From Legionella bononiensis (GTDB lineage Bacteria > Pseudomonadota > Gammaproteobacteria > Legionellales > Legionellaceae), in NCBI RefSeq assembly GCF_016786215.1, contig NZ_JADOBG010000010.1, forward strand, positions 186,001-250,000: DNA of 64,000 bases, in the 5' to 3' direction. The notes under the pieces are model-generated. The model saw only the letters and a program-made list of their open reading frames with translations. It ran no database searches and was not told the origin of the DNA. Positions 1 to 64,000 of the stretch are shown one piece after another. Every line of letters starts with the position of its first letter. Positions within the stretch are counted from its first letter, which is position 1. The position numbers were made by a program, and so were the translations under genes.

Positions 1-3000
1 ACTTCGAATTTAATATACGTATGCGTTCAATAAAATACAAACCACGTTCATTGTCAGGCGACATCTTGATAAAAGTCAGCATATTTCTTTTGTAGGTATC
101 GGATAACTTGAGAGAAGGAAGTTCTTCAACTGCTGCAATAAAAGCTTCATGAGTATCATAAGCAGGAACTATATAAAAGTCAGAATTATTATGCCAACCA
201 TCTAATAATTTCTGACTTAATTGAGTCAATATATCGCTCAATTGATGTTTTTTGATAGAACATTGGCTACGTTTAAGTGAGTTTACAATGTCAATCAGAT
301 CCCTTAGAGAATTAATGCGAGTACAATAGAGCAAATCGGATATCTTCTTGATGACATTTTTTCCCTGCAACGAAACACCATCTATCACTTGGCAAAACTC
401 AGGCCCAGTAATCGTTTTCTTTGCCTGTATCATTTTATCTATAAAGACAGTAACTCCTTGAACTATTTGCTGCTCAGCAAGACCATTTTTTTTCGCTTCA
501 GTCACATAGTGAACAACATCAAAAGTTCCATTAGTGTATGGAAGTTTAGCAATTAAGTGCTGAATATGTGCCAAGACTTTGGGATGATCCAGCGATACAT
601 ACGATTTTAAATTATGGAATGCTGGAAGATTAGTACTAAATCGTATTACCAGGTCAGCTAGTAAATCAGGATTTATTTTATTATGAAGTGAAAGCAAATC
701 GACAATTCTTTTAACGCGAAAACACAATGTTATTTTGCTGCCAAACCCAAGCGTCATGATTTTATCAATATTATTCTTTACATAACTGTTTAATAGATCA
801 ACCGTCATTTGCTCAAAGCCATCAAGCTTTTTACTGTTTCTAATGATCTCAGAATAACTTTTAAGATAATTTAACCTATTAAACAGATCGTCAGATTGGT
901 TTGATATTTTCTTTGCCAGGACTTGATCAAACAGGTTGGTTAATTGCTTTTTATAGGTAGCCTCTTGAGTCACATGCGATTCGATAGCATTGACGATCAT
1001 ACCGCGTAGATCTTTCGGTATTCTTTTCATTGATTTTAATGCATTCAAAGCCATAGGAGAAAACAAAGGTAAGGATTTATTTCTTAATTGTTCAAGAACT
1101 ATATCCTTTGCCTTTTGAAGTTCCGTTTCAATTTCTGCATTAATGGATTCTCGTAGGTCATCAGGTAGATAAGTATCTGCAGGTTGTAGGAATTTTTTTT
1201 CCCGACCAACCACAGCATGGAGATCACCATACATGCTGAAAATTTTTATCTGCTCAACAGTCATCGTAAGAAAATCAGGAGAAGACGATGCCACTTGAGC
1301 ATGGATATAATCCCTGCACATAATCTTAAATAAGGCTGCACTATCTGAATTACTTAAATCGGCTTGTTCTTTAGTAAATCGATGTATTCCTGAATACTCA
1401 AACAAAGTAAGTTTAATACCGGTTTGTTGTTCATATTCCTTTTGTAAATAGATTGCTTGTAATAATGGAGCATGGTGATGAAATGCTTCAGCAATGCCCT
1501 CTGTAGTTCCTCTCAATTGTTTATTGGCAAATACAGCATCTTGAGTGAAATAAATTGCATCAAACTGATCAATATGATAAATAATTTCTGAGTGGGCTGA
1601 TTTACTATTACCCCCACCTATTTGTAAGGAAGCGATCAAATCCAGCAATGCAGTTTCTTTTAGTTTTTCATCATCTCGTGCATCGTCAACGCCAGCTATA
1701 GTCTTTTTTTTACCAAAGCCTGAAACAATATTGGTTTTAGCGATCGATTTAATGTGTTGATGTTTTGGATCATTATCTACAATTAAAAATCCTGCCGCTG
1801 CAAACGGTACAGCACCAAAACCAACTAAAGCAACAGACCGATTAGGATTTCCATGTTTCGTTAAGCGATCCGCTTTTTTTGTTCTGGTGGGTTTCCCCTT
1901 TCGGCGTAATGTTTTTCTTATTTCTAATTCAGCCTGAGTTTCTATATTTTTATTTTTCTTATTCACCGTCGCGGAGGGGTCAGCTATTCCACGTGCAAAT
2001 ACTATCCCTTGTTCCATTGCCGCATGCATATTGACTTCATCCAGGACGCGCTCAGGATCATAAACAGCAGGTTTCTTTATCAATTTCATATGCTGTAATT
2101 GTTTTAAAGGTAAAACGTCAATGTCAGGAGTATATAAGGTCTTTAACAAGTGATAGCTTTGCTGTTTTGGAGTAGCAGCAGCTATTTGAGTAACCGTTCT
2201 TTGATAACCTTTAACATGTTCATAATATTTTTTTACATTACTTTTTTGACGAAGAAACCCGTCCCCCTGATTTTCAATTAAGCTCCTGGCCTCATAAATC
2301 AGTTCCGTCATTTCAGCTTTCGCCTGTGAATTGTCTTTGGCAATATCCTGGTAAAAATCCAGATATTGAGCATTGTAACTGTTGGTTGATCGTGCCCGAA
2401 GAACGTCTATTGAATCCGCATCATGCAGAACTTTTTGATATATATTTTTTTTTCTTTGCCCAATTAATTTCCAGCTTAACTCGCCGTGTTCATTACTCAC
2501 CAGCTGAAAATATTTACCCTCTTTCATATCTTTGTTGGCAATAGCCTCAGCTAATAATTTTGCTTTAGCATCAGATACTTTTAAGATTTTACTATAATAA
2601 TAATATGCTAGCAGGGCACTATCCTGATCCCAATAATCTATACCCTCACCTCGTTCTCTGCCTGCATCATGAAATAGTGCTGCAATCTGAATGAGTTTTA
2701 GGTCTTCGCTTGTTAATGATTCTGCATCTACATCTCCATATCTTCGATATAGATTGACTAATACAGGGATGTAATAGGCAACACGATTAACATGCTGAAG
2801 ACCATGAAGCTCCCGGTTAATTTCAGTTACTTCACTTACATCCAATATATGCGGTGTGGAGTAGACCTTTTTGAATAGGAGTTTAGAGTGAACCGAAATA
2901 TCGTCGGATAATCGAATCGTATCTTTTTGCGGATCAAATGGTTCAATTCCTTTCCTTTTTACAATATCGGACTCATCATCACAGGTGATTAATTGGCGAT

Positions 3001-3274
3001 GTAGCTCGCCTATTCTTTTATAGAATTGATTCAGAATTTTGTTGGTATTTTTTGAAGGATTGTGACGATTCAATGTATCGGACAGAAACTCAGCTAAAGC
3101 AAATTGAGTACTGTTTTTATGGTTTTCTAATTCAGTGAGCATGTTCCTGCAGAGTATTATTTGTTTGTTTTTTCCTTCTAAATTAAATACAACACCTTTA
3201 AAAGCCACCTTCTTTTCCAATGATTGAAGAAGAGTTGTCAACTGGTTATGTATCTCGATAAAGGTCAAAGCCAT
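1..3274 (-). CDS. SidE-family phosphodiesterase-domain protein (3' end outside window)
   Basis: I translated this frame by hand. It is open from an ATG at 3274 to the window edge (about 1091 codons), so the C-terminus is missing. Residues about 150-290 carry an HD-like metal/nucleotide pocket as in SidE phosphodiesterase domains: HGLQHVNRVA (158-167), FHDAGRERE (201-209) and LHDADSID (281-288). Known SidE proteins and the PDE-only DupA/DupB enzymes act on ADP-ribosylated or phosphoribosylated ubiquitin in the host. By inference this is a Dot/Icm effector of that group. No deubiquitinase domain precedes the PDE, since only about 150 residues lie upstream. I recognise no ADP-ribosyltransferase motif in the visible part. 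A second region around residues 480-640 (LVGFGAVPFAAAGF, SAHSEIIYHIDQFDAIYF) is followed by a long helical tail. The PDE call is fairly sure; substrate and polarity are not. Confidence 0.75.
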   Translation of the reverse strand, partial: MALTFIEIHNQLTTLLQSLEKKVAFKGVVFNLEGKNKQIILCRNMLTELENHKNSTQFALAEFLSDTLNRHNPSKNTNKILNQFYKRIGELHRQLITCDDESDIVKRKGIEPFDPQKDTIRLSDDISVHSKLLFKKVYSTPHILDVSEVTEINRELHGLQHVNRVAYYIPVLVNLYRRYGDVDAESLTSEDLKLIQIAALFHDAGRERGEGIDYWDQDSALLAYYYYSKILKVSDAKAKLLAEAIANKDMKEGKYFQLVSNEHGELSWKLIGQRKKNIYQKVLHDADSIDVLRARSTNSYNAQYLDFYQDIAKDNSQAKAEMTELIYEARSLIENQGDGFLRQKSNVKKYYEHVKGYQRTVTQIAAATPKQQSYHLLKTLYTPDIDVLPLKQLQHMKLIKKPAVYDPERVLDEVNMHAAMEQGIVFARGIADPSATVNKKNKNIETQAELEIRKTLRRKGKPTRTKKADRLTKHGNPNRSVALVGFGAVPFAAAGFLIVDNDPKHQHIKSIAKTNIVSGFGKKKTIAGVDDARDDEKLKETALLDLIASLQIGGGNSKSAHSEIIYHIDQFDAIYFTQDAVFANKQLRGTTEGIAEAFHHHAPLLQAIYLQKEYEQQTGIKLTLFEYSGIHRFTKEQADLSNSDSAALFKIMCRDYIHAQVASSSPDFLTMTVEQIKIFSMYGDLHAVVGREKKFLQPADTYLPDDLRESINAEIETELQKAKDIVLEQLRNKSLPLFSPMALNALKSMKRIPKDLRGMIVNAIESHVTQEATYKKQLTNLFDQVLAKKISNQSDDLFNRLNYLKSYSEIIRNSKKLDGFEQMTVDLLNSYVKNNIDKIMTLGFGSKITLCFRVKRIVDLLSLHNKINPDLLADLVIRFSTNLPAFHNLKSYVSLDHPKVLAHIQHLIAKLPYTNGTFDVVHYVTEAKKNGLAEQQIVQGVTVFIDKMIQAKKTITGPEFCQVIDGVSLQGKNVIKKISDLLYCTRINSLRDLIDIVNSLKRSQCSIKKHQLSDILTQLSQKLLDGWHNNSDFYIVPAYDTHEAFIAAVEELPSLKLSDTYKRNMLTFIKMSPDNERGLYFIERIRILNSK

Positions 3275-3786
3275 GCGCTGTCTCTGAATAGCAAATTATA
3301 TGCCTTTAATATACACACTATAGTGAATAAAAGCACATGAATGAGGCTTGAGCGTCTTCAGATTATAATCCATAGCTGGTGGGTTGATGAAATTGCTCCC
3401 GTATTACGACTTCGTCTAATACGGGTTACAATCGCCGAAAACACTCGTTTTCATAGCAAACTGGAGCCGGTCTAATATCGATCCTTTTAGCAATAATCAA
3501 TTTGTATCATTTTAAATGATTTGCGTCCGGGAGAGTCCTCTGTAATGGCATTATTTGGGGTATCATTTAACATGAGGTAACTCGATCAAGCGCTGTTTTC
3601 TTCTATGTGCACTTTTACTTGCTATAATTAATGGATAAGGATTATTTTAAAGAATGAGCTCAGACGGCCATTTCAGCGATGTCATATTCTTATTATTCGT
3701 TTTATTCATTCGAACATTCGCCTCTTTGGTAGTCTCTGTTTAATCTGTATTGGGATTTTTTACGACTACCAACAGGAGTTGATGCT
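3275..3786. other. Intergenic region with hairpin repeat
   Basis: I find no gene here. A strong hairpin lies at 3398-3425: CCCGTATTA pairs with TAATACGGG around a 10-base loop. It is one copy of a short repeat that recurs in opposite orientation at about 4551-4590. The 3' end of the region provides the promoter and RBS area for the GTG-started gene at 3787. Confidence 0.45.
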
Positions 3787-4251
3787 GTGAGTCTCAAACA
3801 ATTCAATTGTCGCTATTTATTAAATGAAGATCGCATTATTTTTCGCTTTAACACGGTAGATCATAATGAATACATCTTCTGGTTCACGCGCAGAATCACT
3901 CATTTTATTCTAAAATCAGCCAGTCAATTTATTCAAAATGAATATACAAAACTCACACCTACAGTTGCCAATTTTATAACAGAGATAAATCAATCTGATA
4001 AACAGAAAGCAAACTTTACAACCGTCTATGAGCCAGGCGTCAATTATCCTCTGGGGGCTGATCCTGTATTGGTGATGAATGCTAAATGCACAATGATGAA
4101 AATCGAAGGACAAGATGTCTTCTCACTAGATTTTGTTCTACCAGGTGGGGCGAATTTAAATCTCAAATTAACGATATCCATAATGAAACCATTGATCCTA
4201 TTAATAGAAGAATTGAATGTTCAAGCGAATTGGGGAAGTCCGATTGGTTAG
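3787..4251 (+). CDS. Hypothetical protein, GTG start
   Basis: This 154-residue protein of unknown function starts at GTG. An AGGAG ribosome-binding site at about 3773 lies 9 bases upstream. The ATG five bases before the GTG, in another frame, reads straight into a stop. The protein has no signal peptide or membrane segment. Its composition is mixed, with a predicted beta-rich second half (residues about 75-140). I recognise no family. It stands alone, with intergenic DNA on both sides. Confidence 0.6.
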   Translation: MSLKQFNCRYLLNEDRIIFRFNTVDHNEYIFWFTRRITHFILKSASQFIQNEYTKLTPTVANFITEINQSDKQKANFTTVYEPGVNYPLGADPVLVMNAKCTMMKIEGQDVFSLDFVLPGGANLNLKLTISIMKPLILLIEELNVQANWGSPIG

Positions 4252-4665
4252 TTTACCAAAGTTCCGATACAGAACACACAGAACATGTCTCATTAAGCAC
4301 TTTGAGCGGAACTACATCTCTGTATTCAAGAATTAGATGCAGTAAACACTTTAAATATAGTTCAGATATCATTACCTGCCAAATATTTGAACTAATTGAT
4401 CTGTAATATTCGAGATGTGCTCATTGGTACTTTGTTAAGGAAAAAAAGGTAGGTGGAATCCTGACCCAACAATTACGTACTCTTTTTATGAACTAACATT
4501 AAAATCATATGAATATGCTAAATTTTTAAAATCTCTAATCATCAAGAGAGCCTGTATTACATAAAGTCGTAATGCAGGATCAACTTCATCAGATATTCAA
4601 CTTTTCAATTTGAGTTGAACCAATACTCATCGTCCAACTCAAAGAAATTAAGCATTGCAGAAAAT
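4252..4665. other. Intergenic region with second copy of hairpin repeat
   Basis: I see no convincing gene; a 106-codon frame here mostly overlaps the end of the upstream gene in another frame. At 4551-4578, CCTGTATTAC pairs with GTAATGCAGG around an 8-base loop. The sequence from about 4564 on (AAGTCGTAAT, then a CAACTTCATCA-like stretch) matches the reverse strand near 3380-3415, so the two are copies of one palindromic repeat. Confidence 0.45.
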
Positions 4666-5778
4666 TCAGCTCATTTGGCGTTGAGTCCTAAATTCACTTA
4701 CATCCTGTTGGGGCAAGCGATCTAATGTTGTTTGTGTCTCTTTAATTCGCTCTTTAAGGCTCGCCATTTCCTGACCGATTGATGCTTTTTTATCGTTAAT
4801 TTCTTGATCACTAAATTGCTCCTCACCTAAATCCCATTCATCCTCATAGGATTGATCAAGAGTTGAAAGTTCAATTTCCAAGTCGCTCAATTTAACTTTC
4901 ATCGTATTAAGACTATTCTTAAGTGTTTGAATCTGCTTCATCAAGTGCAAATCATTCTTTTGCATCTTAAAAGTGTCTGCTTTTTGTTTTTCAGCTAATT
5001 CCCTGGCATCTGATAAATCGTCTTGGGTAAAAGGTTTTTGATTATCATAAGTACACGATAAATTATGTAAAAATCCTTTCGGATATTCATCCCATGTATA
5101 AATACCATAACCCCATTCCTCTCCTTTATTTCCTAGAGCAAAAAACCATGGATCAACAATAAGAATCTTATCTTTACTTTCTTCCAGGTTTGCATAAGAA
5201 AGTTCTTTATCATCATCAAATCCAACAATAACAAAGTTATGAGTACCGGCGGCTCGTAGTTTTTTACCGGTCATATCCGATGAAGGGTTATGCGCTACTA
5301 TTCGTATCGAAGGAAGTAATGAAGGATCCACTTCGTCATATGCTCTGCCATCCAATTTGCATTCTTTCATTAAATTAACAAACGCAAATTGTGCCAAGGT
5401 ATGACAGACTCCTGCTCTATCTGACTGAACTACTTCGGCAGTTTTCTCCATCGACTCTTTAACCAATACTTCTTTATGAGATAAGGGGTGTTCGATGCCC
5501 TGACCTTTTCTAGGACCTTGCTTTCTATACTCTCTTACATTTTGTAGTGCATCATTTTGTATTGCATCATTCGCCTTATTACAACGATCAAGCACGGCCA
5601 ATACATGTGGGGGCTGTTCATGAAACTTGTTTTTAATATCCTTCACATCAGTATTAACACCTGGGATACAACCAAAAAACGTAATGGCATCACGAACACC
5701 AAACTCTGAAGTATCACACTTTGTACGCATTACTTCACAAATTTCATGTTTCATCGCCTCAGTCATTGATTTACTCAT
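4666..5778 (-). CDS. Papain-like Cys-His-Asp protease-like protein, effector candidate
   Basis: The ATG at 5778 is preferred because GAGGTG lies just upstream; an in-frame ATG 18 bases earlier lacks a site. That gives 370 residues. A candidate catalytic triad in papain-like order is visible: Cys125 in AGVCHTLAQFA, His180 in AGTHNFVIVGF, Asp209 in ILIVDPWFFALG. This arrangement is used by YopT-like proteases, glutamine deamidases and related bacterial effectors. Residues about 255-350 are charged heptad-like helices (coiled coil). There is no signal peptide, as expected for a type IV effector. Function, substrate and family are unassigned. The gene is monocistronic. Confidence 0.6.
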   Translation of the reverse strand: MSKSMTEAMKHEICEVMRTKCDTSEFGVRDAITFFGCIPGVNTDVKDIKNKFHEQPPHVLAVLDRCNKANDAIQNDALQNVREYRKQGPRKGQGIEHPLSHKEVLVKESMEKTAEVVQSDRAGVCHTLAQFAFVNLMKECKLDGRAYDEVDPSLLPSIRIVAHNPSSDMTGKKLRAAGTHNFVIVGFDDDKELSYANLEESKDKILIVDPWFFALGNKGEEWGYGIYTWDEYPKGFLHNLSCTYDNQKPFTQDDLSDARELAEKQKADTFKMQKNDLHLMKQIQTLKNSLNTMKVKLSDLEIELSTLDQSYEDEWDLGEEQFSDQEINDKKASIGQEMASLKERIKETQTTLDRLPQQDVSEFRTQRQMS

Positions 5779-5985
5779 AATACACCTCGAATACATTATA
5801 AAATCATTTCAAAGGGCTGAAGAACAATTGAACGCCCTTGTATGATTTTTATTCTAAATGTTTCGCATTAATGATTTATGATAAATAAACATCAATAACT
5901 GCATTACTTATGCACAAATTGCATACAGATAGCGCCAATATTACCCATAAAAGCCTTCTCTCGACTGGCTGTGATTCGATTTTAA

Positions 5986-6066
5986 AGATATACTCTTGTT
6001 GAAAATAAGCTGGGGTTGAGTCAAAAAGAACACCTGGTTGACGCTATGAAAGCCGGATTTAAATGA
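5986..6066 (+). pseudogene. Possible remnant of a LuxR-type HTH C-terminus
   Basis: A short open stretch between two stops encodes a peptide containing NKLGLSQKEHLVDAMKAGFK. It resembles the C-terminal helix-turn-helix end of LuxR-family regulators, where a KNKLG segment is followed by a short helix ending in a GF. No start codon or upstream domain remains. The similarity is by eye over only about 25 residues and could be fortuitous. The rest of 5779-6178 shows nothing else I can support. Confidence 0.25.
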
Positions 6067-6178
6067 CGAAGTCAGCCATTCCAAAGTTAAAACTCGGACA
6101 AATTAAAGTTAATGACACAGTTTTTAAAAACTCCGCAACCCTTAATTAAAACATTGAATACACTATAGACTATCAACT

Positions 6179-6802
6179 ATGAAACCTATTGCACGTGGAT
6201 ATTTACATCTTGTAGCATTTTTTATCACTCTCTGTGCATGCACTCTACTCATCATCTCAAGCAATGGGGCTTACGCCATTTTTGCCAGTGTCATCTATAG
6301 TGTAACCCTTATTGGACAGTATGGTGTGAGTGCGCTTTATCATACCCGCATGTGGAGTCGGGAAAAATATTTAGTACTTAGACGCATTGATCATGCGGCT
6401 ATATTTGTATTAATCGCTGGATCAGCGACACCCATGTGTCTACTTAAGTTAAAGAGCCCCTTTGGATTACATCTTATATCCACCCTTTGGATAGTTGCGA
6501 TAATTGGAATGATCATGACGACCCGATGGACTCACGTGCCGAAATGGGTTAGAGCGTCTCTTTATGTAGCTATGGGTTGGATTGGAGTTCTTTATTTTCC
6601 CGAAATTAAATCTTCGCTGGACCCAACAAATATCCAATTATTAATATTAGGAGGACTTAGTTATACTTTAGGCGCGATGATCTATGCGTTTAAATGGCCG
6701 GATCCCTTTCCTAGCGTCTTTGGATACCATGAAATCTTCCATGTTTTCGTTGTATTAGGAAGCAGTTTTCATTTTTGGCTTAACTATAATATTGCGAGCT
6801 AA
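6179..6802 (+). CDS. Haemolysin III / PAQR-family membrane protein
   Basis: This 207-residue protein has seven hydrophobic segments and matches the haemolysin III (YqfA/PAQR-like) family in length. The family's conserved metal-site signatures are present: SALYH near residue 57, RIDHAAIF near residue 72 and GYHEIFHVF near residue 187. It sits in the inner membrane. Family members are putative zinc-dependent hydrolases, and the haemolysin name is historical. It appears to be a single gene with its own promoter region. The family call is secure; the physiological role is not. Confidence 0.88.
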   Translation: MKPIARGYLHLVAFFITLCACTLLIISSNGAYAIFASVIYSVTLIGQYGVSALYHTRMWSREKYLVLRRIDHAAIFVLIAGSATPMCLLKLKSPFGLHLISTLWIVAIIGMIMTTRWTHVPKWVRASLYVAMGWIGVLYFPEIKSSLDPTNIQLLILGGLSYTLGAMIYAFKWPDPFPSVFGYHEIFHVFVVLGSSFHFWLNYNIAS

Positions 6803-6979
6803 CTCTATATCTGAGTCTGTCATTGATTGACGTGTTCACTCAAATTAATTGGCCTAACTAGGTCAAAATTAATCATTCAAACTATATACGACCTAACAGA
6901 TAAAGTAATAATTATATTTAAGATATTATAAACCGGTTATATTATGCGATGCAGGATTTAATCTTTTAAGGATGTCATA

Positions 6980-7393
6980 ATGAATAGACGATGTATCTTG
7001 ATGTGTACACTTTTAAGCTCAATGGTTGTTTATGCGGATCATTGTCCACCACCCAATACACTTTTTAGAAAGCAAGGTAACCAGTACATTACCTTAACCC
7101 CTCCCGGCTGGCGCTGGGCAGAAACCTGGGGCGGAAAACCAGAATTTAATTCGGATAATGTACGATTAAATTATGCTATGTGGGATTCTAAAAGAATAAA
7201 TCCAGATGATGCGAATCGTGTTCACTGTGTTTATGGAAATCCGGTTTTTGATGGCAGTAAATCCAGTGGCCTGTTACAGACAGTAAACATCATTGCGCGA
7301 TCCAATATCGAAAATAAACCGAATTGGCGTCAATTTGGTGAGACTTATTTTAGATGCGATGGTCCAGACGTTTTTAAATGCCTGTTTGGCTAG
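6980..7393 (+). CDS. Small secreted protein of unknown function
   Basis: This 137-residue protein has an N-terminal signal peptide ending near MVVYA-DH. AAGGATG lies just upstream of the ATG. The mature part has four cysteines (CPPPN, HCVYG, FRCDG, KCLFG), probably forming disulfides in the periplasm, and a tryptophan-rich segment (GWRWAETWGG). It resembles small Legionella periplasmic proteins of DUF3757 type, but I cannot confirm that by eye. A strong hairpin follows the stop. Confidence 0.6.
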   Translation: MNRRCILMCTLLSSMVVYADHCPPPNTLFRKQGNQYITLTPPGWRWAETWGGKPEFNSDNVRLNYAMWDSKRINPDDANRVHCVYGNPVFDGSKSSGLLQTVNIIARSNIENKPNWRQFGETYFRCDGPDVFKCLFG

Positions 7394-7422
7394 ATTGACT
7401 AGTCCTGCCTTAGTATGTTGGC

Positions 7423-7444
7423 GTTGGGCTTAACAAAGCCCAAC
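7423..7444. terminator. Hairpin terminator
   Basis: A perfect inverted repeat, GTTGGGCTT / AAGCCCAAC, with a 4-base loop lies 30 bases after the stop at 7393. Similar GTTGGG-type hairpins occur at 18028 and 22145, so this is a common terminator-like element here. No long T-run follows, so it may be bidirectional or act partly through RNA stability. Confidence 0.5.
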
Positions 7445-7512
7445 AGATTCACCAACTTGTTGCATTCAACTCCAAACCGATGTGGTCGAATGACTATAAA
7501 GAGTGTTGAATC

Positions 7513-7944
7513 CTACTCAGGAAGGATCTCGCCTGTGCCACCCATCTCCGCTGGTACATTCTTCATCTTTATTACTCCATCATGAATCGGTAGCACAGTT
7601 TCCTGATAGTGAACATGCACTGCTGCCTTGTGTTGAAAATCAGGGATAACGGCGGCATAAACATCAATAAGTTTCAACAAAGGATGATCGGTCATTAAAT
7701 GTCCGCCGCAAATCGTACAAAACTTCCGATAACTCCGCTCAGTCTTGTGATAAACTCCGACATTGTCCTCTCCTTCTGTTATTCGAACCGATTCAGGTTT
7801 CCATAAACTAAATGCATTAACAGGAGCTGCTGCCCAACTACGACAATCAGCACAGTGACAGTAGCCCATGCCTACAGGCTCCCCGCTTACTTCTATCTTT
7901 ATGGCGCCACAAAAACAACCGCCCTTATAAGTTTTCATGCTCAT
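7513..7944 (-). CDS. GFA/CENP-V family zinc-binding protein
   Basis: The ATG at 7944 is chosen because AAGGAGA precedes it by six bases; an upstream in-frame ATG is unsupported. The 143-residue protein has the zinc-binding cysteine pattern of the glutathione-dependent formaldehyde-activating (GFA) family: GGCFCGAIKIEV at the N-terminus, GYCHCADCRSW, and FCTICGGHL. Such proteins are small cytoplasmic thiol/metal proteins, sometimes S-hydroxymethyl-glutathione synthases. The specific reaction cannot be assigned. The gene is transcribed towards the end of the convergent gene at 6980-7393. Confidence 0.88.
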   Translation of the reverse strand: MSMKTYKGGCFCGAIKIEVSGEPVGMGYCHCADCRSWAAAPVNAFSLWKPESVRITEGEDNVGVYHKTERSYRKFCTICGGHLMTDHPLLKLIDVYAAVIPDFQHKAAVHVHYQETVLPIHDGVIKMKNVPAEMGGTGEILPE

Positions 7945-8185
7945 CTCGGTTCTCCTTATTGAATTCATCCTAATACGTGCTCTTTAAAGATATGCTGGTT
8001 TGTTCACCAATTAAAATGCGCTATAACTGATTATAGGAGTTAAATTTTAATCGAATCAGATTGATATGAATCAAACAACACGTACGAGCCCCAGATCGAC
8101 GCAATAAACGATCGTGTGATCGAACGATTGACGTACCAAATCTTGATTTATACAAGCATAAGCCGCCCTACCTCAGGTATGTAAT

Positions 8186-10060
8186 TTATTCATCACGCCT
8201 CTCAGCAGCCAATAACTCCGATGACTCTTCCTTTTGTTTGTCTGGCAAAAAGCCGCCGACCTGAGCATCCCATAAGGTTTTATATAAACCACCGTTCTTA
8301 AGCAATTCGCTATGAGAACCATCTTCTACAATATGTCCATTATCAAATACTAATATCCGATCCATATGCAAAAGAGTGGATAAACGATGCGCAATAACCA
8401 AGGTTGTTTTTCCTTGCATCAGATCCCATAAACTATCCTGAATATTCGCTTCGGTGATGGAATCAAGTTGAGAAGTAGCCTCATCAAGCATTAAAATTGG
8501 AGCATTTTTTAATATAGCTCGGGCTATGGCAATACGCTGACGCTGTCCCCCTGAAAGCTTCACCCCTCGCTCACCCACCAGAGCCTCATAACCTTCTGGC
8601 AATTGACTAATAAATTCATGAGCATGTGCTTTTTGTGCGGCAGCAACAACTTCTTCATCCGTAGCATCAGCCCTGCCATAGCGAATATTATCCATTAAGC
8701 TGCGATGAAAAAGGGTCGGATCTTGCGGAATCATAGCAACAGCTGATCTCAGGCTATCCTGAGTGACCGACTGAATATCCTGACCATCAATAAGGATTTG
8801 ACCATCCAGCACATCATAAAGCCTTAAAATCAGGTTCACAAAGGTTGATTTACCACTACCCGAATACCCCACCAAACCAACTTTTTGACCCGGAGCAATA
8901 ATCACTGACTTATTTTGAAAAAGAGAATAGGCGCCATGATAATGAAATTTAACTTTGGAAAATTCAATATGGCCATGGGTGACCACCAATTGAGAAGCCG
9001 TGTTTCTATCCTTGATGCCATGCGGTATAACCAGAGCATTCAAACTCTGCTTGCATTTACCAAGGGCCTGGTTAAATTGATCTACTTGGAACATGGTGTA
9101 CCACATCATATGACCCAATTCCATTGAAAGACCGAGGATCAAAGCAAAATCACCAATACTGATAAGACCTTTGCCATACAAATGGATTAGGGTAAAGGCA
9201 GCACACCCCATCATCACGGCAATCATGCCGCCCTGCGCGCAGCACAATAAAACAATAAATAACTCTTTTCTTTGAAACGCATGTTGTACCAATCGAAAAT
9301 AGCGATTCATTCGATCGACCTCGTACCTCTGTTGAGAAAAAATACGGATATTCGATTGATTTCCTAAAGCATCAACCAGCTGACCAGAAAGCAGGGATTC
9401 ACTGCTTGCATGATCATCGGACAAATGAACCAGGCGTACTGACATCCAGATACTGAATGAAGCAAATGCAAAGAACCAGAGTAATAAAATATAAAAAAAC
9501 AGAACATTGACATGATAAGCCATAATAAAGGAAACAATCAGCAAGGAAGCTCCGCGGATAAAATCCACAGAAACTCGATGAAGAATAATTTCGAGATTAT
9601 CGGCAAGAGTAGTAATCTGATCGGAGATGCGCCCCGATAAATTATCCTGAAAAAATTGATGGGAAGATCCCAATACATAATCAAAAGTTTGGCTAATTAT
9701 TTGGTTTTTGATGATCGCTTCGTACTTATAATTCAAATACCCGAGCGTTCGCCAGGTTACATTGTCAAAAATTATAAAGTTCAATACCAATAATCCGGCT
9801 ATCCAATACAAAGAAGAAAGATCCAGACTTGTCTTTGATGCCAAGGTATTAATGAACGATTTAACCAATAAACTGTTAAATGGCCCCCAAAATCCAGCTA
9901 ATACAGCAAGCAGGATAAACACAATTACTCTAGATCGATAAGGCTTTAGAAAATGCCAGACAAAAGAACCTAAATGATTTGGCAAACTAGGTGCTTCAAA
10001 ACTGGTTTTTGAGGGATGAATACGGCTTATGTCTTTAAATTGAATCGGCTTATAGTTCAT
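8186..10060 (-). CDS. ABC exporter half-transporter (fused permease and ATPase)
   Basis: This 624-residue protein has an ABC_membrane domain (residues about 40-325, six hydrophobic segments) followed by an ATPase domain (about 355-590). Walker A is GYSGSGKST near residue 398, the signature is LSGGQ near 502, Walker B is ILMLDEAT near 523, and the switch histidine lies in VIAHRLS. Length and layout fit MsbA/MDR-type exporters that work as homodimers in the inner membrane. Substrate is unknown. No partner ABC gene is adjacent, and the gene upstream (10285-12933) is separated by 224 bases. Confidence 0.92.
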   Translation of the reverse strand: MNYKPIQFKDISRIHPSKTSFEAPSLPNHLGSFVWHFLKPYRSRVIVFILLAVLAGFWGPFNSLLVKSFINTLASKTSLDLSSLYWIAGLLVLNFIIFDNVTWRTLGYLNYKYEAIIKNQIISQTFDYVLGSSHQFFQDNLSGRISDQITTLADNLEIILHRVSVDFIRGASLLIVSFIMAYHVNVLFFYILLLWFFAFASFSIWMSVRLVHLSDDHASSESLLSGQLVDALGNQSNIRIFSQQRYEVDRMNRYFRLVQHAFQRKELFIVLLCCAQGGMIAVMMGCAAFTLIHLYGKGLISIGDFALILGLSMELGHMMWYTMFQVDQFNQALGKCKQSLNALVIPHGIKDRNTASQLVVTHGHIEFSKVKFHYHGAYSLFQNKSVIIAPGQKVGLVGYSGSGKSTFVNLILRLYDVLDGQILIDGQDIQSVTQDSLRSAVAMIPQDPTLFHRSLMDNIRYGRADATDEEVVAAAQKAHAHEFISQLPEGYEALVGERGVKLSGGQRQRIAIARAILKNAPILMLDEATSQLDSITEANIQDSLWDLMQGKTTLVIAHRLSTLLHMDRILVFDNGHIVEDGSHSELLKNGGLYKTLWDAQVGGFLPDKQKEESSELLAAERRDE

Positions 10061-10284
10061 GATGTACTCTTAAGTATGTCTGTCAGGACAATAAAAAAAA
10101 CAAAAAGTCAAAAATGACTTTGTTCGCTTTGCCCTAGAGATTGGGCGTACTTAAGATGTAGTTTTCATGACTCAATTAACCTGCTTTTGAATGATTTTTC
10201 TAATTAACAAGCAATATTAAAATAAATTAATCAGGAATGTCAATGTTATGCTCCTAATTATATTTCATCACCAGATTTTTACTG

Positions 10285-12933
10285 TTATTGCTCCCATGGT
10301 GGTTTAGGCGTTGTTAAAAGCGGGGTATGCCTCTGTTGATCCTCAGCCTCAGAAGAAGCAGACAAATCAGATGTTGTATCCGGAGCTTCATCTGATCGTG
10401 CTTTTTGAAGTTGCTCTTTAAAGTGCTGCGTGACTGCTTTTGTCTGGTACGCTTTGTCTTTTAATTCTGGCATTAGAATTTTGGGATTCATTCCATGGAA
10501 ATCCGTTCCATCCAACTCCTCCACATTACGTGCGAAGCCATAGGTTGGAAAAAAATAATTTAGCGCAGGTGCCAAGGTTTTGGGTAATACCTGTTCAGCA
10601 AGAATATGTCCATTACGAGAGTTGGCGCAATACACTGTAGTTGAAATGCAACGTCCCGTTTCAGGATCTATTTGTGCACCAAACCCTGCCCTCCATTCAT
10701 TCATATCCCCAGTATGATAAGCTCCAATCACTTCTTTTTGATCATTTTTTACAAGTCCGATGCCCAATCCCCAACTCACATGTTTCCTATCCTCGTCATC
10801 AACCCGTACCTCGTCAACGAGCTTATCCTCTGACTGAGGGAAATAGTCCTTTTTCATCGAAAACACGGGCTTCACCAGTTTGAACGCATCATTCAACTTA
10901 TCATCATTGATCCAGGACGTTATAAACCGGGCATAATCTGACGCTGTTGTCTTTAAACTATTCGCGGCTACAAGCTCAGGTCCATAAGTAGTGTGAGGCA
11001 TATTTAAAGCATGAGGTCCAAATACATTGGCCCAGGCTAATGATTCCAAATCAGAATCTGTAACCGCCTTAATGGCCACTTGCAGACAATCGATACCAGG
11101 TCCAGAATAGGCATAATGTGTACCCGGTTCGAACTGAAATGCATAAGGTTCTTGAGCCACAATATGCAAGCCAGTTCTATGAGACAGAACCATCTCAGCA
11201 TTTAACTTTTTTGCCCATTCATGATACTCAGGTTTAAATTTTTTAAGAAAAGGATTTTCATCATCAGGTACTGTTGTTCCATGTTCATCTCGAAACACGG
11301 CATACAAAGGAGTGTGTAAATTAAATCCACTGTTGAATTTCGTGAATGTTCCAAAACCCGGTATGGCTTCATCCGCTTTATTCGTTGCCATCAGTTTTAA
11401 GACCAAATAGGCGAATACCGGTTTACTGAGAGAGGCAGCGCCAAACACTGTCTCTGCGTCAACAGGACTTGCAGTAGTTTCTTTACTGCCTTGAGTCGTT
11501 CCGATAGACATAGTCGAAATTGCCTCATGTCCGTATGAAGCAATAGTCGCTCCGGGAATTTTGGCTGAGGTCATTAATTGTTGTGTTGATTCTCGCGTTA
11601 CCCCATTCAGTTCATCAACTTCAGTCACGTCAAGCTGAACATCTTTCAAAAATGCTGGCCCAGGATGTATTTGTGGCAAAAATTCTGCAAGACCGGTTGA
11701 CCAGGGTTCTGCGACATGCCCTCCATTATGAAGTCTGCATCCAATACCTAACTCTTTGGCTAATAACATGGTTGCTTGTGCCAAAGGTTCATCACCTAAT
11801 CCACGATCACCAGTTTCTTGAATTCCAGCCTGTAGTTTGACATTAACTTCACCTTTGGGTACTTCCCGTTTGGAAAGCTCGTCATAGCCAGTTTTTAGCA
11901 TGTGTAATAAATAATTTTGCTCTTCTTTATTTGCCAGAGGCGCTCGCCAGGTTCTATCGTCTTCATAACTCACAGCACCCTGACTCACTTCACCATTTAA
12001 TCTTGAAGTGGATGGTCCCCACCAAACCGCAGGTGATTGAGCAATCACTTGACCATAAATATCGGGATGCATTTTAGCGGTATACAATGCCTGAAGACCG
12101 CCCATACTTTGTCCACATACCCCTGTTTTCCGGGGATCAGTAGTAACAGGTATACCGGCTTGTCGTAAAGCGCCAGGTATACGAGCAAGAATCGCATCGG
12201 TTTGTAGATCACAACTGTATTCTTTAAGCCTTGGCATAGACACCCATTTCCCATTCTCCATAGTGGGTTGTACAGGTGATACAAATACTGCGATGACAGG
12301 CTCCATGGTACCTTCAGCGATTAAATTATCCAGAATATTGTGTGTGCCCATGCTATTTCCAAAAGCATCCTGACGTAAATGCATGTCTCCATCCAGCATC
12401 ACTTGAACAGGGTACTTTTTTGATGCTGATGACGTATATCCCGCTGGAAAATAGACTTCAACGAATTGCTCCCCTGATCCTAATTGATAATGCTCATCCA
12501 CCTTCCCGCTTAAAATACCCTCTGCATTAAGCACACGTGTTTCAATGCTGCCTTTGTTTTCCTGAGACAACTTAGGATTTTTATAAACAGAATTAACTAT
12601 TTTTCCATTTGATAAGGCAATTTTGTTGATAATATTCGGTTTTTGAGACAACTCTCCTGGCTTCACATCTGGATGCATAAAAAAATCGCTACTCTCATTA
12701 GGAGCCATAGACCTGCTTGCAATCCATGAACCATTCATCTCTTTGGTCATAGAAAGCATATGATCTGTTCCATATGCATCACGATAGCCGAATAACATTT
12801 CCTTAGGGATTGGAGTCTCAAGATTTGGCGTATAAATAAATGTTGCTGTAAGCTCTGGTGAAGTAGCATCAATAACTACTTCAACTATCCCTGCGCTTGC
12901 GCCGGTTACAGCTAGCTTGATGGATTCTGGCAT
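10285..12933 (-). CDS. Fusion of enterochelin-esterase-like hydrolase and serine beta-lactamase-like domain
   Basis: This is an 882-residue, two-enzyme protein. Residues 1-130 look like the N-terminal sandwich of Fes-type esterases. Residues 150-425 are an alpha/beta hydrolase with nucleophile Ser276 in GQSMGG and probable His406 in GGHVAEPW, as in Fes/IroE trilactone esterases. Residues 440-845 are a class C beta-lactamase/penicillin-binding-like domain: SLSK (catalytic Ser501, Lys504), a YAYSG segment for the YxN-type motif, and HTGD in place of KTG. There is no signal peptide. The C-terminal 40 residues are low-complexity. A role in siderophore or cyclic-ester hydrolysis is inferred only from the Fes-like half. 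Confidence 0.8.
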   Translation of the reverse strand: MPESIKLAVTGASAGIVEVVIDATSPELTATFIYTPNLETPIPKEMLFGYRDAYGTDHMLSMTKEMNGSWIASRSMAPNESSDFFMHPDVKPGELSQKPNIINKIALSNGKIVNSVYKNPKLSQENKGSIETRVLNAEGILSGKVDEHYQLGSGEQFVEVYFPAGYTSSASKKYPVQVMLDGDMHLRQDAFGNSMGTHNILDNLIAEGTMEPVIAVFVSPVQPTMENGKWVSMPRLKEYSCDLQTDAILARIPGALRQAGIPVTTDPRKTGVCGQSMGGLQALYTAKMHPDIYGQVIAQSPAVWWGPSTSRLNGEVSQGAVSYEDDRTWRAPLANKEEQNYLLHMLKTGYDELSKREVPKGEVNVKLQAGIQETGDRGLGDEPLAQATMLLAKELGIGCRLHNGGHVAEPWSTGLAEFLPQIHPGPAFLKDVQLDVTEVDELNGVTRESTQQLMTSAKIPGATIASYGHEAISTMSIGTTQGSKETTASPVDAETVFGAASLSKPVFAYLVLKLMATNKADEAIPGFGTFTKFNSGFNLHTPLYAVFRDEHGTTVPDDENPFLKKFKPEYHEWAKKLNAEMVLSHRTGLHIVAQEPYAFQFEPGTHYAYSGPGIDCLQVAIKAVTDSDLESLAWANVFGPHALNMPHTTYGPELVAANSLKTTASDYARFITSWINDDKLNDAFKLVKPVFSMKKDYFPQSEDKLVDEVRVDDEDRKHVSWGLGIGLVKNDQKEVIGAYHTGDMNEWRAGFGAQIDPETGRCISTTVYCANSRNGHILAEQVLPKTLAPALNYFFPTYGFARNVEELDGTDFHGMNPKILMPELKDKAYQTKAVTQHFKEQLQKARSDEAPDTTSDLSASSEAEDQQRHTPLLTTPKPPWEQ

Positions 12934-13221
12934 CTGAATTTAATCTCAGTAAATTCATAGTATAGTTTAAAGAACTAGTGGCATTGTTTCCTTGTGGATT
13001 TAATTTACGCAATATTTTCAGTAAATGTTCCATAGTTCCTGGAACAACATCTGTTTTTAGTTTTTAAAATGATGCCATTAGATATAAATTAGAATCAGAA
13101 CTAATCGGATTAAATAAAAACCCAAAATAGCACCTAAAAAACCATTTTAATCTAAAATTAAATAAACCTGGATGTTTATATATGAAAAGAGGTTCAATAA
13201 TCCTATCAAGAGGAACTCGCT

Positions 13222-13686
13222 ATGAAAAAATTTCTATTACTTACCCTGATGATTTTTTGTGGTGTTGCCTTTTCTGCTAATGAAAGCTTTTTGTTTTTTC
13301 AAACAGCTACTGAAGGAAACCTTAAAAAAATGAATAATAATCATTACCTTTTAACAATACAACATGCACCCAAATATGTTAATTATTTTTCAGATAGGCC
13401 CGTTAGAAAATCAGGCATAATTAAACTTGCAGAATTTAATTCATTCTGGACGAACGAAGAAATAAAAAATAATTTTAAAACGAATCCACCGAATGTGGCC
13501 CTTGTTTTAGTTGATGAACAAGGTAAACGCCAAGACTTGATAGCCATAGCGACAAACCCCACCCTATCTAAAGAACAATTGACTTACGAGCTTCAACCCA
13601 TAAAATCACAAAACGTATATACCGGACCATTCAAATATATGCTTATGGTTACTGATGATATTCATTGGAATCCAGGTGGATTTTAA
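13222..13686 (+). CDS. Small secreted protein of unknown function
   Basis: This 154-residue protein has a clear signal peptide (MKKFLLLTLMIFCGVAFSA). AGAGGAA lies upstream of the ATG. The mature part is predicted beta-rich and has no cysteines, arguing for a periplasmic or secreted soluble domain. I recognise no family. It ends 15 bases from the convergent RF-1-like gene. Confidence 0.65.
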   Translation: MKKFLLLTLMIFCGVAFSANESFLFFQTATEGNLKKMNNNHYLLTIQHAPKYVNYFSDRPVRKSGIIKLAEFNSFWTNEEIKNNFKTNPPNVALVLVDEQGKRQDLIAIATNPTLSKEQLTYELQPIKSQNVYTGPFKYMLMVTDDIHWNPGGF

Positions 13687-13701
13687 ATTGTCTCATGGTG
13701 T

Positions 13702-14070
13702 TCATTCGCTATCGATAGCGCGAGAAAGAGAGCAATTTTTACGGGATTTTCTCGCGCGTCGCTTTTTTTGACGTTTAATCTGTTCAATGCGTTCTTGTTT
13801 TTTTGTTTTTTCATTAGTGAAGGCTGCTTGAAATTGTTCACAAAGCCTCATTCGTGCAAAATATCGGTTATCCTCCCTACTTCTGGATTCCTGACACTTT
13901 ATTTCCAAGCCAGTTGGTAGATGTTTTAAATAAACGGTTGACGCTGTTTTCTGAAGTTTTTGCCCACCACTGCCGCTACCCAGTATAAATTTTTCGATAA
14001 GATCCTGTTCATCAATATGCAGGGCTTTCATTTTCTCCGTCAATTTATCTATTTTTTCTTTGCTAATCAT
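13702..14070 (-). CDS. RF-1-domain (GGQ) peptidyl-tRNA hydrolase-like protein
   Basis: This protein of about 122 residues has a release-factor catalytic motif, GSGSGGQ (residues about 31-37), followed by the usual hydrophobic strand and a charged segment (QESRSREDN). It ends in a lysine/arginine-rich tail (KRQKKRRARKSRK). This is the layout of stand-alone RF-1-like proteins such as ArfB/YaeJ and mitochondrial C12orf65 (MTRFR). These hydrolyse peptidyl-tRNA on stalled ribosomes and bind through the basic tail. An ATG at 14070 is chosen; a GTG two codons upstream is also possible. Neither start has a strong RBS. Confidence 0.85.
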   Translation of the reverse strand: MISKEKIDKLTEKMKALHIDEQDLIEKFILGSGSGGQKLQKTASTVYLKHLPTGLEIKCQESRSREDNRYFARMRLCEQFQAAFTNEKTKKQERIEQIKRQKKRRARKSRKNCSLSRAIDSE

Positions 14071-14139
14071 GGACACGCCATTAAGTTCGATGCTGCTTGG
14101 GTTATAAATCGAGGTTATACCAATAGCACCATTGTCAGT

Positions 14140-14715
14140 TTATGCAGTCGGTGACACACTATTTAATTGTTCCAGCTTAACATAATGAGCCTGTTCTAAT
14201 AGACTTTGATGGCATTTTTCAAAAACTTTTATAGGAACGTGTGTCTCAAAATCTAAAATCTTCAGAAAGTTTATTTCTAATCGATTCAGTTCTGGTAATG
14301 AGATTCCCACAATTTTTGAGATAAACTTATTATTATAAAATAAGTCCATAAGTTGCTTATAAGCCAAAAGTAAAGAACAGGCAGTTAAGCGGTGTACATT
14401 CATTTCGTTCAATGAAGAATCAGGAACCTTCTCTAAATATTTATTTAAATAGATCACTAAAAGAATATAGATACTCGGCTCATCAGTAAGATACTTCAAA
14501 AACCGGAATAGATAGTCCTCAATAGTAATTGGGGGCTTATTTTTACCCGTATAGTCATCTTGTGTATACGATTCAGCATGATTTGTACTAACACTCTTCG
14601 TTAATAAAGAAGCAATAGTTTCAATAAGAAATTTGGTACTGATATCACTTATTTTGGGAATCTCAGTGCCTGGTAGTGTTTGAATCTTCTTGTCTTTTGA
14701 AAAGAAGAATTTCAT
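14140..14715 (-). CDS. Pho80/PCL-type (P-type) cyclin-domain protein
   Basis: This 191-residue protein starts at an ATG with AAAGGAG six bases upstream. Residues about 60-165 match the fungal and protist Pho80-like cyclin box in order: PPITIEDYLFRFLKY, then ILLVIYLNKYL, then NVHRLTACSLLLAYK, then DLFYNNKFISKIVGISLPEL, then LNRLEINFLKILDF. The VHRL, YNN, K-V-G, ELN-LE and LDF positions are the family's hallmark residues. P-type cyclins activate Pho85/CDK5-like kinases in eukaryotes. A bacterial copy is best explained as a host-derived effector that binds a host CDK. That role is inference; the family match is strong by eye. Confidence 0.82.
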   Translation of the reverse strand: MKFFFSKDKKIQTLPGTEIPKISDISTKFLIETIASLLTKSVSTNHAESYTQDDYTGKNKPPITIEDYLFRFLKYLTDEPSIYILLVIYLNKYLEKVPDSSLNEMNVHRLTACSLLLAYKQLMDLFYNNKFISKIVGISLPELNRLEINFLKILDFETHVPIKVFEKCHQSLLEQAHYVKLEQLNSVSPTA

Positions 14716-15773
14716 TGTTACTCCTTTATAAGCCAGAATAAATTTTTATACTGTTTAAAGTCTCAAAACAATTCGTATACTCATGCTGCTCCTGAATAAT
14801 GCGGGGATGAATTAAGTAGCAAACTAACCGGGATGCAAGGCATATAAGTAATTGCTGCATTCATCGGACTGTTCAACAATACTTTAAAAACGTGATCGAA
14901 TTATTTCGGAATAAATTCCAGGCGCAAGTCTAAAATATTTTGCTCTTTGTGTCGACTATTTGAGATGTTGGGATAAAAAATGGGCTCTGATAAATCACCC
15001 ATCACTCATTGAATTTTAAGAGTTGATGATGCTTAAGAAACTCAAAAGTGTTCTCAATGTTCTGATACGATTCATCCCAAAAAACCACACTACAGGAGCT
15101 GTCTAAAAGACTATTTGCCTGTTTCAAGGTTTCTCCGGATGTAACGAAGTAAGTGGTATTATTTTTAATATTAATCTGAACTTTCAGCTAGCCTATAGCC
15201 TAATAAATTACAATGAGGCTACACCCCATAAGCAAAGATAGGGATACTCTCTAGTCCGTAAAAGACGCATTAGCACACTGGTGACTCACCCGTTTAAAGC
15301 AATGGAATGGGGTGTTCGGTTGCATTGATGTAGGCAGAAAATAAAATAACCAACTTATTAGGTACAATTGAATCGTTAGAGTCCAAAATCCAAGAGTTAC
15401 TATCAAAACTAATACATGAGAATTAATATGTCCGGGCCTACACTAAATCACGTCATGTCGATTGATGCGCATCCAGTTAGCCTTAAATTTTAGTTGCCGA
15501 GGTAATAAGATTTCCTCAATGCGAAATCTGGATAAATTAAAGTTGATTTGCAATGTTGCCAGTGTAAAATGATATCTCCAAGACTTATGAAAAACGCCAA
15601 TCTATTTGTTACACTCGATTTTTGATTCAGTCATTTAGTTAATCTAAACTCTCTCATCAAAAATTGAGTTTGCCCGACTTTTGTTTTTTTCATAAATCCT
15701 GTTTTCTTCTTATTACTCGTTATAAATTGAGTAGAAAGTAATGTTTTATCAATAAAAAAATGGATTGTTCACC
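14716..15773. other. Long non-coding stretch
   Basis: About 1 kb without an intact gene. It holds a short decayed reading frame on the minus strand (15002-15175) and otherwise AT-rich sequence. The last 150 bases should contain the promoter of the outer-membrane protein gene at 15774. I see no tRNA, insertion sequence or REP copy here. Confidence 0.5.
15002..15175 (-). pseudogene. Short gene remnant
   Basis: An open stretch of about 57 codons ends at a TGA at 15002-15004. It encodes a protein-like sequence (FVTSGETLKQANSLLDS, then VVFWDESYQNIENTFEFL) with no start codon or RBS. A stop cuts it at the N-terminal side, and the neighbouring frame is open just upstream, suggesting a frameshift. 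I recognise no family. It is probably a decayed C-terminus. Confidence 0.25.
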
Positions 15774-16724
15774 ATGAGGATTATCAACTTATTAATTGTA
15801 ATGTTATTTTGTTTGAGTGCAGCACGCGCAGACGGAATAGAACAAATTCAATCAAAGCAGAGGTTTTCATTAGATGTCAGTTGGTTGTATTGGCGCCCAT
15901 CAGGGGCTACCAGTGATTATGCTTCCATCACAGACCTACAAGGAACACATGCTAGTGTTACTCCACTATCAGTTCAATCAGACTATTCGTCAGGTTTTAG
16001 TATAGATACCTCGTATCTATTCACTAATAATACAAATGATATTGCTTTCTCTTATGTAAATTTTAATCAAAATTATAACGATGGGCCTCATCATGCAGTT
16101 GGTAGAGTTACCACTGTCGAAGTAGCGCAGCCTATATTAAAATCAAATATTTATGATGAGACATATGCAAACCTTAATTATAATTATGATGCCTATGAAT
16201 TAAACACGGGTTATTTAATTCAATGGCAGCAGTTATCATTAAAGTTACTGGCAGGCTTACGTTACGTGGAACTCTCATCGGATATCAAATCGTTCTATGG
16301 AATGAATAATGGATCTAGCCTCACACATTTAATTGAATCGGATACTAAGGCCCTTGGTCCAACCCTTGGCGTAAAGATTACTTACCCTGTTGTTAAAGGT
16401 ATTACACTCAAAGCTATGGGTGAAACCGGATTATTAGTCGGTACAACAGATATACGAGCTTCAGCAGTTAATACCTCTGGTTTTCCATTTTTAACTGCTG
16501 TAGACGGAGCAAATAATCGACATACATCGCTTCCTTTCTATGATATAAAATTTGCTTTAGAAAAAGCTTTTACCGTGAATATAGACAAGCAGTTTGTATT
16601 ACAAGCCGGATTTTTTGGCACCTATTATGAAAACGCATACATCCGCCGAGATTTGACCAGCTCAGCACAAGAAAAGTCTATTTCCTTTTATGGACCATTT
16701 GCAAGCATTGGCTTCACTGTGTAA
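15774..16724 (+). CDS. Legionella-type major outer-membrane protein family beta-barrel
   Basis: The protein is 316 residues from the ATG at 15774; a TTG three codons earlier is less likely. It has a signal peptide (MRIINLLIVMLFCLSAARA) followed by an early SLDVSWLYWRPSG segment. That segment, the alternating amphipathic strands and the long extracellular-type loops are typical of the Legionella_OMP (major outer-membrane protein) family. The C-terminus ends in a strand (GPFASIGFTV). It should be an outer-membrane porin-like barrel. The gene is monocistronic and convergent with the second barrel gene. Confidence 0.82.
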   Translation: MRIINLLIVMLFCLSAARADGIEQIQSKQRFSLDVSWLYWRPSGATSDYASITDLQGTHASVTPLSVQSDYSSGFSIDTSYLFTNNTNDIAFSYVNFNQNYNDGPHHAVGRVTTVEVAQPILKSNIYDETYANLNYNYDAYELNTGYLIQWQQLSLKLLAGLRYVELSSDIKSFYGMNNGSSLTHLIESDTKALGPTLGVKITYPVVKGITLKAMGETGLLVGTTDIRASAVNTSGFPFLTAVDGANNRHTSLPFYDIKFALEKAFTVNIDKQFVLQAGFFGTYYENAYIRRDLTSSAQEKSISFYGPFASIGFTV

Positions 16725-16973
16725 TCGTATTAGAAATTATAGCGAAGCATCATTCTTCGTGACACACAAGCATGATACATAGCCAATCGGCGAGCCTGGT
16801 GGATCAATTCTCCAGTCTCGCAATACCATCCATGCGTCTGGAGAGGAGGCCATTCCCTTCCTCCATGACTTCGAGGCACAGTGCTTGAGTGTCAATGAAC
16901 AATCCCATTTAACAATGCGCCTAGAAATCGTCACCCAGGCACTTTAAAACAGCAAGGGAAGATAATAGGGAGC

Positions 16974-17804
16974 TTACTCAAAGAATTTTTTTATCCCAAT
17001 CATTACTGGAAGAGATATGATTCCACCAGAGTTACTAATACTTGCTCTTTGAATAGGACGAATGACCACCATCTTTTCAATTAGGTTGTTTCCTAATAAA
17101 CCATCACTGGCCATGATACCCACTTTTACAAAAGCAGAAAGACTGTCCTGAATATCCATTAATAAGCCCATATACAATCCACCGGAAATACTGGAACTGG
17201 TTTTGTAAAATATAGTGGTGGTTTCACTACCAAAGGTAACTGGCACACCATTTAAGCGATCATTCGAGGCAATTATTTCTGGCCGATAGCTGCCACCAAC
17301 TTTAGCCCCTACAAATGGGTAAATAGTTTTATTAGCCAAGGTAAAGTTAGAATCAAAGTAAAAGGTGCTTAGTAAATACCCAGAAAAGGATTGATATTTG
17401 CTGTATGTTTGGTCCAAAAATCCAACAGCGGTATTACGTTGATATCGTTGGCTTCCTGCATAGGTTCCTTCAAATTCCACCCCCCATTCCAAATTATTAG
17501 TATAAGCATAATTGATGCTAGCACCATAAAAATAATGGGTATCAAATAACTTATCAAAATAATAATCATTGCCTACACCTAAAACTCCAGAGATATTGGG
17601 TTGACCTTCGAGATTGATACCACCAAGTCGAAGGACTTTAGAGGGATCAGAAAATCGCGTATAACTAGCACCACCATCTAAAGCCATATTCCATTTCCCA
17701 GCAGTTAATGGATGATGAGTATCTCCCATAGTTCCGCCGTAAAGAGAATGAATAAAACAAATACCCAGGGTTAATAAGACATTTTGTAACTTGAGAAATC
17801 TCAT
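16974..17804 (-). CDS. Outer-membrane beta-barrel protein
   Basis: This 276-residue protein has a signal peptide (cleavage near SLYGG-TM) and an RBS (AAGGAC) upstream of the ATG. The mature protein is rich in Gly, Tyr and Ser with alternating strands (GASINYAYTNNLEWGVEFEG) and ends in a phenylalanine-containing strand (IGIKKFFE). This fits opacity/OmpA-like barrels seen in several Legionella paralogues. A role in the envelope is inferred. The 250 bases after its stop hold only an unclear 34-codon remnant-like frame near 16800-16905. Confidence 0.75.
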   Translation of the reverse strand: MRFLKLQNVLLTLGICFIHSLYGGTMGDTHHPLTAGKWNMALDGGASYTRFSDPSKVLRLGGINLEGQPNISGVLGVGNDYYFDKLFDTHYFYGASINYAYTNNLEWGVEFEGTYAGSQRYQRNTAVGFLDQTYSKYQSFSGYLLSTFYFDSNFTLANKTIYPFVGAKVGGSYRPEIIASNDRLNGVPVTFGSETTTIFYKTSSSISGGLYMGLLMDIQDSLSAFVKVGIMASDGLLGNNLIEKMVVIRPIQRASISNSGGIISLPVMIGIKKFFE

Positions 17805-17844
17805 AAAAGTCCTTGTAAATTAGTAAATACAAACTGAGATAAAT

Positions 17845-18019
17845 TCAATTGAATGATGCCGTGAAAGATGTTTTAAAGCAACCGTATACGGTTCAAGCGC
17901 TTTATGAACCAGTTATCAGCCAAGCTGTATCTGAGGAATTAACTTTAGCTAAAGAAGCAGTTAATACTATTGATGAAACGATCAAATATAGTGAGGGTTG
18001 GCTGAAAACTAAAAAATAA
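17845..18019 (+). pseudogene. C-terminal tail remnant of a hybrid histidine kinase (Hpt end)
   Basis: A 58-codon open stretch ends at TAA 18017-18019. Its last 21 codons (EAVNTIDETIKYSEGWLKTK) match the C-terminus of the hybrid kinase encoded at 40746-43097 (QAVNTIDETIKYIEGWLRTG) almost residue for residue, and the DNA is similar. The first part (TVQALYEPVISQAVSEELTL) does not match, so the join looks recombinant. No convincing start or RBS is visible. It is evidently the footprint of a lost third kinase paralogue or a recombined copy. Confidence 0.6.
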
Positions 18020-18027
18020 CGAGGTAC

Positions 18028-18049
18028 GTTGGGTCGAATACGACCCAAC
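18028..18049. terminator. GTTGGGTCG hairpin terminator-like element
   Basis: A perfect 9-bp inverted repeat, GTTGGGTCG / CGACCCAAC, with a 4-base loop lies between the kinase remnant and the end of the convergent LprI-like gene. It belongs with the hairpins at 7423 and 22145. Confidence 0.5.
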
Positions 18050-18104
18050 ATGGATTCACCTCATGTATTCGTGTTAAGGACTATTTAAAAGAAGGAAAAA
18101 TATC

Positions 18105-19322
18105 TTATGTTTTATTAGCCCGCAGTTCAAACCCCAAAACTGAGTCATTGTGAAAAGAAATTAATTTTTGCATTGAAGGTTGATCTTCCCACAGACTATA
18201 AGCTTCATAAAAACTTTTTTGACAATTATCGCGTTGACTTACTACCAATGTATCTGACTTCATATCATTATTCGCAAGTACGGTACCGAAAGATGATCCT
18301 TCAATACCCATAATAGTTGGCTTGTCACCTTTGAAAACAGGAATACGAGTTGGGTAAAAATAGTCTGTAACTTCATCATATAAATAGATGTAATAATGAC
18401 CTGTTTTTGCTTTAGCTCTTAATTTGATGCCATTGGTGCAGCCATAATAATCGTATGGAATGTTTTTTTCGTCTATTGCATATAAATAGGCAATAAGCTC
18501 TCCTCCATCTTTCTGGTGTAACCTTGCTTTGAATGGCGAATTTAAAATTTGCTTTTTCATTTGAGCAATTACCGTATAATGCTCAGCATCAGGACTGACA
18601 CTACCATCCAGGCAGGTGGTAGGAGACGAAATTTCAGCGGAACGAATTGTAATTTGAGTTTTAGCTTTATCACTAAATCCAACGTTGACTTTAAAATTAC
18701 TCTCTTCATCAACTAGCGCATAAGGAAATGATGAGTTGGCTTCCAATATTTCAGCGTAGGCTTTTTTAGAATATTCATCGAGCTGCGTGCTAAGCGGGTA
18801 GATTTTAAATTTCACATGAAAAGTAGGACATTTACCTTCTTGTGAATAAACCACCCTTTCTAATAAGATATTATGTTTTTGTAAAACAGGTAATACCGGA
18901 TGGTTCACTTCTTTAGGCTCATCAACTTGAATGTCTTTTGATGAAACAGATAATTTCAAATTCTTGAGTAGCAAAATCCTGTCTTGATATTTGTTCAGGA
19001 GACAGTGCTCCAGATTCAGCGAGGAAATGCAATAGTCTCGCTCTTTTAACCACATTTTTTGTCGATTCACAAAAGCAGAGGGCTGTTTATCCTCTAATTG
19101 ATAATAAAGTTTTGAAAGTACTCGATCAGCATCTGCGAGTTTTTTAGAGTGGCAAATTGCATGTTCTATATTTGTTCTGGCTTTATCACAATTGAAACTG
19201 GTTTTATATGTTTGGGGCTTATTATCAGGAGAGTTTTCATTAACAGATACAGCCAAGCAATTAGTTATATGCATCAAATTGAACATAATTAAAAGACTGA
19301 AAAAAGTGTGTCGCTTTAACAT
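18105..19322 (-). CDS. LprI-like (DUF1311) N-terminal domain secreted protein
   Basis: This 405-residue protein has a signal peptide (MLKRHTFFSLLIMFNLMHITNCLA). Residues about 42-110 form an LprI-type domain with paired cysteines: FNCDKARTNIEHAIC, then the L--ADRVLSKLYYQL helix, then ERDYCISS and EHCLLNKYQDR. LprI proteins are periplasmic lysozyme inhibitors in other bacteria. The remaining about 290 residues are a beta-rich domain with Cys pairs that I do not recognise. A truncated paralogue of that second domain lies just upstream (19504-19785). Confidence 0.78.
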   Translation of the reverse strand: MLKRHTFFSLLIMFNLMHITNCLAVSVNENSPDNKPQTYKTSFNCDKARTNIEHAICHSKKLADADRVLSKLYYQLEDKQPSAFVNRQKMWLKERDYCISSLNLEHCLLNKYQDRILLLKNLKLSVSSKDIQVDEPKEVNHPVLPVLQKHNILLERVVYSQEGKCPTFHVKFKIYPLSTQLDEYSKKAYAEILEANSSFPYALVDEESNFKVNVGFSDKAKTQITIRSAEISSPTTCLDGSVSPDAEHYTVIAQMKKQILNSPFKARLHQKDGGELIAYLYAIDEKNIPYDYYGCTNGIKLRAKAKTGHYYIYLYDEVTDYFYPTRIPVFKGDKPTIMGIEGSSFGTVLANNDMKSDTLVVSQRDNCQKSFYEAYSLWEDQPSMQKLISFHNDSVLGFELRANKT

Positions 19323-19503
19323 AATGTATTCCTTGAGTAGGTACTTGATTTACTAAGTCGGACCTTGAGCCGACGATTCCATTTTTTATCTTAATTTTTT
19401 TCTAATGTTGAATTAGAAGTGTTTTAAAAACCAGGATCAGCAGGACACCTCGCTTTACATATTGAGTTTTAACATGCATCAGCCAATTTGACAGCCACAG
19501 TTC

Positions 19504-19785
19504 CTAGATGCTCATCATACCGATCAACACTAAGTACTGGACACCATCAACAAGCGAATGTTTAAAGTTCAAGTAAAAAGCAGGGCATGTTCCATCTTTA
19601 GAAAAACGAATTTCATATAAAGAAAGATCGTGTCTATAAAAGACTTTTAGAATTAGATTGATCCAGTTTTTATAACGAGAGATTAAAGACGCTGTAGCCG
19701 ACTGTGCTAGGTTTAAGGAAGTAGCCAATAATGAGAAAAAGCACGAATTCCCTATGTTAATTTCCATAATTATACCCAGTTCCAT
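19504..19785 (-). pseudogene. Truncated paralogue of the LprI-like protein
   Basis: In a 93-codon frame, residues about 55-75 (LYEIRFSKDGTCPAFYLNFK) align with the neighbouring protein's LERVVYSQEGKCPTFHVKFK segment. The flanking parts do not match and no signal peptide or LprI cysteines remain. It looks like a decayed tandem duplicate of the start of the second domain of the 18105-19322 gene. Confidence 0.5.
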
Positions 19786-19974
19786 CAGAGGTTAGTTTTT
19801 AAAACTGGCGAAGAATATCAAAATATTTCAAAATATCAAAGAAAAATATGATAAGCGACTGATAAAGTGTCTGGCCCCAGCTGTATTAGCAAAAACAGTT
19901 AGAGCAATTAAGGAACTATTAATACAAAAACAGTTTCTTACATCTAAATAATGATTAGGGCAGATCAAGCAGAC

Positions 19975-20246
19975 GTAGCCTGGGAGTAAGCCCAGAGGGC
20001 TGTATCCCAGGTATTCATTCCACATTCACTCTCCAAATATTCTTTGAACTCCATAATCGCCCCAATGTTCCTGCAATACTCCATTCTGAACATTAAGTAC
20101 CTCCAGGCGTAATATCGTTGCAAAAATAAACCCTATTTGATTATGTAGATGGATTTCCTATAAATGTAATTTCATAGGGGATTGTTGTGCTATGGAAGTA
20201 AATTGAAAACCTGGGATTCGGCCCTTTGGGCCTACTCCCAGGCTAC
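19975..20246. repeat. REP/MITE-like element, copy A
   Basis: This 272-bp element is bounded by inverted terminal repeats of about 44 bp. They begin GTAGCCTGGGAGTA and end with the mirror TACTCCCAGGCTAC. Each terminus is itself a hairpin (CCTGGG ... GGCCC-AAA-GGGCC ... CCCAGG type). The core of about 190 bp is shared with copies B, E and F. It contains no credible ORF. Together with copy B it is part of a tandem duplication. Confidence 0.8.
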
Positions 20247-20342
20247 GGCAGTTTTATTAGCAAAAACAGTTTCTTACTTGTAGGTAATGCAAGACTCCAT
20301 GTTATGCGGTAGCGATATACTCTTTTAAATCATTCAGCAGAC

Positions 20343-20607
20343 GTAGCCTGGGAGTAAGCCCAAAGGGCTGTATCCCAGGTATTCATTCCACATTCACTCG
20401 CTCCATGCACTCCATCATCTCCCCAATGTTCCTGCAATACTCCATTCTGAACAACAAGTACCACCCGACGTACAATCGCTGCAAAAATAAACATTATTTG
20501 ATTATGGAGTTGGATTTCTTGTCAATGGAATTTCATAGGGGATTGTTGTGCTATGGAAGTAACATGAAAACCTGGGATACAGCCCTTTGGGCCTACTCCC
20601 AGGCTAC
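20343..20607. repeat. REP/MITE-like element, copy B
   Basis: A 265-bp copy with both inverted ends. Its right flank of about 95 bp (TTTTATTAGCAAAAACAG through AAATCATTCAG) is nearly identical to the right flank of copy A. The unit of element plus flank, about 360 bp, has therefore been duplicated in tandem. Confidence 0.8.
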
Positions 20608-20740
20608 GTCAGTTTTATTAGCAAAAACAGTTCATTACTTGTAGGTAATGCAAGACTCCATGTTATGCGGTAGCGATATACTCTTTTAAATCATTCAGAA
20701 CGATGGTATTTATCGTTCAAAATAGTAACTATCAAAATCA

Positions 20741-21169
20741 TTAGGCTATGGAAAACACCTTAACCCCTTCGCCCAAGACGCAAGTTGCTTCAACGGCTTT
20801 CATTTTTTCAATGTTGGTGACAGGGTCAAGGAAGCGATTGATTACCCTCAACACATTATTGTTATCCAACGTATATACGTAAGCCTGATTCACGGGGCCC
20901 AGCCAAGGTGCCTGGCGAATTTCATGAGTATAAGTCATTCCACGAGAGGCCAGCATGCCTTTTTTACTGATAATCACATTATCAGGGGTATAGCTGGAAG
21001 AAAATTCAGGGGGAATTTCAGGCAAAGAAGTGTTACAAAGATCCCAGTCAACGACATAGCGAATACCGAAACCATTATGTACCGCCTCCACAATTTGCTC
21101 ATAACCAGTAAGTTGCGCGGCTTGTGCATTTACCATAAAAAACATAGAGAATGCGATTAATTTTTTCAT
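20741..21169 (-). CDS. VirK-family periplasmic protein
   Basis: The protein is about 142 residues from the ATG at 21169, which has AAAGGA at good spacing; an ATG three codons upstream overlaps that site. It has a signal peptide (MKKLIAFSMFFMVNAQA) followed by LTGYEQIVEAVHNGFGIRYVVD, the characteristic start of VirK-family proteins, with conserved cysteines (DLCN, ATCVLG). VirK was first described in plant and enteric pathogens and is periplasmic; its function is poorly known. The gene is separate from the metallopeptidase gene upstream. Confidence 0.8.
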   Translation of the reverse strand: MKKLIAFSMFFMVNAQAAQLTGYEQIVEAVHNGFGIRYVVDWDLCNTSLPEIPPEFSSSYTPDNVIISKKGMLASRGMTYTHEIRQAPWLGPVNQAYVYTLDNNNVLRVINRFLDPVTNIEKMKAVEATCVLGEGVKVFSIA

Positions 21170-21275
21170 TTTTAACATCCTTTGTTATTGAACCATATCT
21201 TGGCAAACAGATTATAAAAGATATGGGTCTCTCTATCATTAACTATTTTTTGACTCGCACTTAGAAAAAAATCAT

Positions 21276-21992
21276 CTAGGTTTGTTGATTGATCAAATCC
21301 AGTATTTCATTAATAAACGCCATATGCCCCTCTTCGTTGACAATATCCCAGGCACGTTGATATGCAGGACTCCACGTGTTATTCAACATAATTTTAATGT
21401 TATCTTCAAATTCATTATCGCGATTCAAAGCATGGTACACATATTTTTGTATAGCCAACAAGTGGAAGTGCGCTTTCACTGTAGTACTTTCAGCTTCGTA
21501 TTTTTTCAATAAACCTGTCGCTTCTGAAAGACCTGGAATATCCTTGTGGATATAACGGTGCAATAATTCATGATAAATCACCATTGTTAAATAACTGCCA
21601 GGCAATGGATTTTCATTAGAGGACTTTAAAAAATTACGAATTTTAATCAGCAGCGGATAGCTCATTCCTGTAAAAAGGGTATCACACAAAATAAAGTTAA
21701 CAGACAACTCCTTGCGGGAAAAAGGAATATTAAATAATTGAGTGGTGGCAGTTAACAAGCTTTCACCTTCCTGTTTCCAGGTCACTTGAATCCTGGGCAG
21801 TAAAGCATCCAACTCGTCAACCATTGCAGCGGATATTGGCTTGCTCTCGGTATTGCTGCATACGCCAACATCAAACAGCATACCGTACTCAAAAAACAAT
21901 TCAGGGATATTTGGAGAGGAAGATGAAAATAAGGGGGTTCCTGATACAGCCAATAACAAACATCCTATTAGAGGTTTTATTTTTTTGTGCAT
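21276..21992 (-). CDS. Secreted HExxH metallopeptidase-like protein
   Basis: The ATG at 21992 is preferred because AGGATGG lies upstream, giving 238 residues with a signal peptide (MHKKIKPLIGCLLLAVSG). A zinc-binding HExxH motif is visible as YHELLHRYIH near residue 143. A later acidic segment (KKYEAESTTVKAHFH) could supply the third ligand. I recognise no named family. It is probably a periplasmic zinc peptidase or a related non-peptidase fold. Confidence 0.6.
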   Translation of the reverse strand: MHKKIKPLIGCLLLAVSGTPLFSSSSPNIPELFFEYGMLFDVGVCSNTESKPISAAMVDELDALLPRIQVTWKQEGESLLTATTQLFNIPFSRKELSVNFILCDTLFTGMSYPLLIKIRNFLKSSNENPLPGSYLTMVIYHELLHRYIHKDIPGLSEATGLLKKYEAESTTVKAHFHLLAIQKYVYHALNRDNEFEDNIKIMLNNTWSPAYQRAWDIVNEEGHMAFINEILDLINQQT

Positions 21993-22144
21993 GAATGTCC
22001 ATCCTGTGAGTACGAGCACTTCAATCGCTACTTTAAGCAAGAAAAAACATCAAATCAATAAATTATCCACTGAGAACAGCTCTGATAATATAAATCCGTC
22101 TGTATAACTGACCTCGACACTACATAGGCGGTAAGGGATGTAGT

Positions 22145-22164
22145 TTGGGTCGAAAACGACCCAA
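22145..22164. terminator. TTGGGTCG hairpin
   Basis: A perfect inverted repeat, TTGGGTCG / CGACCCAA, with an AAAA loop lies between the divergent genes at 21992 and 22294. Being upstream of both, it may be a regulatory or dispersed element rather than a terminator. It is the same type as the 18028 hairpin. Confidence 0.4.
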
Positions 22165-22293
22165 TCTAGCTCAGGAAACTGTAATAACTTATAGGAATAA
22201 AACCCACAAAACCATTGCATGATCTGACGACAATTTGCCTTTTGCGTCAATTTTTTATACAATAGCTGTCCATGTAATTATGGATAATACATT

Positions 22294-23517
22294 ATGCCAC
22301 ACAACCTCACATATATATTCCCTCAAGATTTTCTTCATAAACTCATTAACTTTCCCAAAGAAACTTTGGCAAATCTTTTTAAACTATGCCAGGAAGCCAT
22401 TACTCTATTTATAAATAATGAACTGAGCGAACTCGATCCATTAGTCAGTGAAAATGCATGTCACTTAAGAGCATTTACCTTATGGCATATAACTCAAAAA
22501 TATAAGAACAAGAATATGAGCTCTGTTTGGCATTCTGTTATGCAATCCTTAAACGAAATTATCAATAAAATTAACTCACTACCTCCAATTAATGAACGTA
22601 CTGGGCAAACTATTGAGGATTATCTTCAAGAGCATCACCTCTATATTGAGTCTGATAATAATAATCTGATTTTTGATATTAAATTTATTTTTTTATCGCA
22701 TTTGCTAACACTAACCAAAAAACAACTCCCATCTTCAACTTTTATGCTACATGAAAAAACGTGCCTGGAAGCATTAAATGGACTGGGATTAGTACATAAT
22801 AAGATTAAATCCCTGGTTTCCAGTGCTCAAAGAGAACTGTCTTCAATGTCTTGCCTGTTTATTCAAAAACAAAGTGTTTTGTGCGATAATGAAGCGTTAA
22901 TGCAATTATTAGTAACTCGCTATGACGATCATAAACGCAGTTATCTCCCACAATATTCCACAGCCAAAGTAATTTTTTTAAATGCATTACAGAATAATAT
23001 TCCACTCATCATTAAAATTTCTCGTTTTGTCCAACACTGCTATTACGATGAGCTGGTTTTAAGTTTCACCCCATCGTGGGATAAAAAAGAATTTCATTTT
23101 ACACAACATATTGATGACGGCACTCAAGCCGCTATTATTTGCCAAGGAATTATTAACTATCAAGAACATGCTGAACAACCTGAAGCTTATCTAAATCGTT
23201 TAAACCAACATTCAATGATACAAGTACTTTTAGCAAATTTTGCAGCTCATCCCCAATTTTCAGGTAATTTAAGAACCACCCCATGTATTTACAAAGAGGC
23301 GCTTGAAAACACTCAGGAATTAAAATCCCATATTTCACAAGAATGGGAAGAATATAATCAACACCTGTACTATGCTAAAAAGTACGGATGTTCTTCGGAA
23401 AATCCTAATCTTTTGTTTTTAAATCATGTTTTTTGTGATGTTATTGCCTTTTATCCACTGCAAGGCCTGTCATCGAGTGTATCCCAAGAATTATTACTGG
23501 ATAAAACTGAACTATAA
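22294..23517 (+). CDS. Unknown protein upstream of hybrid kinase
   Basis: This 407-residue, mostly helical protein has no signal peptide or membrane segment. I recognise no family. It is rich in Leu, Asn and Gln and has scattered cysteines. It ends 41 bases before the hybrid histidine kinase gene on the same strand, so the two are probably co-transcribed. It could be an input or output partner of that kinase, but nothing in the sequence proves it. Confidence 0.6.
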   Translation: MPHNLTYIFPQDFLHKLINFPKETLANLFKLCQEAITLFINNELSELDPLVSENACHLRAFTLWHITQKYKNKNMSSVWHSVMQSLNEIINKINSLPPINERTGQTIEDYLQEHHLYIESDNNNLIFDIKFIFLSHLLTLTKKQLPSSTFMLHEKTCLEALNGLGLVHNKIKSLVSSAQRELSSMSCLFIQKQSVLCDNEALMQLLVTRYDDHKRSYLPQYSTAKVIFLNALQNNIPLIIKISRFVQHCYYDELVLSFTPSWDKKEFHFTQHIDDGTQAAIICQGIINYQEHAEQPEAYLNRLNQHSMIQVLLANFAAHPQFSGNLRTTPCIYKEALENTQELKSHISQEWEEYNQHLYYAKKYGCSSENPNLLFLNHVFCDVIAFYPLQGLSSSVSQELLLDKTEL

Positions 23518-23558
23518 TTTATTTAATTAATTGTCCATAAGAACGGCTAATAATTAAC

Positions 23559-25631
23559 ATGCCCAAAAAGCCATTTGTATCAAACCAGGATCCATTACAA
23601 AAACGTCTTCGTGAACTTGAAGAGGAATTATCGTTTTATCATGACATGATGAATTATATTCCCGGGCATATTTATTGGTTAGACCAAAATAATCGATACC
23701 TTGGGTGTAATCAGGAGCATGCAAAAAATATTGGTCTAAGTAACCGATTAGATATCATTGGAAAAACAAACCATGATATGCCATGGAAAGATATTGCTGA
23801 AACAGTGAATCAAACCAATAAGGAAGTCATGCGGACTGGAGAACCAGTTACAATAAAAGAAACAGGTTTAATCAATGGAATTCAAACTACTTTTTTATCT
23901 CAAAAAGTTCCTTTAAAAAACAAAAATAAAGAAATTGTGGGGATCTTGGGTATTTCAATTAACATTACTGAAATAGAACAATTGCAAAAATCACTCATTG
24001 AAGCAAAAAAAGACGCTGAAGCAGCAAGCCAAGCCAAAACTGAATTTCTCGAAAACATGCGTCATGACATTCGTACCCCTTTAACTGGGATAGTAGGTTT
24101 TGCTGATTTGCTTAAGATGGAATCAGATAATCCTCTGATTAAAGAGTACTCAGAAAATTTAGTAGCCTCCAGTCATGCACTTCTTGATCTTCTTGATGAG
24201 GTACTCGAAGCAATACGGGTAAGCTCAGGGGAAATCCCCAAATTGAAGAAAAAATTTAATTTGGAACATGCTTTAAATCATGTAATTGAGTTAAATCGTG
24301 CCAAGGCAGCCCAGAAAAAATTAGCGCTTAGTCTTAAATTTGACGACCACATTCCTCATTACGTCATAGGAGATAAAGTACGGATCCATCGCGTTGCATT
24401 AGAGTTGGTAGCAAATGCCCTGAATTTTACTGATTCTGGTCATGTTACCCTTTCCGCCGTTCTTGCTAAACGCCATCAAAGAGAGCTGGTAATAAAACTC
24501 ATCATTGAAGATTCGGGTATTGGGATTCCAAAAGACAAACAACAAGAAATCTACGTACAATTCAAACGGCTTACTCCATCCTATCAAGGTATTTATAAAG
24601 GAGCGGGTTTAGGGCTTGCCGTAGTCAAGCAATTTATCGATGAATTGGGCGGTGAAATTTACGTAGAAAGTGAGTCAAGGAAAGGCTCTCGATTCACCTG
24701 TGTTATTCCTCTACAAGAACCGCTTTTGGATGATGATTTAGGCATAAATGAGGAATTGGAAGAACTCATGAATTCTCCTTATGAAAAAACCTATGCTCAG
24801 GAAATTAAGCCTGTTTGCCCGGATAATACACAACAACATCATCAAGTTCTTGTTGTTGAAGACAACCTAATTGCTCAAATTGTAGCCAATTCCATTCTAT
24901 CCAAATTAAACTGTTCTATAGACATAGCTGAAACAGGAAAAACAGCATTAGAGTATTGGAAAAGTCATCACTACGATTTAATTTTTATGGACATTGGACT
25001 GCCTGATATGGATGGGTATGAGGTAACGCACCTCATTCGGGTTCATGAATTATCTAAAAAGACGCATACTCCAATTATTGCATTGACTGCACATGCTGGT
25101 GATGAAAATAAAAAACGCTGTATTGATGCAGGAATGAATGCCGTTTTAACGAAACCCTTAACGGCAGTAAATTGCGCTGACATTATCGATGCATTTATAC
25201 CAGGGAAAAGTCAGGAAGCTGCAGACAAGAATGCATTCATAAACGTTTCTGAGTTACCAGAACACCATGAAGCTCTGTTTGACTTATCATCTTTTCCTAT
25301 TTTTAGCGAAGAGGAAGGAATTAAAACTACAGGTAATAAAGCTACTTTAGAACAAATGCTCGTCTTTATGGTAGAGGATTCACTCCCTAATGATTTACAA
25401 CTAATGAAAGAAGCTCATGACAATTTGGATTGGGATAAAACGCAACATTTAGCTCATAAAATTAAAGGTGGCGCAGTTTATGTGGGAACTGTACAACTCA
25501 AAATGGCATGTCAATATCTTGAACGCTATTATAAATCGGGGCAACGCGAACAATTGGAACCCCTTTACCAGCAAGTACTAAAAGTCATAGACCAAACCAT
25601 CAAGGAAATCGTTAAATACCTAAAAAAATAA
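23559..25631 (+). CDS. Hybrid histidine kinase (PAS-HisKA-HATPase-REC-Hpt)
   Basis: This 690-residue protein has a PAS domain (about 25-145; IYWLDQNNRYLGCNQEHA) and HisKA with phospho-acceptor His169 in RHDIRTPLTGIVGF. HATPase_c carries an N box (ELVANALNF) and G boxes (DSGIGIP, GAGLGLAVVKQF). The receiver domain has Asp478 in MDIGLPDMDGYE and the Hpt has His633 in HLAHKIKGGAVYVG. There are no membrane helices, so it senses a cytoplasmic signal. It is a four-step phosphorelay protein of ArcB/BarA type without an output domain. It is a clear paralogue of the kinase at 40746. The response regulator is not in the window. Confidence 0.93.
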   Translation: MPKKPFVSNQDPLQKRLRELEEELSFYHDMMNYIPGHIYWLDQNNRYLGCNQEHAKNIGLSNRLDIIGKTNHDMPWKDIAETVNQTNKEVMRTGEPVTIKETGLINGIQTTFLSQKVPLKNKNKEIVGILGISINITEIEQLQKSLIEAKKDAEAASQAKTEFLENMRHDIRTPLTGIVGFADLLKMESDNPLIKEYSENLVASSHALLDLLDEVLEAIRVSSGEIPKLKKKFNLEHALNHVIELNRAKAAQKKLALSLKFDDHIPHYVIGDKVRIHRVALELVANALNFTDSGHVTLSAVLAKRHQRELVIKLIIEDSGIGIPKDKQQEIYVQFKRLTPSYQGIYKGAGLGLAVVKQFIDELGGEIYVESESRKGSRFTCVIPLQEPLLDDDLGINEELEELMNSPYEKTYAQEIKPVCPDNTQQHHQVLVVEDNLIAQIVANSILSKLNCSIDIAETGKTALEYWKSHHYDLIFMDIGLPDMDGYEVTHLIRVHELSKKTHTPIIALTAHAGDENKKRCIDAGMNAVLTKPLTAVNCADIIDAFIPGKSQEAADKNAFINVSELPEHHEALFDLSSFPIFSEEEGIKTTGNKATLEQMLVFMVEDSLPNDLQLMKEAHDNLDWDKTQHLAHKIKGGAVYVGTVQLKMACQYLERYYKSGQREQLEPLYQQVLKVIDQTIKEIVKYLKK

Positions 25632-25720
25632 ATCATATTTTGGTTAAAATCCTTTATGTTGGGTAAGCAATGACATAACCTGGCTTCTAATTGACTACAA
25701 ACAGTTCTGTGAGTCTGTAC

Positions 25721-25870
25721 TTATTCCATCCTGGTTGGCACTTGTCTAATAGGACTATATTGAGAATAATCCTCAAGAGACTCTGATGACCCCCAATAAT
25801 ATGGAGCTGACGCTCTGTTTCTAAATCCATTAGATTGTGCAATTCCAAATAGAATGTCCTTCTTCGCCTA
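25721..25870 (-). pseudogene. Possible gene remnant
   Basis: A 49-codon open stretch ending at a TAA (25721-25723) encodes a protein-like tail (NGFRNRASAPYYWGSS, then EDYSQYSPIRQVP). A stop lies immediately upstream and no start is visible. I recognise no family. The rest of 25632-25935 shows nothing. Confidence 0.2.
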
Positions 25871-25935
25871 GATAATATTAAAGGAAATACCCCCAAAATA
25901 TATTGAAAAAATACTTACTTGGTTGCTCTCTGTAA

Positions 25936-26259
25936 TTAATGATTTTTGGTGCGCTTAGATTTTGAAAAAAGTGGAATATAATCAAAAGATTGTGAGCCAC
26001 TTTCAGACCCACATTCATCGTACGTATTATCAGCACACAGAAAAAATTCCTCTGCTCCATATTCTGCTGCTCGAGTCATCGCCTCGTCAATTGAGTTGAA
26101 ACGCCATATTTCTTTTCCTTTATGAATAAAGACATCTGATTCTTTATCGATAATTTCAACAATATATTCATGAAGTTCAATTGGTGAATAGATTAAAGCG
26201 ATTGATTTGGAATTACTCTTAGCCTGATTAATTAAACCCTCGCGCGTTTGATGTGCCAT
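25936..26259 (-). CDS. Small hypothetical protein
   Basis: This 107-residue protein has GAGG upstream of its ATG. A compact alpha/beta part (residues 1-80; YSPIELHEYIVEIIDK, then WRFNSIDEAMTRAAEYGAEE) is followed by a Ser-rich, basic tail. The fold resembles small DUF6482-like proteins in length and in its beta-then-helix pattern, but I cannot confirm this. It is monocistronic. Confidence 0.5.
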   Translation of the reverse strand: MAHQTREGLINQAKSNSKSIALIYSPIELHEYIVEIIDKESDVFIHKGKEIWRFNSIDEAMTRAAEYGAEEFFLCADNTYDECGSESGSQSFDYIPLFSKSKRTKNH

Positions 26260-26831
26260 GATTCAAATCCTCAAGAAAGGGTACTTATTAGATTATAGCT
26301 GCAATTTTGTTGATGTATTGAAAATGAGATGTGTTTATACAACATTATGAGACTTATTTCATAAGGCTCTCTAATGTAAGACATAAAATTCTCAAAAAGG
26401 TTCGTTTAACATGGATTCATTATAAGGCGTAGCTTGGGGGTAATCCGAAGGGCTGTATCTCAGGTTTACATTTCTCATCCATTCACTCTACAAACGCTCC
26501 TTGAACACCATCATATCCCCAACTTCCCAGTAAGAAACTTGATTTTATCCTGATTGCATTGTCACAATAAATTGCGAAATTATGGCTGGAAGCAATGTGA
26601 TTGTTCAATAACACTGGGTAATTCTTTTGCTGGCATCATTTAGCAACCCTGCTCTACGTAAGGGCAGCAAGGTTGGTTAGCATTCCGAATAAAATCAATA
26701 AATTATCGTGAAAATAATGAATCAATACTTTTTTGCCGCAAAGTCACCTACTTCACAACATGATCTTTAGTTCCTGTCCTAAGTTTTTTTTTAACTATAC
26801 TAAGATATAAGCTTATTTTTGGATGTATGAT
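26260..26831. other. Intergenic region with diverged repeat fragment
   Basis: No gene is seen. A truncated, diverged left end of the REP/MITE family lies at 26429-26525. The remainder is AT-rich and includes the promoter area of the gene at 26832. Confidence 0.5.
26429..26525. repeat. REP/MITE-like element, truncated copy C
   Basis: Starts with GTAGCTTGGGGGTAAT and continues through the REP hairpin into about 60 bp of the family core (CATTCACTCTACAAACGC onward), then diverges. It has several substitutions and no right terminal repeat, so it is an old, inactive half. Confidence 0.65.
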
Positions 26832-28316
26832 ATGAGTATTTCTAAAGGCGATAGTACTAATGTGGATGCTACAAAGCCTGAGGATATTGCTGCAGCAAAG
26901 ACACAATATTCGCCAAATTATACTCCATATCAACGAAGAGTAGGTATTCAAGGTAATAACATTGATCTTATACTTGTAGATTATAAAAAAAAATATTGTG
27001 GTGAGCCAAACAACTATCCAGAACCTAAACAAGAAAAGGGGAGTACCCGCTTATTATTCCCTTCACCTGAAGATTTAGCGACTTTTATACAAGATCAGGC
27101 GAGTCAAGGGAGAGGATTTACTCTCACGGATGGCCAAGGACGAGTAATGGCCTACTCAAATGGTGATGGAAAATTATATAAAGCTGATAATACCGTCTAT
27201 GGTCCAGGTGAGAAGCTTGTGGCATCTGATATACCTATCAGGGGATTTAGTATACCACCAATTCAATCTCAACAAGAAGTTGCTGCTGTAACGACTGAGG
27301 ATACTGCCCCAGAAAAGAAAGGTTCTTACTCAAGTGACAAAGTGAGGCAGCTTATTTCTACACAGCTTTGTAGAGTTACAGAAATTGAAAACCATCAGGA
27401 ATTGAAAGGTAAATCTCACCCTGGTATTTGGTATGAAAATAAAGATAGCAAACAAGCCAGCATCATTGGGACTAATGATGTGGTAGATGACTACATCAAA
27501 AAATTAAAAAAGGAATATGGCAAGGATTTTGAAATTGGCTCTGAAGTGGTTTCATATGAGGGAAAAGAACTTGTACAGTTAACGATACCAATCCAATCTT
27601 TAGCGACTGTTGCAAAAAAAATGGATTATCCCATAGATTTGAGTGGGGATATCCCTACCGAATCCCTTGCTAAAGAGCAAAACCAAGAGCGGGAAGTTCC
27701 ATTAGATAAACGTGCAAATACTGAAGATACTGCTCTAGAAAAAAAAGGTTCTTACTCAAGTGACAAAGTGAGGCAGCTTATTTCTACACAGCTTTGTAGA
27801 ATTACAGAAGTTGAAAATCATCAGGAATTGAAAGGTAAATCTCACCCTGGTATTTGGTATGAGAATAAAGATGGCAAACAAGCCAGCATCATTGGGACTA
27901 ATGATGTGGTAGATGACTACATCCAAAAATTAAAAAAGGAATATGGTAAGGATTTTGAAATTGGCTCTGAAGTGGTTTCATATGAGGGAAAAGAACTTGT
28001 ACACTTAACGATACCAATCCAATCTTTAGCGACTGTTGCAAAAAAAATGGATTATCCCATAGATTTGAGTGGGGATATCCCTACCGCATCCCTCGCTAAA
28101 GATCAAAGTCAAGAACGGGAAGTTCCATTAGATAAAAGTGTAAAAGAGGTGATTGGGCAATATAAGCCAGCCTTTAACCTTCAACCTATGTCTAATACGA
28201 CAACTTGTTCCAATCTCGATGATTTACCCGCATACGGCACATCAACTCAAAGCGTTGAGAATGACCAACAAGCAGCTGATGCAAATGATGAGAATACAAG
28301 CCAAGCAAATCTATGA
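26832..28316 (+). CDS. Protein with two 142-residue tandem repeats
   Basis: The protein is 494 residues from the ATG at 26832; an ATG three codons upstream is also possible. Residues 1-155 are unique. Two near-identical repeats with a 426-bp period follow (about 27295-27720 and 27721-28146), differing at only a few residues. Each contains SSDKVRQLISTQLCRVTE, HPGIWYENKDSKQASIIGTN and FEIGSEVVSYEGKELVQL. There is no signal peptide or membrane helix. It is hydrophilic and Lys/Glu-rich, with an Asn/Gln-rich end, consistent with a translocated effector. I recognise no family. Confidence 0.65.
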   Translation: MSISKGDSTNVDATKPEDIAAAKTQYSPNYTPYQRRVGIQGNNIDLILVDYKKKYCGEPNNYPEPKQEKGSTRLLFPSPEDLATFIQDQASQGRGFTLTDGQGRVMAYSNGDGKLYKADNTVYGPGEKLVASDIPIRGFSIPPIQSQQEVAAVTTEDTAPEKKGSYSSDKVRQLISTQLCRVTEIENHQELKGKSHPGIWYENKDSKQASIIGTNDVVDDYIKKLKKEYGKDFEIGSEVVSYEGKELVQLTIPIQSLATVAKKMDYPIDLSGDIPTESLAKEQNQEREVPLDKRANTEDTALEKKGSYSSDKVRQLISTQLCRITEVENHQELKGKSHPGIWYENKDGKQASIIGTNDVVDDYIQKLKKEYGKDFEIGSEVVSYEGKELVHLTIPIQSLATVAKKMDYPIDLSGDIPTASLAKDQSQEREVPLDKSVKEVIGQYKPAFNLQPMSNTTTCSNLDDLPAYGTSTQSVENDQQAADANDENTSQANL

Positions 28317-28387
28317 AACTGAATACAACAAGCTCACCGTACCTTTTTTCTTTTTTGAATATATGAGTTAAATTTCAGCAAGCGTAT

Positions 28388-28419
28388 CCTGGGATACGGC
28401 TCTTTGGCTTACTCCCAGG
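28388..28419. repeat. Solitary REP hairpin
   Basis: A single REP unit (CCTGGGATACGGC ... CTTACTCCCAGG) with no matching partner lies 71 bases after the stop of the tandem-repeat gene. It could also serve as its transcription terminator. The rest of 28317-28671 holds nothing I can support. Confidence 0.6.
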
Positions 28420-28671
28420 CTGCGCTGGCTGATTACTTTGCTTATCAGACCTAATACATAAAGTGTAGTTAATTGTGTCAATGTCAATTGACTGGTTTAA
28501 ATTTGCTCATCAACGTTGGGCTGAGGGTCTTTACGCAGAAGTTTAGATACAGCATAAATGCTTCTTCAGCCCGATCGGTTCAGATGTGTTTCTTATACCA
28601 AAAACAGGTTAATCCCAAAGCTGAACGTCGGGAAGAAGTCTAGAAAATGGGATTCTTACAGGTCAATGACG

Positions 28672-29634
28672 CTAAAATGTGAATCTAAAGCTGCTCTCCT
28701 CTTCCTCTTCTTCACTTGACTCCAAAGGCTCATGCTGAAGGCTAAAATCATGCACTAATTCATTGACCTTGATAAATTCTCGAATTGCTCCAAAAAATCT
28801 CTCTGGAACATCTGACTCCATTGAATGATCTGATTTTTCAAAAATTTTGAGGCTGCTATTTGGAATAGCATTAGCCATTTGTATTGAATAAACAGGTGAT
28901 GTAATCCAATCTTCTTCCCCTACTAAAACAAGAGTGGTACAGGTGATATCAGATAGTTTATCTAAATAATTAAACTTCCAAATATTAGACCGAAAACCTT
29001 CATTCAGTGCATCAAAAGAATAAGGATAAATTGGTGCGGGACGACTTACTGGCTCATTGTGTCGTATTTTCCAGGAATAAAAAGGTTTCATTACTTCAAA
29101 GTAATGATCTGTTTCCTCCTGATTTATAAAAGAGCCACTCCAAAGTGTTTCACATACTTTTATTTGTTCTTCCGTTCCTTTAGCTAAAACATTTGCCTTT
29201 GCCGTTTCCAGAAATGCATAGCTTGGTGCGCCAGCTGCCAGAATTAAAGAGCTCACTTGTTCTGGATAACGTACAGTAAATCCAAGAGCTGTTATCGCGC
29301 CACAAGATTTGCCCAGCATAATGACCTGTTCAAGTTTTAACTCACCAATAATATAATGAATGTCATCAATATTATTATCGAGCGTATAGGTAGATGGTTC
29401 CCCCTTGGCACTCAGACCACACCCTCGTGGATCATAGAAAATAACATTGGCTTCTTCTTGAATGCACTCATAATCCTTGTAATTGGAATGATTGGCTCCT
29501 GGGCCACCTGGAATCATGAATACATAGGGTTTCGTTTTAAGAGCCTCCTCATGTTCATAGACTATTTGGATATGGATGGTTGTTTCAGGCGCGTTTATTC
29601 GGCTGGGCACTTTGATGTCAAATATTTTATTCAT
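28672..29634 (-). CDS. Alpha/beta hydrolase, proline iminopeptidase-like
   Basis: The ATG at 29634 has TGGAG six bases upstream, giving 320 residues. An oxyanion-loop motif, PGGPGANHSNY, a DPRGCGLS segment, and a nucleophile elbow GKSCGA with serine (usually GGSWG in proline iminopeptidases) are present. The catalytic acid is probably in VGEEDWITSP and the histidine in EKSDHSMESD. It is a cytoplasmic hydrolase of the S33 group. The non-standard elbow leaves substrate open. The acidic C-terminal tail (SSEEEEEESS) is unusual and may be an effector-like signal. Confidence 0.8.
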   Translation of the reverse strand: MNKIFDIKVPSRINAPETTIHIQIVYEHEEALKTKPYVFMIPGGPGANHSNYKDYECIQEEANVIFYDPRGCGLSAKGEPSTYTLDNNIDDIHYIIGELKLEQVIMLGKSCGAITALGFTVRYPEQVSSLILAAGAPSYAFLETAKANVLAKGTEEQIKVCETLWSGSFINQEETDHYFEVMKPFYSWKIRHNEPVSRPAPIYPYSFDALNEGFRSNIWKFNYLDKLSDITCTTLVLVGEEDWITSPVYSIQMANAIPNSSLKIFEKSDHSMESDVPERFFGAIREFIKVNELVHDFSLQHEPLESSEEEEEESSFRFTF

Positions 29635-29787
29635 AGAAAACTCCATTTTTAAAAAAGACCTGAAAAACGCGAGTGTAACTTATTTGGCAAATCACTGCGA
29701 TAAAGAGTGTTTTCCTCAAATTCTTTTTGTAACTCCACTGATTGTTACGTTTGTTACTCACATCACTTTTAGATATGTTCAACAGAT

Positions 29788-30063
29788 GTAGCCTGGGAGA
29801 AGGCCCAAAGGGACGTATCCCAGGTTTCCAGTCCATCTGCATTCACGCTCCAAATGCTCCTTGGACTCCATCATCACCCCAATGCTCCTGCAATACTCCA
29901 GTCTGAACAACAAATACCACCAGGCGTAAAATCGCTGCAAAAATTAACCCTATTTGATTATGGAGTTGGATTTCCTGTGAATGGAATTTTATAAGGGTTT
30001 GTTGAGGTATGGAAGTAAAATGCAAACCTGGGATACGGCCCTTGGGGCCTACTCCCAGGCTAC
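29788..30063. repeat. REP/MITE-like element, copy E
   Basis: A 276-bp complete copy with both inverted hairpin termini, sharing the core with copies A and B. It lies between the hydrolase gene and the end of the large effector-like gene. The rest of this 520-bp gap shows no gene. Confidence 0.8.
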
Positions 30064-30154
30064 GATAGCTGGAGCCATCAATCCTTATTATCCCAGTTCA
30101 TTCATAGTTGTTATGATGCCCGATTAGCTGGTATTACTATTGAGCTGCTTTAGG

Positions 30155-32563
30155 CTAAATACCGTGATGCCCGGGTGCTTGTAGGTTTGATGGCGCAGCA
30201 AGATGTTCACGAGACTGCATAAGGTCTTTAGTTCTCGCTTCATCAATGGCTTCTATAGCCGCCAAATCAATGGCGGCCTGACCCGAGTGCGGCCCGGCGG
30301 CTTCCATGCCATCGCCGGCAGATTCGGCAAACCCAGCCCGTACTATTGCAAATGAAAAACCCAATCCGGACTCCTCGCCTGCGGCAGTAGGAGTAAACCA
30401 AGCATCATTGGAACCAGTTTCAAAGTTAAAAAACTTAAGCCGCCGCCGTAGATTAGCTGGACGATCCGCATCCAATAAGGTAGGGTCTTTGACTACCTTT
30501 TCAAATGAACGCTTGGGATGACAATATTCCTGGGCAATATGAGCAGGCACTTCTCTTTGCGGCAAACCAACCTTGATCCAGAGTGTGTCTAGTTCTTCCC
30601 AGTTCTCCGCAGTGTTCTTGGGACTTTGGTCGTACGCCTCAATATAATTTTTTAATGCTTTTTTTAAAGGCGTTAAATCAAAATGTGCACTGCGGTATTC
30701 TTTCCCCTTTTGGGTATAGGCTAGCCCTCTGGGGTGTTTGAATAGGTCTCCTATGAGTTCTTCTATCTTCTCCACCCGTTTCAGGATAATGAATTTGGTC
30801 TCATCATCCATATACCGTTCCAGCATCCGACACATATGGGTGTCTTTGGCCCAATAGGCATATTCATAGGCGGTGCAGTTGAAGGTTCTTCCTGAATAGT
30901 CGGTAAAGGGGACTTTCCTTGTGGTAAGAAGCTCCTGAGTAGTAGCGCTATCTTTTTGGAGCAGGCTTTCAGCCTCATTTTGTTGGCCGTAGGCAACTTG
31001 CTGTAAGAATTGTTTGGCATCGATTTTGGGTTTGAAATCGGGTCGTTCTTGTTTGAGTTGAGTCAATAGGTCTTTTTTAAGTTTTGGGTCTTGATAGGTG
31101 TTGATGCGTTCGTATAAGGTTTGTAATTCAGCATTATCCATGACCGCTGTATCGATGGTGATGTCTTCCTGAACCAGACAATTATGGGGGATGTTGACGT
31201 CTAAGTCAGATGCTTGAGCGCGAGCCGGCTCTAAAGGCTGGGTTAATTCGGGAGGTACATCCAATAAAGGAGAGCTGGCGAATTCTGGGAAACTCATGCA
31301 TATTGACCCTTGGTGGGTAAAAAAATGCCCTTTCTTTTCAGTGTTCAATACAAAAAATTCATCAAAATGGGGAGAATCTTTGATTTGCAGATATCGGCTC
31401 GTAAAGTCTTGCTTAATGGTTTGAATGTCCTCTGCAGTGAGTGGGGCTTTTAATTTGAATCGTTTAAAATGCTGATTTATCCACATCAAACACGTTTCTT
31501 CAATGGGAGTATTAGTCTTTTGTGCGTTAACCAGTGTCTGTGCAAGGCTTGTGCTTAAATTCGAGCTTTTATCCAGTATTTGCCCAAAATTTGTGTCGGA
31601 GTCGATTAGGTCATGAGTGAAGCAATAGACATTGGTAATTCCTAATAAAAATTGGGTGGCTATAGACCATTGTTCAGCTTGCGCTAAATAGCTAAACGGA
31701 GATTCCGTGGCGGTCTCGAATAACTGACCAGCGCAGTATCCGAATAAGGCTTCCATATACTCAACTGGGCTTGTTTGCGCGTCAAATTCCAAATTATTAT
31801 CCATTTCTTGTTTTTGTATAGGGTTGCCTTGCTCGTCTTTTGTAAAATCAACGGAGACGTTCACCAAGTCTTCCACTGTATCGTGCAAGAGTTCCCTTAA
31901 GCGCTCAAAATCAACCGGCACATGAGGGGGCTGTAATTGGTTCAATACCCGTTGTATCACCTGTGATTTCAAATCCCTTACTTGAAAATTCAATGGGGTG
32001 TAAGCCTCGATGAGTGCCTGTTGTAATTTGGATTGGGCTTCTTGTATGTCTCTTGATACGCTTTTATGGGCCACGCTAAATAGGGGATTAGCCACTTCCG
32101 AACGCAAAAAGCCATCTTCATCAGTGGGACGTAATACCATACTGTAGAGATTAGAGCGTGCCCGGTCTTGCATGAATTGTCCCAAGGGCTTTGGGTAGTT
32201 GGGAAAGCCTGAATTGAGGCAGTTCAGCTCTGGGTGTTTTTCCAGAAAAGCCAGAGCATTCAAATACGCATTAATTTGGATTAGTCTTTCTTGTTTTTGT
32301 TGAGTGAGCTCTGACTGTGCATCAAGTAAGCTGATGTCGTTTTCCAGGGCTTCTTTGTAGGCTAATAATTCCACTTTGAGGCTGATTTTTTTGTTTGAAT
32401 TACTGCCTTTATTAAAAAATTCTTGTAGTGCATAAACCGCTTTGCAGGTGTTGTCTAATCCAATATTCGTGCCGCTGACTATGGGCATAAACACGTGAAC
32501 TATGTTCTCGGGGCTTACATTGAGGTACCTGGCGGATAAAGGTTCTTTTAGCGGCAGCTTCAT
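30155..32563 (-). CDS. Large effector-like protein with ankyrin-like module
   Basis: This 802-residue protein has no signal peptide or membrane helix. Residues 1-430 are helical and unrecognised. Residues about 520-615 (VAYGQQNEAESLLQ, then TDYSGRTFNCTAYEYAYWAK, DTHMCRMLERYM) form an ankyrin-like module recurrent in large Legionella and Coxiella effector-type proteins. The last 100 residues contain a Gly/Ala-rich stretch ending in HHGI. It is probably a Dot/Icm substrate with unknown activity. No strong RBS is seen. The gene is visibly more GC-rich towards its 3' end than its neighbours. Confidence 0.65.
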   Translation of the reverse strand: MKLPLKEPLSARYLNVSPENIVHVFMPIVSGTNIGLDNTCKAVYALQEFFNKGSNSNKKISLKVELLAYKEALENDISLLDAQSELTQQKQERLIQINAYLNALAFLEKHPELNCLNSGFPNYPKPLGQFMQDRARSNLYSMVLRPTDEDGFLRSEVANPLFSVAHKSVSRDIQEAQSKLQQALIEAYTPLNFQVRDLKSQVIQRVLNQLQPPHVPVDFERLRELLHDTVEDLVNVSVDFTKDEQGNPIQKQEMDNNLEFDAQTSPVEYMEALFGYCAGQLFETATESPFSYLAQAEQWSIATQFLLGITNVYCFTHDLIDSDTNFGQILDKSSNLSTSLAQTLVNAQKTNTPIEETCLMWINQHFKRFKLKAPLTAEDIQTIKQDFTSRYLQIKDSPHFDEFFVLNTEKKGHFFTHQGSICMSFPEFASSPLLDVPPELTQPLEPARAQASDLDVNIPHNCLVQEDITIDTAVMDNAELQTLYERINTYQDPKLKKDLLTQLKQERPDFKPKIDAKQFLQQVAYGQQNEAESLLQKDSATTQELLTTRKVPFTDYSGRTFNCTAYEYAYWAKDTHMCRMLERYMDDETKFIILKRVEKIEELIGDLFKHPRGLAYTQKGKEYRSAHFDLTPLKKALKNYIEAYDQSPKNTAENWEELDTLWIKVGLPQREVPAHIAQEYCHPKRSFEKVVKDPTLLDADRPANLRRRLKFFNFETGSNDAWFTPTAAGEESGLGFSFAIVRAGFAESAGDGMEAAGPHSGQAAIDLAAIEAIDEARTKDLMQSREHLAAPSNLQAPGHHGI

Positions 32564-33033
32564 GATTACCGTGCTTTATTTGCTCATTATGCTTGTATTA
32601 TAGCATTACATGACAAACATAACCCGAATCTCTTACTGCAGTTTAATTAGACAACTGGCATAGGTTACAAAAGGAAGGTTTTCTGAAAATTGATTTTACA
32701 ATCCTTAATTCTAACTAAGATTTAAATCATTAGATCCATGCATCACAAAACAGTAAATCACCCTACTTTTTACCAATTAGAAAATCATTTCATTAGGATT
32801 TCTGACTGTATTGTATGGCGTGTCGGTATTATGGACTAAATTATAAAATGTTTCATTTCATCCGGTCCAATTTAGTCTATGTGCTAGACTAAATTGACTT
32901 TTGCATTTATTACGCTGTTTGACGGATAAGCAATTACAGTTTTTAAGCGATACTGAACCACGTGTAGAAGAAAAAATGAAGATCACAAATTGATGCGGAT
33001 TAACTAGCTAATTTTAAATTATGGAGAGCTTTT
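32564..33033. other. Intergenic region between divergent genes
   Basis: No gene is seen. It holds the promoters of the divergent 30155-32563 and 33034-33522 genes and a set of three GACTAAATT half-sites listed separately. Confidence 0.5.
32834..32895. promoter_or_regulatory. Triple GACTAAATT operator-like array
   Basis: GACTAAATT occurs at 32834-32842 and 32887-32895, and its reverse complement AATTTAGTC at 32869-32877. The last two make a palindrome with a 9-base spacer. This looks like a binding site for a dimeric repressor, about 140 bases before the cupin start. No regulator gene is adjacent. Confidence 0.4.
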
Positions 33034-33522
33034 ATGAACGGACAAGGAATAAAAACAACTTTGATATCTACGTTATTAATGTCAACTTTAATCGCAACAT
33101 CATCATTTGCTAGTTCAAAAGAAAGCGTAGCTGATAATAAAATCAATGCGGCTATTTCTCCCCAAATTTTTGAAATGGCTAAAAAAAATGAAAACTGGAA
33201 GTTAGCCCTTGTGACAGGTAAAGATGCACAGGTAGTATTGATGAATATCACCCCTAAGACCAACCCAAACAATGAGATTGGGGTAGAAACTCATCAATTT
33301 GATCAGGTCATATTTGTTGTTGAAGGTCATGCTAAATCGATTCTCAATGGCAAAAACTCAACCGTCACAGCAGGTGATATGATCTTCATCCCCCAAGGGA
33401 TTCCTCATAATTTTATTAATCTCGATGCAAAGAAACCATTCAAAATAATAAGTGTCTATTCAGCTACAGATATTCCTGAAAATGCCGTATATAAGCACAA
33501 GTCAGATATGCCACAAGATTAA
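33034..33522 (+). CDS. Secreted cupin-domain protein
   Basis: This 162-residue protein has GGAGAG upstream of the ATG and a signal peptide ending near SSFAS. Residues about 70-145 form a single cupin: THQFDQVIFVVEGHAKSIL, with G-D-M-I-F-IPQGIPHNF as the second motif. Metal ligands are probably His at THQF and His in PHNF; the first motif has fewer histidines than usual. It is a periplasmic or secreted small beta-barrel whose substrate is unknown. A candidate operator lies upstream. Confidence 0.82.
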   Translation: MNGQGIKTTLISTLLMSTLIATSSFASSKESVADNKINAAISPQIFEMAKKNENWKLALVTGKDAQVVLMNITPKTNPNNEIGVETHQFDQVIFVVEGHAKSILNGKNSTVTAGDMIFIPQGIPHNFINLDAKKPFKIISVYSATDIPENAVYKHKSDMPQD

Positions 33523-33546
33523 TTTGGCGGCATATCGACAGCAGGC

Positions 33547-33948
33547 GTAGCCTGGGAGTAGGCCCAAAGGGCCGTATCCCAGGTTTTCAGTCCAATTTCA
33601 TTCACTCTCCAAACGCTCCGTGCACACCATCATATCCCCAATGTTCTTGGATTATTCCCGTCTGAACATAATGAAAATGAGGTTCAGATCTTGTCTTTTG
33701 TTTTAAGATAATGAAAAGTAAGATCTCCTCCAACAGGTCAATATGATTGGCTATTAATTGTGAGTTCCGATTTCTAAAAAGTAAGATTAAAAAAATAAGT
33801 ACCGCCAGGCGTAAAATCTCTGCGAAAGTAGACCCTATTTGTTGATGAAGTTGGATTTCCTTTGAATGGCATTTTATAGGGGTTTGTTGCGCTATGGAAG
33901 TAAAATGAAAACCTGGGATACGGCCCTTTGGGCCTACTCGCAGGCTAC
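33547..33948. repeat. REP/MITE-like element, copy F, with internal insertion
   Basis: A 402-bp copy with intact, almost perfect inverted termini. Compared with copies A, B and E it carries about 130 extra bases (about 33668-33798) between the conserved TCTGAACA and AGTACCGCC core segments. The extra part has no ORF and may be another nested element or the ancestral length. Confidence 0.75.
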
Positions 33949-34031
33949 GCCAGCTTACCAAAAGAATGCACGTATCAATACAGTTAAAAGTAATCATGCA
34001 CCATGAATTTTTATCATCCCTTACAAAGCAA

Positions 34032-35753
34032 TCATCTTCCCGAATTTATGCGGTTTGGTCGTGTCATCACTGTGGAATTTTCCTCCTGGTTACCATCTAA
34101 AGCAAAAAATCCAGCTTCAGCAATCGGCACGACAGCTGGTTTTTTGTCCCTGAATCTAAAAAGATATTCAGGCTGACCACCAACACCGTTATTAAACCCT
34201 TTTAATTGTGGGTGATAATTTTTTTTGTTATCAACGAAGGATTCAATTTCAAACTCGGCCAATGTTTGCGATACAACATGAGTTAAAAGCGCAATAGTCA
34301 GGGTTTTACCGCGACAAACTCGATTATCTGAACCAAAAGTTGCCAACGGATTCAGTTGCTTATAGTATTTGCTGTTTTCCTCTGGGTTAAATTCGTTCGC
34401 ATACTCCCCCCATTCTCGCGATGTATTGGCCTGCCAGGTTGTATAATGCAGCTCCGTGCCAGCAGGAACAAAAATTGTAACCCCCTGATACTCTATCACA
34501 AAATCCTGCAGGGCTTTTCCTGGCTGAGCATAGATGGTCGTGTAAAGACGACCAACTTCTTTAAGCAGCAGGTCAAGACTTTCAGGCCATTTTTCATCGC
34601 GAATTTGTTCACTTCGTAGGTATTTTTGCTTGATATCATCGCGTCCAAACTCAACGAAACAGTGATCCAGGTATTTTTTAATATTGTCTCCCCCAGCAAA
34701 CAATAATGAGATAATGATTTGCCTTAACTCATCCTCGCTTACTTTTTTAACATACTCATCACCGAGATAAAAGTTTTGTTTTCGCTCCATAATTTTATTG
34801 ATAAATGGATTAAGTTGGTCACGAGCGCGAGTCCTCAAATCCTCTTTATTTGAATATGGACTCATAATGGATTTAAACGCGTCATCAGAGACTTCTGCTA
34901 TGGCATTGGACAGACCCTGTATAAAATCCTCTGACCAGTTTTCCTGTTCTTGTCTTTCATTTTCTGGTGGATAAAACCCATTTAAAAAAATTCTCAAGGA
35001 AAACGAAAGAAAATCAGGAGTAAACGGCTTTTGTTTTTTAGCATGCTTACGGAATTGATTGAGCAACTCACTCGTTTGCTCTCTTACCACATTGATAAAA
35101 TGTGTTTTATAGGGATTGTCTTTATATTTTTCAGTGCTATCAAACGATTGAATAGTTAGGGTTTCAATCATTTGTTTATTAAAAAGAGCATGGGTTTTAT
35201 CGTCAGCACTTAAAATGCCCATTCCAACTGCTTCTAAAACCGAAGAAAAGGCATCTCCACCCGAAATTTTGGGGACATCTGGATTATCACTATAATACTT
35301 CTCTGATGTAGTTTCAGCCCGAGGTATTTTGCGCAGTGCGTTAACAACTGATGGAGCGCCAAAAGCCAACACTTGCTGCACCAATTTAATTTCGCATTTA
35401 GCAAGTGACTCGCTGAGTGGAATGTCGTAAACGATTGCATTAATTACCGCTTGGCTGATTTCTTCAAATGGAAATTGGGGAACCAGGACAGATAGATTTA
35501 AAATCTCCAAAGCATCATTTGGAACTTTGGCATACAACGCTGTTAAAAAATGATGGAAGGCATTAGGATCTTTATACCCTTTAAACCAGGTGGCTACTTG
35601 AAACGTATTGGCTAAAGCCATACCCATATAGGCCAATTTGGAAAAAACGTTCCTGATGATTGATTGTTGATAATCACTATCATTCGTACAAACCCTAATA
35701 GTAACCTCGGAGTTAGTGATAGAGGTATTTGATTTTCTATAAAAAAAATACAT
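34032..35753 (-). CDS. Divergent cytochrome P450
   Basis: This 573-residue protein has P450 landmarks in order: a C-helix-like MGILSADDKTHALFNKQM (178-195), an I-helix LLFAGGDNIKKYL (350-362), ExxR in KEVGRL (E399, R402), a meander ANEFNPE (452-458), and the haem loop FGSDNRVCRGK with Cys480 as thiolate ligand. The haem motif matches FxxGxRxCxG except that Asn replaces the middle glycine. The I-helix lacks the usual threonine pair, so oxygen activation may be altered. There is no membrane anchor, and the N-terminus is long. No redox partner is in the window. Confidence 0.78.
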   Translation of the reverse strand: MYFFYRKSNTSITNSEVTIRVCTNDSDYQQSIIRNVFSKLAYMGMALANTFQVATWFKGYKDPNAFHHFLTALYAKVPNDALEILNLSVLVPQFPFEEISQAVINAIVYDIPLSESLAKCEIKLVQQVLAFGAPSVVNALRKIPRAETTSEKYYSDNPDVPKISGGDAFSSVLEAVGMGILSADDKTHALFNKQMIETLTIQSFDSTEKYKDNPYKTHFINVVREQTSELLNQFRKHAKKQKPFTPDFLSFSLRIFLNGFYPPENERQEQENWSEDFIQGLSNAIAEVSDDAFKSIMSPYSNKEDLRTRARDQLNPFINKIMERKQNFYLGDEYVKKVSEDELRQIIISLLFAGGDNIKKYLDHCFVEFGRDDIKQKYLRSEQIRDEKWPESLDLLLKEVGRLYTTIYAQPGKALQDFVIEYQGVTIFVPAGTELHYTTWQANTSREWGEYANEFNPEENSKYYKQLNPLATFGSDNRVCRGKTLTIALLTHVVSQTLAEFEIESFVDNKKNYHPQLKGFNNGVGGQPEYLFRFRDKKPAVVPIAEAGFFALDGNQEENSTVMTRPNRINSGR

Positions 35754-36411
35754 GGTATTGATCCTGATGGTTTGAGCAGAATTAGACTGACTTAATTAAC
35801 AAAGAGTAAATTTGCTTGCCATATTAACGGAAATTTATATAAAAAAGAAAGCGTTACGTAGGAAAATATAGTGTATTTTTGCCGCAAATTTATTTTAAAA
35901 TAGTTGTTTCATTGGATGAAAAAGATTCACTCTATCTACTAAGAACGTGCAAGGCCAAGCCTTGAATTTCTAATTTTACGGCTAAGTAGCGAATCATGCG
36001 AAGCCCTGAATCATTTCCAATTTAGAGATATTACAAAATCAACCTGATTGATCAATGAACAAAACTCGGAGCCGTCTAAAAATCATCCCCCACGTTCTTT
36101 ACTGATGATCATATAAATACCATTTAACCCAGCAGGCGAAGCCTGGGAGAAGGCCCAAAGGGCCGTATCCCAGGTTTTCATTCCACATTCACTCTCCAAA
36201 CCATCCTTGAACTCCATTATATCCCCAATGTTCCTGCACTACTCCATTCTGAACATAGAAATGAACACAAAAAATCCATTAGAGACAATAAAAGCACCAG
36301 GTGATTCACTATAACTCATTATGCTATACTATTCTCACCATCTTGAATTAAAAACAATCAATAGTGTTCGTGGAAATCCAGGAATAAGAACAATAGAAAG
36401 GGCAAATAATC
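35754..36411. other. Intergenic region between divergent P450 and NRPS genes
   Basis: No gene is seen. It contains the truncated REP/MITE copy G (36138-36261) and the promoter regions of both divergent genes. A -10-like TATACT lies at 36325-36330, upstream of the NRPS. Confidence 0.5.
36138..36261. repeat. REP/MITE-like element, truncated copy G
   Basis: Left half only: a terminal hairpin (GAAGCCTGGGAGAAG...) followed by the family core up to ACTCCATTCTGAACA, then unrelated sequence. It ends at the same core position at which copy F carries its insertion, suggesting a breakpoint hotspot. Confidence 0.7.
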
Positions 36412-39400
36412 GTGCAAGATAAGTCATTCAGTTGTTATCTCATCGGAGATGATAATATTACCTTACAATGTGCATCCATTATCCTTGCCAAAAAGCACCA
36501 GTTACTTGGATTAATCTCGCAATCAAATCGAATAAAAAAATGGTGTAAAGCGAACGCCATACCCTGCATAAAAAATATTGAAGAGTTTGAACAACATTAT
36601 AAGAACCAAACTTGTGATTATTTATTTAGCATTGCAAATAACACAATTCTTCCACCCTCCATTCTCAACATACCACGCATTTATGCCATTAATTACCATA
36701 ACAGTCCATTACCTAGGTACGCTGGCTTATACGCCACATCCTGGGCAATTATTAATGATGAAAAAGAACATGCGATTAGCTGGCACATCATGCATGAACA
36801 CATCGATGCAGGGGATATTTTAAAACAACCACGGTTTGCAATAGATGAGGATGAAACAGCTCTTAGTTTAAATCTAAAATGCTACGAACAGGCAGTACAA
36901 GCCTTTCAAGAATTAGTAGATGAATTGGCTTTAAACACTGTCAACCGAATGAAACAAGATTTATCTCATCGCACGTACTTCGGATTAAAAAATAAACCAG
37001 TTTATTATGGATTTATTTCATGGAACACCGATTCAGAATACATTGATCGTTTGTGTCGCGCGCTGACTTTCGGTGAATATCAAAATGAATTAGTAACTCC
37101 TAAAATAATCGTTAACGAACAGGTTTTAGTCATCAAATCGTACCGAAAACTGGGAATCTCATCCAACAAAGAACCAGGAACACTGGTGCACTGCTCCACT
37201 ACTGACTTACAGATTGCCACTCAAACTACGGACATCATTCTTTATGAATTAATGAATCTTTCAGGAGAAGAGGTTCCGATAGGACAGCTCATTGATGAGG
37301 CGGGACTGTCTGTAGGTCAAAGACTTATTGACTTAGATGAACACTATATCCAATGTTTGGCGTTGCACCCTGCCCTGATTGAACCAAGTTTGGAACAATT
37401 TTGGATTAAAGAACATTTAAAATGCATTCATGGTGGAGTCTCTTTTTTATCAAACCTATCAACAAAAAATGAACCTCATTTAGTCATTAACCCAATATTC
37501 ACTCCAATACAAATAGGCTCTAATTTACTGAATAAGGCTCAACTTTTGTTTAAAAATCAACAAGTACCCTTAAAAAATATCCTTTTCAGTCTGCTTCTTT
37601 CATACATCTATCGACTGAATAACTATAAAAATTTTACTGTGGACTACAGCCCAACATCCCTGAGAGCAAAAGTTGGCATTTTAGACAATGTGCTGGAACA
37701 GCATGTTCCATTCACCACTCATTTTGATAGCGAGCTCAATATTCGTGATGTGGTGTTACTTATTGAACAGGAGCAGGAACGTCTTCGTCCATTTGAAACT
37801 TACTCTAAAGACATATTTATACGTTATCCTCAATTGAGCGGATTAACCCAGGAAATAGACATCAGTATTTCTTTTTTTGATCCATCAAATCGCCCTGATC
37901 AGTTAAATCATAAAAAATTAAATTTCTACATAGCAGAAGATGGTTCACTCCTATTCCTTCATAATAATACCAATTGGTCATCTTATGAGGAATCGTATAC
38001 CTACTTTACTCATATGGAACAACATCTCAATACCTTATTAGAAGACGCACTGACCCATCCTCAAAAAAAACTGCATGAACTCTCCCTTCTAACGAATAGT
38101 GAAGAACAAACTCAATTAGAAGTTTGGAATAATACTCAACAAAGATATGATGTTAATCGATTACTGCATGAGATAATTGAGACTCAAGCAGATACATCTC
38201 CTCATTCGATAGCTGCCAAATTTCTAAATGAAACGATAACCTATGAAGAGCTGAATCAAAAAGCCAATCAATTAGCTCATTGCTTAATTAACCAGGGAAT
38301 AAAACCAAATGACATAGTGTCCATTTACATCCATCGTGGTATGTACATGCTAATCAGTATCCTTGGTATATTGAAATCAGGAGCAGCCTATTTACCTCTA
38401 GATCCTCATTATCCTGATAAACGGATTAAATACATGCTCGACAACAGCCAATCTGCTGTTCTCTTGACTCATAAGAATTCTGTTTCAAGACCTATTCATG
38501 GATATGAAGGCTTCATCATTGATGTTACAGAGGCAATAGAATCTGAGCAGTTTCCTTCTTATAATCCACGCCCTTTGACTCAGTCATCAGATTTAGCTTA
38601 TGTGATTTACACCTCAGGCACTACAGGTGCGCCTAAAGGCGTTCCAATTTCGCATAGGTCAGCGTGTAATCATATGGAATGGATGCGAAGTGCCTATGAT
38701 TTTCACGAACAAGACGTATTTTTGCAAAAAACACCTTTTTCATTTGATGCATCTGTATGGGAATTTTTTATACCCCTTTGGATGGGTGCAACCCTGATCA
38801 TCGCCCCGGATGATGCTCATGCCAGTCCTAAAGAGTTAATCAACCTGGTCAGTACGAATCAAGTCAGCATTCTTCAATTGGTACCGTCCATGCTGCGCGA
38901 AATGACCTTAACCCCTGGCTTTTCTTCATGCACTTCATTAAGACATGTCTTTTGCGGTGGCGAAGTTTTATTACCTGAAACAATCCATGCTTTTTTTGAA
39001 CATCAACCCTCTCAATGTGCCTTACATAATTTATATGGTCCCACGGAAGCTACTATTGACTCGCTCACGTTAACTTGTACACCTCAAGATGCAATGGTAC
39101 CTGTAAGTCGTATCGGTTCACCAATTGCTAATACAAAAGCCTATATTTTAGACGATCATATGCAACTTGTTCCTACAGGCATAATTGGTGAGCTGTATCT
39201 CTCAGGCGATGGATTATCCAAGGGTTATCTCCATAATGAAGAACTAACACAACAAAAGTTTTTACCTAATCCTTTTGCAACTCGAGCAACCGATAGGCTT
39301 TATAAAACAGGGGATTTAGTGAAGTGGCAAAATAATGGAACTATTGAATATCATGAACGACAAGACAGCCAAGTTAAAATTCGTGGGTTTAGAGTAGAAA

Positions 39401-40683
39401 TAAGTGAAATTGAATCCTGTCTGGATAAAATTCCCTCTATCTATCAATGCCTGGTTAAACCTGAGGCTACCCCACTTGGTGAAATGTCCTTATCAGCCTA
39501 CTTAATACTCCTGGACGACGAACCTATCACCGCATCAGAAATTCGAAGCTTGTTAAAAAATGAACTTCCAGAGTTCATGATTCCAACCCGTTTTTATGTA
39601 GTCGATAAGCTACTCACTACACCAAGTGGTAAACTCGATAGAAAAAGTCCACTTACTCCCTTAAAACAACTGTATTTAAATCAAGAACATTGTGAGCCTC
39701 AAAATGAGATAGAACAAACGCTCCATGATATTTGGTGCTCCGTTTTAAACAGAGAGCGTTTAAGCATTCATGACGATTTTTTTGAATTGGGCGGTCACTC
39801 ATTAACCGCGATGAATATTATTTCACGCATTAAAGAACACTTTTCAATTAAATTAAGCTTGCGCCTGTTATTTGATTTACCCACGATTCATTCTCTTGCA
39901 ATGGAGATAGAACTATTACTGCACTCCAAGCAATCGGATCCTTTCATCTTATCTGATCGGATTATCATTCCACTAAAAAAATCGGGTACCCAAACACCAT
40001 TATTCTTTATTCATCCAATTGGAGGCAGCATTTTTTGGTACAAAGCGCTAGCAAAATACATCAATAAAGACGTGCCATTATATGGACTTCAAGATCCAGG
40101 CCTCGAACATCATGAGTTCTTTTTTAAGAATTTGGAAGAAATGGCATCCACCTACATTAAAGCCATTCAAAAAATACAACATCATGGACCATACTTGATA
40201 GGCGGTGCATCGTTCGGAAGCACCGTTGCTATTGAAATCGCAAGGCAATTTCAAGAGATGAATGAACCAATTAAAGCGATAATTTCACTGGATGGTTGGG
40301 CTGAATACCCTGCTCTGCAACGCAATGAAGAGCACTTCAAAGAATTTATGCGAGAACAGAATAAACGGATTTTGGAACACCATATGAAATTCGATATAAA
40401 AAATTCAGATACATTATTAGAATTGCAGTGGCATAGAGAAAAAATGTTGATGCACTATAAAGTACCGCCTATAAGATCAAAATTTATTTTATTTAAATCT
40501 GAAACACTCACCGAATTATTTAACTTTGAAGCCCCTTTGAATTGGTGGGATAACTATACCTCAGAGGAAATTATCTGTCATTTAGTGCCTGGTACTCATG
40601 AAAGTATGTTTTCTGAGCCAAATCTGTTCATTTTAGCGAATAAATTAAATGAAAGTTTAAACACATTAGATACTGTGCTATAG
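36412..40683 (+). CDS. Formyltransferase-containing single-module NRPS
   Basis: This 1423-residue enzyme starts at GTG. Residues 1-190 are a formyltransferase domain (INYHNSPLPRYAG near 95, HEHIDAGDIL near 127), followed by an Fmt-C-like piece to about 320. Residues 325-560 are only the C-terminal half of a condensation domain; no HHxxxDG is seen. An adenylation domain follows (about 575-1075; YTSGTTGAPKG near 729, NLYGPTEAT, YKTGDLVKW, KIRGFRVE near 990, TPSGKLDRK). Then come a carrier domain with Ser1130 in GGHSL and a thioesterase with Ser1267 in GGASFG and His1396. This predicts a short N-formylated aminoacyl product released by the TE. The next gene, a hybrid kinase, starts 62 bases downstream. 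Confidence 0.9.
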   Translation: MQDKSFSCYLIGDDNITLQCASIILAKKHQLLGLISQSNRIKKWCKANAIPCIKNIEEFEQHYKNQTCDYLFSIANNTILPPSILNIPRIYAINYHNSPLPRYAGLYATSWAIINDEKEHAISWHIMHEHIDAGDILKQPRFAIDEDETALSLNLKCYEQAVQAFQELVDELALNTVNRMKQDLSHRTYFGLKNKPVYYGFISWNTDSEYIDRLCRALTFGEYQNELVTPKIIVNEQVLVIKSYRKLGISSNKEPGTLVHCSTTDLQIATQTTDIILYELMNLSGEEVPIGQLIDEAGLSVGQRLIDLDEHYIQCLALHPALIEPSLEQFWIKEHLKCIHGGVSFLSNLSTKNEPHLVINPIFTPIQIGSNLLNKAQLLFKNQQVPLKNILFSLLLSYIYRLNNYKNFTVDYSPTSLRAKVGILDNVLEQHVPFTTHFDSELNIRDVVLLIEQEQERLRPFETYSKDIFIRYPQLSGLTQEIDISISFFDPSNRPDQLNHKKLNFYIAEDGSLLFLHNNTNWSSYEESYTYFTHMEQHLNTLLEDALTHPQKKLHELSLLTNSEEQTQLEVWNNTQQRYDVNRLLHEIIETQADTSPHSIAAKFLNETITYEELNQKANQLAHCLINQGIKPNDIVSIYIHRGMYMLISILGILKSGAAYLPLDPHYPDKRIKYMLDNSQSAVLLTHKNSVSRPIHGYEGFIIDVTEAIESEQFPSYNPRPLTQSSDLAYVIYTSGTTGAPKGVPISHRSACNHMEWMRSAYDFHEQDVFLQKTPFSFDASVWEFFIPLWMGATLIIAPDDAHASPKELINLVSTNQVSILQLVPSMLREMTLTPGFSSCTSLRHVFCGGEVLLPETIHAFFEHQPSQCALHNLYGPTEATIDSLTLTCTPQDAMVPVSRIGSPIANTKAYILDDHMQLVPTGIIGELYLSGDGLSKGYLHNEELTQQKFLPNPFATRATDRLYKTGDLVKWQNNGTIEYHERQDSQVKIRGFRVEISEIESCLDKIPSIYQCLVKPEATPLGEMSLSAYLILLDDEPITASEIRSLLKNELPEFMIPTRFYVVDKLLTTPSGKLDRKSPLTPLKQLYLNQEHCEPQNEIEQTLHDIWCSVLNRERLSIHDDFFELGGHSLTAMNIISRIKEHFSIKLSLRLLFDLPTIHSLAMEIELLLHSKQSDPFILSDRIIIPLKKSGTQTPLFFIHPIGGSIFWYKALAKYINKDVPLYGLQDPGLEHHEFFFKNLEEMASTYIKAIQKIQHHGPYLIGGASFGSTVAIEIARQFQEMNEPIKAIISLDGWAEYPALQRNEEHFKEFMREQNKRILEHHMKFDIKNSDTLLELQWHREKMLMHYKVPPIRSKFILFKSETLTELFNFEAPLNWWDNYTSEEIICHLVPGTHESMFSEPNLFILANKLNESLNTLDTVL

Positions 40684-40745
40684 AATATTAAGCGTTGGAT
40701 TGTTTCTATCCCCAAATAATAGTGTAACAATGGATTGCTAATGCA

Positions 40746-43097
40746 ATGACAATTTTAGATGGACATGCGCTATCAATGCTTCTTCACATCATACAAGAAC
40801 CACTTCTTGTGTTATCCGAAGAATATCGTGTCCTAGACATTAATCAAAGTGCAGAACACAAATTAAATATTAAGAAAACAAACATCTTAGGATCTTCATT
40901 AACTCAGATTTGTTCAATTCATGAGTTACAAAAATGTAGTTCTACCCAATTAAACCAAATAACCTTACAAATTAAGAATTATTCCTGTCTATGTTATGCA
41001 GTACTAGTCAAAACACTCAATAAAAAATCAGAAAGGTCTACGAGTAAACAGCCTCATGAGAATAAATTAGTACCTGCAGACAACATCAACAAAGTTACTT
41101 TTGATTTTTTAGACACCATCATCGCTGAAATTCCAGTCAGCGTCTATTGGATGAATAAAGATTATATTTATCTAGGGTGCAGCAACAGCATGGCAAAACT
41201 GCTTAATTTGCCTTCACGTCATGATATTGTGGGTAAAACTTATGCCGATTTATATGACAAAAAATCTGCTGCTTTTTATAAAAAATCTGATAAATCAGTT
41301 ATAGAACACGGTATGTCATTAAGCTTGGAAGAACCTTTATATCAACCTGATGGAACAAAACTAATTTATATCTCAAAGAAAGTTCCATTATACGATGGTC
41401 ATGGCAATATCATGGGAATGCTGGGCATTTCCACTGACATAACCGAACGAAAAAAAATGGAGCACGATCTGAAATTAGCAAAAGAAGCTGCTGAAGCAGC
41501 TGATCGCGCTAAAACAGAATTCATCGCCAATATGGGGCATGACATCCGTACACCACTTTCTGGTGTGATTGGAATGGCAGAACTTTTAGAAAACTCATTA
41601 GAAAATGAAGAACAAAAATTTGAAGCTCATATCATTCATGATAGTGGAGAAGAGCTTCTTTCCATGCTGAATGACATATTGGATGATATTAAAGCGGGTA
41701 CCATCAACGACGGAGAGCCACACTTAGCACCATTTAATATTCATCAATGCGTTGATGATTTAATCAAATTGGAACGCCCTACTACCACTACAAAGCGTTT
41801 AGGACTTTTTGTGGAAATGGATGAAGCAGTTCCGCAAATAATTATTAGTGATCGTAAAAAAATTCAACGTATCCTTTTAAATTTATTAAGTAATGCCGTT
41901 AAATTTACTAAATCTGGCCATATAACCCTAACTATTAAGTGCGTGGAACGAAAAAAAGATAGAGTACAATTGCAGTTTAGTGTATCTGACACTGGAATTG
42001 GCATCCCCAAAGAACTACAAACCAAGGTATTTGAACGTTTTTATCGCTCCTCCCCTTCTTATAAAGGAATATACAAAGGATATGGATTAGGACTACACAT
42101 TGCCAAAACCTACGTTGAGCAGTTAGGTGGACACATTACTGTAATCAGTCAAGAAGGAGTTGGCAGTACAGTTCAATTTGATTTGCCATGTCACATATCT
42201 CAAAACGAGACAGTACAACCATCAAAACATAATAAAAAACCTGCTTCCTCTTTATCAATTGATAAAATCGAGAACGCCAACACTCTATCCCCTCTTTGTT
42301 TATTAATAGAAGACAATCCAACAGCACTTGTTGTATTAGAATCACTAATAACTAAGGCAGGATGTCAATTTAAAACAGCAACAAATGGAGAAGAAGCTTT
42401 AAACCTAATTAAGTTACATCATTTCGACCTGATTATTACGGACATTGGATTGCCAGGAATTTCAGGTACTGAATTTTGTGCATTAACTCGCACTTGGGAG
42501 CAAACGCACAACCAGAGTTCTCAACCCATTATTGGATTAACAGGTCATGCCCGTGATGCAGCGTATGATGAATGTATTGCCTCAGGAATGAACGATGTAT
42601 TTTCAAAGCCGGCAAATATAGAACTGATTCACTCGTTAATTAAAACTTATATAACTGACTCCTCATTACCCAAGACTGCTCGTTTAGATACAACGCCAAA
42701 CTCAATAGGTATCGATCTCCCTGCGACTAAAGAAGAATTATTTCAAATAGATCAATTTGTCCTTTTTGACAGTGAGGAAGCTTTAAAAAATTGTGGAACT
42801 ATCGATATTCTTAAAGAGATGTTGATCTTAATGACCTATGATCTTCCCGCTGATTTAATACAAATGAAAAAAGCATTTGAACTTAAAGATTATCCTTTGA
42901 TTGAAAAGACAGCCCATAAAATCAAAGGTGGGGCAGTATATGTAGGTACAACTCGGTTGAAATACGCATGCCAATATGTTGAGAGATATTGGAAATCAGG
43001 ACAACGTGAATTATTTGATTTACTCTTCCAGCAAGCAGTCAATACTATTGATGAAACCATCAAATATATTGAGGGTTGGCTGAGGACTGGTAAGTAG
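40746..43097 (+). CDS. Hybrid histidine kinase (PAS-PAS-HisKA-HATPase-REC-Hpt)
   Basis: This 783-residue protein has a first PAS-like region (1-100; LLVLSEEYRVLDINQSAE) and a second PAS (about 120-240; VYWMNKDYIYLGCSNSMA). HisKA carries His265 in GHDIRTPLSGVIGM. HATPase_c has an LLSNAVKFT N box and DTGIGIPK and GYGLGLHIAK G boxes. The receiver has Asp566 in ITDIGLPG, and the Hpt has His724 in AHKIKGGAVYVG. There are no membrane helices. It is a close paralogue of the 23559 kinase with an extra N-terminal sensor. The position directly after the NRPS suggests co-expression, and perhaps sensing of the NRPS product. Confidence 0.92.
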   Translation: MTILDGHALSMLLHIIQEPLLVLSEEYRVLDINQSAEHKLNIKKTNILGSSLTQICSIHELQKCSSTQLNQITLQIKNYSCLCYAVLVKTLNKKSERSTSKQPHENKLVPADNINKVTFDFLDTIIAEIPVSVYWMNKDYIYLGCSNSMAKLLNLPSRHDIVGKTYADLYDKKSAAFYKKSDKSVIEHGMSLSLEEPLYQPDGTKLIYISKKVPLYDGHGNIMGMLGISTDITERKKMEHDLKLAKEAAEAADRAKTEFIANMGHDIRTPLSGVIGMAELLENSLENEEQKFEAHIIHDSGEELLSMLNDILDDIKAGTINDGEPHLAPFNIHQCVDDLIKLERPTTTTKRLGLFVEMDEAVPQIIISDRKKIQRILLNLLSNAVKFTKSGHITLTIKCVERKKDRVQLQFSVSDTGIGIPKELQTKVFERFYRSSPSYKGIYKGYGLGLHIAKTYVEQLGGHITVISQEGVGSTVQFDLPCHISQNETVQPSKHNKKPASSLSIDKIENANTLSPLCLLIEDNPTALVVLESLITKAGCQFKTATNGEEALNLIKLHHFDLIITDIGLPGISGTEFCALTRTWEQTHNQSSQPIIGLTGHARDAAYDECIASGMNDVFSKPANIELIHSLIKTYITDSSLPKTARLDTTPNSIGIDLPATKEELFQIDQFVLFDSEEALKNCGTIDILKEMLILMTYDLPADLIQMKKAFELKDYPLIEKTAHKIKGGAVYVGTTRLKYACQYVERYWKSGQRELFDLLFQQAVNTIDETIKYIEGWLRTGK

Positions 43098-43147
43098 GAA
43101 ATAACATTTTTCGACACGTTGATACCCAACTACAGATTATTATGTAC

Positions 43148-44482
43148 TCACCCTGGTTGAAGGGTTAGAGTTGGTACGGGAGCTACAACCAAACAACCAT
43201 CATCTTTGATATCAAAATGAAGTGCATCTTCTTCAATCAGATCAATAATTCTTGGCAAGTTCTCTCGATATGCAATTAACCGGAACGATAACGGGGTGGT
43301 ACCCAAAAGAACATCTGAATCAATCGCTTTAGTCCATGCTTGCAGAGCCGCCATTTCAATTCGGGAAAAGATCTCAACAGTTCTGGTTACTGAATAGCCC
43401 ATATCAAGCAAATTTAATAGAACTGTGGGTTTATAGGTTGGCGTAATTTTGATTGATTTTAATTGCTGTTCGAAAAAGTTTAATTTTTCTTGTTGTTCCT
43501 CATTGGTTAGTGAATTAAACCAACCCTGAATTTGCCCCCCTACTTCAGGCGTATTTTTACGCATTAATGCCCCAAGTGCCGCTAGATAATTATTAGACAC
43601 TCCTAATTTGCTGGCGCGATTAGCCAGATAATTTTCAAGCACAGGATGATCAATATTCGTTAATAATTGATCCAATTCGTTTTTCAATGCAAAAATACAA
43701 CCAGCAATTGGCTCTGTCAAAAAACTTGAACCAGCGGATTTAATATGTCCGTCAATACCCGCGATATTAATAATCCAGCGTGCAAACCAAAGATTCAATT
43801 TAGCCTGGTTGATTGACTTGCTTTCAATTCCTTCCTTAAGTGCGAAGAGCATATTGTGCCCACCCTCCATATCGAGCATATGTCGAGCATGGCAATTTTT
43901 ATAGAAGACAAAAGAGAGTAATTCACGTGTAGGTTGATCCATTTGTCTACAGATTGGGAGCACTTCGGGACATTCAGCAACCAGATAACTAATAAATTGC
44001 TCACTATCAACAGGTAAATCCGCTTTCAAGGAAGTGGGCACACTTGCTTCCGCTTTATCAGATTTAGTAATAAAACAACTTGCAACCAGACATTGATAGT
44101 CAGACAAAGACAATGAGCTTATAAAATCGGATAATCGATTAAAACTCTCTTGAGTTAATTTGATATCATCTAATTGGAGACTCACAAATTGTTGCCAACA
44201 TTGCCCTTGATCCTTAGCAATATCCAGTTCCCTTCTCAGCAAATGCAGACAATTTAAACGAGATAAAATACGTTTCACTTCTATATTAACGCGATCGGGC
44301 TTAGCCAGGCTATCAGACTGGCTGGTTATTACAGAGTTAGTCTGCAACCAAAGTAATTGTTCCATCATATCTGCATCAAGCATCAGTGCAGGATAATGTT
44401 CTTTACAATAGGACTTAATAATTTGATCCGCTGATGGATCTTGAGCAAATAAACCTAAAATGTGCTGAGATGAACTACTCAT
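43148..44482 (-). CDS. Unknown helical protein
   Basis: This 444-residue, Leu-rich helical protein has no signal peptide. I recognise no family. A conspicuous segment near residues 195-220 (YKNCHARHMLDMEGGHN) clusters Cys and His residues, and INIAGIDGH follows near 240. It could be metal-binding, but I cannot assign it. It is convergent with the kinase gene, with 50 bases between stops. Confidence 0.55.
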   Translation of the reverse strand: MSSSSQHILGLFAQDPSADQIIKSYCKEHYPALMLDADMMEQLLWLQTNSVITSQSDSLAKPDRVNIEVKRILSRLNCLHLLRRELDIAKDQGQCWQQFVSLQLDDIKLTQESFNRLSDFISSLSLSDYQCLVASCFITKSDKAEASVPTSLKADLPVDSEQFISYLVAECPEVLPICRQMDQPTRELLSFVFYKNCHARHMLDMEGGHNMLFALKEGIESKSINQAKLNLWFARWIINIAGIDGHIKSAGSSFLTEPIAGCIFALKNELDQLLTNIDHPVLENYLANRASKLGVSNNYLAALGALMRKNTPEVGGQIQGWFNSLTNEEQQEKLNFFEQQLKSIKITPTYKPTVLLNLLDMGYSVTRTVEIFSRIEMAALQAWTKAIDSDVLLGTTPLSFRLIAYRENLPRIIDLIEEDALHFDIKDDGCLVVAPVPTLTLQPG

Positions 44483-44783
44483 AAATAAATACCGATATTA
44501 ATCATTTTTTTTAAATATTATTCTTAATGATTAAAAATGACAACGACTGAAAATTAATAACCACTATTCGATTTATTAATAAAGTACTCAATGGGTCAGA
44601 CGCTGAGACGTCCCCTCAGAGTCTTAATAATCATTCACAAAATAGGTTCATAATCTAAATTTATGAAAATAGAATCAATAACAGATAACCAGCCTGCACT
44701 ATAGCCTGTTCATTTACTTATGAAAAAATCCTGTGAATGACCCTTGCTCCTAATTCCTGATGATGCAATCCATAACTCAATAT
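44483..44783. other. Intergenic region
   Basis: No gene is seen. An imperfect hairpin, GACGCTGAG / CTCAGAGTC, lies near 44598-44623. Confidence 0.35.
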
Positions 44784-45215
44784 CTAAATGGCTAATTGTT
44801 TAAGCCCTTCCTCAATAATAGAAAGTCCTAGATTCAAATTGGATATATTCGTTGTTAACGGCATGTGAAGTCGAATTACGTTTCCATAGGTTCCACAGGT
44901 TAAAATCACTAATCCGTGTTCCAAACAGTATTTAGATAATTGTTCAGCAGCTTCTTTATTAGGTTCCTTGGTGTTTTTATCCTTCACTAATTCAATGGCC
45001 TGCATCACACCTAAACCACGAACATCACCGACCACTTTATATTTGTTTTTAAATCCAGCAAGTCGGGAATGAAGTATCTTTGCAAGATCGGCAACATTGT
45101 TCAGAATACTTCCTTCTTCAAAAATTTTAAATACTTCAAGAGCTGCGGCACAACTAAGAGGATTTTCTGCAAAGGTTCTCTCTACACAGATAGAGAGTTG
45201 TTTTTTGATATACAA
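44784..45215 (-). pseudogene. C-terminal remnant of a class III aminotransferase (GabT-like)
   Basis: This 143-codon frame begins abruptly at RTFAENPLSCAAALEVF. That is the conserved segment found about two-thirds of the way along 4-aminobutyrate or acetylornithine aminotransferases. It continues to the normal C-terminus (VVGDVRGLGVMQAIELV, then IRLHMPLTTN). The N-terminal cofactor-binding half with the PLP lysine is absent, so it cannot be catalytic. The first dozen codons (MYIKKQLSICVE) are unrelated. No RBS is obvious. Confidence 0.8.
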
Positions 45216-45374
45216 TAACCATCAAAAAATAATGGAATTTAAACGATACTGATGAGCACTGTCGATTAATTTCAACGACATATAGCTTCACCACGCAAAA
45301 CTGTCCCACATCCCATCGTATCCCCCTACTAAGAACTATAATTAAATAAACACGACAAATTTTAAACGATCATC

Positions 45375-47036
45375 ATGGTAACTGAATCCAATGAAACCTC
45401 GCGTGATTTATTTGATCAAGTGATAGCGGCAATCAAAGAAGAACATATAGCGCAACTAGCGACTTTACTTAATCAAGCGCGCACAGAACGATATAGTGAT
45501 TTTTCAATCATGCAGGATGATGATGGTAACACTATTTTTCACCATCTGATCATGAGTGGGAATTTGGATTTGATGGAAGCATCGCTTTCATATGAAACCG
45601 GATTTAATGATTCGTATGATATTAAGAATAAAATGGGCAAAACGCCCTACGCTTGTATTGCTGACCTACCCGATGAAAAAGCTGAATTTAAAAGCATAGC
45701 CATCATGAACCTAGGTCCTTCTTGGAGACAAAGCCATATACTTGATCAGTTTCGTGATTACCTGAAAATACAGCACGACGATGATCCTGAACATTTCCAG
45801 AAAGATGATGTCTTGGCAATTCAAGCAGCACTAGCCCAAGGGAATTGTAATGGCTTTGCCGCTATTTGGCTCCAATGCTATCTGGATGGCAATGAAGATA
45901 AATACGTTGAAATATTCTCAGAAATTATTGAATGGGACAAATCAAAAGAAAGCTTATCGCCACCACTAAAGAGGAAGTTTGAGTTTGCGATTGGCTTAGC
46001 AAGAAGTTATCAGATGGGAGATGAAATAGCATGGGAGCATACTCAATTTGAGCGAGAATACCAAAATTGGAACATGCAGTCTCCTAGCCACAAGGCACAG
46101 AAGCTTTTTCTTTCAGCTGATAATTTTTTCACGAAACAGAAGCAATGGGATAAGATATGGAATAACAAGAAGTATAAAAGTGAGCAAAGCTATGCTAGTT
46201 ATTTTGATGTGCCATCATTAGCTTTATTTTTAAAACAAATTTCAGATCAACCACAGCTCAATAGAAAAGGCATTAGCATCATCGGAGCCGCACATGCTGT
46301 AGCTGCTTGTATAAACAATCAGAAATTTATCTATTTTGATTCCAATGCAGAGATAAATATTATTGACAACAAAACTGTTCCTTCGAAAACGTTTGATCTA
46401 TCGACTGATAATAATTGTTTGGATGCTGCGCGTGAAGTTTTTTCCTCTTTAAATTTCAAAGGTGAAGCGCTTGATAATCTGGAATTGCATTTAACATTAT
46501 CCGTGTATGGTAAATCTGATGCGCACATTTCTTCATATCCTGATATTGAAGAAATAAAAGCCCAACTATTTTATAATGATGTTAAAGCTATGAACTTTTC
46601 TGATATTGATCCTTTTAAATTTATAAAGTTTTATGATTTATTAACTACTGTTCTTACAAAAGATGAGATGGGTGACATGGTCGACAAGGCAAGGTTTTCC
46701 CGTCATATGATTAATGAAATCAGGGATGACGGGAACAATTACACCCCCCTTTCAAGAGCAATTGAAGAATCAAATACAATCGTTATTGAGTTATTATTAA
46801 AAAGTGGCGCCAATCCTAAACAAATATTAGATGAGGATACTACACCCCTTAGTATTGCGGAAAATCTTGCTAAGAGAAGCAAGCAGAACCAAGAAATCGT
46901 GACCTTACTAAAATCATATGTGATGAATACAACAAAGAATATATCAGTTTCTAATAACAAATCATCATTCTATATTCACAAACAGACTAATGATGATACC
47001 CAAGTACCTATCGATCTAAAGAATAATACAAAGTAA
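45375..47036 (+). CDS. Ankyrin repeat protein with papain-like cysteine-protease-like domain
   Basis: In this 553-residue protein, residues 8-110 and 445-515 hold ankyrin-type repeats (DGNTIFHHLIMSGNLDLME; NYTPLSRAIEESNTIVIELL, then LLKSGANPKQI). Between them lies a domain with a candidate triad: Cys158 in QGNCNGFAAIW, His307 in IIGAAHAVAA and Asp322 in FIYFDSN. The same combination is known in Legionella AnkH (ankyrins plus a cysteine-protease-like domain). There is no signal peptide. The C-terminal 40 residues are polar and Lys/Asn-rich, suiting a type IV secretion signal. It is a probable Dot/Icm effector with unknown substrate. Confidence 0.75.
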   Translation: MVTESNETSRDLFDQVIAAIKEEHIAQLATLLNQARTERYSDFSIMQDDDGNTIFHHLIMSGNLDLMEASLSYETGFNDSYDIKNKMGKTPYACIADLPDEKAEFKSIAIMNLGPSWRQSHILDQFRDYLKIQHDDDPEHFQKDDVLAIQAALAQGNCNGFAAIWLQCYLDGNEDKYVEIFSEIIEWDKSKESLSPPLKRKFEFAIGLARSYQMGDEIAWEHTQFEREYQNWNMQSPSHKAQKLFLSADNFFTKQKQWDKIWNNKKYKSEQSYASYFDVPSLALFLKQISDQPQLNRKGISIIGAAHAVAACINNQKFIYFDSNAEINIIDNKTVPSKTFDLSTDNNCLDAAREVFSSLNFKGEALDNLELHLTLSVYGKSDAHISSYPDIEEIKAQLFYNDVKAMNFSDIDPFKFIKFYDLLTTVLTKDEMGDMVDKARFSRHMINEIRDDGNNYTPLSRAIEESNTIVIELLLKSGANPKQILDEDTTPLSIAENLAKRSKQNQEIVTLLKSYVMNTTKNISVSNNKSSFYIHKQTNDDTQVPIDLKNNTK

Positions 47037-47277
47037 TAATGTCGGGGCCAAACCGGATCAAGCGAGATCTTGGAACCAGTCTCCTTCATTCTGAAAGCGA
47101 ACGTACGAGTCAGGATGCCTTAGTTGTTGCAAATCAACTTCGATATTAAAAAAAATTTCGACTTCAAACAACATAATACATATTAAATCTGAACTCTTTT
47201 TTAAAATAATATTTCAACTCAATCATGAACACATTGAATGGCATGAGCAACCCTATCCTGAAATTATTGTTCTTGAA

Positions 47278-47472
47278 ATGATCAACTTAAAAACCAGCGA
47301 AATGATGAATTATGACCACTTGTCAATTATTGCAAAAATCAATATCCGCAAGCAGTGCCGCCAATTTTTAATTGAAATGAATCTTGACTCTTATCGCAAT
47401 AATGTTCCCTTCAGCTGTGTTCCTTATCGATTTACGGATCCATTTAACCAAGACCAGTGCCATACATACTAA
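47278..47472 (+). pseudogene. Probable gene remnant
   Basis: The frame is open from about 47099, upstream of its first ATG, to a stop at 47472, and reads protein-like throughout (EWHEQPYPEIIVLEM, then SIIAKINIRKQCRQFLIEM). There is no RBS, and frame changes are likely around 47100-47160. I recognise no family. It is probably the decayed end of a gene related to effector-type proteins. Confidence 0.3.
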
Positions 47473-47878
47473 CTTATTGATTTTAAGTTGCATTTTGCAA
47501 AAAATAAATGCATTTGAGTAAGGGGGCAGCATGCTTAAGTCTGGGAGTTAAAGTAATCCGACTTTTTTAAGAAAATATATCATCAATCACCTTCTCAATT
47601 TCTCTTTAGTCATTAAAAAATTTTAATTTTTCAATAGAGTATTATTTTTTCGAAGGTTAAATCACTACAGCTTCTATAGTGGAATCATACTCCCCTCGTC
47701 AAAACTGCCATTAACCCTAATGTTGGAGGAGCAGTATCTTTTAACTATTTTTTAAAATTCTCTCTTATATATCATGATCCATTTATTAATTTCCTTCCAT
47801 TAATTTAATAAATGTAATTTAACTGTGTATTATACTGAAAGAACTTGGCATCTTCAGCATTCTATCAAGGAGACGAGA
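47473..47878. other. Intergenic region
   Basis: AT-rich, with no gene that I can support. It includes the promoter and leader of the DJ-1/PfpI gene. An AAGGAGA ribosome-binding site lies directly before 47879. Confidence 0.4.
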
Positions 47879-48553
47879 ATGAACATATTAATGGTACTGA
47901 CCTCACATGATATGCTCGGCAAAACGGGCCGTAAAACAGGATTCTGGTTAGAGGAATTTGCTGCTCCTTATTTTATATTCAAAGATGCCGGTGTTGAACT
48001 CACGTTAGCCTCACCTAAAGGTGGGCAGCCTCCTATTGATCCAAAGAGTGATTTACCTGAAAATCAGACTCCGGCTATACAGCGATTCAAGCAAGACAAA
48101 CGGGCCCAAAAAGAGCTATCCCAAACATTCAAACTTGCGAATGTGAAAGCAGAAGATTTTGATGCGCTATTCTATCCGGGGGGCCATGGTCCTTTGTGGG
48201 ATCTTGCTGAAAGTGCTGAGTCAATCAGCTTAATTGAATCGTTTTATAATTCTGAAAAACCTGTTGCTTTAGTATGTCATGCCCCAGGAGTGCTGCGTCA
48301 TGTCAATTATAAAGGGGCTCCTCTAGTCAAAGGAAAACGTGTGACCGGCTTCACCAACAGTGAAGAGGAAGAAGTACAGCTCACAGAAGTAGTTCCATTT
48401 CTCGTAGAAGATGAGTTGAAACGATTAGGGGGGCTATTCGAAAAAAAACCTAATTGGCAAAGTTTTGTTATCGTTGATGGCCATCTAATTACGGGGCAAA
48501 ATCCCGCATCTTCAACTGCTGCCGCACAAGCATTAGTCAAGCTACTCTCGTAA
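47879..48553 (+). CDS. DJ-1/PfpI family protein, Hsp31-like glyoxalase III type
   Basis: The ATG at 47879 has AAGGAGA eight bases upstream, giving 224 residues; an upstream in-frame GTG lacks a site. The catalytic Cys133-His134 lies in ALVCHAPGVL, the nucleophile-elbow acid is Glu25 in GFWLEE, and YPGGHGPLWDL and GFTNSEEEE follow. These match class I glutamine-amidotransferase-like proteins of the Hsp31/glyoxalase III subgroup that convert methylglyoxal to lactate. It is a cytoplasmic stress enzyme by family. A perfect hairpin terminator follows. Confidence 0.88.
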   Translation: MNILMVLTSHDMLGKTGRKTGFWLEEFAAPYFIFKDAGVELTLASPKGGQPPIDPKSDLPENQTPAIQRFKQDKRAQKELSQTFKLANVKAEDFDALFYPGGHGPLWDLAESAESISLIESFYNSEKPVALVCHAPGVLRHVNYKGAPLVKGKRVTGFTNSEEEEVQLTEVVPFLVEDELKRLGGLFEKKPNWQSFVIVDGHLITGQNPASSTAAAQALVKLLS

Positions 48554-48568
48554 TCCGTATAATGTAGT

Positions 48569-48600
48569 AACTCTCTTGAATTGCAATACTCAAGAGAGTT
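48569..48600 (+). terminator. Rho-independent-type terminator
   Basis: AACTCTCTTGA / TCAAGAGAGTT forms an 11-bp stem with a 10-base loop, starting 16 bases after the DJ-1 stop. TCTAATTAAAG follows. Confidence 0.65.
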
Positions 48601-48719
48601 TCTAATTAAAGACAGAGTTGAGAATTAATCAGACCTAATGGATCTGTCTAGGTAAAACTAACCCCGCCCTATTTTAATTTCTAAAAAAGTTGAAAAGAGA
48701 ATTTTTTTTAATCCAGATG

Positions 48720-48748
48720 AGATTGTCTCACCACTGGCGAGACAATCT
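48720..48748. terminator. Second intergenic hairpin
   Basis: AGATTGTCTC / GAGACAATCT is a perfect 10-bp stem with a 9-base loop, followed by TATTTCTT. It lies 170 bases past the DJ-1 gene with no other gene before it. It could end an unrecognised small transcript or be a backup terminator. Confidence 0.4.
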
Positions 48749-49262
48749 TATTTCTTATGCATCATCTGATAACAACTCGTGCAATTTTGATTGCAACAAT
48801 TTTTTAACAAGAAGTTGAATTTGATACTCTTCTATCAATACAGTCGAATTTAAAGGTATAACAAACGGGGAGACTGTTTACCGTATTCTCTTATGCTGAA
48901 ATTCAACATAAATCACACTTAGTACGAGTAAAGAAATAGGTTAATAATTTCATCGGTTTGCGGACCAATCGATCCGATCAAATTAAACTCTAAGACCTGT
49001 CGATTGACGCGTCAATAATAACAATGTTCAATCCTATTCAGACAATAAATTGAAGGACCTATGACATCAGGCTAGGGTATACTCTGAATACACATTTTAT
49101 AATTGGCTGCACTTAAGAAATAAAAACTACGCTTCCGATTACAATCAAACTTAATAAATCGAGTTAAAATGGAAGAAAAAATTGAACCCGAGTATCTATT
49201 TATAGATATAAAACACCCATTGGTTTCTTGAGAGTTTATGGAGTTAAACATAAGGAATTTAC

Positions 49263-49958
49263 ATGATCACTTTATACTCGTACCCGCAACTATTCGGTTT
49301 ACCAGATAATAATCCCTTCGGTTTAAAAGTGGATACTTTTTTACGATTAGCAAAAATCCCCTATCAACATGAGCATATTTTAGACACCAAAAATGCCCCA
49401 CGTGGCCAATTACCGTATTTAATTGATGGTCAAGAAACCGTTACTGACAGTAATATGATAATTAGTTATTTGATTGAAAAATATAAAATTTCAATAGATA
49501 AAGCATTAACTAAGGAACAAAAACACACCCATTTTTTAATTACTAGAATGCTGGATAGTCATTTATATTGGGTAATTTCTTATTCGCGTTGGCAAGATGA
49601 ACAATTTTGGCCCTTATTTAAGAACGAGTTTGTAAAACAATTGCAGGATATGCCAGAAAGCATACTTGATAATGCAAGAAGCTATAACATTGAGAAATAT
49701 AATTACCAGGGTATCGGTCGCTACTCAAAGGAAGAAATTTATCAATCCGGGATTGATGACTTAAGCGTGATTCATGCCTTATTAGCGGACAATGATTTTA
49801 TCTTTGGCAAAACAGTCCATAGTCTGGATGCTTGCTGTTATGGCTTCTTAGCAAATATTTATTATTTTGACATTAATACGCCGCTAAAAGAATTTATTGT
49901 GAAAAACGCTAAACTTGCTCGTTATATTAATAAGGTTCGCGAGTTATTAATGTATTAG
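49263..49958 (+). CDS. Glutathione S-transferase-like protein (metaxin/FAX type)
   Basis: This 231-residue protein has AAGGAATT before the ATG. The N-terminal thioredoxin-like half has the pattern of metaxin/failed-axon-connections GSTs: LYSYPQLFGLPDNNPFGLK, FLRLAKIPYQ, then GQLPYLIDG and VTDSNMIISYL. The C-terminal half is helical (GIGRYSKEEIYQSGIDDL). Cytoplasmic; the substrate is unknown. The gene is monocistronic and a strong hairpin follows about 95 bases later. Confidence 0.82.
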   Translation: MITLYSYPQLFGLPDNNPFGLKVDTFLRLAKIPYQHEHILDTKNAPRGQLPYLIDGQETVTDSNMIISYLIEKYKISIDKALTKEQKHTHFLITRMLDSHLYWVISYSRWQDEQFWPLFKNEFVKQLQDMPESILDNARSYNIEKYNYQGIGRYSKEEIYQSGIDDLSVIHALLADNDFIFGKTVHSLDACCYGFLANIYYFDINTPLKEFIVKNAKLARYINKVRELLMY

Positions 49959-50383
49959 CACAAAATAATGGTTCTATCGCAAAATGTACCACCCCTGATA
50001 GAGTTCTTATTTTGCAAATACGGACAACCATGCTCAATTTCAAGCAAGCTTAGGTCGGGCAATAAATTGCCCGACTAAAGCTCCTTGCTATCACTCTCCT
50101 CAATTTACTTTATACTCAATCTTTTCATAACCCAACCATAAAGGGTCTGACCCAAATAGTGTATTTATAAACAATAAGGTACTAGACAAAAGGCCTAATT
50201 ATTACTCTAAGAAGCTCTTTTTGGACCCCAAAATAACGTGTAAGAACAAAAATCATGGTTCATTTTTAGATAATCCATTGTTTATTAATAAAAATTACCA
50301 TAATTTCCAGTCAGACCCCTATCGCGACTACCCAGAAATACATTTAGCATACAGCAAGGCCTGGCCCTCTTGATGTTTGAGGC
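49959..50383. other. Intergenic region with hairpin
   Basis: GTCGGGCAA / TTGCCCGAC with a TAAA loop at 50054-50075 probably terminates the GST transcript. No gene is seen in the rest. Confidence 0.5.
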
Positions 50384-51034
50384 TCACAGACCCGTTCCAT
50401 TTAAGGCGCGATCGTCTATATCATGATTACTATTTAGTCTATCCCAGAATAAAAAAAGTCCTCCATAATATCTTGAGGGTTTGAAATGGTGAGTTCTATG
50501 GTGGCAGGCTGATAATAAGGGCCAAGGTAATTTTGGTAGGCCTTTCTGATGAACATATGCACCCTGTTGCATGACCCAAGTTACAAAAACTAAGGTTTCA
50601 ATAAGCCCCATGCCAAAAAGAACACTCGCGCCAAGTTGTATAAAGAGGTAGTAAGCACTTTCCTCCAGACCTACCATAGAGGCAGAATAATAAGTCAAGT
50701 CATTGTTATTTTTTAAGGTGTGATGATATTTATGCCAACGCCACAAAATACCATGTTCTACATAGCGATGCATCACATAAACAAATGCATCAAACAATAA
50801 AAGCCCACCAATAATGCTTAATATGCTGTTAAGTAATCCACCATTTCGTTCCCAAGCAAGCATTTGGTTGTATTGAGGAACCATCATAAAAAAAGTAGTT
50901 AACAGAACAATAGCAAGAATTGAAAATACAAAATGACGCAAATAAATTCGGTGTAACCGCTTGTTAAGTACTATATCAAGAAAAAATAAAATGAAAATAT
51001 TAATCCCACTAGCGATAAGAAAATAATGCGGCAT
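50384..51034 (-). CDS. Sterol desaturase / fatty acid hydroxylase superfamily membrane protein
   Basis: This 216-residue protein starts at an ATG with AAGGA seven bases upstream. It has hydrophobic segments at 5-25, 35-55 and 70-90, then the di-iron histidine motifs HRYVEH (89-94), HKYHH (101-105) and HHRTHH (178-183), with another His at 162. The family hydroxylates or desaturates lipids in the membrane. The start lies inside the upstream gene, overlapping it by 64 bases, so the two are translated from one mRNA. The lipid substrate is unknown. Confidence 0.85.
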   Translation of the reverse strand: MPHYFLIASGINIFILFFLDIVLNKRLHRIYLRHFVFSILAIVLLTTFFMMVPQYNQMLAWERNGGLLNSILSIIGGLLLFDAFVYVMHRYVEHGILWRWHKYHHTLKNNNDLTYYSASMVGLEESAYYLFIQLGASVLFGMGLIETLVFVTWVMQQGAYVHQKGLPKLPWPLLSACHHRTHHFKPSRYYGGLFLFWDRLNSNHDIDDRALNGTGL

Positions 51035-51375
51035 GATACGTCCTTAAATAAATCTACTTTCAATTTTCTAATTGATGCTGGCAACGAGATTGATTTTTGT
51101 TTTGTGAAATCAATCCAAACAATTTTACTAGATCCCTGGGCAATTAAAGTATCATTAAGCAATAAATCATGTCCAATATTTAAGATTGAATTGGCAATAT
51201 GGCTTGTGAAGGTATTTAATTCCACAGTTACTGGATAAATCAATGGTTGAAAAAAGAAGCAATCTGCATGAATGACCACTGGGCCAGTATTTCCTATTAA
51301 ATTTAAATCAATAGTTCTTAACCATTCGATGCGTGATTCTTGAACAATACTCAAAATAACGTACATTATTAACAT
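50971..51375 (-). CDS. Membrane-anchored protein overlapping the hydroxylase gene
   Basis: The protein is about 134 residues from the ATG at 51375, which has AGGA nearby; the frame is open from a TTG at 51423. It has one N-terminal hydrophobic segment (MLIMYVILSIVQ) and one C-terminal segment (IIFLSLVGLIFSFYFFLI) flanking a soluble domain with FFFQPLIYPVTVELN. The predicted topology puts the central domain on the periplasmic side. I recognise no family. It overlaps the hydroxylase start by 64 bases, suggesting it works with that membrane enzyme. Confidence 0.5.
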   Translation of the reverse strand: MLIMYVILSIVQESRIEWLRTIDLNLIGNTGPVVIHADCFFFQPLIYPVTVELNTFTSHIANSILNIGHDLLLNDTLIAQGSSKIVWIDFTKQKSISLPASIRKLKVDLFKDVSCRIIFLSLVGLIFSFYFFLI

Positions 51376-51586
51376 ACCCAATCCTACACTTAGGGGGAGG
51401 CAAAATGTATTTCTAGGAAGCAAAAGACAGTGCCTGACCTTCTTGATGTTGCTCAGGCTTGACAGAAATTTAATATTGTTTAATTAGATGGCTTTTAGGT
51501 CAAATCCCGACGAATTTCAGATCGATAATAATTTCTTAATAACTGAATGATAAAATAGCAGCACATTTCATCTAATTGTGAAATAC

Positions 51587-53080
51587 ATGAGTAAAAAAGC
51601 ATACATTATTGGTATGGGACCAGCCGGTTTGGCTAGTGCACTGTCGTTGCTGAGCAGAGGATACTCTGTTGCCTTAATTGACAAAAGAACAGAAGAAGAG
51701 ATTTTTTGTCGCAGACAAGGGGTCTTTTTGACTGAAGAGACCATTAGTGAATTTTTTGCTCTAACTCGATTGGGTACCAAAGGCTACTCTCTGGCCTTCG
51801 AGGATAACTTTAGCTGCCAATTAATTCGGCCTAATGATGCAGCTAGTCTTGAGATGAATGCGGAAGATCTACTGGATTTATCATTTTTTGAATTAATTGA
51901 AAAAGAGCATACTGTAATTCCTATTGGAGAACTACAACTCTATCAATACAACAAGTTAAAATGTATTTACACTCGGGGTAATTATACTTTTCATGAACAA
52001 GAAGAAGCTTATACCGTAACATTTGATCTTGAAAAACAACAACTTAGTTTTCATATGGGGGACGTTGACATTCTCAAGGTCGATGCAGAAAAACAAGAGT
52101 TAACTCTCAATATTAAGGGAGCATTAGAAACACATGGCTTTAAACTTCTGATTGATGCATCAGGTAAAACATCAAAATCATTTACTCAATTATGGAACAG
52201 ACAAAATCCTAAGTTTGCAATCCAGTATTATCAACTAGAGAATCCTGAACACAATGCATTTGGTGTCATGTATCTATCAATCGAAAATGCACCGAAGACA
52301 ATGCACGATTCAACTGTATTGAGTCCGCTCGAAAAATCTCGCTTCATCTCATTGGAACATCTTGATATGTTAACAAGTTTGGGCTGGAAATATGATCGTG
52401 CGCCACTAATATTTTTGAAATATTCAAGAGAATATAATACGGTTTACGTCACAGGTGAAATTCCTGAACGCATTCTTGAACGTTATAATGAAGAAGAGCT
52501 AAAAGGCTGGTTCGACCTGGTCATGCAATTGCTATTTGACGATAGAAATTTTAAAACCCATATCATTGAATCACCGTCAGCATTCAGTATGAATATTGAA
52601 ATTGAAAGTAACTATTCAATACGACTACCATCAGGTGGAACTTACTGCCTGGTTGGTGATGCGCTAATGCCCGCTAATTTTTTATTAGGTTGTGGTATCA
52701 AAAATGCTTTAAATGACGCAGAAGAGTTATACAGTATGATTGAGAACAGATTTGCTGAAAGTGAATCGTATCGTGCTTCTCGAAGAAATAAATATCAAAA
52801 ATTATGGTCCATTTTTAAGGAAATTATACCTTGTAAATTTGAAATGCTCGAACTGATGCACCGAGTGCGTGAGGAGAAAGATTTGATGGATCAACTATTG
52901 AATGAGTTACACCATATAAGAGCATGGCAGCATCCGCAAGAACAGGATTTGAAAAGAAGTGAGAACAAATTGCTCAGCTCTATGACAATGTTCGAAACAC
53001 CTGCGTCAAGCAGTATGTTAGCAGAATCCAGTGCCCCAAAAAGCTCTTCTGATTTCATGTATAAATCCAATTGCCCTTAG
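51587..53080 (+). CDS. FAD-dependent monooxygenase-like oxidoreductase
   Basis: The protein is 497 residues from the ATG at 51587; a GTG three codons earlier is also possible. The N-terminal FAD-binding Rossmann motif is YIIGMGPAGLASAL, followed by an acidic end to strand 2 (ALIDKR). A second FAD motif near residue 360 is LVGDALMPANF, with LGCGIKNALNDAEEL after it. These are hallmarks of PHBH/UbiH-type flavin monooxygenases. The C-terminal about 90 residues are helical and end in a Ser-rich tail, longer than housekeeping members. Substrate unknown; the tail would fit a translocated enzyme. Confidence 0.8.
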   Translation: MSKKAYIIGMGPAGLASALSLLSRGYSVALIDKRTEEEIFCRRQGVFLTEETISEFFALTRLGTKGYSLAFEDNFSCQLIRPNDAASLEMNAEDLLDLSFFELIEKEHTVIPIGELQLYQYNKLKCIYTRGNYTFHEQEEAYTVTFDLEKQQLSFHMGDVDILKVDAEKQELTLNIKGALETHGFKLLIDASGKTSKSFTQLWNRQNPKFAIQYYQLENPEHNAFGVMYLSIENAPKTMHDSTVLSPLEKSRFISLEHLDMLTSLGWKYDRAPLIFLKYSREYNTVYVTGEIPERILERYNEEELKGWFDLVMQLLFDDRNFKTHIIESPSAFSMNIEIESNYSIRLPSGGTYCLVGDALMPANFLLGCGIKNALNDAEELYSMIENRFAESESYRASRRNKYQKLWSIFKEIIPCKFEMLELMHRVREEKDLMDQLLNELHHIRAWQHPQEQDLKRSENKLLSSMTMFETPASSSMLAESSAPKSSSDFMYKSNCP

Positions 53081-53792
53081 ACAGCGCTCCCCGTTTGCTC
53101 TAATGATTCTTATGGCTCAAATGTATGGATTGCAATACATACGCAGGAAACCATCCAGCAGCAATTTCTCCGAAATGTACACAAGATAATAGAAGAAGCA
53201 GAAATGGATTTATGATCAAATTAAGTCAGGAGCAATGAGCAAGAATGTTGGGTCGCGACACAACCCACTAAAAATATTTAAAATCAATAGGTTATATGAT
53301 GTAGGCAGCGGGAATCGAACCCGCGAAATAATTATTTAATTTATTGAAAATATTGGATTTTATTTAAATTAATACGTTATTGGGCACAGTTTGGGTATAT
53401 TTTTTATGAAAATCCTAAATATTTTAGTTTCTATTATTGAATACTATGAATACTATAATTAGACCTACCATATAACTTATAGAATGACCTGGTTGTTTTT
53501 TACGTCACTGTAAGGGTCCTGTGGAAGAACCCCTATTAGTGAACTTCATTTGCAGGCTAGAAATCAACATCGCGGTGATGATGATGTTGATGATAATCAA
53601 CCCCGTGTAAACTAATCCCACCGCGTAAGAAGTGTCCAAAAGACCGTCTTACGTTCCCTCCCGTTCCTCCATTACATAAAGTGTGGCATATGGTTCCCTT
53701 TGCATGAATAAAAATGGTTCATATTTTCTTAATATTTAACATGTAAAATACTCCGACATTACAGATTTGTACAAAAAATATTTGGACGAATT
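53081..53792. other. Island boundary region
   Basis: Holds an imperfect TTGGGT hairpin near 53249, the tRNA 3'-end-like fragment (53301-53325), a TTGGGCACAGTTTGGGTATA-type sequence at about 53384-53403, and AT-rich leader DNA for the TALE-like gene. No integrase is present nearby. Confidence 0.45.
53301..53325 (-). other. tRNA 3'-end-like fragment (possible att site)
   Basis: On the minus strand, a canonical T-arm is present (GCGGG-TTCGATT-CCCGC, 5-bp stem and 7-base loop). It is followed by TGCCTAC as the acceptor 3' strand and ATCA in place of a CCA-type end. No D-arm, anticodon arm or 5' acceptor strand follows; the adjacent DNA is AT-rich. This is the usual footprint of a tRNA-targeting integrative element. 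I cannot name the tRNA. Confidence 0.5.
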
Positions 53793-56453
53793 ATGCCATA
53801 TGATGATTTTTTTTCTGATTTTCCACCCGAAAATACCCAGGATTTATTTGACACGCTAATACCCCCCCTGGATTGGCCTGATGCAGGTGAACCACTGGTT
53901 GGGGCAGACAATACCGCATTATCGGATGATCCAGAGCAAACCGCGCCTGTCTGTTTATCAAATACAACAGCCATGGATTCGCTGCCAGACAATCTGGAAG
54001 ATGATACCGAGGCGCCTGATCCTCTTTTTTTTCTGGATTTGGAACAAAGCCTGTTATTGCCTTTGCCTGACAGAACTCCAACGTCTCCAGAGTATGAGGT
54101 CAATAATAGCACCCAATTGCCAGACGTATTTGTTGCTCCAAGGCCCAGACAAAAGCGGGAACCAGGACAAAATGTGTCCAGACCAATTTCAACCAAACCA
54201 GAAAAGCAGTTTATTTGGACTGAATGTGTATTTACTCAGCGTGGGAAGCGGGCTCGTGGAAGCGAGGAAGCGTCGGATTCCAGTTCTTTTGCAAGCAGTT
54301 CCAGCGCACCTAAAAATCAGCGCACAGCTTCAGGAAAAAACACTATTTCATATGTTCGAAACGATGCATGTACCTCCACATATTCTGCGGACACTGCTCA
54401 TCAATACTCTTCTTTTCCCCCAAGCCTCCCATCATTGGGAGTTAATAATGTCTTTTCAAATGTTGTCTTACAACCAGACGCGCCGGTTATTTTGGACGGT
54501 CAGCAGAAACTGACTCATGCCCCGATTGATAGGGTTGTTATCTCTGACAGGTCTCCCGAAGTTTTCATTTTACCCCCGGTCACGACGCTCCTGGGTGCAA
54601 GTCCCCCCACATTAAATGGGCCAATTTTGAGCAGATATGTGCGATCGCTGGATGATGTGGATAGGTGCACGGCACAACCCGACACGTTGAGCCAACGATG
54701 TGAAGAAAGTGTTGCTTCAGAAGAGGTATGGGTTGCGTCCCGTACTTTCAATATGTTTAGCATGTCAGAGAAAAAAAGAATGGCTCTGATTCAGAACCTG
54801 GCAAAGTATAACATAAGCGAAAAAACCTACCTTAAGGCATGTGCCAATTTGAGTGCGCTGGGTTACAGCACGGCAGAAATCAGGAAATTGGTTCCTGGCC
54901 TCGGCTGGCTAACAACCGTTAATAATTTGGTTAACAAGCATGAACTTATTATGGGACTTATCAAGAGGGACGGATTAAGTCATAAAGATCTAATCAAAGT
55001 CTGCACCTGCGAAGACGGCAACCAAAATCTTGATGGATTGGTACATTATTATGCGGAACTCAAAGTACTTGGCTATCCGCCTCAGAGTATCATGGAGATG
55101 GTATCGCGTACTAATGGCGCGGAACATTTGGACATGGTACGCAAAAACCATAATACGCTTATTGATTACCGCTTTAAAATTGCAGAAATTGTGGGAATGG
55201 CATCTCGTGATGATGGACTAGAAATCATACCAGCCCTAATAGACAGCTATCAGATTCTTGAGGAAGGTGGGTTGAATAATCGAGATATTATCCAAATAGC
55301 ATGTGTTCAGGACGGCGCGCGCAAATTGAGAATTGTTAAAGAGTTTTTCAGTAGAGTGCCCAGTGTCATGATAGCAACCGGGATAATAAAAGAAATTGTT
55401 ACCACAACACCCATTAAAAATATTTTGCAGAATCTCATAAGGAAACAGGAACAGATGGAAAGTAAGGAGGCTCAAACCATTCTGCGCTCCGTTCAACCTT
55501 TAGAGAGGCTGGTTAATGCCAAAGATGACACCCGGGCAGCATGTGCTGTTTCGAGCCCTGTTAGCGTGTCTGTCAGTATGTCTGATTTTGTTGTTGAGTC
55601 TGCTGGTTCTAGCTCATCCAGACCACCCCGCAGGCCTGTTGATAAGCCCGTCGAAAGAGAGGCAACCTGGACAGATCAAACATACAGGAAGTGTGGTTTT
55701 CATCAAGATGCCTATAAATTATATCGCGCTGTTTTGATATCGCTGGGCTATGAAGAAGGGAGTATTAACTCAATATTTCTGGGCGCTGGTAAGCATGGAG
55801 CTGTTGACGCGTTGATTGCAATGCATGATACCCTGATAAATCTTGTCAAGAAGAATGGTTTAGACCATAAGGATCTGGCCCTGGTCTCTGCTTGTCCAGA
55901 TGGCGCGCAAAATCTTATGGCATTGATGAAACATTACACAACGCTTAGAAGTCAGGGCTACTCAAACAGGGACATTATCGGCGTGCTCTCTCATCGTAAC
56001 GGTGCAGTCAATTTGGAACGCGTACGTGCAAAACATGATGAGCTGGTAAGCCTCGGGTTTAAAACAGCAGACATTATCTCCATGGCTTCTCATCATTGTG
56101 GTGCCCGTAGACTGGAAATTATTGCAGAGTTTTTCAAAAAAGCGCCCGATATTAAAATACCAAACAGGCGAATTGCAGAATTGGTCGCTAATAATCCAAC
56201 AGAGAAGCTTTTTCAAGCTCTTGAAACAGAACATGCCCATTCGCCGAATGAGATTGTTATTCTATCTTCTTCCCAGGTATCTGACACAGGCTCTGCGATG
56301 CCACGGCAAAGCTCTGGAAGCTCTGTATCCAGTTCTCTTCTTGCGGGGCAAAGCAGCTTTTTCCGTTCGCAGCCTTCTGTTTCTGGATCATCGACGGTGG
56401 AGCCTGGGAATAGGAATGAGCCCGATATGAATTTATTTGATAGAATTGGCTAA
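53793..56453 (+). CDS. TALE-like repeat protein with acidic N-terminus and two repeat blocks
   Basis: An 886-residue protein. Two blocks of 33-residue repeats match TALE/BAT spacing (D/E5, I6, S11, hypervariable 12-13, G15, L19, V22, G33). Block 1 has repeats at 395, 428, 461 and 494 (12-13: CE, RT, RD, VQ). Block 2 has them at 690, 723 and 756 (CP, HR, HH). Each block is flanked by degenerate repeats (358-394 and about 527; 653-689 and about 789). The clearest repeat reads DIIGVLSHRNGAVNLERV. The N-terminus is acidic and aromatic (DDFFSDF, DLFDTLIPPLDW, LFFLDLEQSLLLPL), like activation domains. Basic NLS-like clusters are PRPRQKRE (117-124) and RGKRARG (150-156). A Ser/Pro linker (580-625) joins the blocks. 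No signal peptide. More GC-rich than its surroundings, suggesting transfer. Inferred role: nucleus-targeted DNA-binding effector. An mTERF-like helical array is the main alternative. Confidence 0.75.
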   Translation: MPYDDFFSDFPPENTQDLFDTLIPPLDWPDAGEPLVGADNTALSDDPEQTAPVCLSNTTAMDSLPDNLEDDTEAPDPLFFLDLEQSLLLPLPDRTPTSPEYEVNNSTQLPDVFVAPRPRQKREPGQNVSRPISTKPEKQFIWTECVFTQRGKRARGSEEASDSSSFASSSSAPKNQRTASGKNTISYVRNDACTSTYSADTAHQYSSFPPSLPSLGVNNVFSNVVLQPDAPVILDGQQKLTHAPIDRVVISDRSPEVFILPPVTTLLGASPPTLNGPILSRYVRSLDDVDRCTAQPDTLSQRCEESVASEEVWVASRTFNMFSMSEKKRMALIQNLAKYNISEKTYLKACANLSALGYSTAEIRKLVPGLGWLTTVNNLVNKHELIMGLIKRDGLSHKDLIKVCTCEDGNQNLDGLVHYYAELKVLGYPPQSIMEMVSRTNGAEHLDMVRKNHNTLIDYRFKIAEIVGMASRDDGLEIIPALIDSYQILEEGGLNNRDIIQIACVQDGARKLRIVKEFFSRVPSVMIATGIIKEIVTTTPIKNILQNLIRKQEQMESKEAQTILRSVQPLERLVNAKDDTRAACAVSSPVSVSVSMSDFVVESAGSSSSRPPRRPVDKPVEREATWTDQTYRKCGFHQDAYKLYRAVLISLGYEEGSINSIFLGAGKHGAVDALIAMHDTLINLVKKNGLDHKDLALVSACPDGAQNLMALMKHYTTLRSQGYSNRDIIGVLSHRNGAVNLERVRAKHDELVSLGFKTADIISMASHHCGARRLEIIAEFFKKAPDIKIPNRRIAELVANNPTEKLFQALETEHAHSPNEIVILSSSQVSDTGSAMPRQSSGSSVSSSLLAGQSSFFRSQPSVSGSSTVEPGNRNEPDMNLFDRIG

Positions 56454-56508
56454 CAATTGTGAGATTTGTAGCCTGTGACCTGGACTCCATTGTCAGAACC
56501 ATGTAATT

Positions 56509-56907
56509 TACATTACCTGAAAATTTAGCCAGCTTACAGGAGGAACTGTACGTAAGTTTTTTGCAGGGTTATGGTTTTTATCCACATCAGTTCATTCGAA
56601 CTGTGTTATCTATAATCAGGAAATACCCTTGGAGAGGCCTCTTGATGATGCGCTATACCGCTTGTTAAGTGAAACAGAACATTGCCTATTAACACCAACG
56701 GCCTTGAAATCGCTTATAGTCAATCAGGCTTTAACAGAACACACCTTTGGGTTTTCCGTATTTTCAGCCCAAACGGGTAATGGCATCCAATTTGAGTTTA
56801 ATATTAAACCGATATGCCTCAAATATCGTCTTCTTTGCCCTTGGTTTTGTATAGAGAATAAAATGAATTGCGACTTAGATTGGCGAAAATATATTGTAAT
56901 GCACTGA
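56509..56907 (+). pseudogene. Frameshifted gene remnant
   Basis: One frame (about 56512-56640) reads FTLPENLASLQEELYVSF and QGYGFYPHQFIRTVLSII. Near 56630-56645 the coding sense moves to another frame, which continues LDDALYRLLSETEHCLLTPT and TFGFSVFSAQTGNGIQFEF to a stop at 56907. Neither half has a good start or RBS. Together they look like one small helical protein broken by a single frameshift. I recognise no family. It follows the TALE-like gene by 55 bases. Confidence 0.4.
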
Positions 56908-57159
56908 TAATTAATATATTTAATACATCATTGCCAGTTTGGGCTGAATATGCAGAAAAACCCTAGAAAGTGATTCGCTCCAGGGGTTCTTTGCAGGAAG
57001 TTACGAAATTTCCAATAATACCATGTCATACAACGTCAATATTGTTTCTGGACGCCTAACCCACAACGACCATTTTTGAGGGTTCTTCCAAAGCACCCGA
57101 ACGGAAAATCGTTAAGATCTGGATATCACGATTACTAGACTTAGTGGAAAAATAAGGCG
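56908..57159. other. Intergenic region before IS30 element
   Basis: No gene is seen. AACCCTAGA ... AGGGGTT near 56961-56988, followed by CTTT, may be a terminator. Confidence 0.35.
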
Positions 57160-57184
57160 GGTGAATTCAACTCGCTAATGCAAC
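57160..57184 (+). repeat. IS30 left inverted repeat
   Basis: A 25-bp terminal repeat beginning GGTGAATTCAACTCG, adjacent to GCG. It lies just beyond the methyltransferase stop (57198). Confidence 0.7.
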
Positions 57185-57197
57185 ACATTTCTTACCA

Positions 57198-57959
57198 TTA
57201 TTTCCTACATTCATACACAAGACTAGAATCACTTTCATCAGGTTTGCTAAGTCTATCAAAAGCTTTAATCATTTTAACTTCTCTGAAACCTACTTCTTTA
57301 AGCATATCAGTCAAAACTAAAGGATCATCATAAACTCGAACATTAAATATCTCAATTTCAGTTTGTATGATCTGTCCTTTATCTACCAGCTCATATCTAT
57401 CTATAGAGTAACAAACATTGTCTTCGTATTTTGTAAGGCGATTAACCAGAATAAAATTACCATCCGGCTTGTGACATACGATACCCCTCCAAACTCCAAG
57501 TTGATCAGGCACTATTTTGGATGTTTCTACTTCAAATAATAAAGTCCCATCATTATTTAAATGATCATAAAAAACCTTCAATGATTTTTTTACTGAGTCA
57601 AAATTAATAATGTGTCCAAATGAGCCGCTGGGAATAAAAATTAGGTTATATTTTTGTGTTCTATTTAAATCCTCAACAAATCCCTGCCATACTTCTGGCT
57701 TAAGATGTTGTAATTTTGCCTTGGCATGTAGGGCGTCAAGCATATGAGCACTGGCATCAAATCCTATAACTTCGAAATTTTCTTTAAGAAGCGGAAGTAA
57801 AAACCGACCTGAACCACACATAGGCTCCATAACAACACCACCAGCATTATCCACATATTCACGATAAAATGCATAAGCATCTTCTGGTGGTTCAGGTCTT
57901 ATTAAATCATAAAACTGTGTGCATAAATTAAGGTAGCTATTCAGCTTATGTTGATTCAT
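57198..57959 (-). CDS. Class I SAM-dependent methyltransferase (IS passenger)
   Basis: The protein is 253 residues from the ATG at 57959. SAM motif I is VMEPMCGSGRFLLPLL (about residues 42-57), with the acidic motif II residue in VIGFDAS and later motifs in NLIFIPSGSFGH and LLFEVETS. It looks full-length for small ubiquinone- or toxin-type methyltransferases. Its start overlaps the transposase stop (TGATG), with GGAAA as a possible RBS inside the transposase gene, so translation is coupled. Both genes lie within the element's inverted repeats. The substrate is not evident; resistance or modification of a small molecule is only a guess. Confidence 0.82.
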   Translation of the reverse strand: MNQHKLNSYLNLCTQFYDLIRPEPPEDAYAFYREYVDNAGGVVMEPMCGSGRFLLPLLKENFEVIGFDASAHMLDALHAKAKLQHLKPEVWQGFVEDLNRTQKYNLIFIPSGSFGHIINFDSVKKSLKVFYDHLNNDGTLLFEVETSKIVPDQLGVWRGIVCHKPDGNFILVNRLTKYEDNVCYSIDRYELVDKGQIIQTEIEIFNVRVYDDPLVLTDMLKEVGFREVKMIKAFDRLSKPDESDSSLVYECRK

Positions 57960-58939
57960 CAATTCATTTCCAAATTTCCTTTGATAATCTCATTAGGTGT
58001 AAAGTAATTTAGAGATTTTCTAGGCCTTGAGTTTAATTTATTCATTATAACAAGTAGCGTATTATCAGTCACTGAAACCAAGCTTGAACTCTTTGCCACA
58101 TACTGACGAACTAGACCATTGGTATTTTCATTCAAACCACGCTCCCACGACGAATATGGGTGAGCAAAATAAAACTCTGCTTCTAATTGTTTAGATATTT
58201 GTTGGTGATAGGCGAATTCACTGCCATTATCGGCGGTAATTGTTAGGACTGGTTTGCGATGGCCTTTTAGAACATCTATAGTTGCTTGTGTAACATTTGC
58301 TGCAGTTTTTTTGTTAACTTTTTTTAAGAGTGTAAATTTACTTTTTCGCTCTACAATAGAAACGATAGCTTGCTTATGATTTTTACCGATAATAGTATCT
58401 ATTTCCCAATCTCCTATACGTTGCTTTTTATCTACAATAGAAGGTCGTTCATTAATAAATCGTCGATTTCTAATCGCACCTTGACGTTTGGGACCTCCAT
58501 ATCGTTTTCTATATTTTTTATGCTGATGCCTTAAGTGTTTATATAAAGCACCACCCTGCTTTTTATTCTTCAAAATAAACTGGTAAATCCATTCGTGGCT
58601 TAAGCTGAATATAGAACAACGTTTAGCATACCCACTTATTTGCTCGGGACTCCATTCATCTTGTATTTTTTCGATAACAAACACTTTTATTGGCTCGGTA
58701 AATTTAATGAACTTAGGCTTTGCCTTTTTGCGTTGCTCAGCGAAAGACTGTGCATAATCAGCTTTATAATCCCAATAACCTAACCGGGTTCGAACAAATG
58801 TAATATTTCGATTTAATTCTCGAGAAATAGTAGACTTATGCACTCCTACTTCATCAGCTATCTTTTGTTGCGAGAAACCAGCTTTCCACAAGGCTTGAAT
58901 CTTACACCGTTTTAGATAATCTAAGCGTTTATATCCCAT
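57959..58939 (-). CDS. IS30-family transposase
   Basis: This 326-residue protein has an N-terminal helix-turn-helix (KAGFSQQKIADEVGVHKSTI) followed by an rve-type DDE core. The core residues are Asp in WEIDTIIG, Asp in ITADNGSEFAYH, and Glu in RGLNENTNGLVRQY. The C-terminal SRPRKSLNYFTPNEII is the standard IS30 ending. Length and motifs appear intact, so it may be active. The start is at 58939, about 70 bases inside the right inverted repeat. Confidence 0.93.
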   Translation of the reverse strand: MGYKRLDYLKRCKIQALWKAGFSQQKIADEVGVHKSTISRELNRNITFVRTRLGYWDYKADYAQSFAEQRKKAKPKFIKFTEPIKVFVIEKIQDEWSPEQISGYAKRCSIFSLSHEWIYQFILKNKKQGGALYKHLRHQHKKYRKRYGGPKRQGAIRNRRFINERPSIVDKKQRIGDWEIDTIIGKNHKQAIVSIVERKSKFTLLKKVNKKTAANVTQATIDVLKGHRKPVLTITADNGSEFAYHQQISKQLEAEFYFAHPYSSWERGLNENTNGLVRQYVAKSSSLVSVTDNTLLVIMNKLNSRPRKSLNYFTPNEIIKGNLEMN

Positions 58940-59008
58940 AGCTTCAACTCCTGTACAAAATCAGCAAAGGATTTTATCTTATCTTAACTGATTGTTTTAT
59001 ATACAAAA

Positions 59009-59033
59009 GTTGCGTTAACGAGTTGAATTCGCC
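59009..59033 (-). repeat. IS30 right inverted repeat
   Basis: A 25-bp terminal repeat (GTTGCGTTAACGAGTTGAAT... on the plus strand), followed by GCG, which equals the trinucleotide preceding the left repeat. Confidence 0.7.
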
Positions 59034-59143
59034 GCGGACTTACCCACTAGAACTGAGAATCACAGGGATCAGACCTAGTAGAATCCAACAAGTATATTAT
59101 CATCAGTCCTACTTCCTCCAGTAAAAGAATTTAATTAAGGAAT

Positions 59144-59749
59144 TTAAGTAGATTTAGCTCTTTGAATACTTTCAACTAGTTTATATACTGTTGTGCTACC
59201 GAGGGTTTTGGGCCAATCTGTACATGGTGGATTATCACGATTTTTTCCACGACGAATGGCATCATCTATACTTCCAATATTTTTTATTCGATTAATATCA
59301 ACACCTTTATCATAATCTGGTAAATAATTATTTAATCGAACCATGCAATCACTTGCAGATTTTATATTATTTCCATCTTCAAAATGTAAAATCAACCAAT
59401 ATTCAAAATTTGGGTTACTTAGTGCAAAACCAAAATTCACTGATTTTTTTGACCAATTAAATAACTCTGATAATTGCTGATCTGTCCAACTATCTTTATC
59501 TACTACTAACCAAGCTTCATCTGTTATTTTACAATCTTCTTCTTTAAGACATTTTTCCATTTGTTTCAATACATATTGTGGGGAACTATGTTTAGGCTTT
59601 TGAAAAATTAATTTAATTATTGAATTCTTATCTTGAAATGAAGAAAAATATTGTAATTCTGTTTTAGAACCCTCTGCCACTATAATATATAATTTTCTAT
59701 ATGGGCGAATTCCTCCATATCTCGTAAAAATTCTTCGTTTTTGGGACAT
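59144..59749 (-). CDS. RloB-like protein of an AbiL-type defence pair
   Basis: This 201-residue protein fits the RloB family. It opens with a basic stretch, then LYIIVAEGSKTELQYFSSF (the Toprim-like EGxTE segment), then AWLVVDKDSW with paired acids, and FGFALSNPNFEYWLILHF. These acidic residues match a Toprim-like metal-dependent nuclease core. It overlaps the ATPase stop by one base (TAATG), so the two are coupled. In abortive-infection AbiL systems an AAA ATPase and an RloB protein act together; here that is inferred from family and order. Confidence 0.85.
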   Translation of the reverse strand: MSQKRRIFTRYGGIRPYRKLYIIVAEGSKTELQYFSSFQDKNSIIKLIFQKPKHSSPQYVLKQMEKCLKEEDCKITDEAWLVVDKDSWTDQQLSELFNWSKKSVNFGFALSNPNFEYWLILHFEDGNNIKSASDCMVRLNNYLPDYDKGVDINRIKNIGSIDDAIRRGKNRDNPPCTDWPKTLGSTTVYKLVESIQRAKST

Positions 59750-61083
59750 TAATCATGTCCTCCTTGATATTCATTTTTACAAATTAATATTTCCTCACGG
59801 ATACGTGGCACCCCACCAAATCGACCCTGGAGATAGCTTTTTCGAATATCTTTGTCAAAACGAATATCTTTATATTCACTAAATGAGATTAAATCAGATG
59901 AACCGGAAGAATCTCTTTCAGCTATCCACATTTCATCACGTCTTAATAATTTTTGATCCATCAATAATACATCATGTGTCGTAAATAATAATTGATGTCT
60001 AGTGGTAGCAGAACAATTTCCCAAGTAAAGCTCTAGTAATTTTTTGGTAAGTAAGGTATGTAAACTTCTATCTACCTCATCAATAATAAAAACCTTTTTA
60101 GATAAAGGAGAAGATAACTCAAGAAAAGCAGGTAATAAATCAATTACTCGTTGAGATCCATCTGATTCTTGGCGAATATCAAATTTAACTTCTGTACCAT
60201 CAGCTTTAGAATGATAGGTCACTAACTTTTTAACCAGAAGTTCTCCATTTTTTCTAGTGACAACTAATTGCTCTTTATTGGGGGCATTTACACGAACAGT
60301 CATACCCTCTTTGATTTTTTCTTGGAGCTTTAATTTTAATACTTCCGGCAAAGAAATGTTATCAAAATGAATATCCTCTCCTCCAAGATGCGAAATTCCA
60401 GTATCTAGTTTTGGTAAAAGTTCATTCATTGTCATATAGAGGGGATGACTTTCATCTAAAAATTGCTCAAACAGGCCGAATCGTGTATCTGGGGCAACTA
60501 GTTCAAGGGTATCTTTGAACCAATTATAAATTGGTTTAAAGTTATCAACCTTTTGTGATACAGAGTTAGTTAAGAAAAGCTGATTTTCTCTAGTACCTTG
60601 GAATGCAAATTTTAAAAACTGATCATCTTCTAACGATTCATCAAAATTTGGCTTGTCATCTAGTCTATTATATAGAATGGTTTCAGAGTTGCCTTTAATC
60701 AGAACTAATTTTTCCTCTAAGACTAATTTACTTGTAACAGCAAAACTGTATTCATAAATTAAATCACCTATAAGCAATTCAAAATTAAAACGCGCGGGTA
60801 GCTCTTTACCTTTAACATTTAAAAGAAAAGTTTCAACGGGTATTAAACCATCAGGTTGTGTCCCATTAACAACTAATGACTTAACAAAACTAATCGCCCT
60901 AAAAAAATTCGTTTTACCAGATGCATTTCCGCCATAAATAGCGGCAATAGGAAGTACTTTTATATTATATTTTTCAATCTTTGGAACTCGCTCATTATGT
61001 TGGCGTTCTTTACCGGCAACCATAGTAAAGGTAACGTTATTACCGAAAGACATCCAATTCTCTAATGAAAATCTAATTAACAT
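59749..61083 (-). CDS. RloA/AbiL-type AAA ATPase
   Basis: This 444-residue SMC-like ATPase has Walker A in [14 protein letters not shown] (about residues 49-62), a coiled or regulatory middle, Walker B with acidic catalytic residue in [13 protein letters not shown], and a switch histidine in [11 protein letters not shown]. The N-terminus ([12 protein letters not shown]) is typical of AAA_15/AAA_21 ATPases of anti-phage systems. It is the first gene of a two-gene operon with RloB. By analogy with AbiL and PARIS-like systems it would sense infection and license the Toprim-like partner. Confidence 0.87.
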
Positions 61084-61529
61084 AATATATAACCTAATGT
61101 GAAATTTTCACCTAATACATAACATAGTATGGGATTTATAAGTATAAAAATCAATTTAATCGAGAAAAATCTACATAGAATAACCGATAGCTAGACTATT
61201 TTTGAACATACATTAAAAAATCTAGCAAATTTATCATTATCTTATCATTTAATATAAATAAACGGGGGTTTTACGAACAGCGCTAGAGATGTGCAAATAG
61301 AAGTTCAACTTGGCGGGGAAAACGTTAATAAACAGGTAAAGAAATCAATGTTTATAAATTATTTTGGGGCTGAGTTTCTTAACTTTGACTGATTATTATA
61401 CTTGGAATACCTATCGTTAATCTTTACATCGGGTCTGGAGGCTATAATTCTATTTAAATTTAGGATTCTCCTGATGATTGCCATTTCGTTTATTCTTCGG
61501 CTTATTGAATAACGGATAATATTCAAAAT
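61084..61529. other. Intergenic region with small open stretch
   Basis: Contains the promoter region of the RloA gene. A 44-codon open stretch on the plus strand (about 61265-61392; EVQLGGENVNKQVKKSMF) reads protein-like but has no start and may be a remnant. Nothing else is seen. Confidence 0.3.
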
Positions 61530-61823
61530 TTAATCGGCTCCCAGCTGATTTTCTATTTCCTGAATAAGTGAGCCCCTATCTTCGCTAATCTCTTTTCTAT
61601 CTTTTTTTAAATGTTTTTTAAGGTCATGGTTAGTCCAAGACAACTGTCTGATTGCGTCACCAAATTTATCTATATTCAGCATAAGGGGTTCGTGACGGTT
61701 TGTAAAAAGAATAACAACGTTTCCATTTTTTATTAGACCCTCACTGATTTTAAGGTCAGAATAATTGATTTTAATATGATCTTTTAAAAATTTAATCCCT
61801 GTGTTTAGTTCGATATCTTCCAT
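61530..61823 (-). CDS. Small hypothetical protein
   Basis: This 97-residue acidic/basic mixed protein has no signal peptide. It contains an alpha/beta segment (LIKNGNVVILFTNRHEPLML) and a charged helical end (KKHLKKDRKEISEDRGSL). I recognise no family. Its start lies 28 bases from the stop of the Sel1-repeat gene on the same strand, so the two are probably co-transcribed. By position in a defence-like island it could be an immunity or adaptor protein; nothing proves it. Confidence 0.5.
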   Translation of the reverse strand: MEDIELNTGIKFLKDHIKINYSDLKISEGLIKNGNVVILFTNRHEPLMLNIDKFGDAIRQLSWTNHDLKKHLKKDRKEISEDRGSLIQEIENQLGAD

Positions 61824-61851
61824 AAATGGGTACTCCCAAACTGATCTGGTT

Positions 61852-62454
61852 TCATTGGCTATGTTTTTTAATCCATTCCTGCGCCATTAACTGAGCTTTT
61901 TCTAATTGTGATTTAGTCATTTTCTTAGCAACCATATCACGACCCTTCATTGCATTCTCATTACCATTTACACCTGCGATGTTAAACCACATATGAGAAA
62001 GAACATAATCTTGAGGAACACCATGTCCTTCGTAATATATAATACCTAAAGCCCCTTGCGCTTGATTAAGCCCCTGCTCAGAGGCCTTAGAATACCACTT
62101 GAATGCTTGCTGGTAATCTTGATTAACACCATTTCCTTTGTAAAACAGTCTACCTAGTCCATTCTGTGCTTCAGCGTTGCCTTGCTCAGCAGCTTTAGAA
62201 TACCACTTGAATGCTTCTCGATAATTTTGAGTAAAACCCACCCCAATTTCATACCCATAACCTAGTAAATACTGTGCATCAGGCTTTCCTTGTTCTGCAA
62301 AAATTTGAAGTGCTCGCCATTTATCGACATCATTTCCATGCTTAACCTCTTGTGAATAAGAACGGGGAGAAGTCAATAATATAAGAGATAGTAGTAGAAT
62401 TATCCTAACCGAAAGATACACTAAACTTTTTTTATTAATAATCGATAAGTTCAT
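61852..62454 (-). CDS. Secreted Sel1-repeat protein
   Basis: This 200-residue protein has an N-terminal hydrophobic signal (LVYLSVRIILLLSLILL). It then has three to four Sel1-like repeats of about 36 residues: DAQYLLGYGYEIGVGFTQNY, EAQNGLGRLFYKGNGVNQDY and QAQGALGIIYYEGHGVPQDY, each followed by EAFKWYSKAAEQG-type helices. Sel1 proteins are periplasmic or secreted scaffold proteins; Legionella LpnE and EnhC are known examples affecting host entry. It is the first gene of a probable two-gene unit with the 97-residue protein. Confidence 0.88.
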   Translation of the reverse strand: MNLSIINKKSLVYLSVRIILLLSLILLTSPRSYSQEVKHGNDVDKWRALQIFAEQGKPDAQYLLGYGYEIGVGFTQNYREAFKWYSKAAEQGNAEAQNGLGRLFYKGNGVNQDYQQAFKWYSKASEQGLNQAQGALGIIYYEGHGVPQDYVLSHMWFNIAGVNGNENAMKGRDMVAKKMTKSQLEKAQLMAQEWIKKHSQ

Positions 62455-62656
62455 AAGTATGATATTTTCATTTATAGTAACCTTGTTGTCGGCTGCTTAT
62501 AAAAATTCTTGATGAAATAGAAAGCTTGTATAAAGGCAGAGTGGAAATGCCGCATATATCCGCCATTGCTCTGTATCTATGGGGTTTTAGGACATTACAG
62601 ATATATAAATATCTGAATGTTAAACTCAATAATAATGAAATTATGTTTGCCGAAGA

Positions 62657-63547
62657 TCAGTCGGCTCCATTTGGTGGTGGTTCAATATCTTTCCAAAAAA
62701 TATATTCAGTTGGTATTTTTATAACAGAATCTGATTGAAATTCATTTTTATCTAATAAATGATATTGTTCCAATTTATAAACAAGATATTTTTCGCCACC
62801 TTTTGGTTGTTTTAAAGAAAGGCATTTCCAAGGAAATGATGTTTGAAATTTAAATATATTTTTTTTGTTAGAATTAATAAAATCTCTAACTTGTTTATTA
62901 ATATCTTCAATGTCTTCAAGGTGGTTTTTTATTTTTTTCAGGTAACTATCTTTATTAATTCTATTAACTTTAGTGTATACAATTTTATTGCCTTTCTGAT
63001 CAACAATAGGACTTAATTCGAAATCAATATGACTCCACTTCTCAGATAACGAAGAAGCTTTGTGTGAAAAAGTGTTTCTTTCTTTTGCCAAGGAGTTCCA
63101 TTTATGACTATACTTAGCTAATTCTTTGTTGTGCTCAATTTCCTTTAGAAGCTTGAGTTCATCAACTAAATTGTTAAAATAAAAATTTCTTTTTTCTTCC
63201 ATTTTTAGAAATAAATATGCAAGTAAACTGGTGTATCTTTCCCATGCCCTATAAAACTGTTCATACACTATGTAAAGTCTATGAAGAATTAGCATGTCAC
63301 TCAACTCGCTTCCCTCGTCTATTAAAATGAAATCTCCGATCGAAATTTGTATATTTGCAATACTCCAAAAGATTTCCGTGCATTTACACTTTATTTTATC
63401 ATTTAAATAAGACTTTAATTCCGTATTACTTTCAAAAAAAACACCATTTAGCCACTCTTTAAAATTTGCCGCTGTTGTCAACAAAGTGAGCGAATTATCT
63501 TTAAATGCTTTTCCTATCTCTTCTATCAGTTGTTTAGCATCTGTCAT
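62657..63547 (-). CDS. HEPN-like protein with Rx4H motif
   Basis: The protein is 296 residues from the ATG at 63547; a TTG four codons earlier is also possible. It is all-helical, with KERNTFSHKASSLSEKW near residue 160 giving R-N-x3-H, the Rx4-6H catalytic signature of HEPN RNases. The surrounding helices (ERYTSLLAYLFLKMEEKRN) resemble Cthe_2314-type HEPN proteins. A C-terminal beta-rich part follows. HEPN proteins often act as RNase effectors in abortive infection. No obvious antitoxin partner (MNT) is adjacent. The family is inferred by eye. Confidence 0.55.
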   Translation of the reverse strand: MTDAKQLIEEIGKAFKDNSLTLLTTAANFKEWLNGVFFESNTELKSYLNDKIKCKCTEIFWSIANIQISIGDFILIDEGSELSDMLILHRLYIVYEQFYRAWERYTSLLAYLFLKMEEKRNFYFNNLVDELKLLKEIEHNKELAKYSHKWNSLAKERNTFSHKASSLSEKWSHIDFELSPIVDQKGNKIVYTKVNRINKDSYLKKIKNHLEDIEDINKQVRDFINSNKKNIFKFQTSFPWKCLSLKQPKGGEKYLVYKLEQYHLLDKNEFQSDSVIKIPTEYIFWKDIEPPPNGAD

Positions 63548-63758
63548 ATTTATTCTCAATTTCTAAAATCAGCTCTGTTTTTCTAAATTTTAGACTCATA
63601 TGTTTTTTAAACGCCATGATATAAAGTCTCATAAATTTCCTTTGAATCTACTTAAAGAAAGGGCATTTATGGCCTTTGTTGTGTGGATAAGGTAATAAAC
63701 CGGTTTTTTGTTTACCAATCATAAAAAGTACGAGTGGTAAACATTATATAAGGCAGTG

Positions 63759-63968
63759 CTAGCACCCTCGAGCTGCCCTCGCAAGCATATCCTCTACAGT
63801 CTTTTCAATAAATTCACGGCCAGTGTTCTTTAATAACTCTTCTCGCCATACACGATTTTTATTTATTAATTCTTTTTGAAGGAGAAATGCTTGTTCTGTA
63901 TTTCCTGCTTCTATCGCTATAAGTACTTTATCCTCTATTTCTAACAACTCCTTATTTATTTTAAGCAT
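63759..63968 (-). CDS. Small helical hypothetical protein
   Basis: The protein is 69 residues from the ATG at 63968, which has GGGG nearby; an ATG four codons upstream is possible. It is predicted to be a single amphipathic helix pair (LEIEDKVLIAIEAGNTEQAF, then KELINKNRVW). I recognise no family. It lies near the right window edge, so its operon is not visible. Confidence 0.45.
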   Translation of the reverse strand: MLKINKELLEIEDKVLIAIEAGNTEQAFLLQKELINKNRVWREELLKNTGREFIEKTVEDMLARAARGC

Positions 63969-64000
63969 ATTGAACCCCATGAATAAAATTACCGTTATTT

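What the first reader, a model, noticed from the sequence alone, without database searches (positions are those of the whole stretch)
53793..56453. TALE-like DNA-binding repeat protein in Legionella with two separate repeat blocks
Residues 358-552 and 653-815 each contain 33-residue repeats with TALE/BAT spacing: D/E5-I6, S11, variable 12-13, G15, L19, V22, G33. The best repeat (residues 723-755, DIIGVLSHRNGAVNLERV plus HDELVSLG) resembles repeats of TALE-like proteins reported from Legionella and Burkholderia (from memory). Two short blocks joined by a Ser/Pro linker are unusual: TALEs have one long array. Residues at 12-13 (CE, RT, RD, VQ; CP, HR, HH) are mostly outside the standard TALE code. 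Each block has degenerate capping repeats and only 3-4 canonical ones. It could bind two short sites, or two sites at a distance.
Basis: partly seen in the sequence, partly recalled or inferred. Interest (0 to 1): 0.93.

Follow-up and report, generated by a model that had tools for sequence, protein, structure and literature searches.

The report
Two-handed TALE-like protein of Legionella
A Legionella gene encodes a protein with two separate, short copies of the repeat module that plant-pathogen TAL effectors use to read DNA; it is predicted to be injected into host cells and would grip DNA with two hands instead of one, although its DNA-reading loops are altered and binding is untested.

The parts
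53717..53736 (+). PmrA-like tandem box, starting 76 bp before the ATG
   Evidence: Two mismatches to the recalled consensus; only match with up to 3 mismatches in the window, 0.33 expected, 27 of 100 shuffles with one or more; same place in six relatives
53793..56453 (+). ORF, 886 aa, two-array TALE-like protein
53793..54116 (+). Residues 1-108: acidic, aromatic/Leu-rich, activation-domain-like by composition only
   Evidence: 25 D+E, 1 K+R, 24 W/F/Y/L; tiles
54117..54338 (+). Residues 109-182: basic stretch with KRAR, possible nuclear localisation signal (inferred)
   Evidence: 14 K+R, 7 D+E; partly kept in L003 and P0046
54777..54974 (+). Block 1, N-terminal cap (residues 329-394)
   Evidence: cap model, i-E 1.3e-13 at 334-392; helices in model
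54975..55073 (+). Block 1 repeat 1 (395-427), residues 12-13 CE
   Evidence: 25.2 bits
55074..55172 (+). Block 1 repeat 2 (428-460), RT
   Evidence: 19.4 bits
55173..55271 (+). Block 1 repeat 3 (461-493), RD
   Evidence: 23.4 bits
55272..55370 (+). Block 1 repeat 4 (494-526), VQ, degenerate
   Evidence: -2.8 bits; register, model, alignment with block 2
55371..55457 (+). Block 1 C-terminal cap (527-555)
   Evidence: helix pair in model, pLDDT about 62-72
55458..55670 (+). Linker (556-626), Ser/Pro-containing
   Evidence: sequence; 546-626 has 19 S+P of 81
55671..55859 (+). Block 2, N-terminal cap (627-689)
   Evidence: cap model, i-E 1.2e-5 at 629-683; model
55860..55958 (+). Block 2 repeat 1 (690-722), CP
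   Evidence: 28.0 bits
55959..56057 (+). Block 2 repeat 2 (723-755), HR
   Evidence: 24.5 bits
56058..56156 (+). Block 2 repeat 3 (756-788), HH
   Evidence: 26.6 bits
56157..56237 (+). Block 2 C-terminal cap (789-815)
   Evidence: helix pair in model
56238..56450 (+). Ser-rich tail (816-886) with SSFF
   Evidence: 25 S+P of 71

Best explanation
The gene encodes an 886-residue Legionella protein with two separately capped TALE-like repeat modules, and it is likely a Dot/Icm effector that would enter the host nucleus and bind DNA with both modules at once, as a two-handed TALE. Shown: an intact ORF, two blocks, homology to BAT/TALE repeats, and a promoter box shared with sister genes. Predicted: the TALE superhelix of each block. 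Inferred and untested: regulation by PmrA, injection by Dot/Icm, nuclear entry through the basic stretch, an effect on transcription through the acidic N-terminus, and DNA contact. Each block alone (four or three core repeats) is shorter than arrays known to act, so binding would rest on the two modules together, on two nearby or distant sites, with a recognition loop of its own ([D/N/C]14-G15 in place of G14-G15).
Against: Gly14 absent in 7 of 7 repeats, 585 of 633 in the rest of the family. Lys/Arg at 17 in 2 of 7 against 393 of 633 (p 0.08). TALEs under 6.5 repeats are reported non-functional for activation (PMC6792138, passage) and Bat3 with six core repeats gave no clear shift (PMC4066763, passage). 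Pfam TAL_effector is not listed for this protein at E up to 10. Net charge of the blocks is only +2 and +3. The acidic region is compositional only: such tiles occur in 33 of 81 family proteins and 6 of 19 other window ORFs. Only two sequences of this two-block form were found, and the L. quateirensis relative has one block.
Confidence: 0.45

Rival explanations
1. A repurposed TALE fold: an effector whose short blocks no longer read DNA bases but bind something else, such as a chromatin or transcription protein, RNA, or DNA without specificity.
For: Loss of Gly14 in 7 of 7 repeats and of Lys/Arg17 in 5 of 7, also Gly14 in 3 of 3 repeats of L003; arrays below the reported working length (PMC6792138, PMC4066763, passages); negative residues at position 14 in 4 of 7 repeats.
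Against: Gly15 and the 33-residue register are kept in all seven repeats; residue 14 is D, N or C, and D and N are the usual stand-ins for Gly in such turns (established knowledge, not tested here); both caps are kept.
Confidence: 0.35
2. A decaying remnant: a former TALE-like effector on the way to loss.
For: Degenerate repeats; the L. quateirensis relative lacks block 1; block 2 is no better kept between this protein and P0002 (89.9%) than the acidic region (89.8%).
Against: Intact 886-codon frame here and 879 codons in P0002 with 76 differences and no break; block 1 is the best-kept region (94.9%); the promoter box is present; block 2 is 54% identical to L003 while the N-terminus is 34%.
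Confidence: 0.1
3. Another helical superhelix such as mTERF or ARM, with a chance likeness to TALE repeats.
For: Sub-threshold Pfam matches to RuvA_C (E 0.0015) and mTERF (E 0.083); mTERF also matches 8 of 29 family members.
Confidence: 0.02

Closest known systems
Putative TAL-like effectors of Legionella (PMC12482156, mSphere 2025; the TAL-like section read in full, rest in passages)
   Same: Same genus, 33-residue TALE-like repeats with variable loop residues, Dot/Icm-carrying hosts; its L. quateirensis example (10 repeats) is probably my L027 (10 repeats; inferred).
   Different: Those were found by the InterPro TAL repeat entry and described with 3-13 repeats; the section mentions no second array. 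This protein gets no Pfam TAL hit, has two capped blocks and no Gly14. Its Table S6 was not readable here.
Bat/Btl proteins of Mycetohabitans (BurrH; PMC4066763, PMC11261895, passages)
   Same: Closest solved structure by sequence and first Foldseek match for both blocks; [quoted passage not shown]
   Different: One array of 6, 20 or 26 core repeats in Bat3, Bat1, Bat2; this protein has two arrays of 4 and 3.
TAL effectors of Xanthomonas (Hax3, PthXo1, AvrBs3)
   Same: Helix-loop-helix repeats in a superhelix; acidic and basic regions outside the array.
   Different: One long array, G14-G15 loop, type III secretion; here two short arrays, X14-G15, Dot/Icm expected, acidic region at the N-terminus.
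TAL effector of Ca. Synchoanobacter obligatus (PMC9418006, passages)
   Same: TALE-like in a protist-associated gammaproteobacterium with a Dot/Icm-type secretion system; found again.
   Different: Canonical repeats in a single array in the pieces seen (L043, L054).

Membership tests
TALE-like repeat family (by descent and fold) | Tandem 33-35-residue helix-loop-helix repeats with sequence homology to TALE/BAT repeats | tested here: met
   BurrH E 2e-45; profile 19.4-28.0 bits in six of seven repeats; E 1.3e-14 and 4.5e-12
TALE-like repeat family (by descent and fold) | TALE superhelix | tested here: met
TALE-like repeat family (by descent and fold) | Cryptic cap repeats on both sides of the core | tested here: met
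   N-caps by model, C-terminal helix pairs in the structures
Code-reading TALE (not filed here) | Gly14-Gly15 recognition loop | tested here: not met
   Gly14 in 0 of 7, Gly15 in 7 of 7
Code-reading TALE (not filed here) | Array long enough to act (about 6.5 or more repeats) | tested here: not met
   4 and 3 core repeats; limit from PMC6792138 (passage)
Code-reading TALE (not filed here) | Residue pairs of the known code at 12-13 | tested here: inconclusive
   CE, RT, RD, VQ, CP, HR, HH; of these RD (5), HR (5), HH (18) and RT (1) appear among the listed pairs of 486 family repeats
Code-reading TALE (not filed here) | Sequence-specific DNA binding | not testable with these tools
   No complex could be modelled
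Dot/Icm effector of Legionella | Host genome encodes the Dot/Icm system | tested here: met
   DotI/IcmL E 1.9e-63; one component only was sought
Dot/Icm effector of Legionella | Effector-type promoter (PmrA box) | tested here: met
   By a recalled consensus:
Dot/Icm effector of Legionella | Translocation into the host | not testable with these tools
   None
mTERF | Match over the Pfam cut-off, or a fold match as good as TALE's | tested here: not met

The most novel reading that the evidence does not exclude
Natural two-handed TALEs: a recurrent architecture in Legionellaceae and relatives in which one polypeptide carries two independently capped TALE modules that clamp two DNA sites at once, and, in the clade of this protein, a new recognition loop ([D/N/C]-G in place of G-G) with its own reading rules, switched on with the Dot/Icm effector programme by PmrA.
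Probability: 0.3. Interest if true: 0.85.

Novelty: new variant of a known kind. Interest (0 to 1): 0.62.

Why it matters
TALEs are the best-known proteins that read DNA one base per repeat, and natural ones are described with a single array. A family with two capped arrays in one chain, seen in several separate relatives, would widen what the architecture can do (two-site binding, bridging) and show how short modules might work together. The shared PmrA-like box places these genes among the effectors of protist-infecting bacteria, so direct control of a protist's genes by a DNA-reading effector becomes a testable idea.

Tried and rejected
mTERF/RuvA_C readings from weak Pfam matches were dropped after the fold comparison. 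The first genome-contig scan, with the protein, found no relative; named relatives came from a DNA pattern (18 stretches). The stretches from Alteromonas, Alteromonadaceae, Zoogloeaceae, Robiginitomaculum and Cytophagales gave no new protein with two or more repeats, so those matches are probably chance. The acidic-tile test is weak: 33 of 81 family proteins and 6 of 19 other window ORFs pass, though this protein has 29 such tiles and the other window ORFs at most 8. Two-array candidate L069 was rejected: neither flank is duplicated beyond shuffles; P0024 was not counted, with one repeat in its second array. A search with the close clade (A5) returned only this protein and P0002. Of 10 ORFs around L003 in L. 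quateirensis only the TALE-like gene itself matches the window, so there is no synteny. Absence of change at positions 12, 13 and 15 between this protein and P0002 is not telling, as only 17 changes fall in the repeats (repeat 4 was placed one residue late in that call).

Full report
What is there. The ORF at 53793-56453 (+) encodes 886 residues. From N to C: an acidic, aromatic-rich region (1-108: 25 D+E, 1 K+R, 24 W/F/Y/L), a basic stretch (109-182: 14 K+R), a spacer, block 1 (329-555), a linker (556-626), block 2 (627-815) and a Ser-rich tail. Each block has an N-terminal cap of two helix pairs, core repeats in perfect 33-residue register (four at 395, 428, 461, 494; three at 690, 723, 756) and a final helix pair.

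More than chance. I built a 33-position profile from 486 distinct family repeats, leaving out this protein, P0002 and L003. Six of the seven repeats score 19.4-28.0 bits; the best of 2000 shuffles was 6.3 (block 1) and -0.3 (block 2); the best of 172 other stop-free stretches of the window was -7.6. The repeat at 494 scores -2.8 and rests on register, model and alignment with block 2. An independent profile of eight canonical three-repeat segments (A4), searched over the whole genome in six frames, gives two matches at E 1e-5 or better, both in this gene, one per block (E 1.3e-14 and 4.5e-12).

Family and hosts. With the core region as query, 25 of 143 Legionellaceae genomes have a match (E 0.01 or better); with A4, 28 of 143 at 1e-5. 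In a class-wide sample 6 of 369 genomes match, two of them (G000, G125) of the family. The family alignment found 87 proteins (7995 candidates scored), some named, for instance 'TAL effector repeat-containing protein [Legionella worsleiensis]'. Family repeats carry TALE-like pairs at 12-13: HD 95, HG 88, HN 50, HI 34, NN 24 of 486. TALE-likes in Legionella are in print: PMC12482156 (its TAL-like section read in full) reports 19 proteins in 14 genomes and says that none had been reported before to the authors' knowledge. My literature searches (held PMC library only) listed no paper that I could recognise as describing two arrays in one TALE-like; Table S6 of that paper was not readable.

Two arrays. 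Of 133 family entries held (some near-duplicates), 11 show two arrays of at least two repeats each with 60 or more residues between; this protein and P0002 are two of the 11. Of 10 tested (P0002 left out), the stretch before the array is duplicated beyond all 500 shuffles in 7, the stretch after it in 6, either in 9; L069 fails both, and P0048 passes only narrowly (48 against a maximum of 47). For this protein the stretch before the array passes (69 against 36) and the one after does not by this test (30 against 36), although BLAST aligns the C-caps. P0012 has a second cap at its end (its contig is 1368 bases). In P0007, P0010 and P0081 the flanking stretches are repeated nearly unchanged. In a tree of 33 units, P0007 a/b and P0010 a/b are sisters (99/94 and 100/99), while block 1 of this protein is sister to block 2 plus L003 (88/72, not a starred branch). 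So two arrays arose at least three times on this tree, unless gene conversion made sisters of older pairs, and in this lineage probably before the split from the L. quateirensis gene, which has one block.

How it may work. A tandem box GTTCATATT-TT-CTTAATATT starts 76 bp before the ATG. It has two mismatches to the PmrA consensus as I recall it (cTTAATatT twice, two bases apart); Klebsiella PmrA also binds tandem CTTAAT-type half-sites (PMC3973317, passages). It is the only match with up to 3 mismatches in the window (0.33 expected; 27 of 100 shuffles have one or more). With starts as first listed, 5 of 39 relatives have 4 or fewer mismatches within 200 bp. With starts set by hand for 12 chosen relatives plus this gene, 7 of 13 do, all at 65-76 bp: window 76, L003 76, L027 73, L004 72, L005 71, L028 71, L006 65; L014, L018, L019, L020, L023 and L025 do not. 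Random stretches of the same loci: 32 of 2000. Fisher p is 9e-10 for 7 of 13 and 7e-5 for 6 of 40 with starts as listed; the motif was noticed after the fact and the 13 were chosen by hand. PmrA activates about 40 effector genes in L. pneumophila (PMC6989116, passage; also PMC2701608, passages). DotI/IcmL lies about 45 kb away on the contig, and the window holds a SidC-family gene. These support a Dot/Icm effector. The acidic and basic regions fit nuclear action on transcription, but rest on composition alone.

Against ordinary TALE reading. Gly14 is missing in 7 of 7 repeats (D, N, D, D, D, N, C) and Gly15 kept in 7 of 7; 585 of 633 family repeats have Gly14, in a set whose seed pattern required GG. 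L003 lacks it too (E, N, H), so the loss marks the clade. Lys/Arg17 is in 2 of 7 against 393 of 633 (p 0.08). Each array is below the 6.5 repeats reported as needed by TALEs for activation (PMC6792138, passage citing Boch 2009), and Bat3 with six core repeats gave no clear shift (PMC4066763, passage). I therefore file it as a TALE-like by descent and predicted fold, not as a code-reading TALE. Bivalent DNA binding is my leading reading (0.45) and a repurposed fold the main rival (0.35).

Verdict. The finding is real. It is a new variant of a known kind; the recurrence of two arrays and the altered loop are what is new.

Noticed in passing
P0019 (protein), N-terminal part; P0068, residues about 475-500: P0019 carries a precomputed OTU domain (PF02338) ahead of its TALE-like array; P0068 has an OTU-like stretch (recalled motif, untested) between its two arrays. 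A deubiquitinase-type domain fused to TALE-like repeats would be unusual.
   Followed up: no
Tails of family proteins, for example L011:1465-2502, L024:895-2367, and window 56238-56450: A short [GSQNA]FF motif in the tail after the repeats, often near a basic stretch: 26 of 84 tails, against a mean of 7.5 and a maximum of 14 in 300 sets of shuffled tails. Role unknown; related tails are not independent.
   Followed up: partly
L024:895-2367; proteins P0026 and P0068: Family members with longer repeat periods, about 40 to 51 residues, that keep the helix-loop core.
   Followed up: no
30155-32563: SidC-family effector gene (SidC_N, E 2.7e-209); an ankyrin-repeat protein lies at 45375-47036.
   Followed up: no
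57959-61083: Transposase-like gene with integrase core (57959-58939) and a RloB plus AAA ATPase pair (59144-61083) downstream.
   Followed up: no
54000-56999: G+C of 0.41-0.46 in the gene against 0.31-0.39 in the flanks from 48000 to 64000.
   Followed up: partly
Proteins P0005 and P0015: A source names these TALE-like proteins 'Holliday junction resolvasome RuvABC DNA-binding subunit'; weak RuvA_C matches in the repeats (10 of 29 members) probably mislead annotation.
   Followed up: no
36412-40683: Large protein with formyltransferase, AMP-binding, carrier and thioesterase domains, followed by a hybrid histidine kinase at 40746-43097.
   Followed up: no
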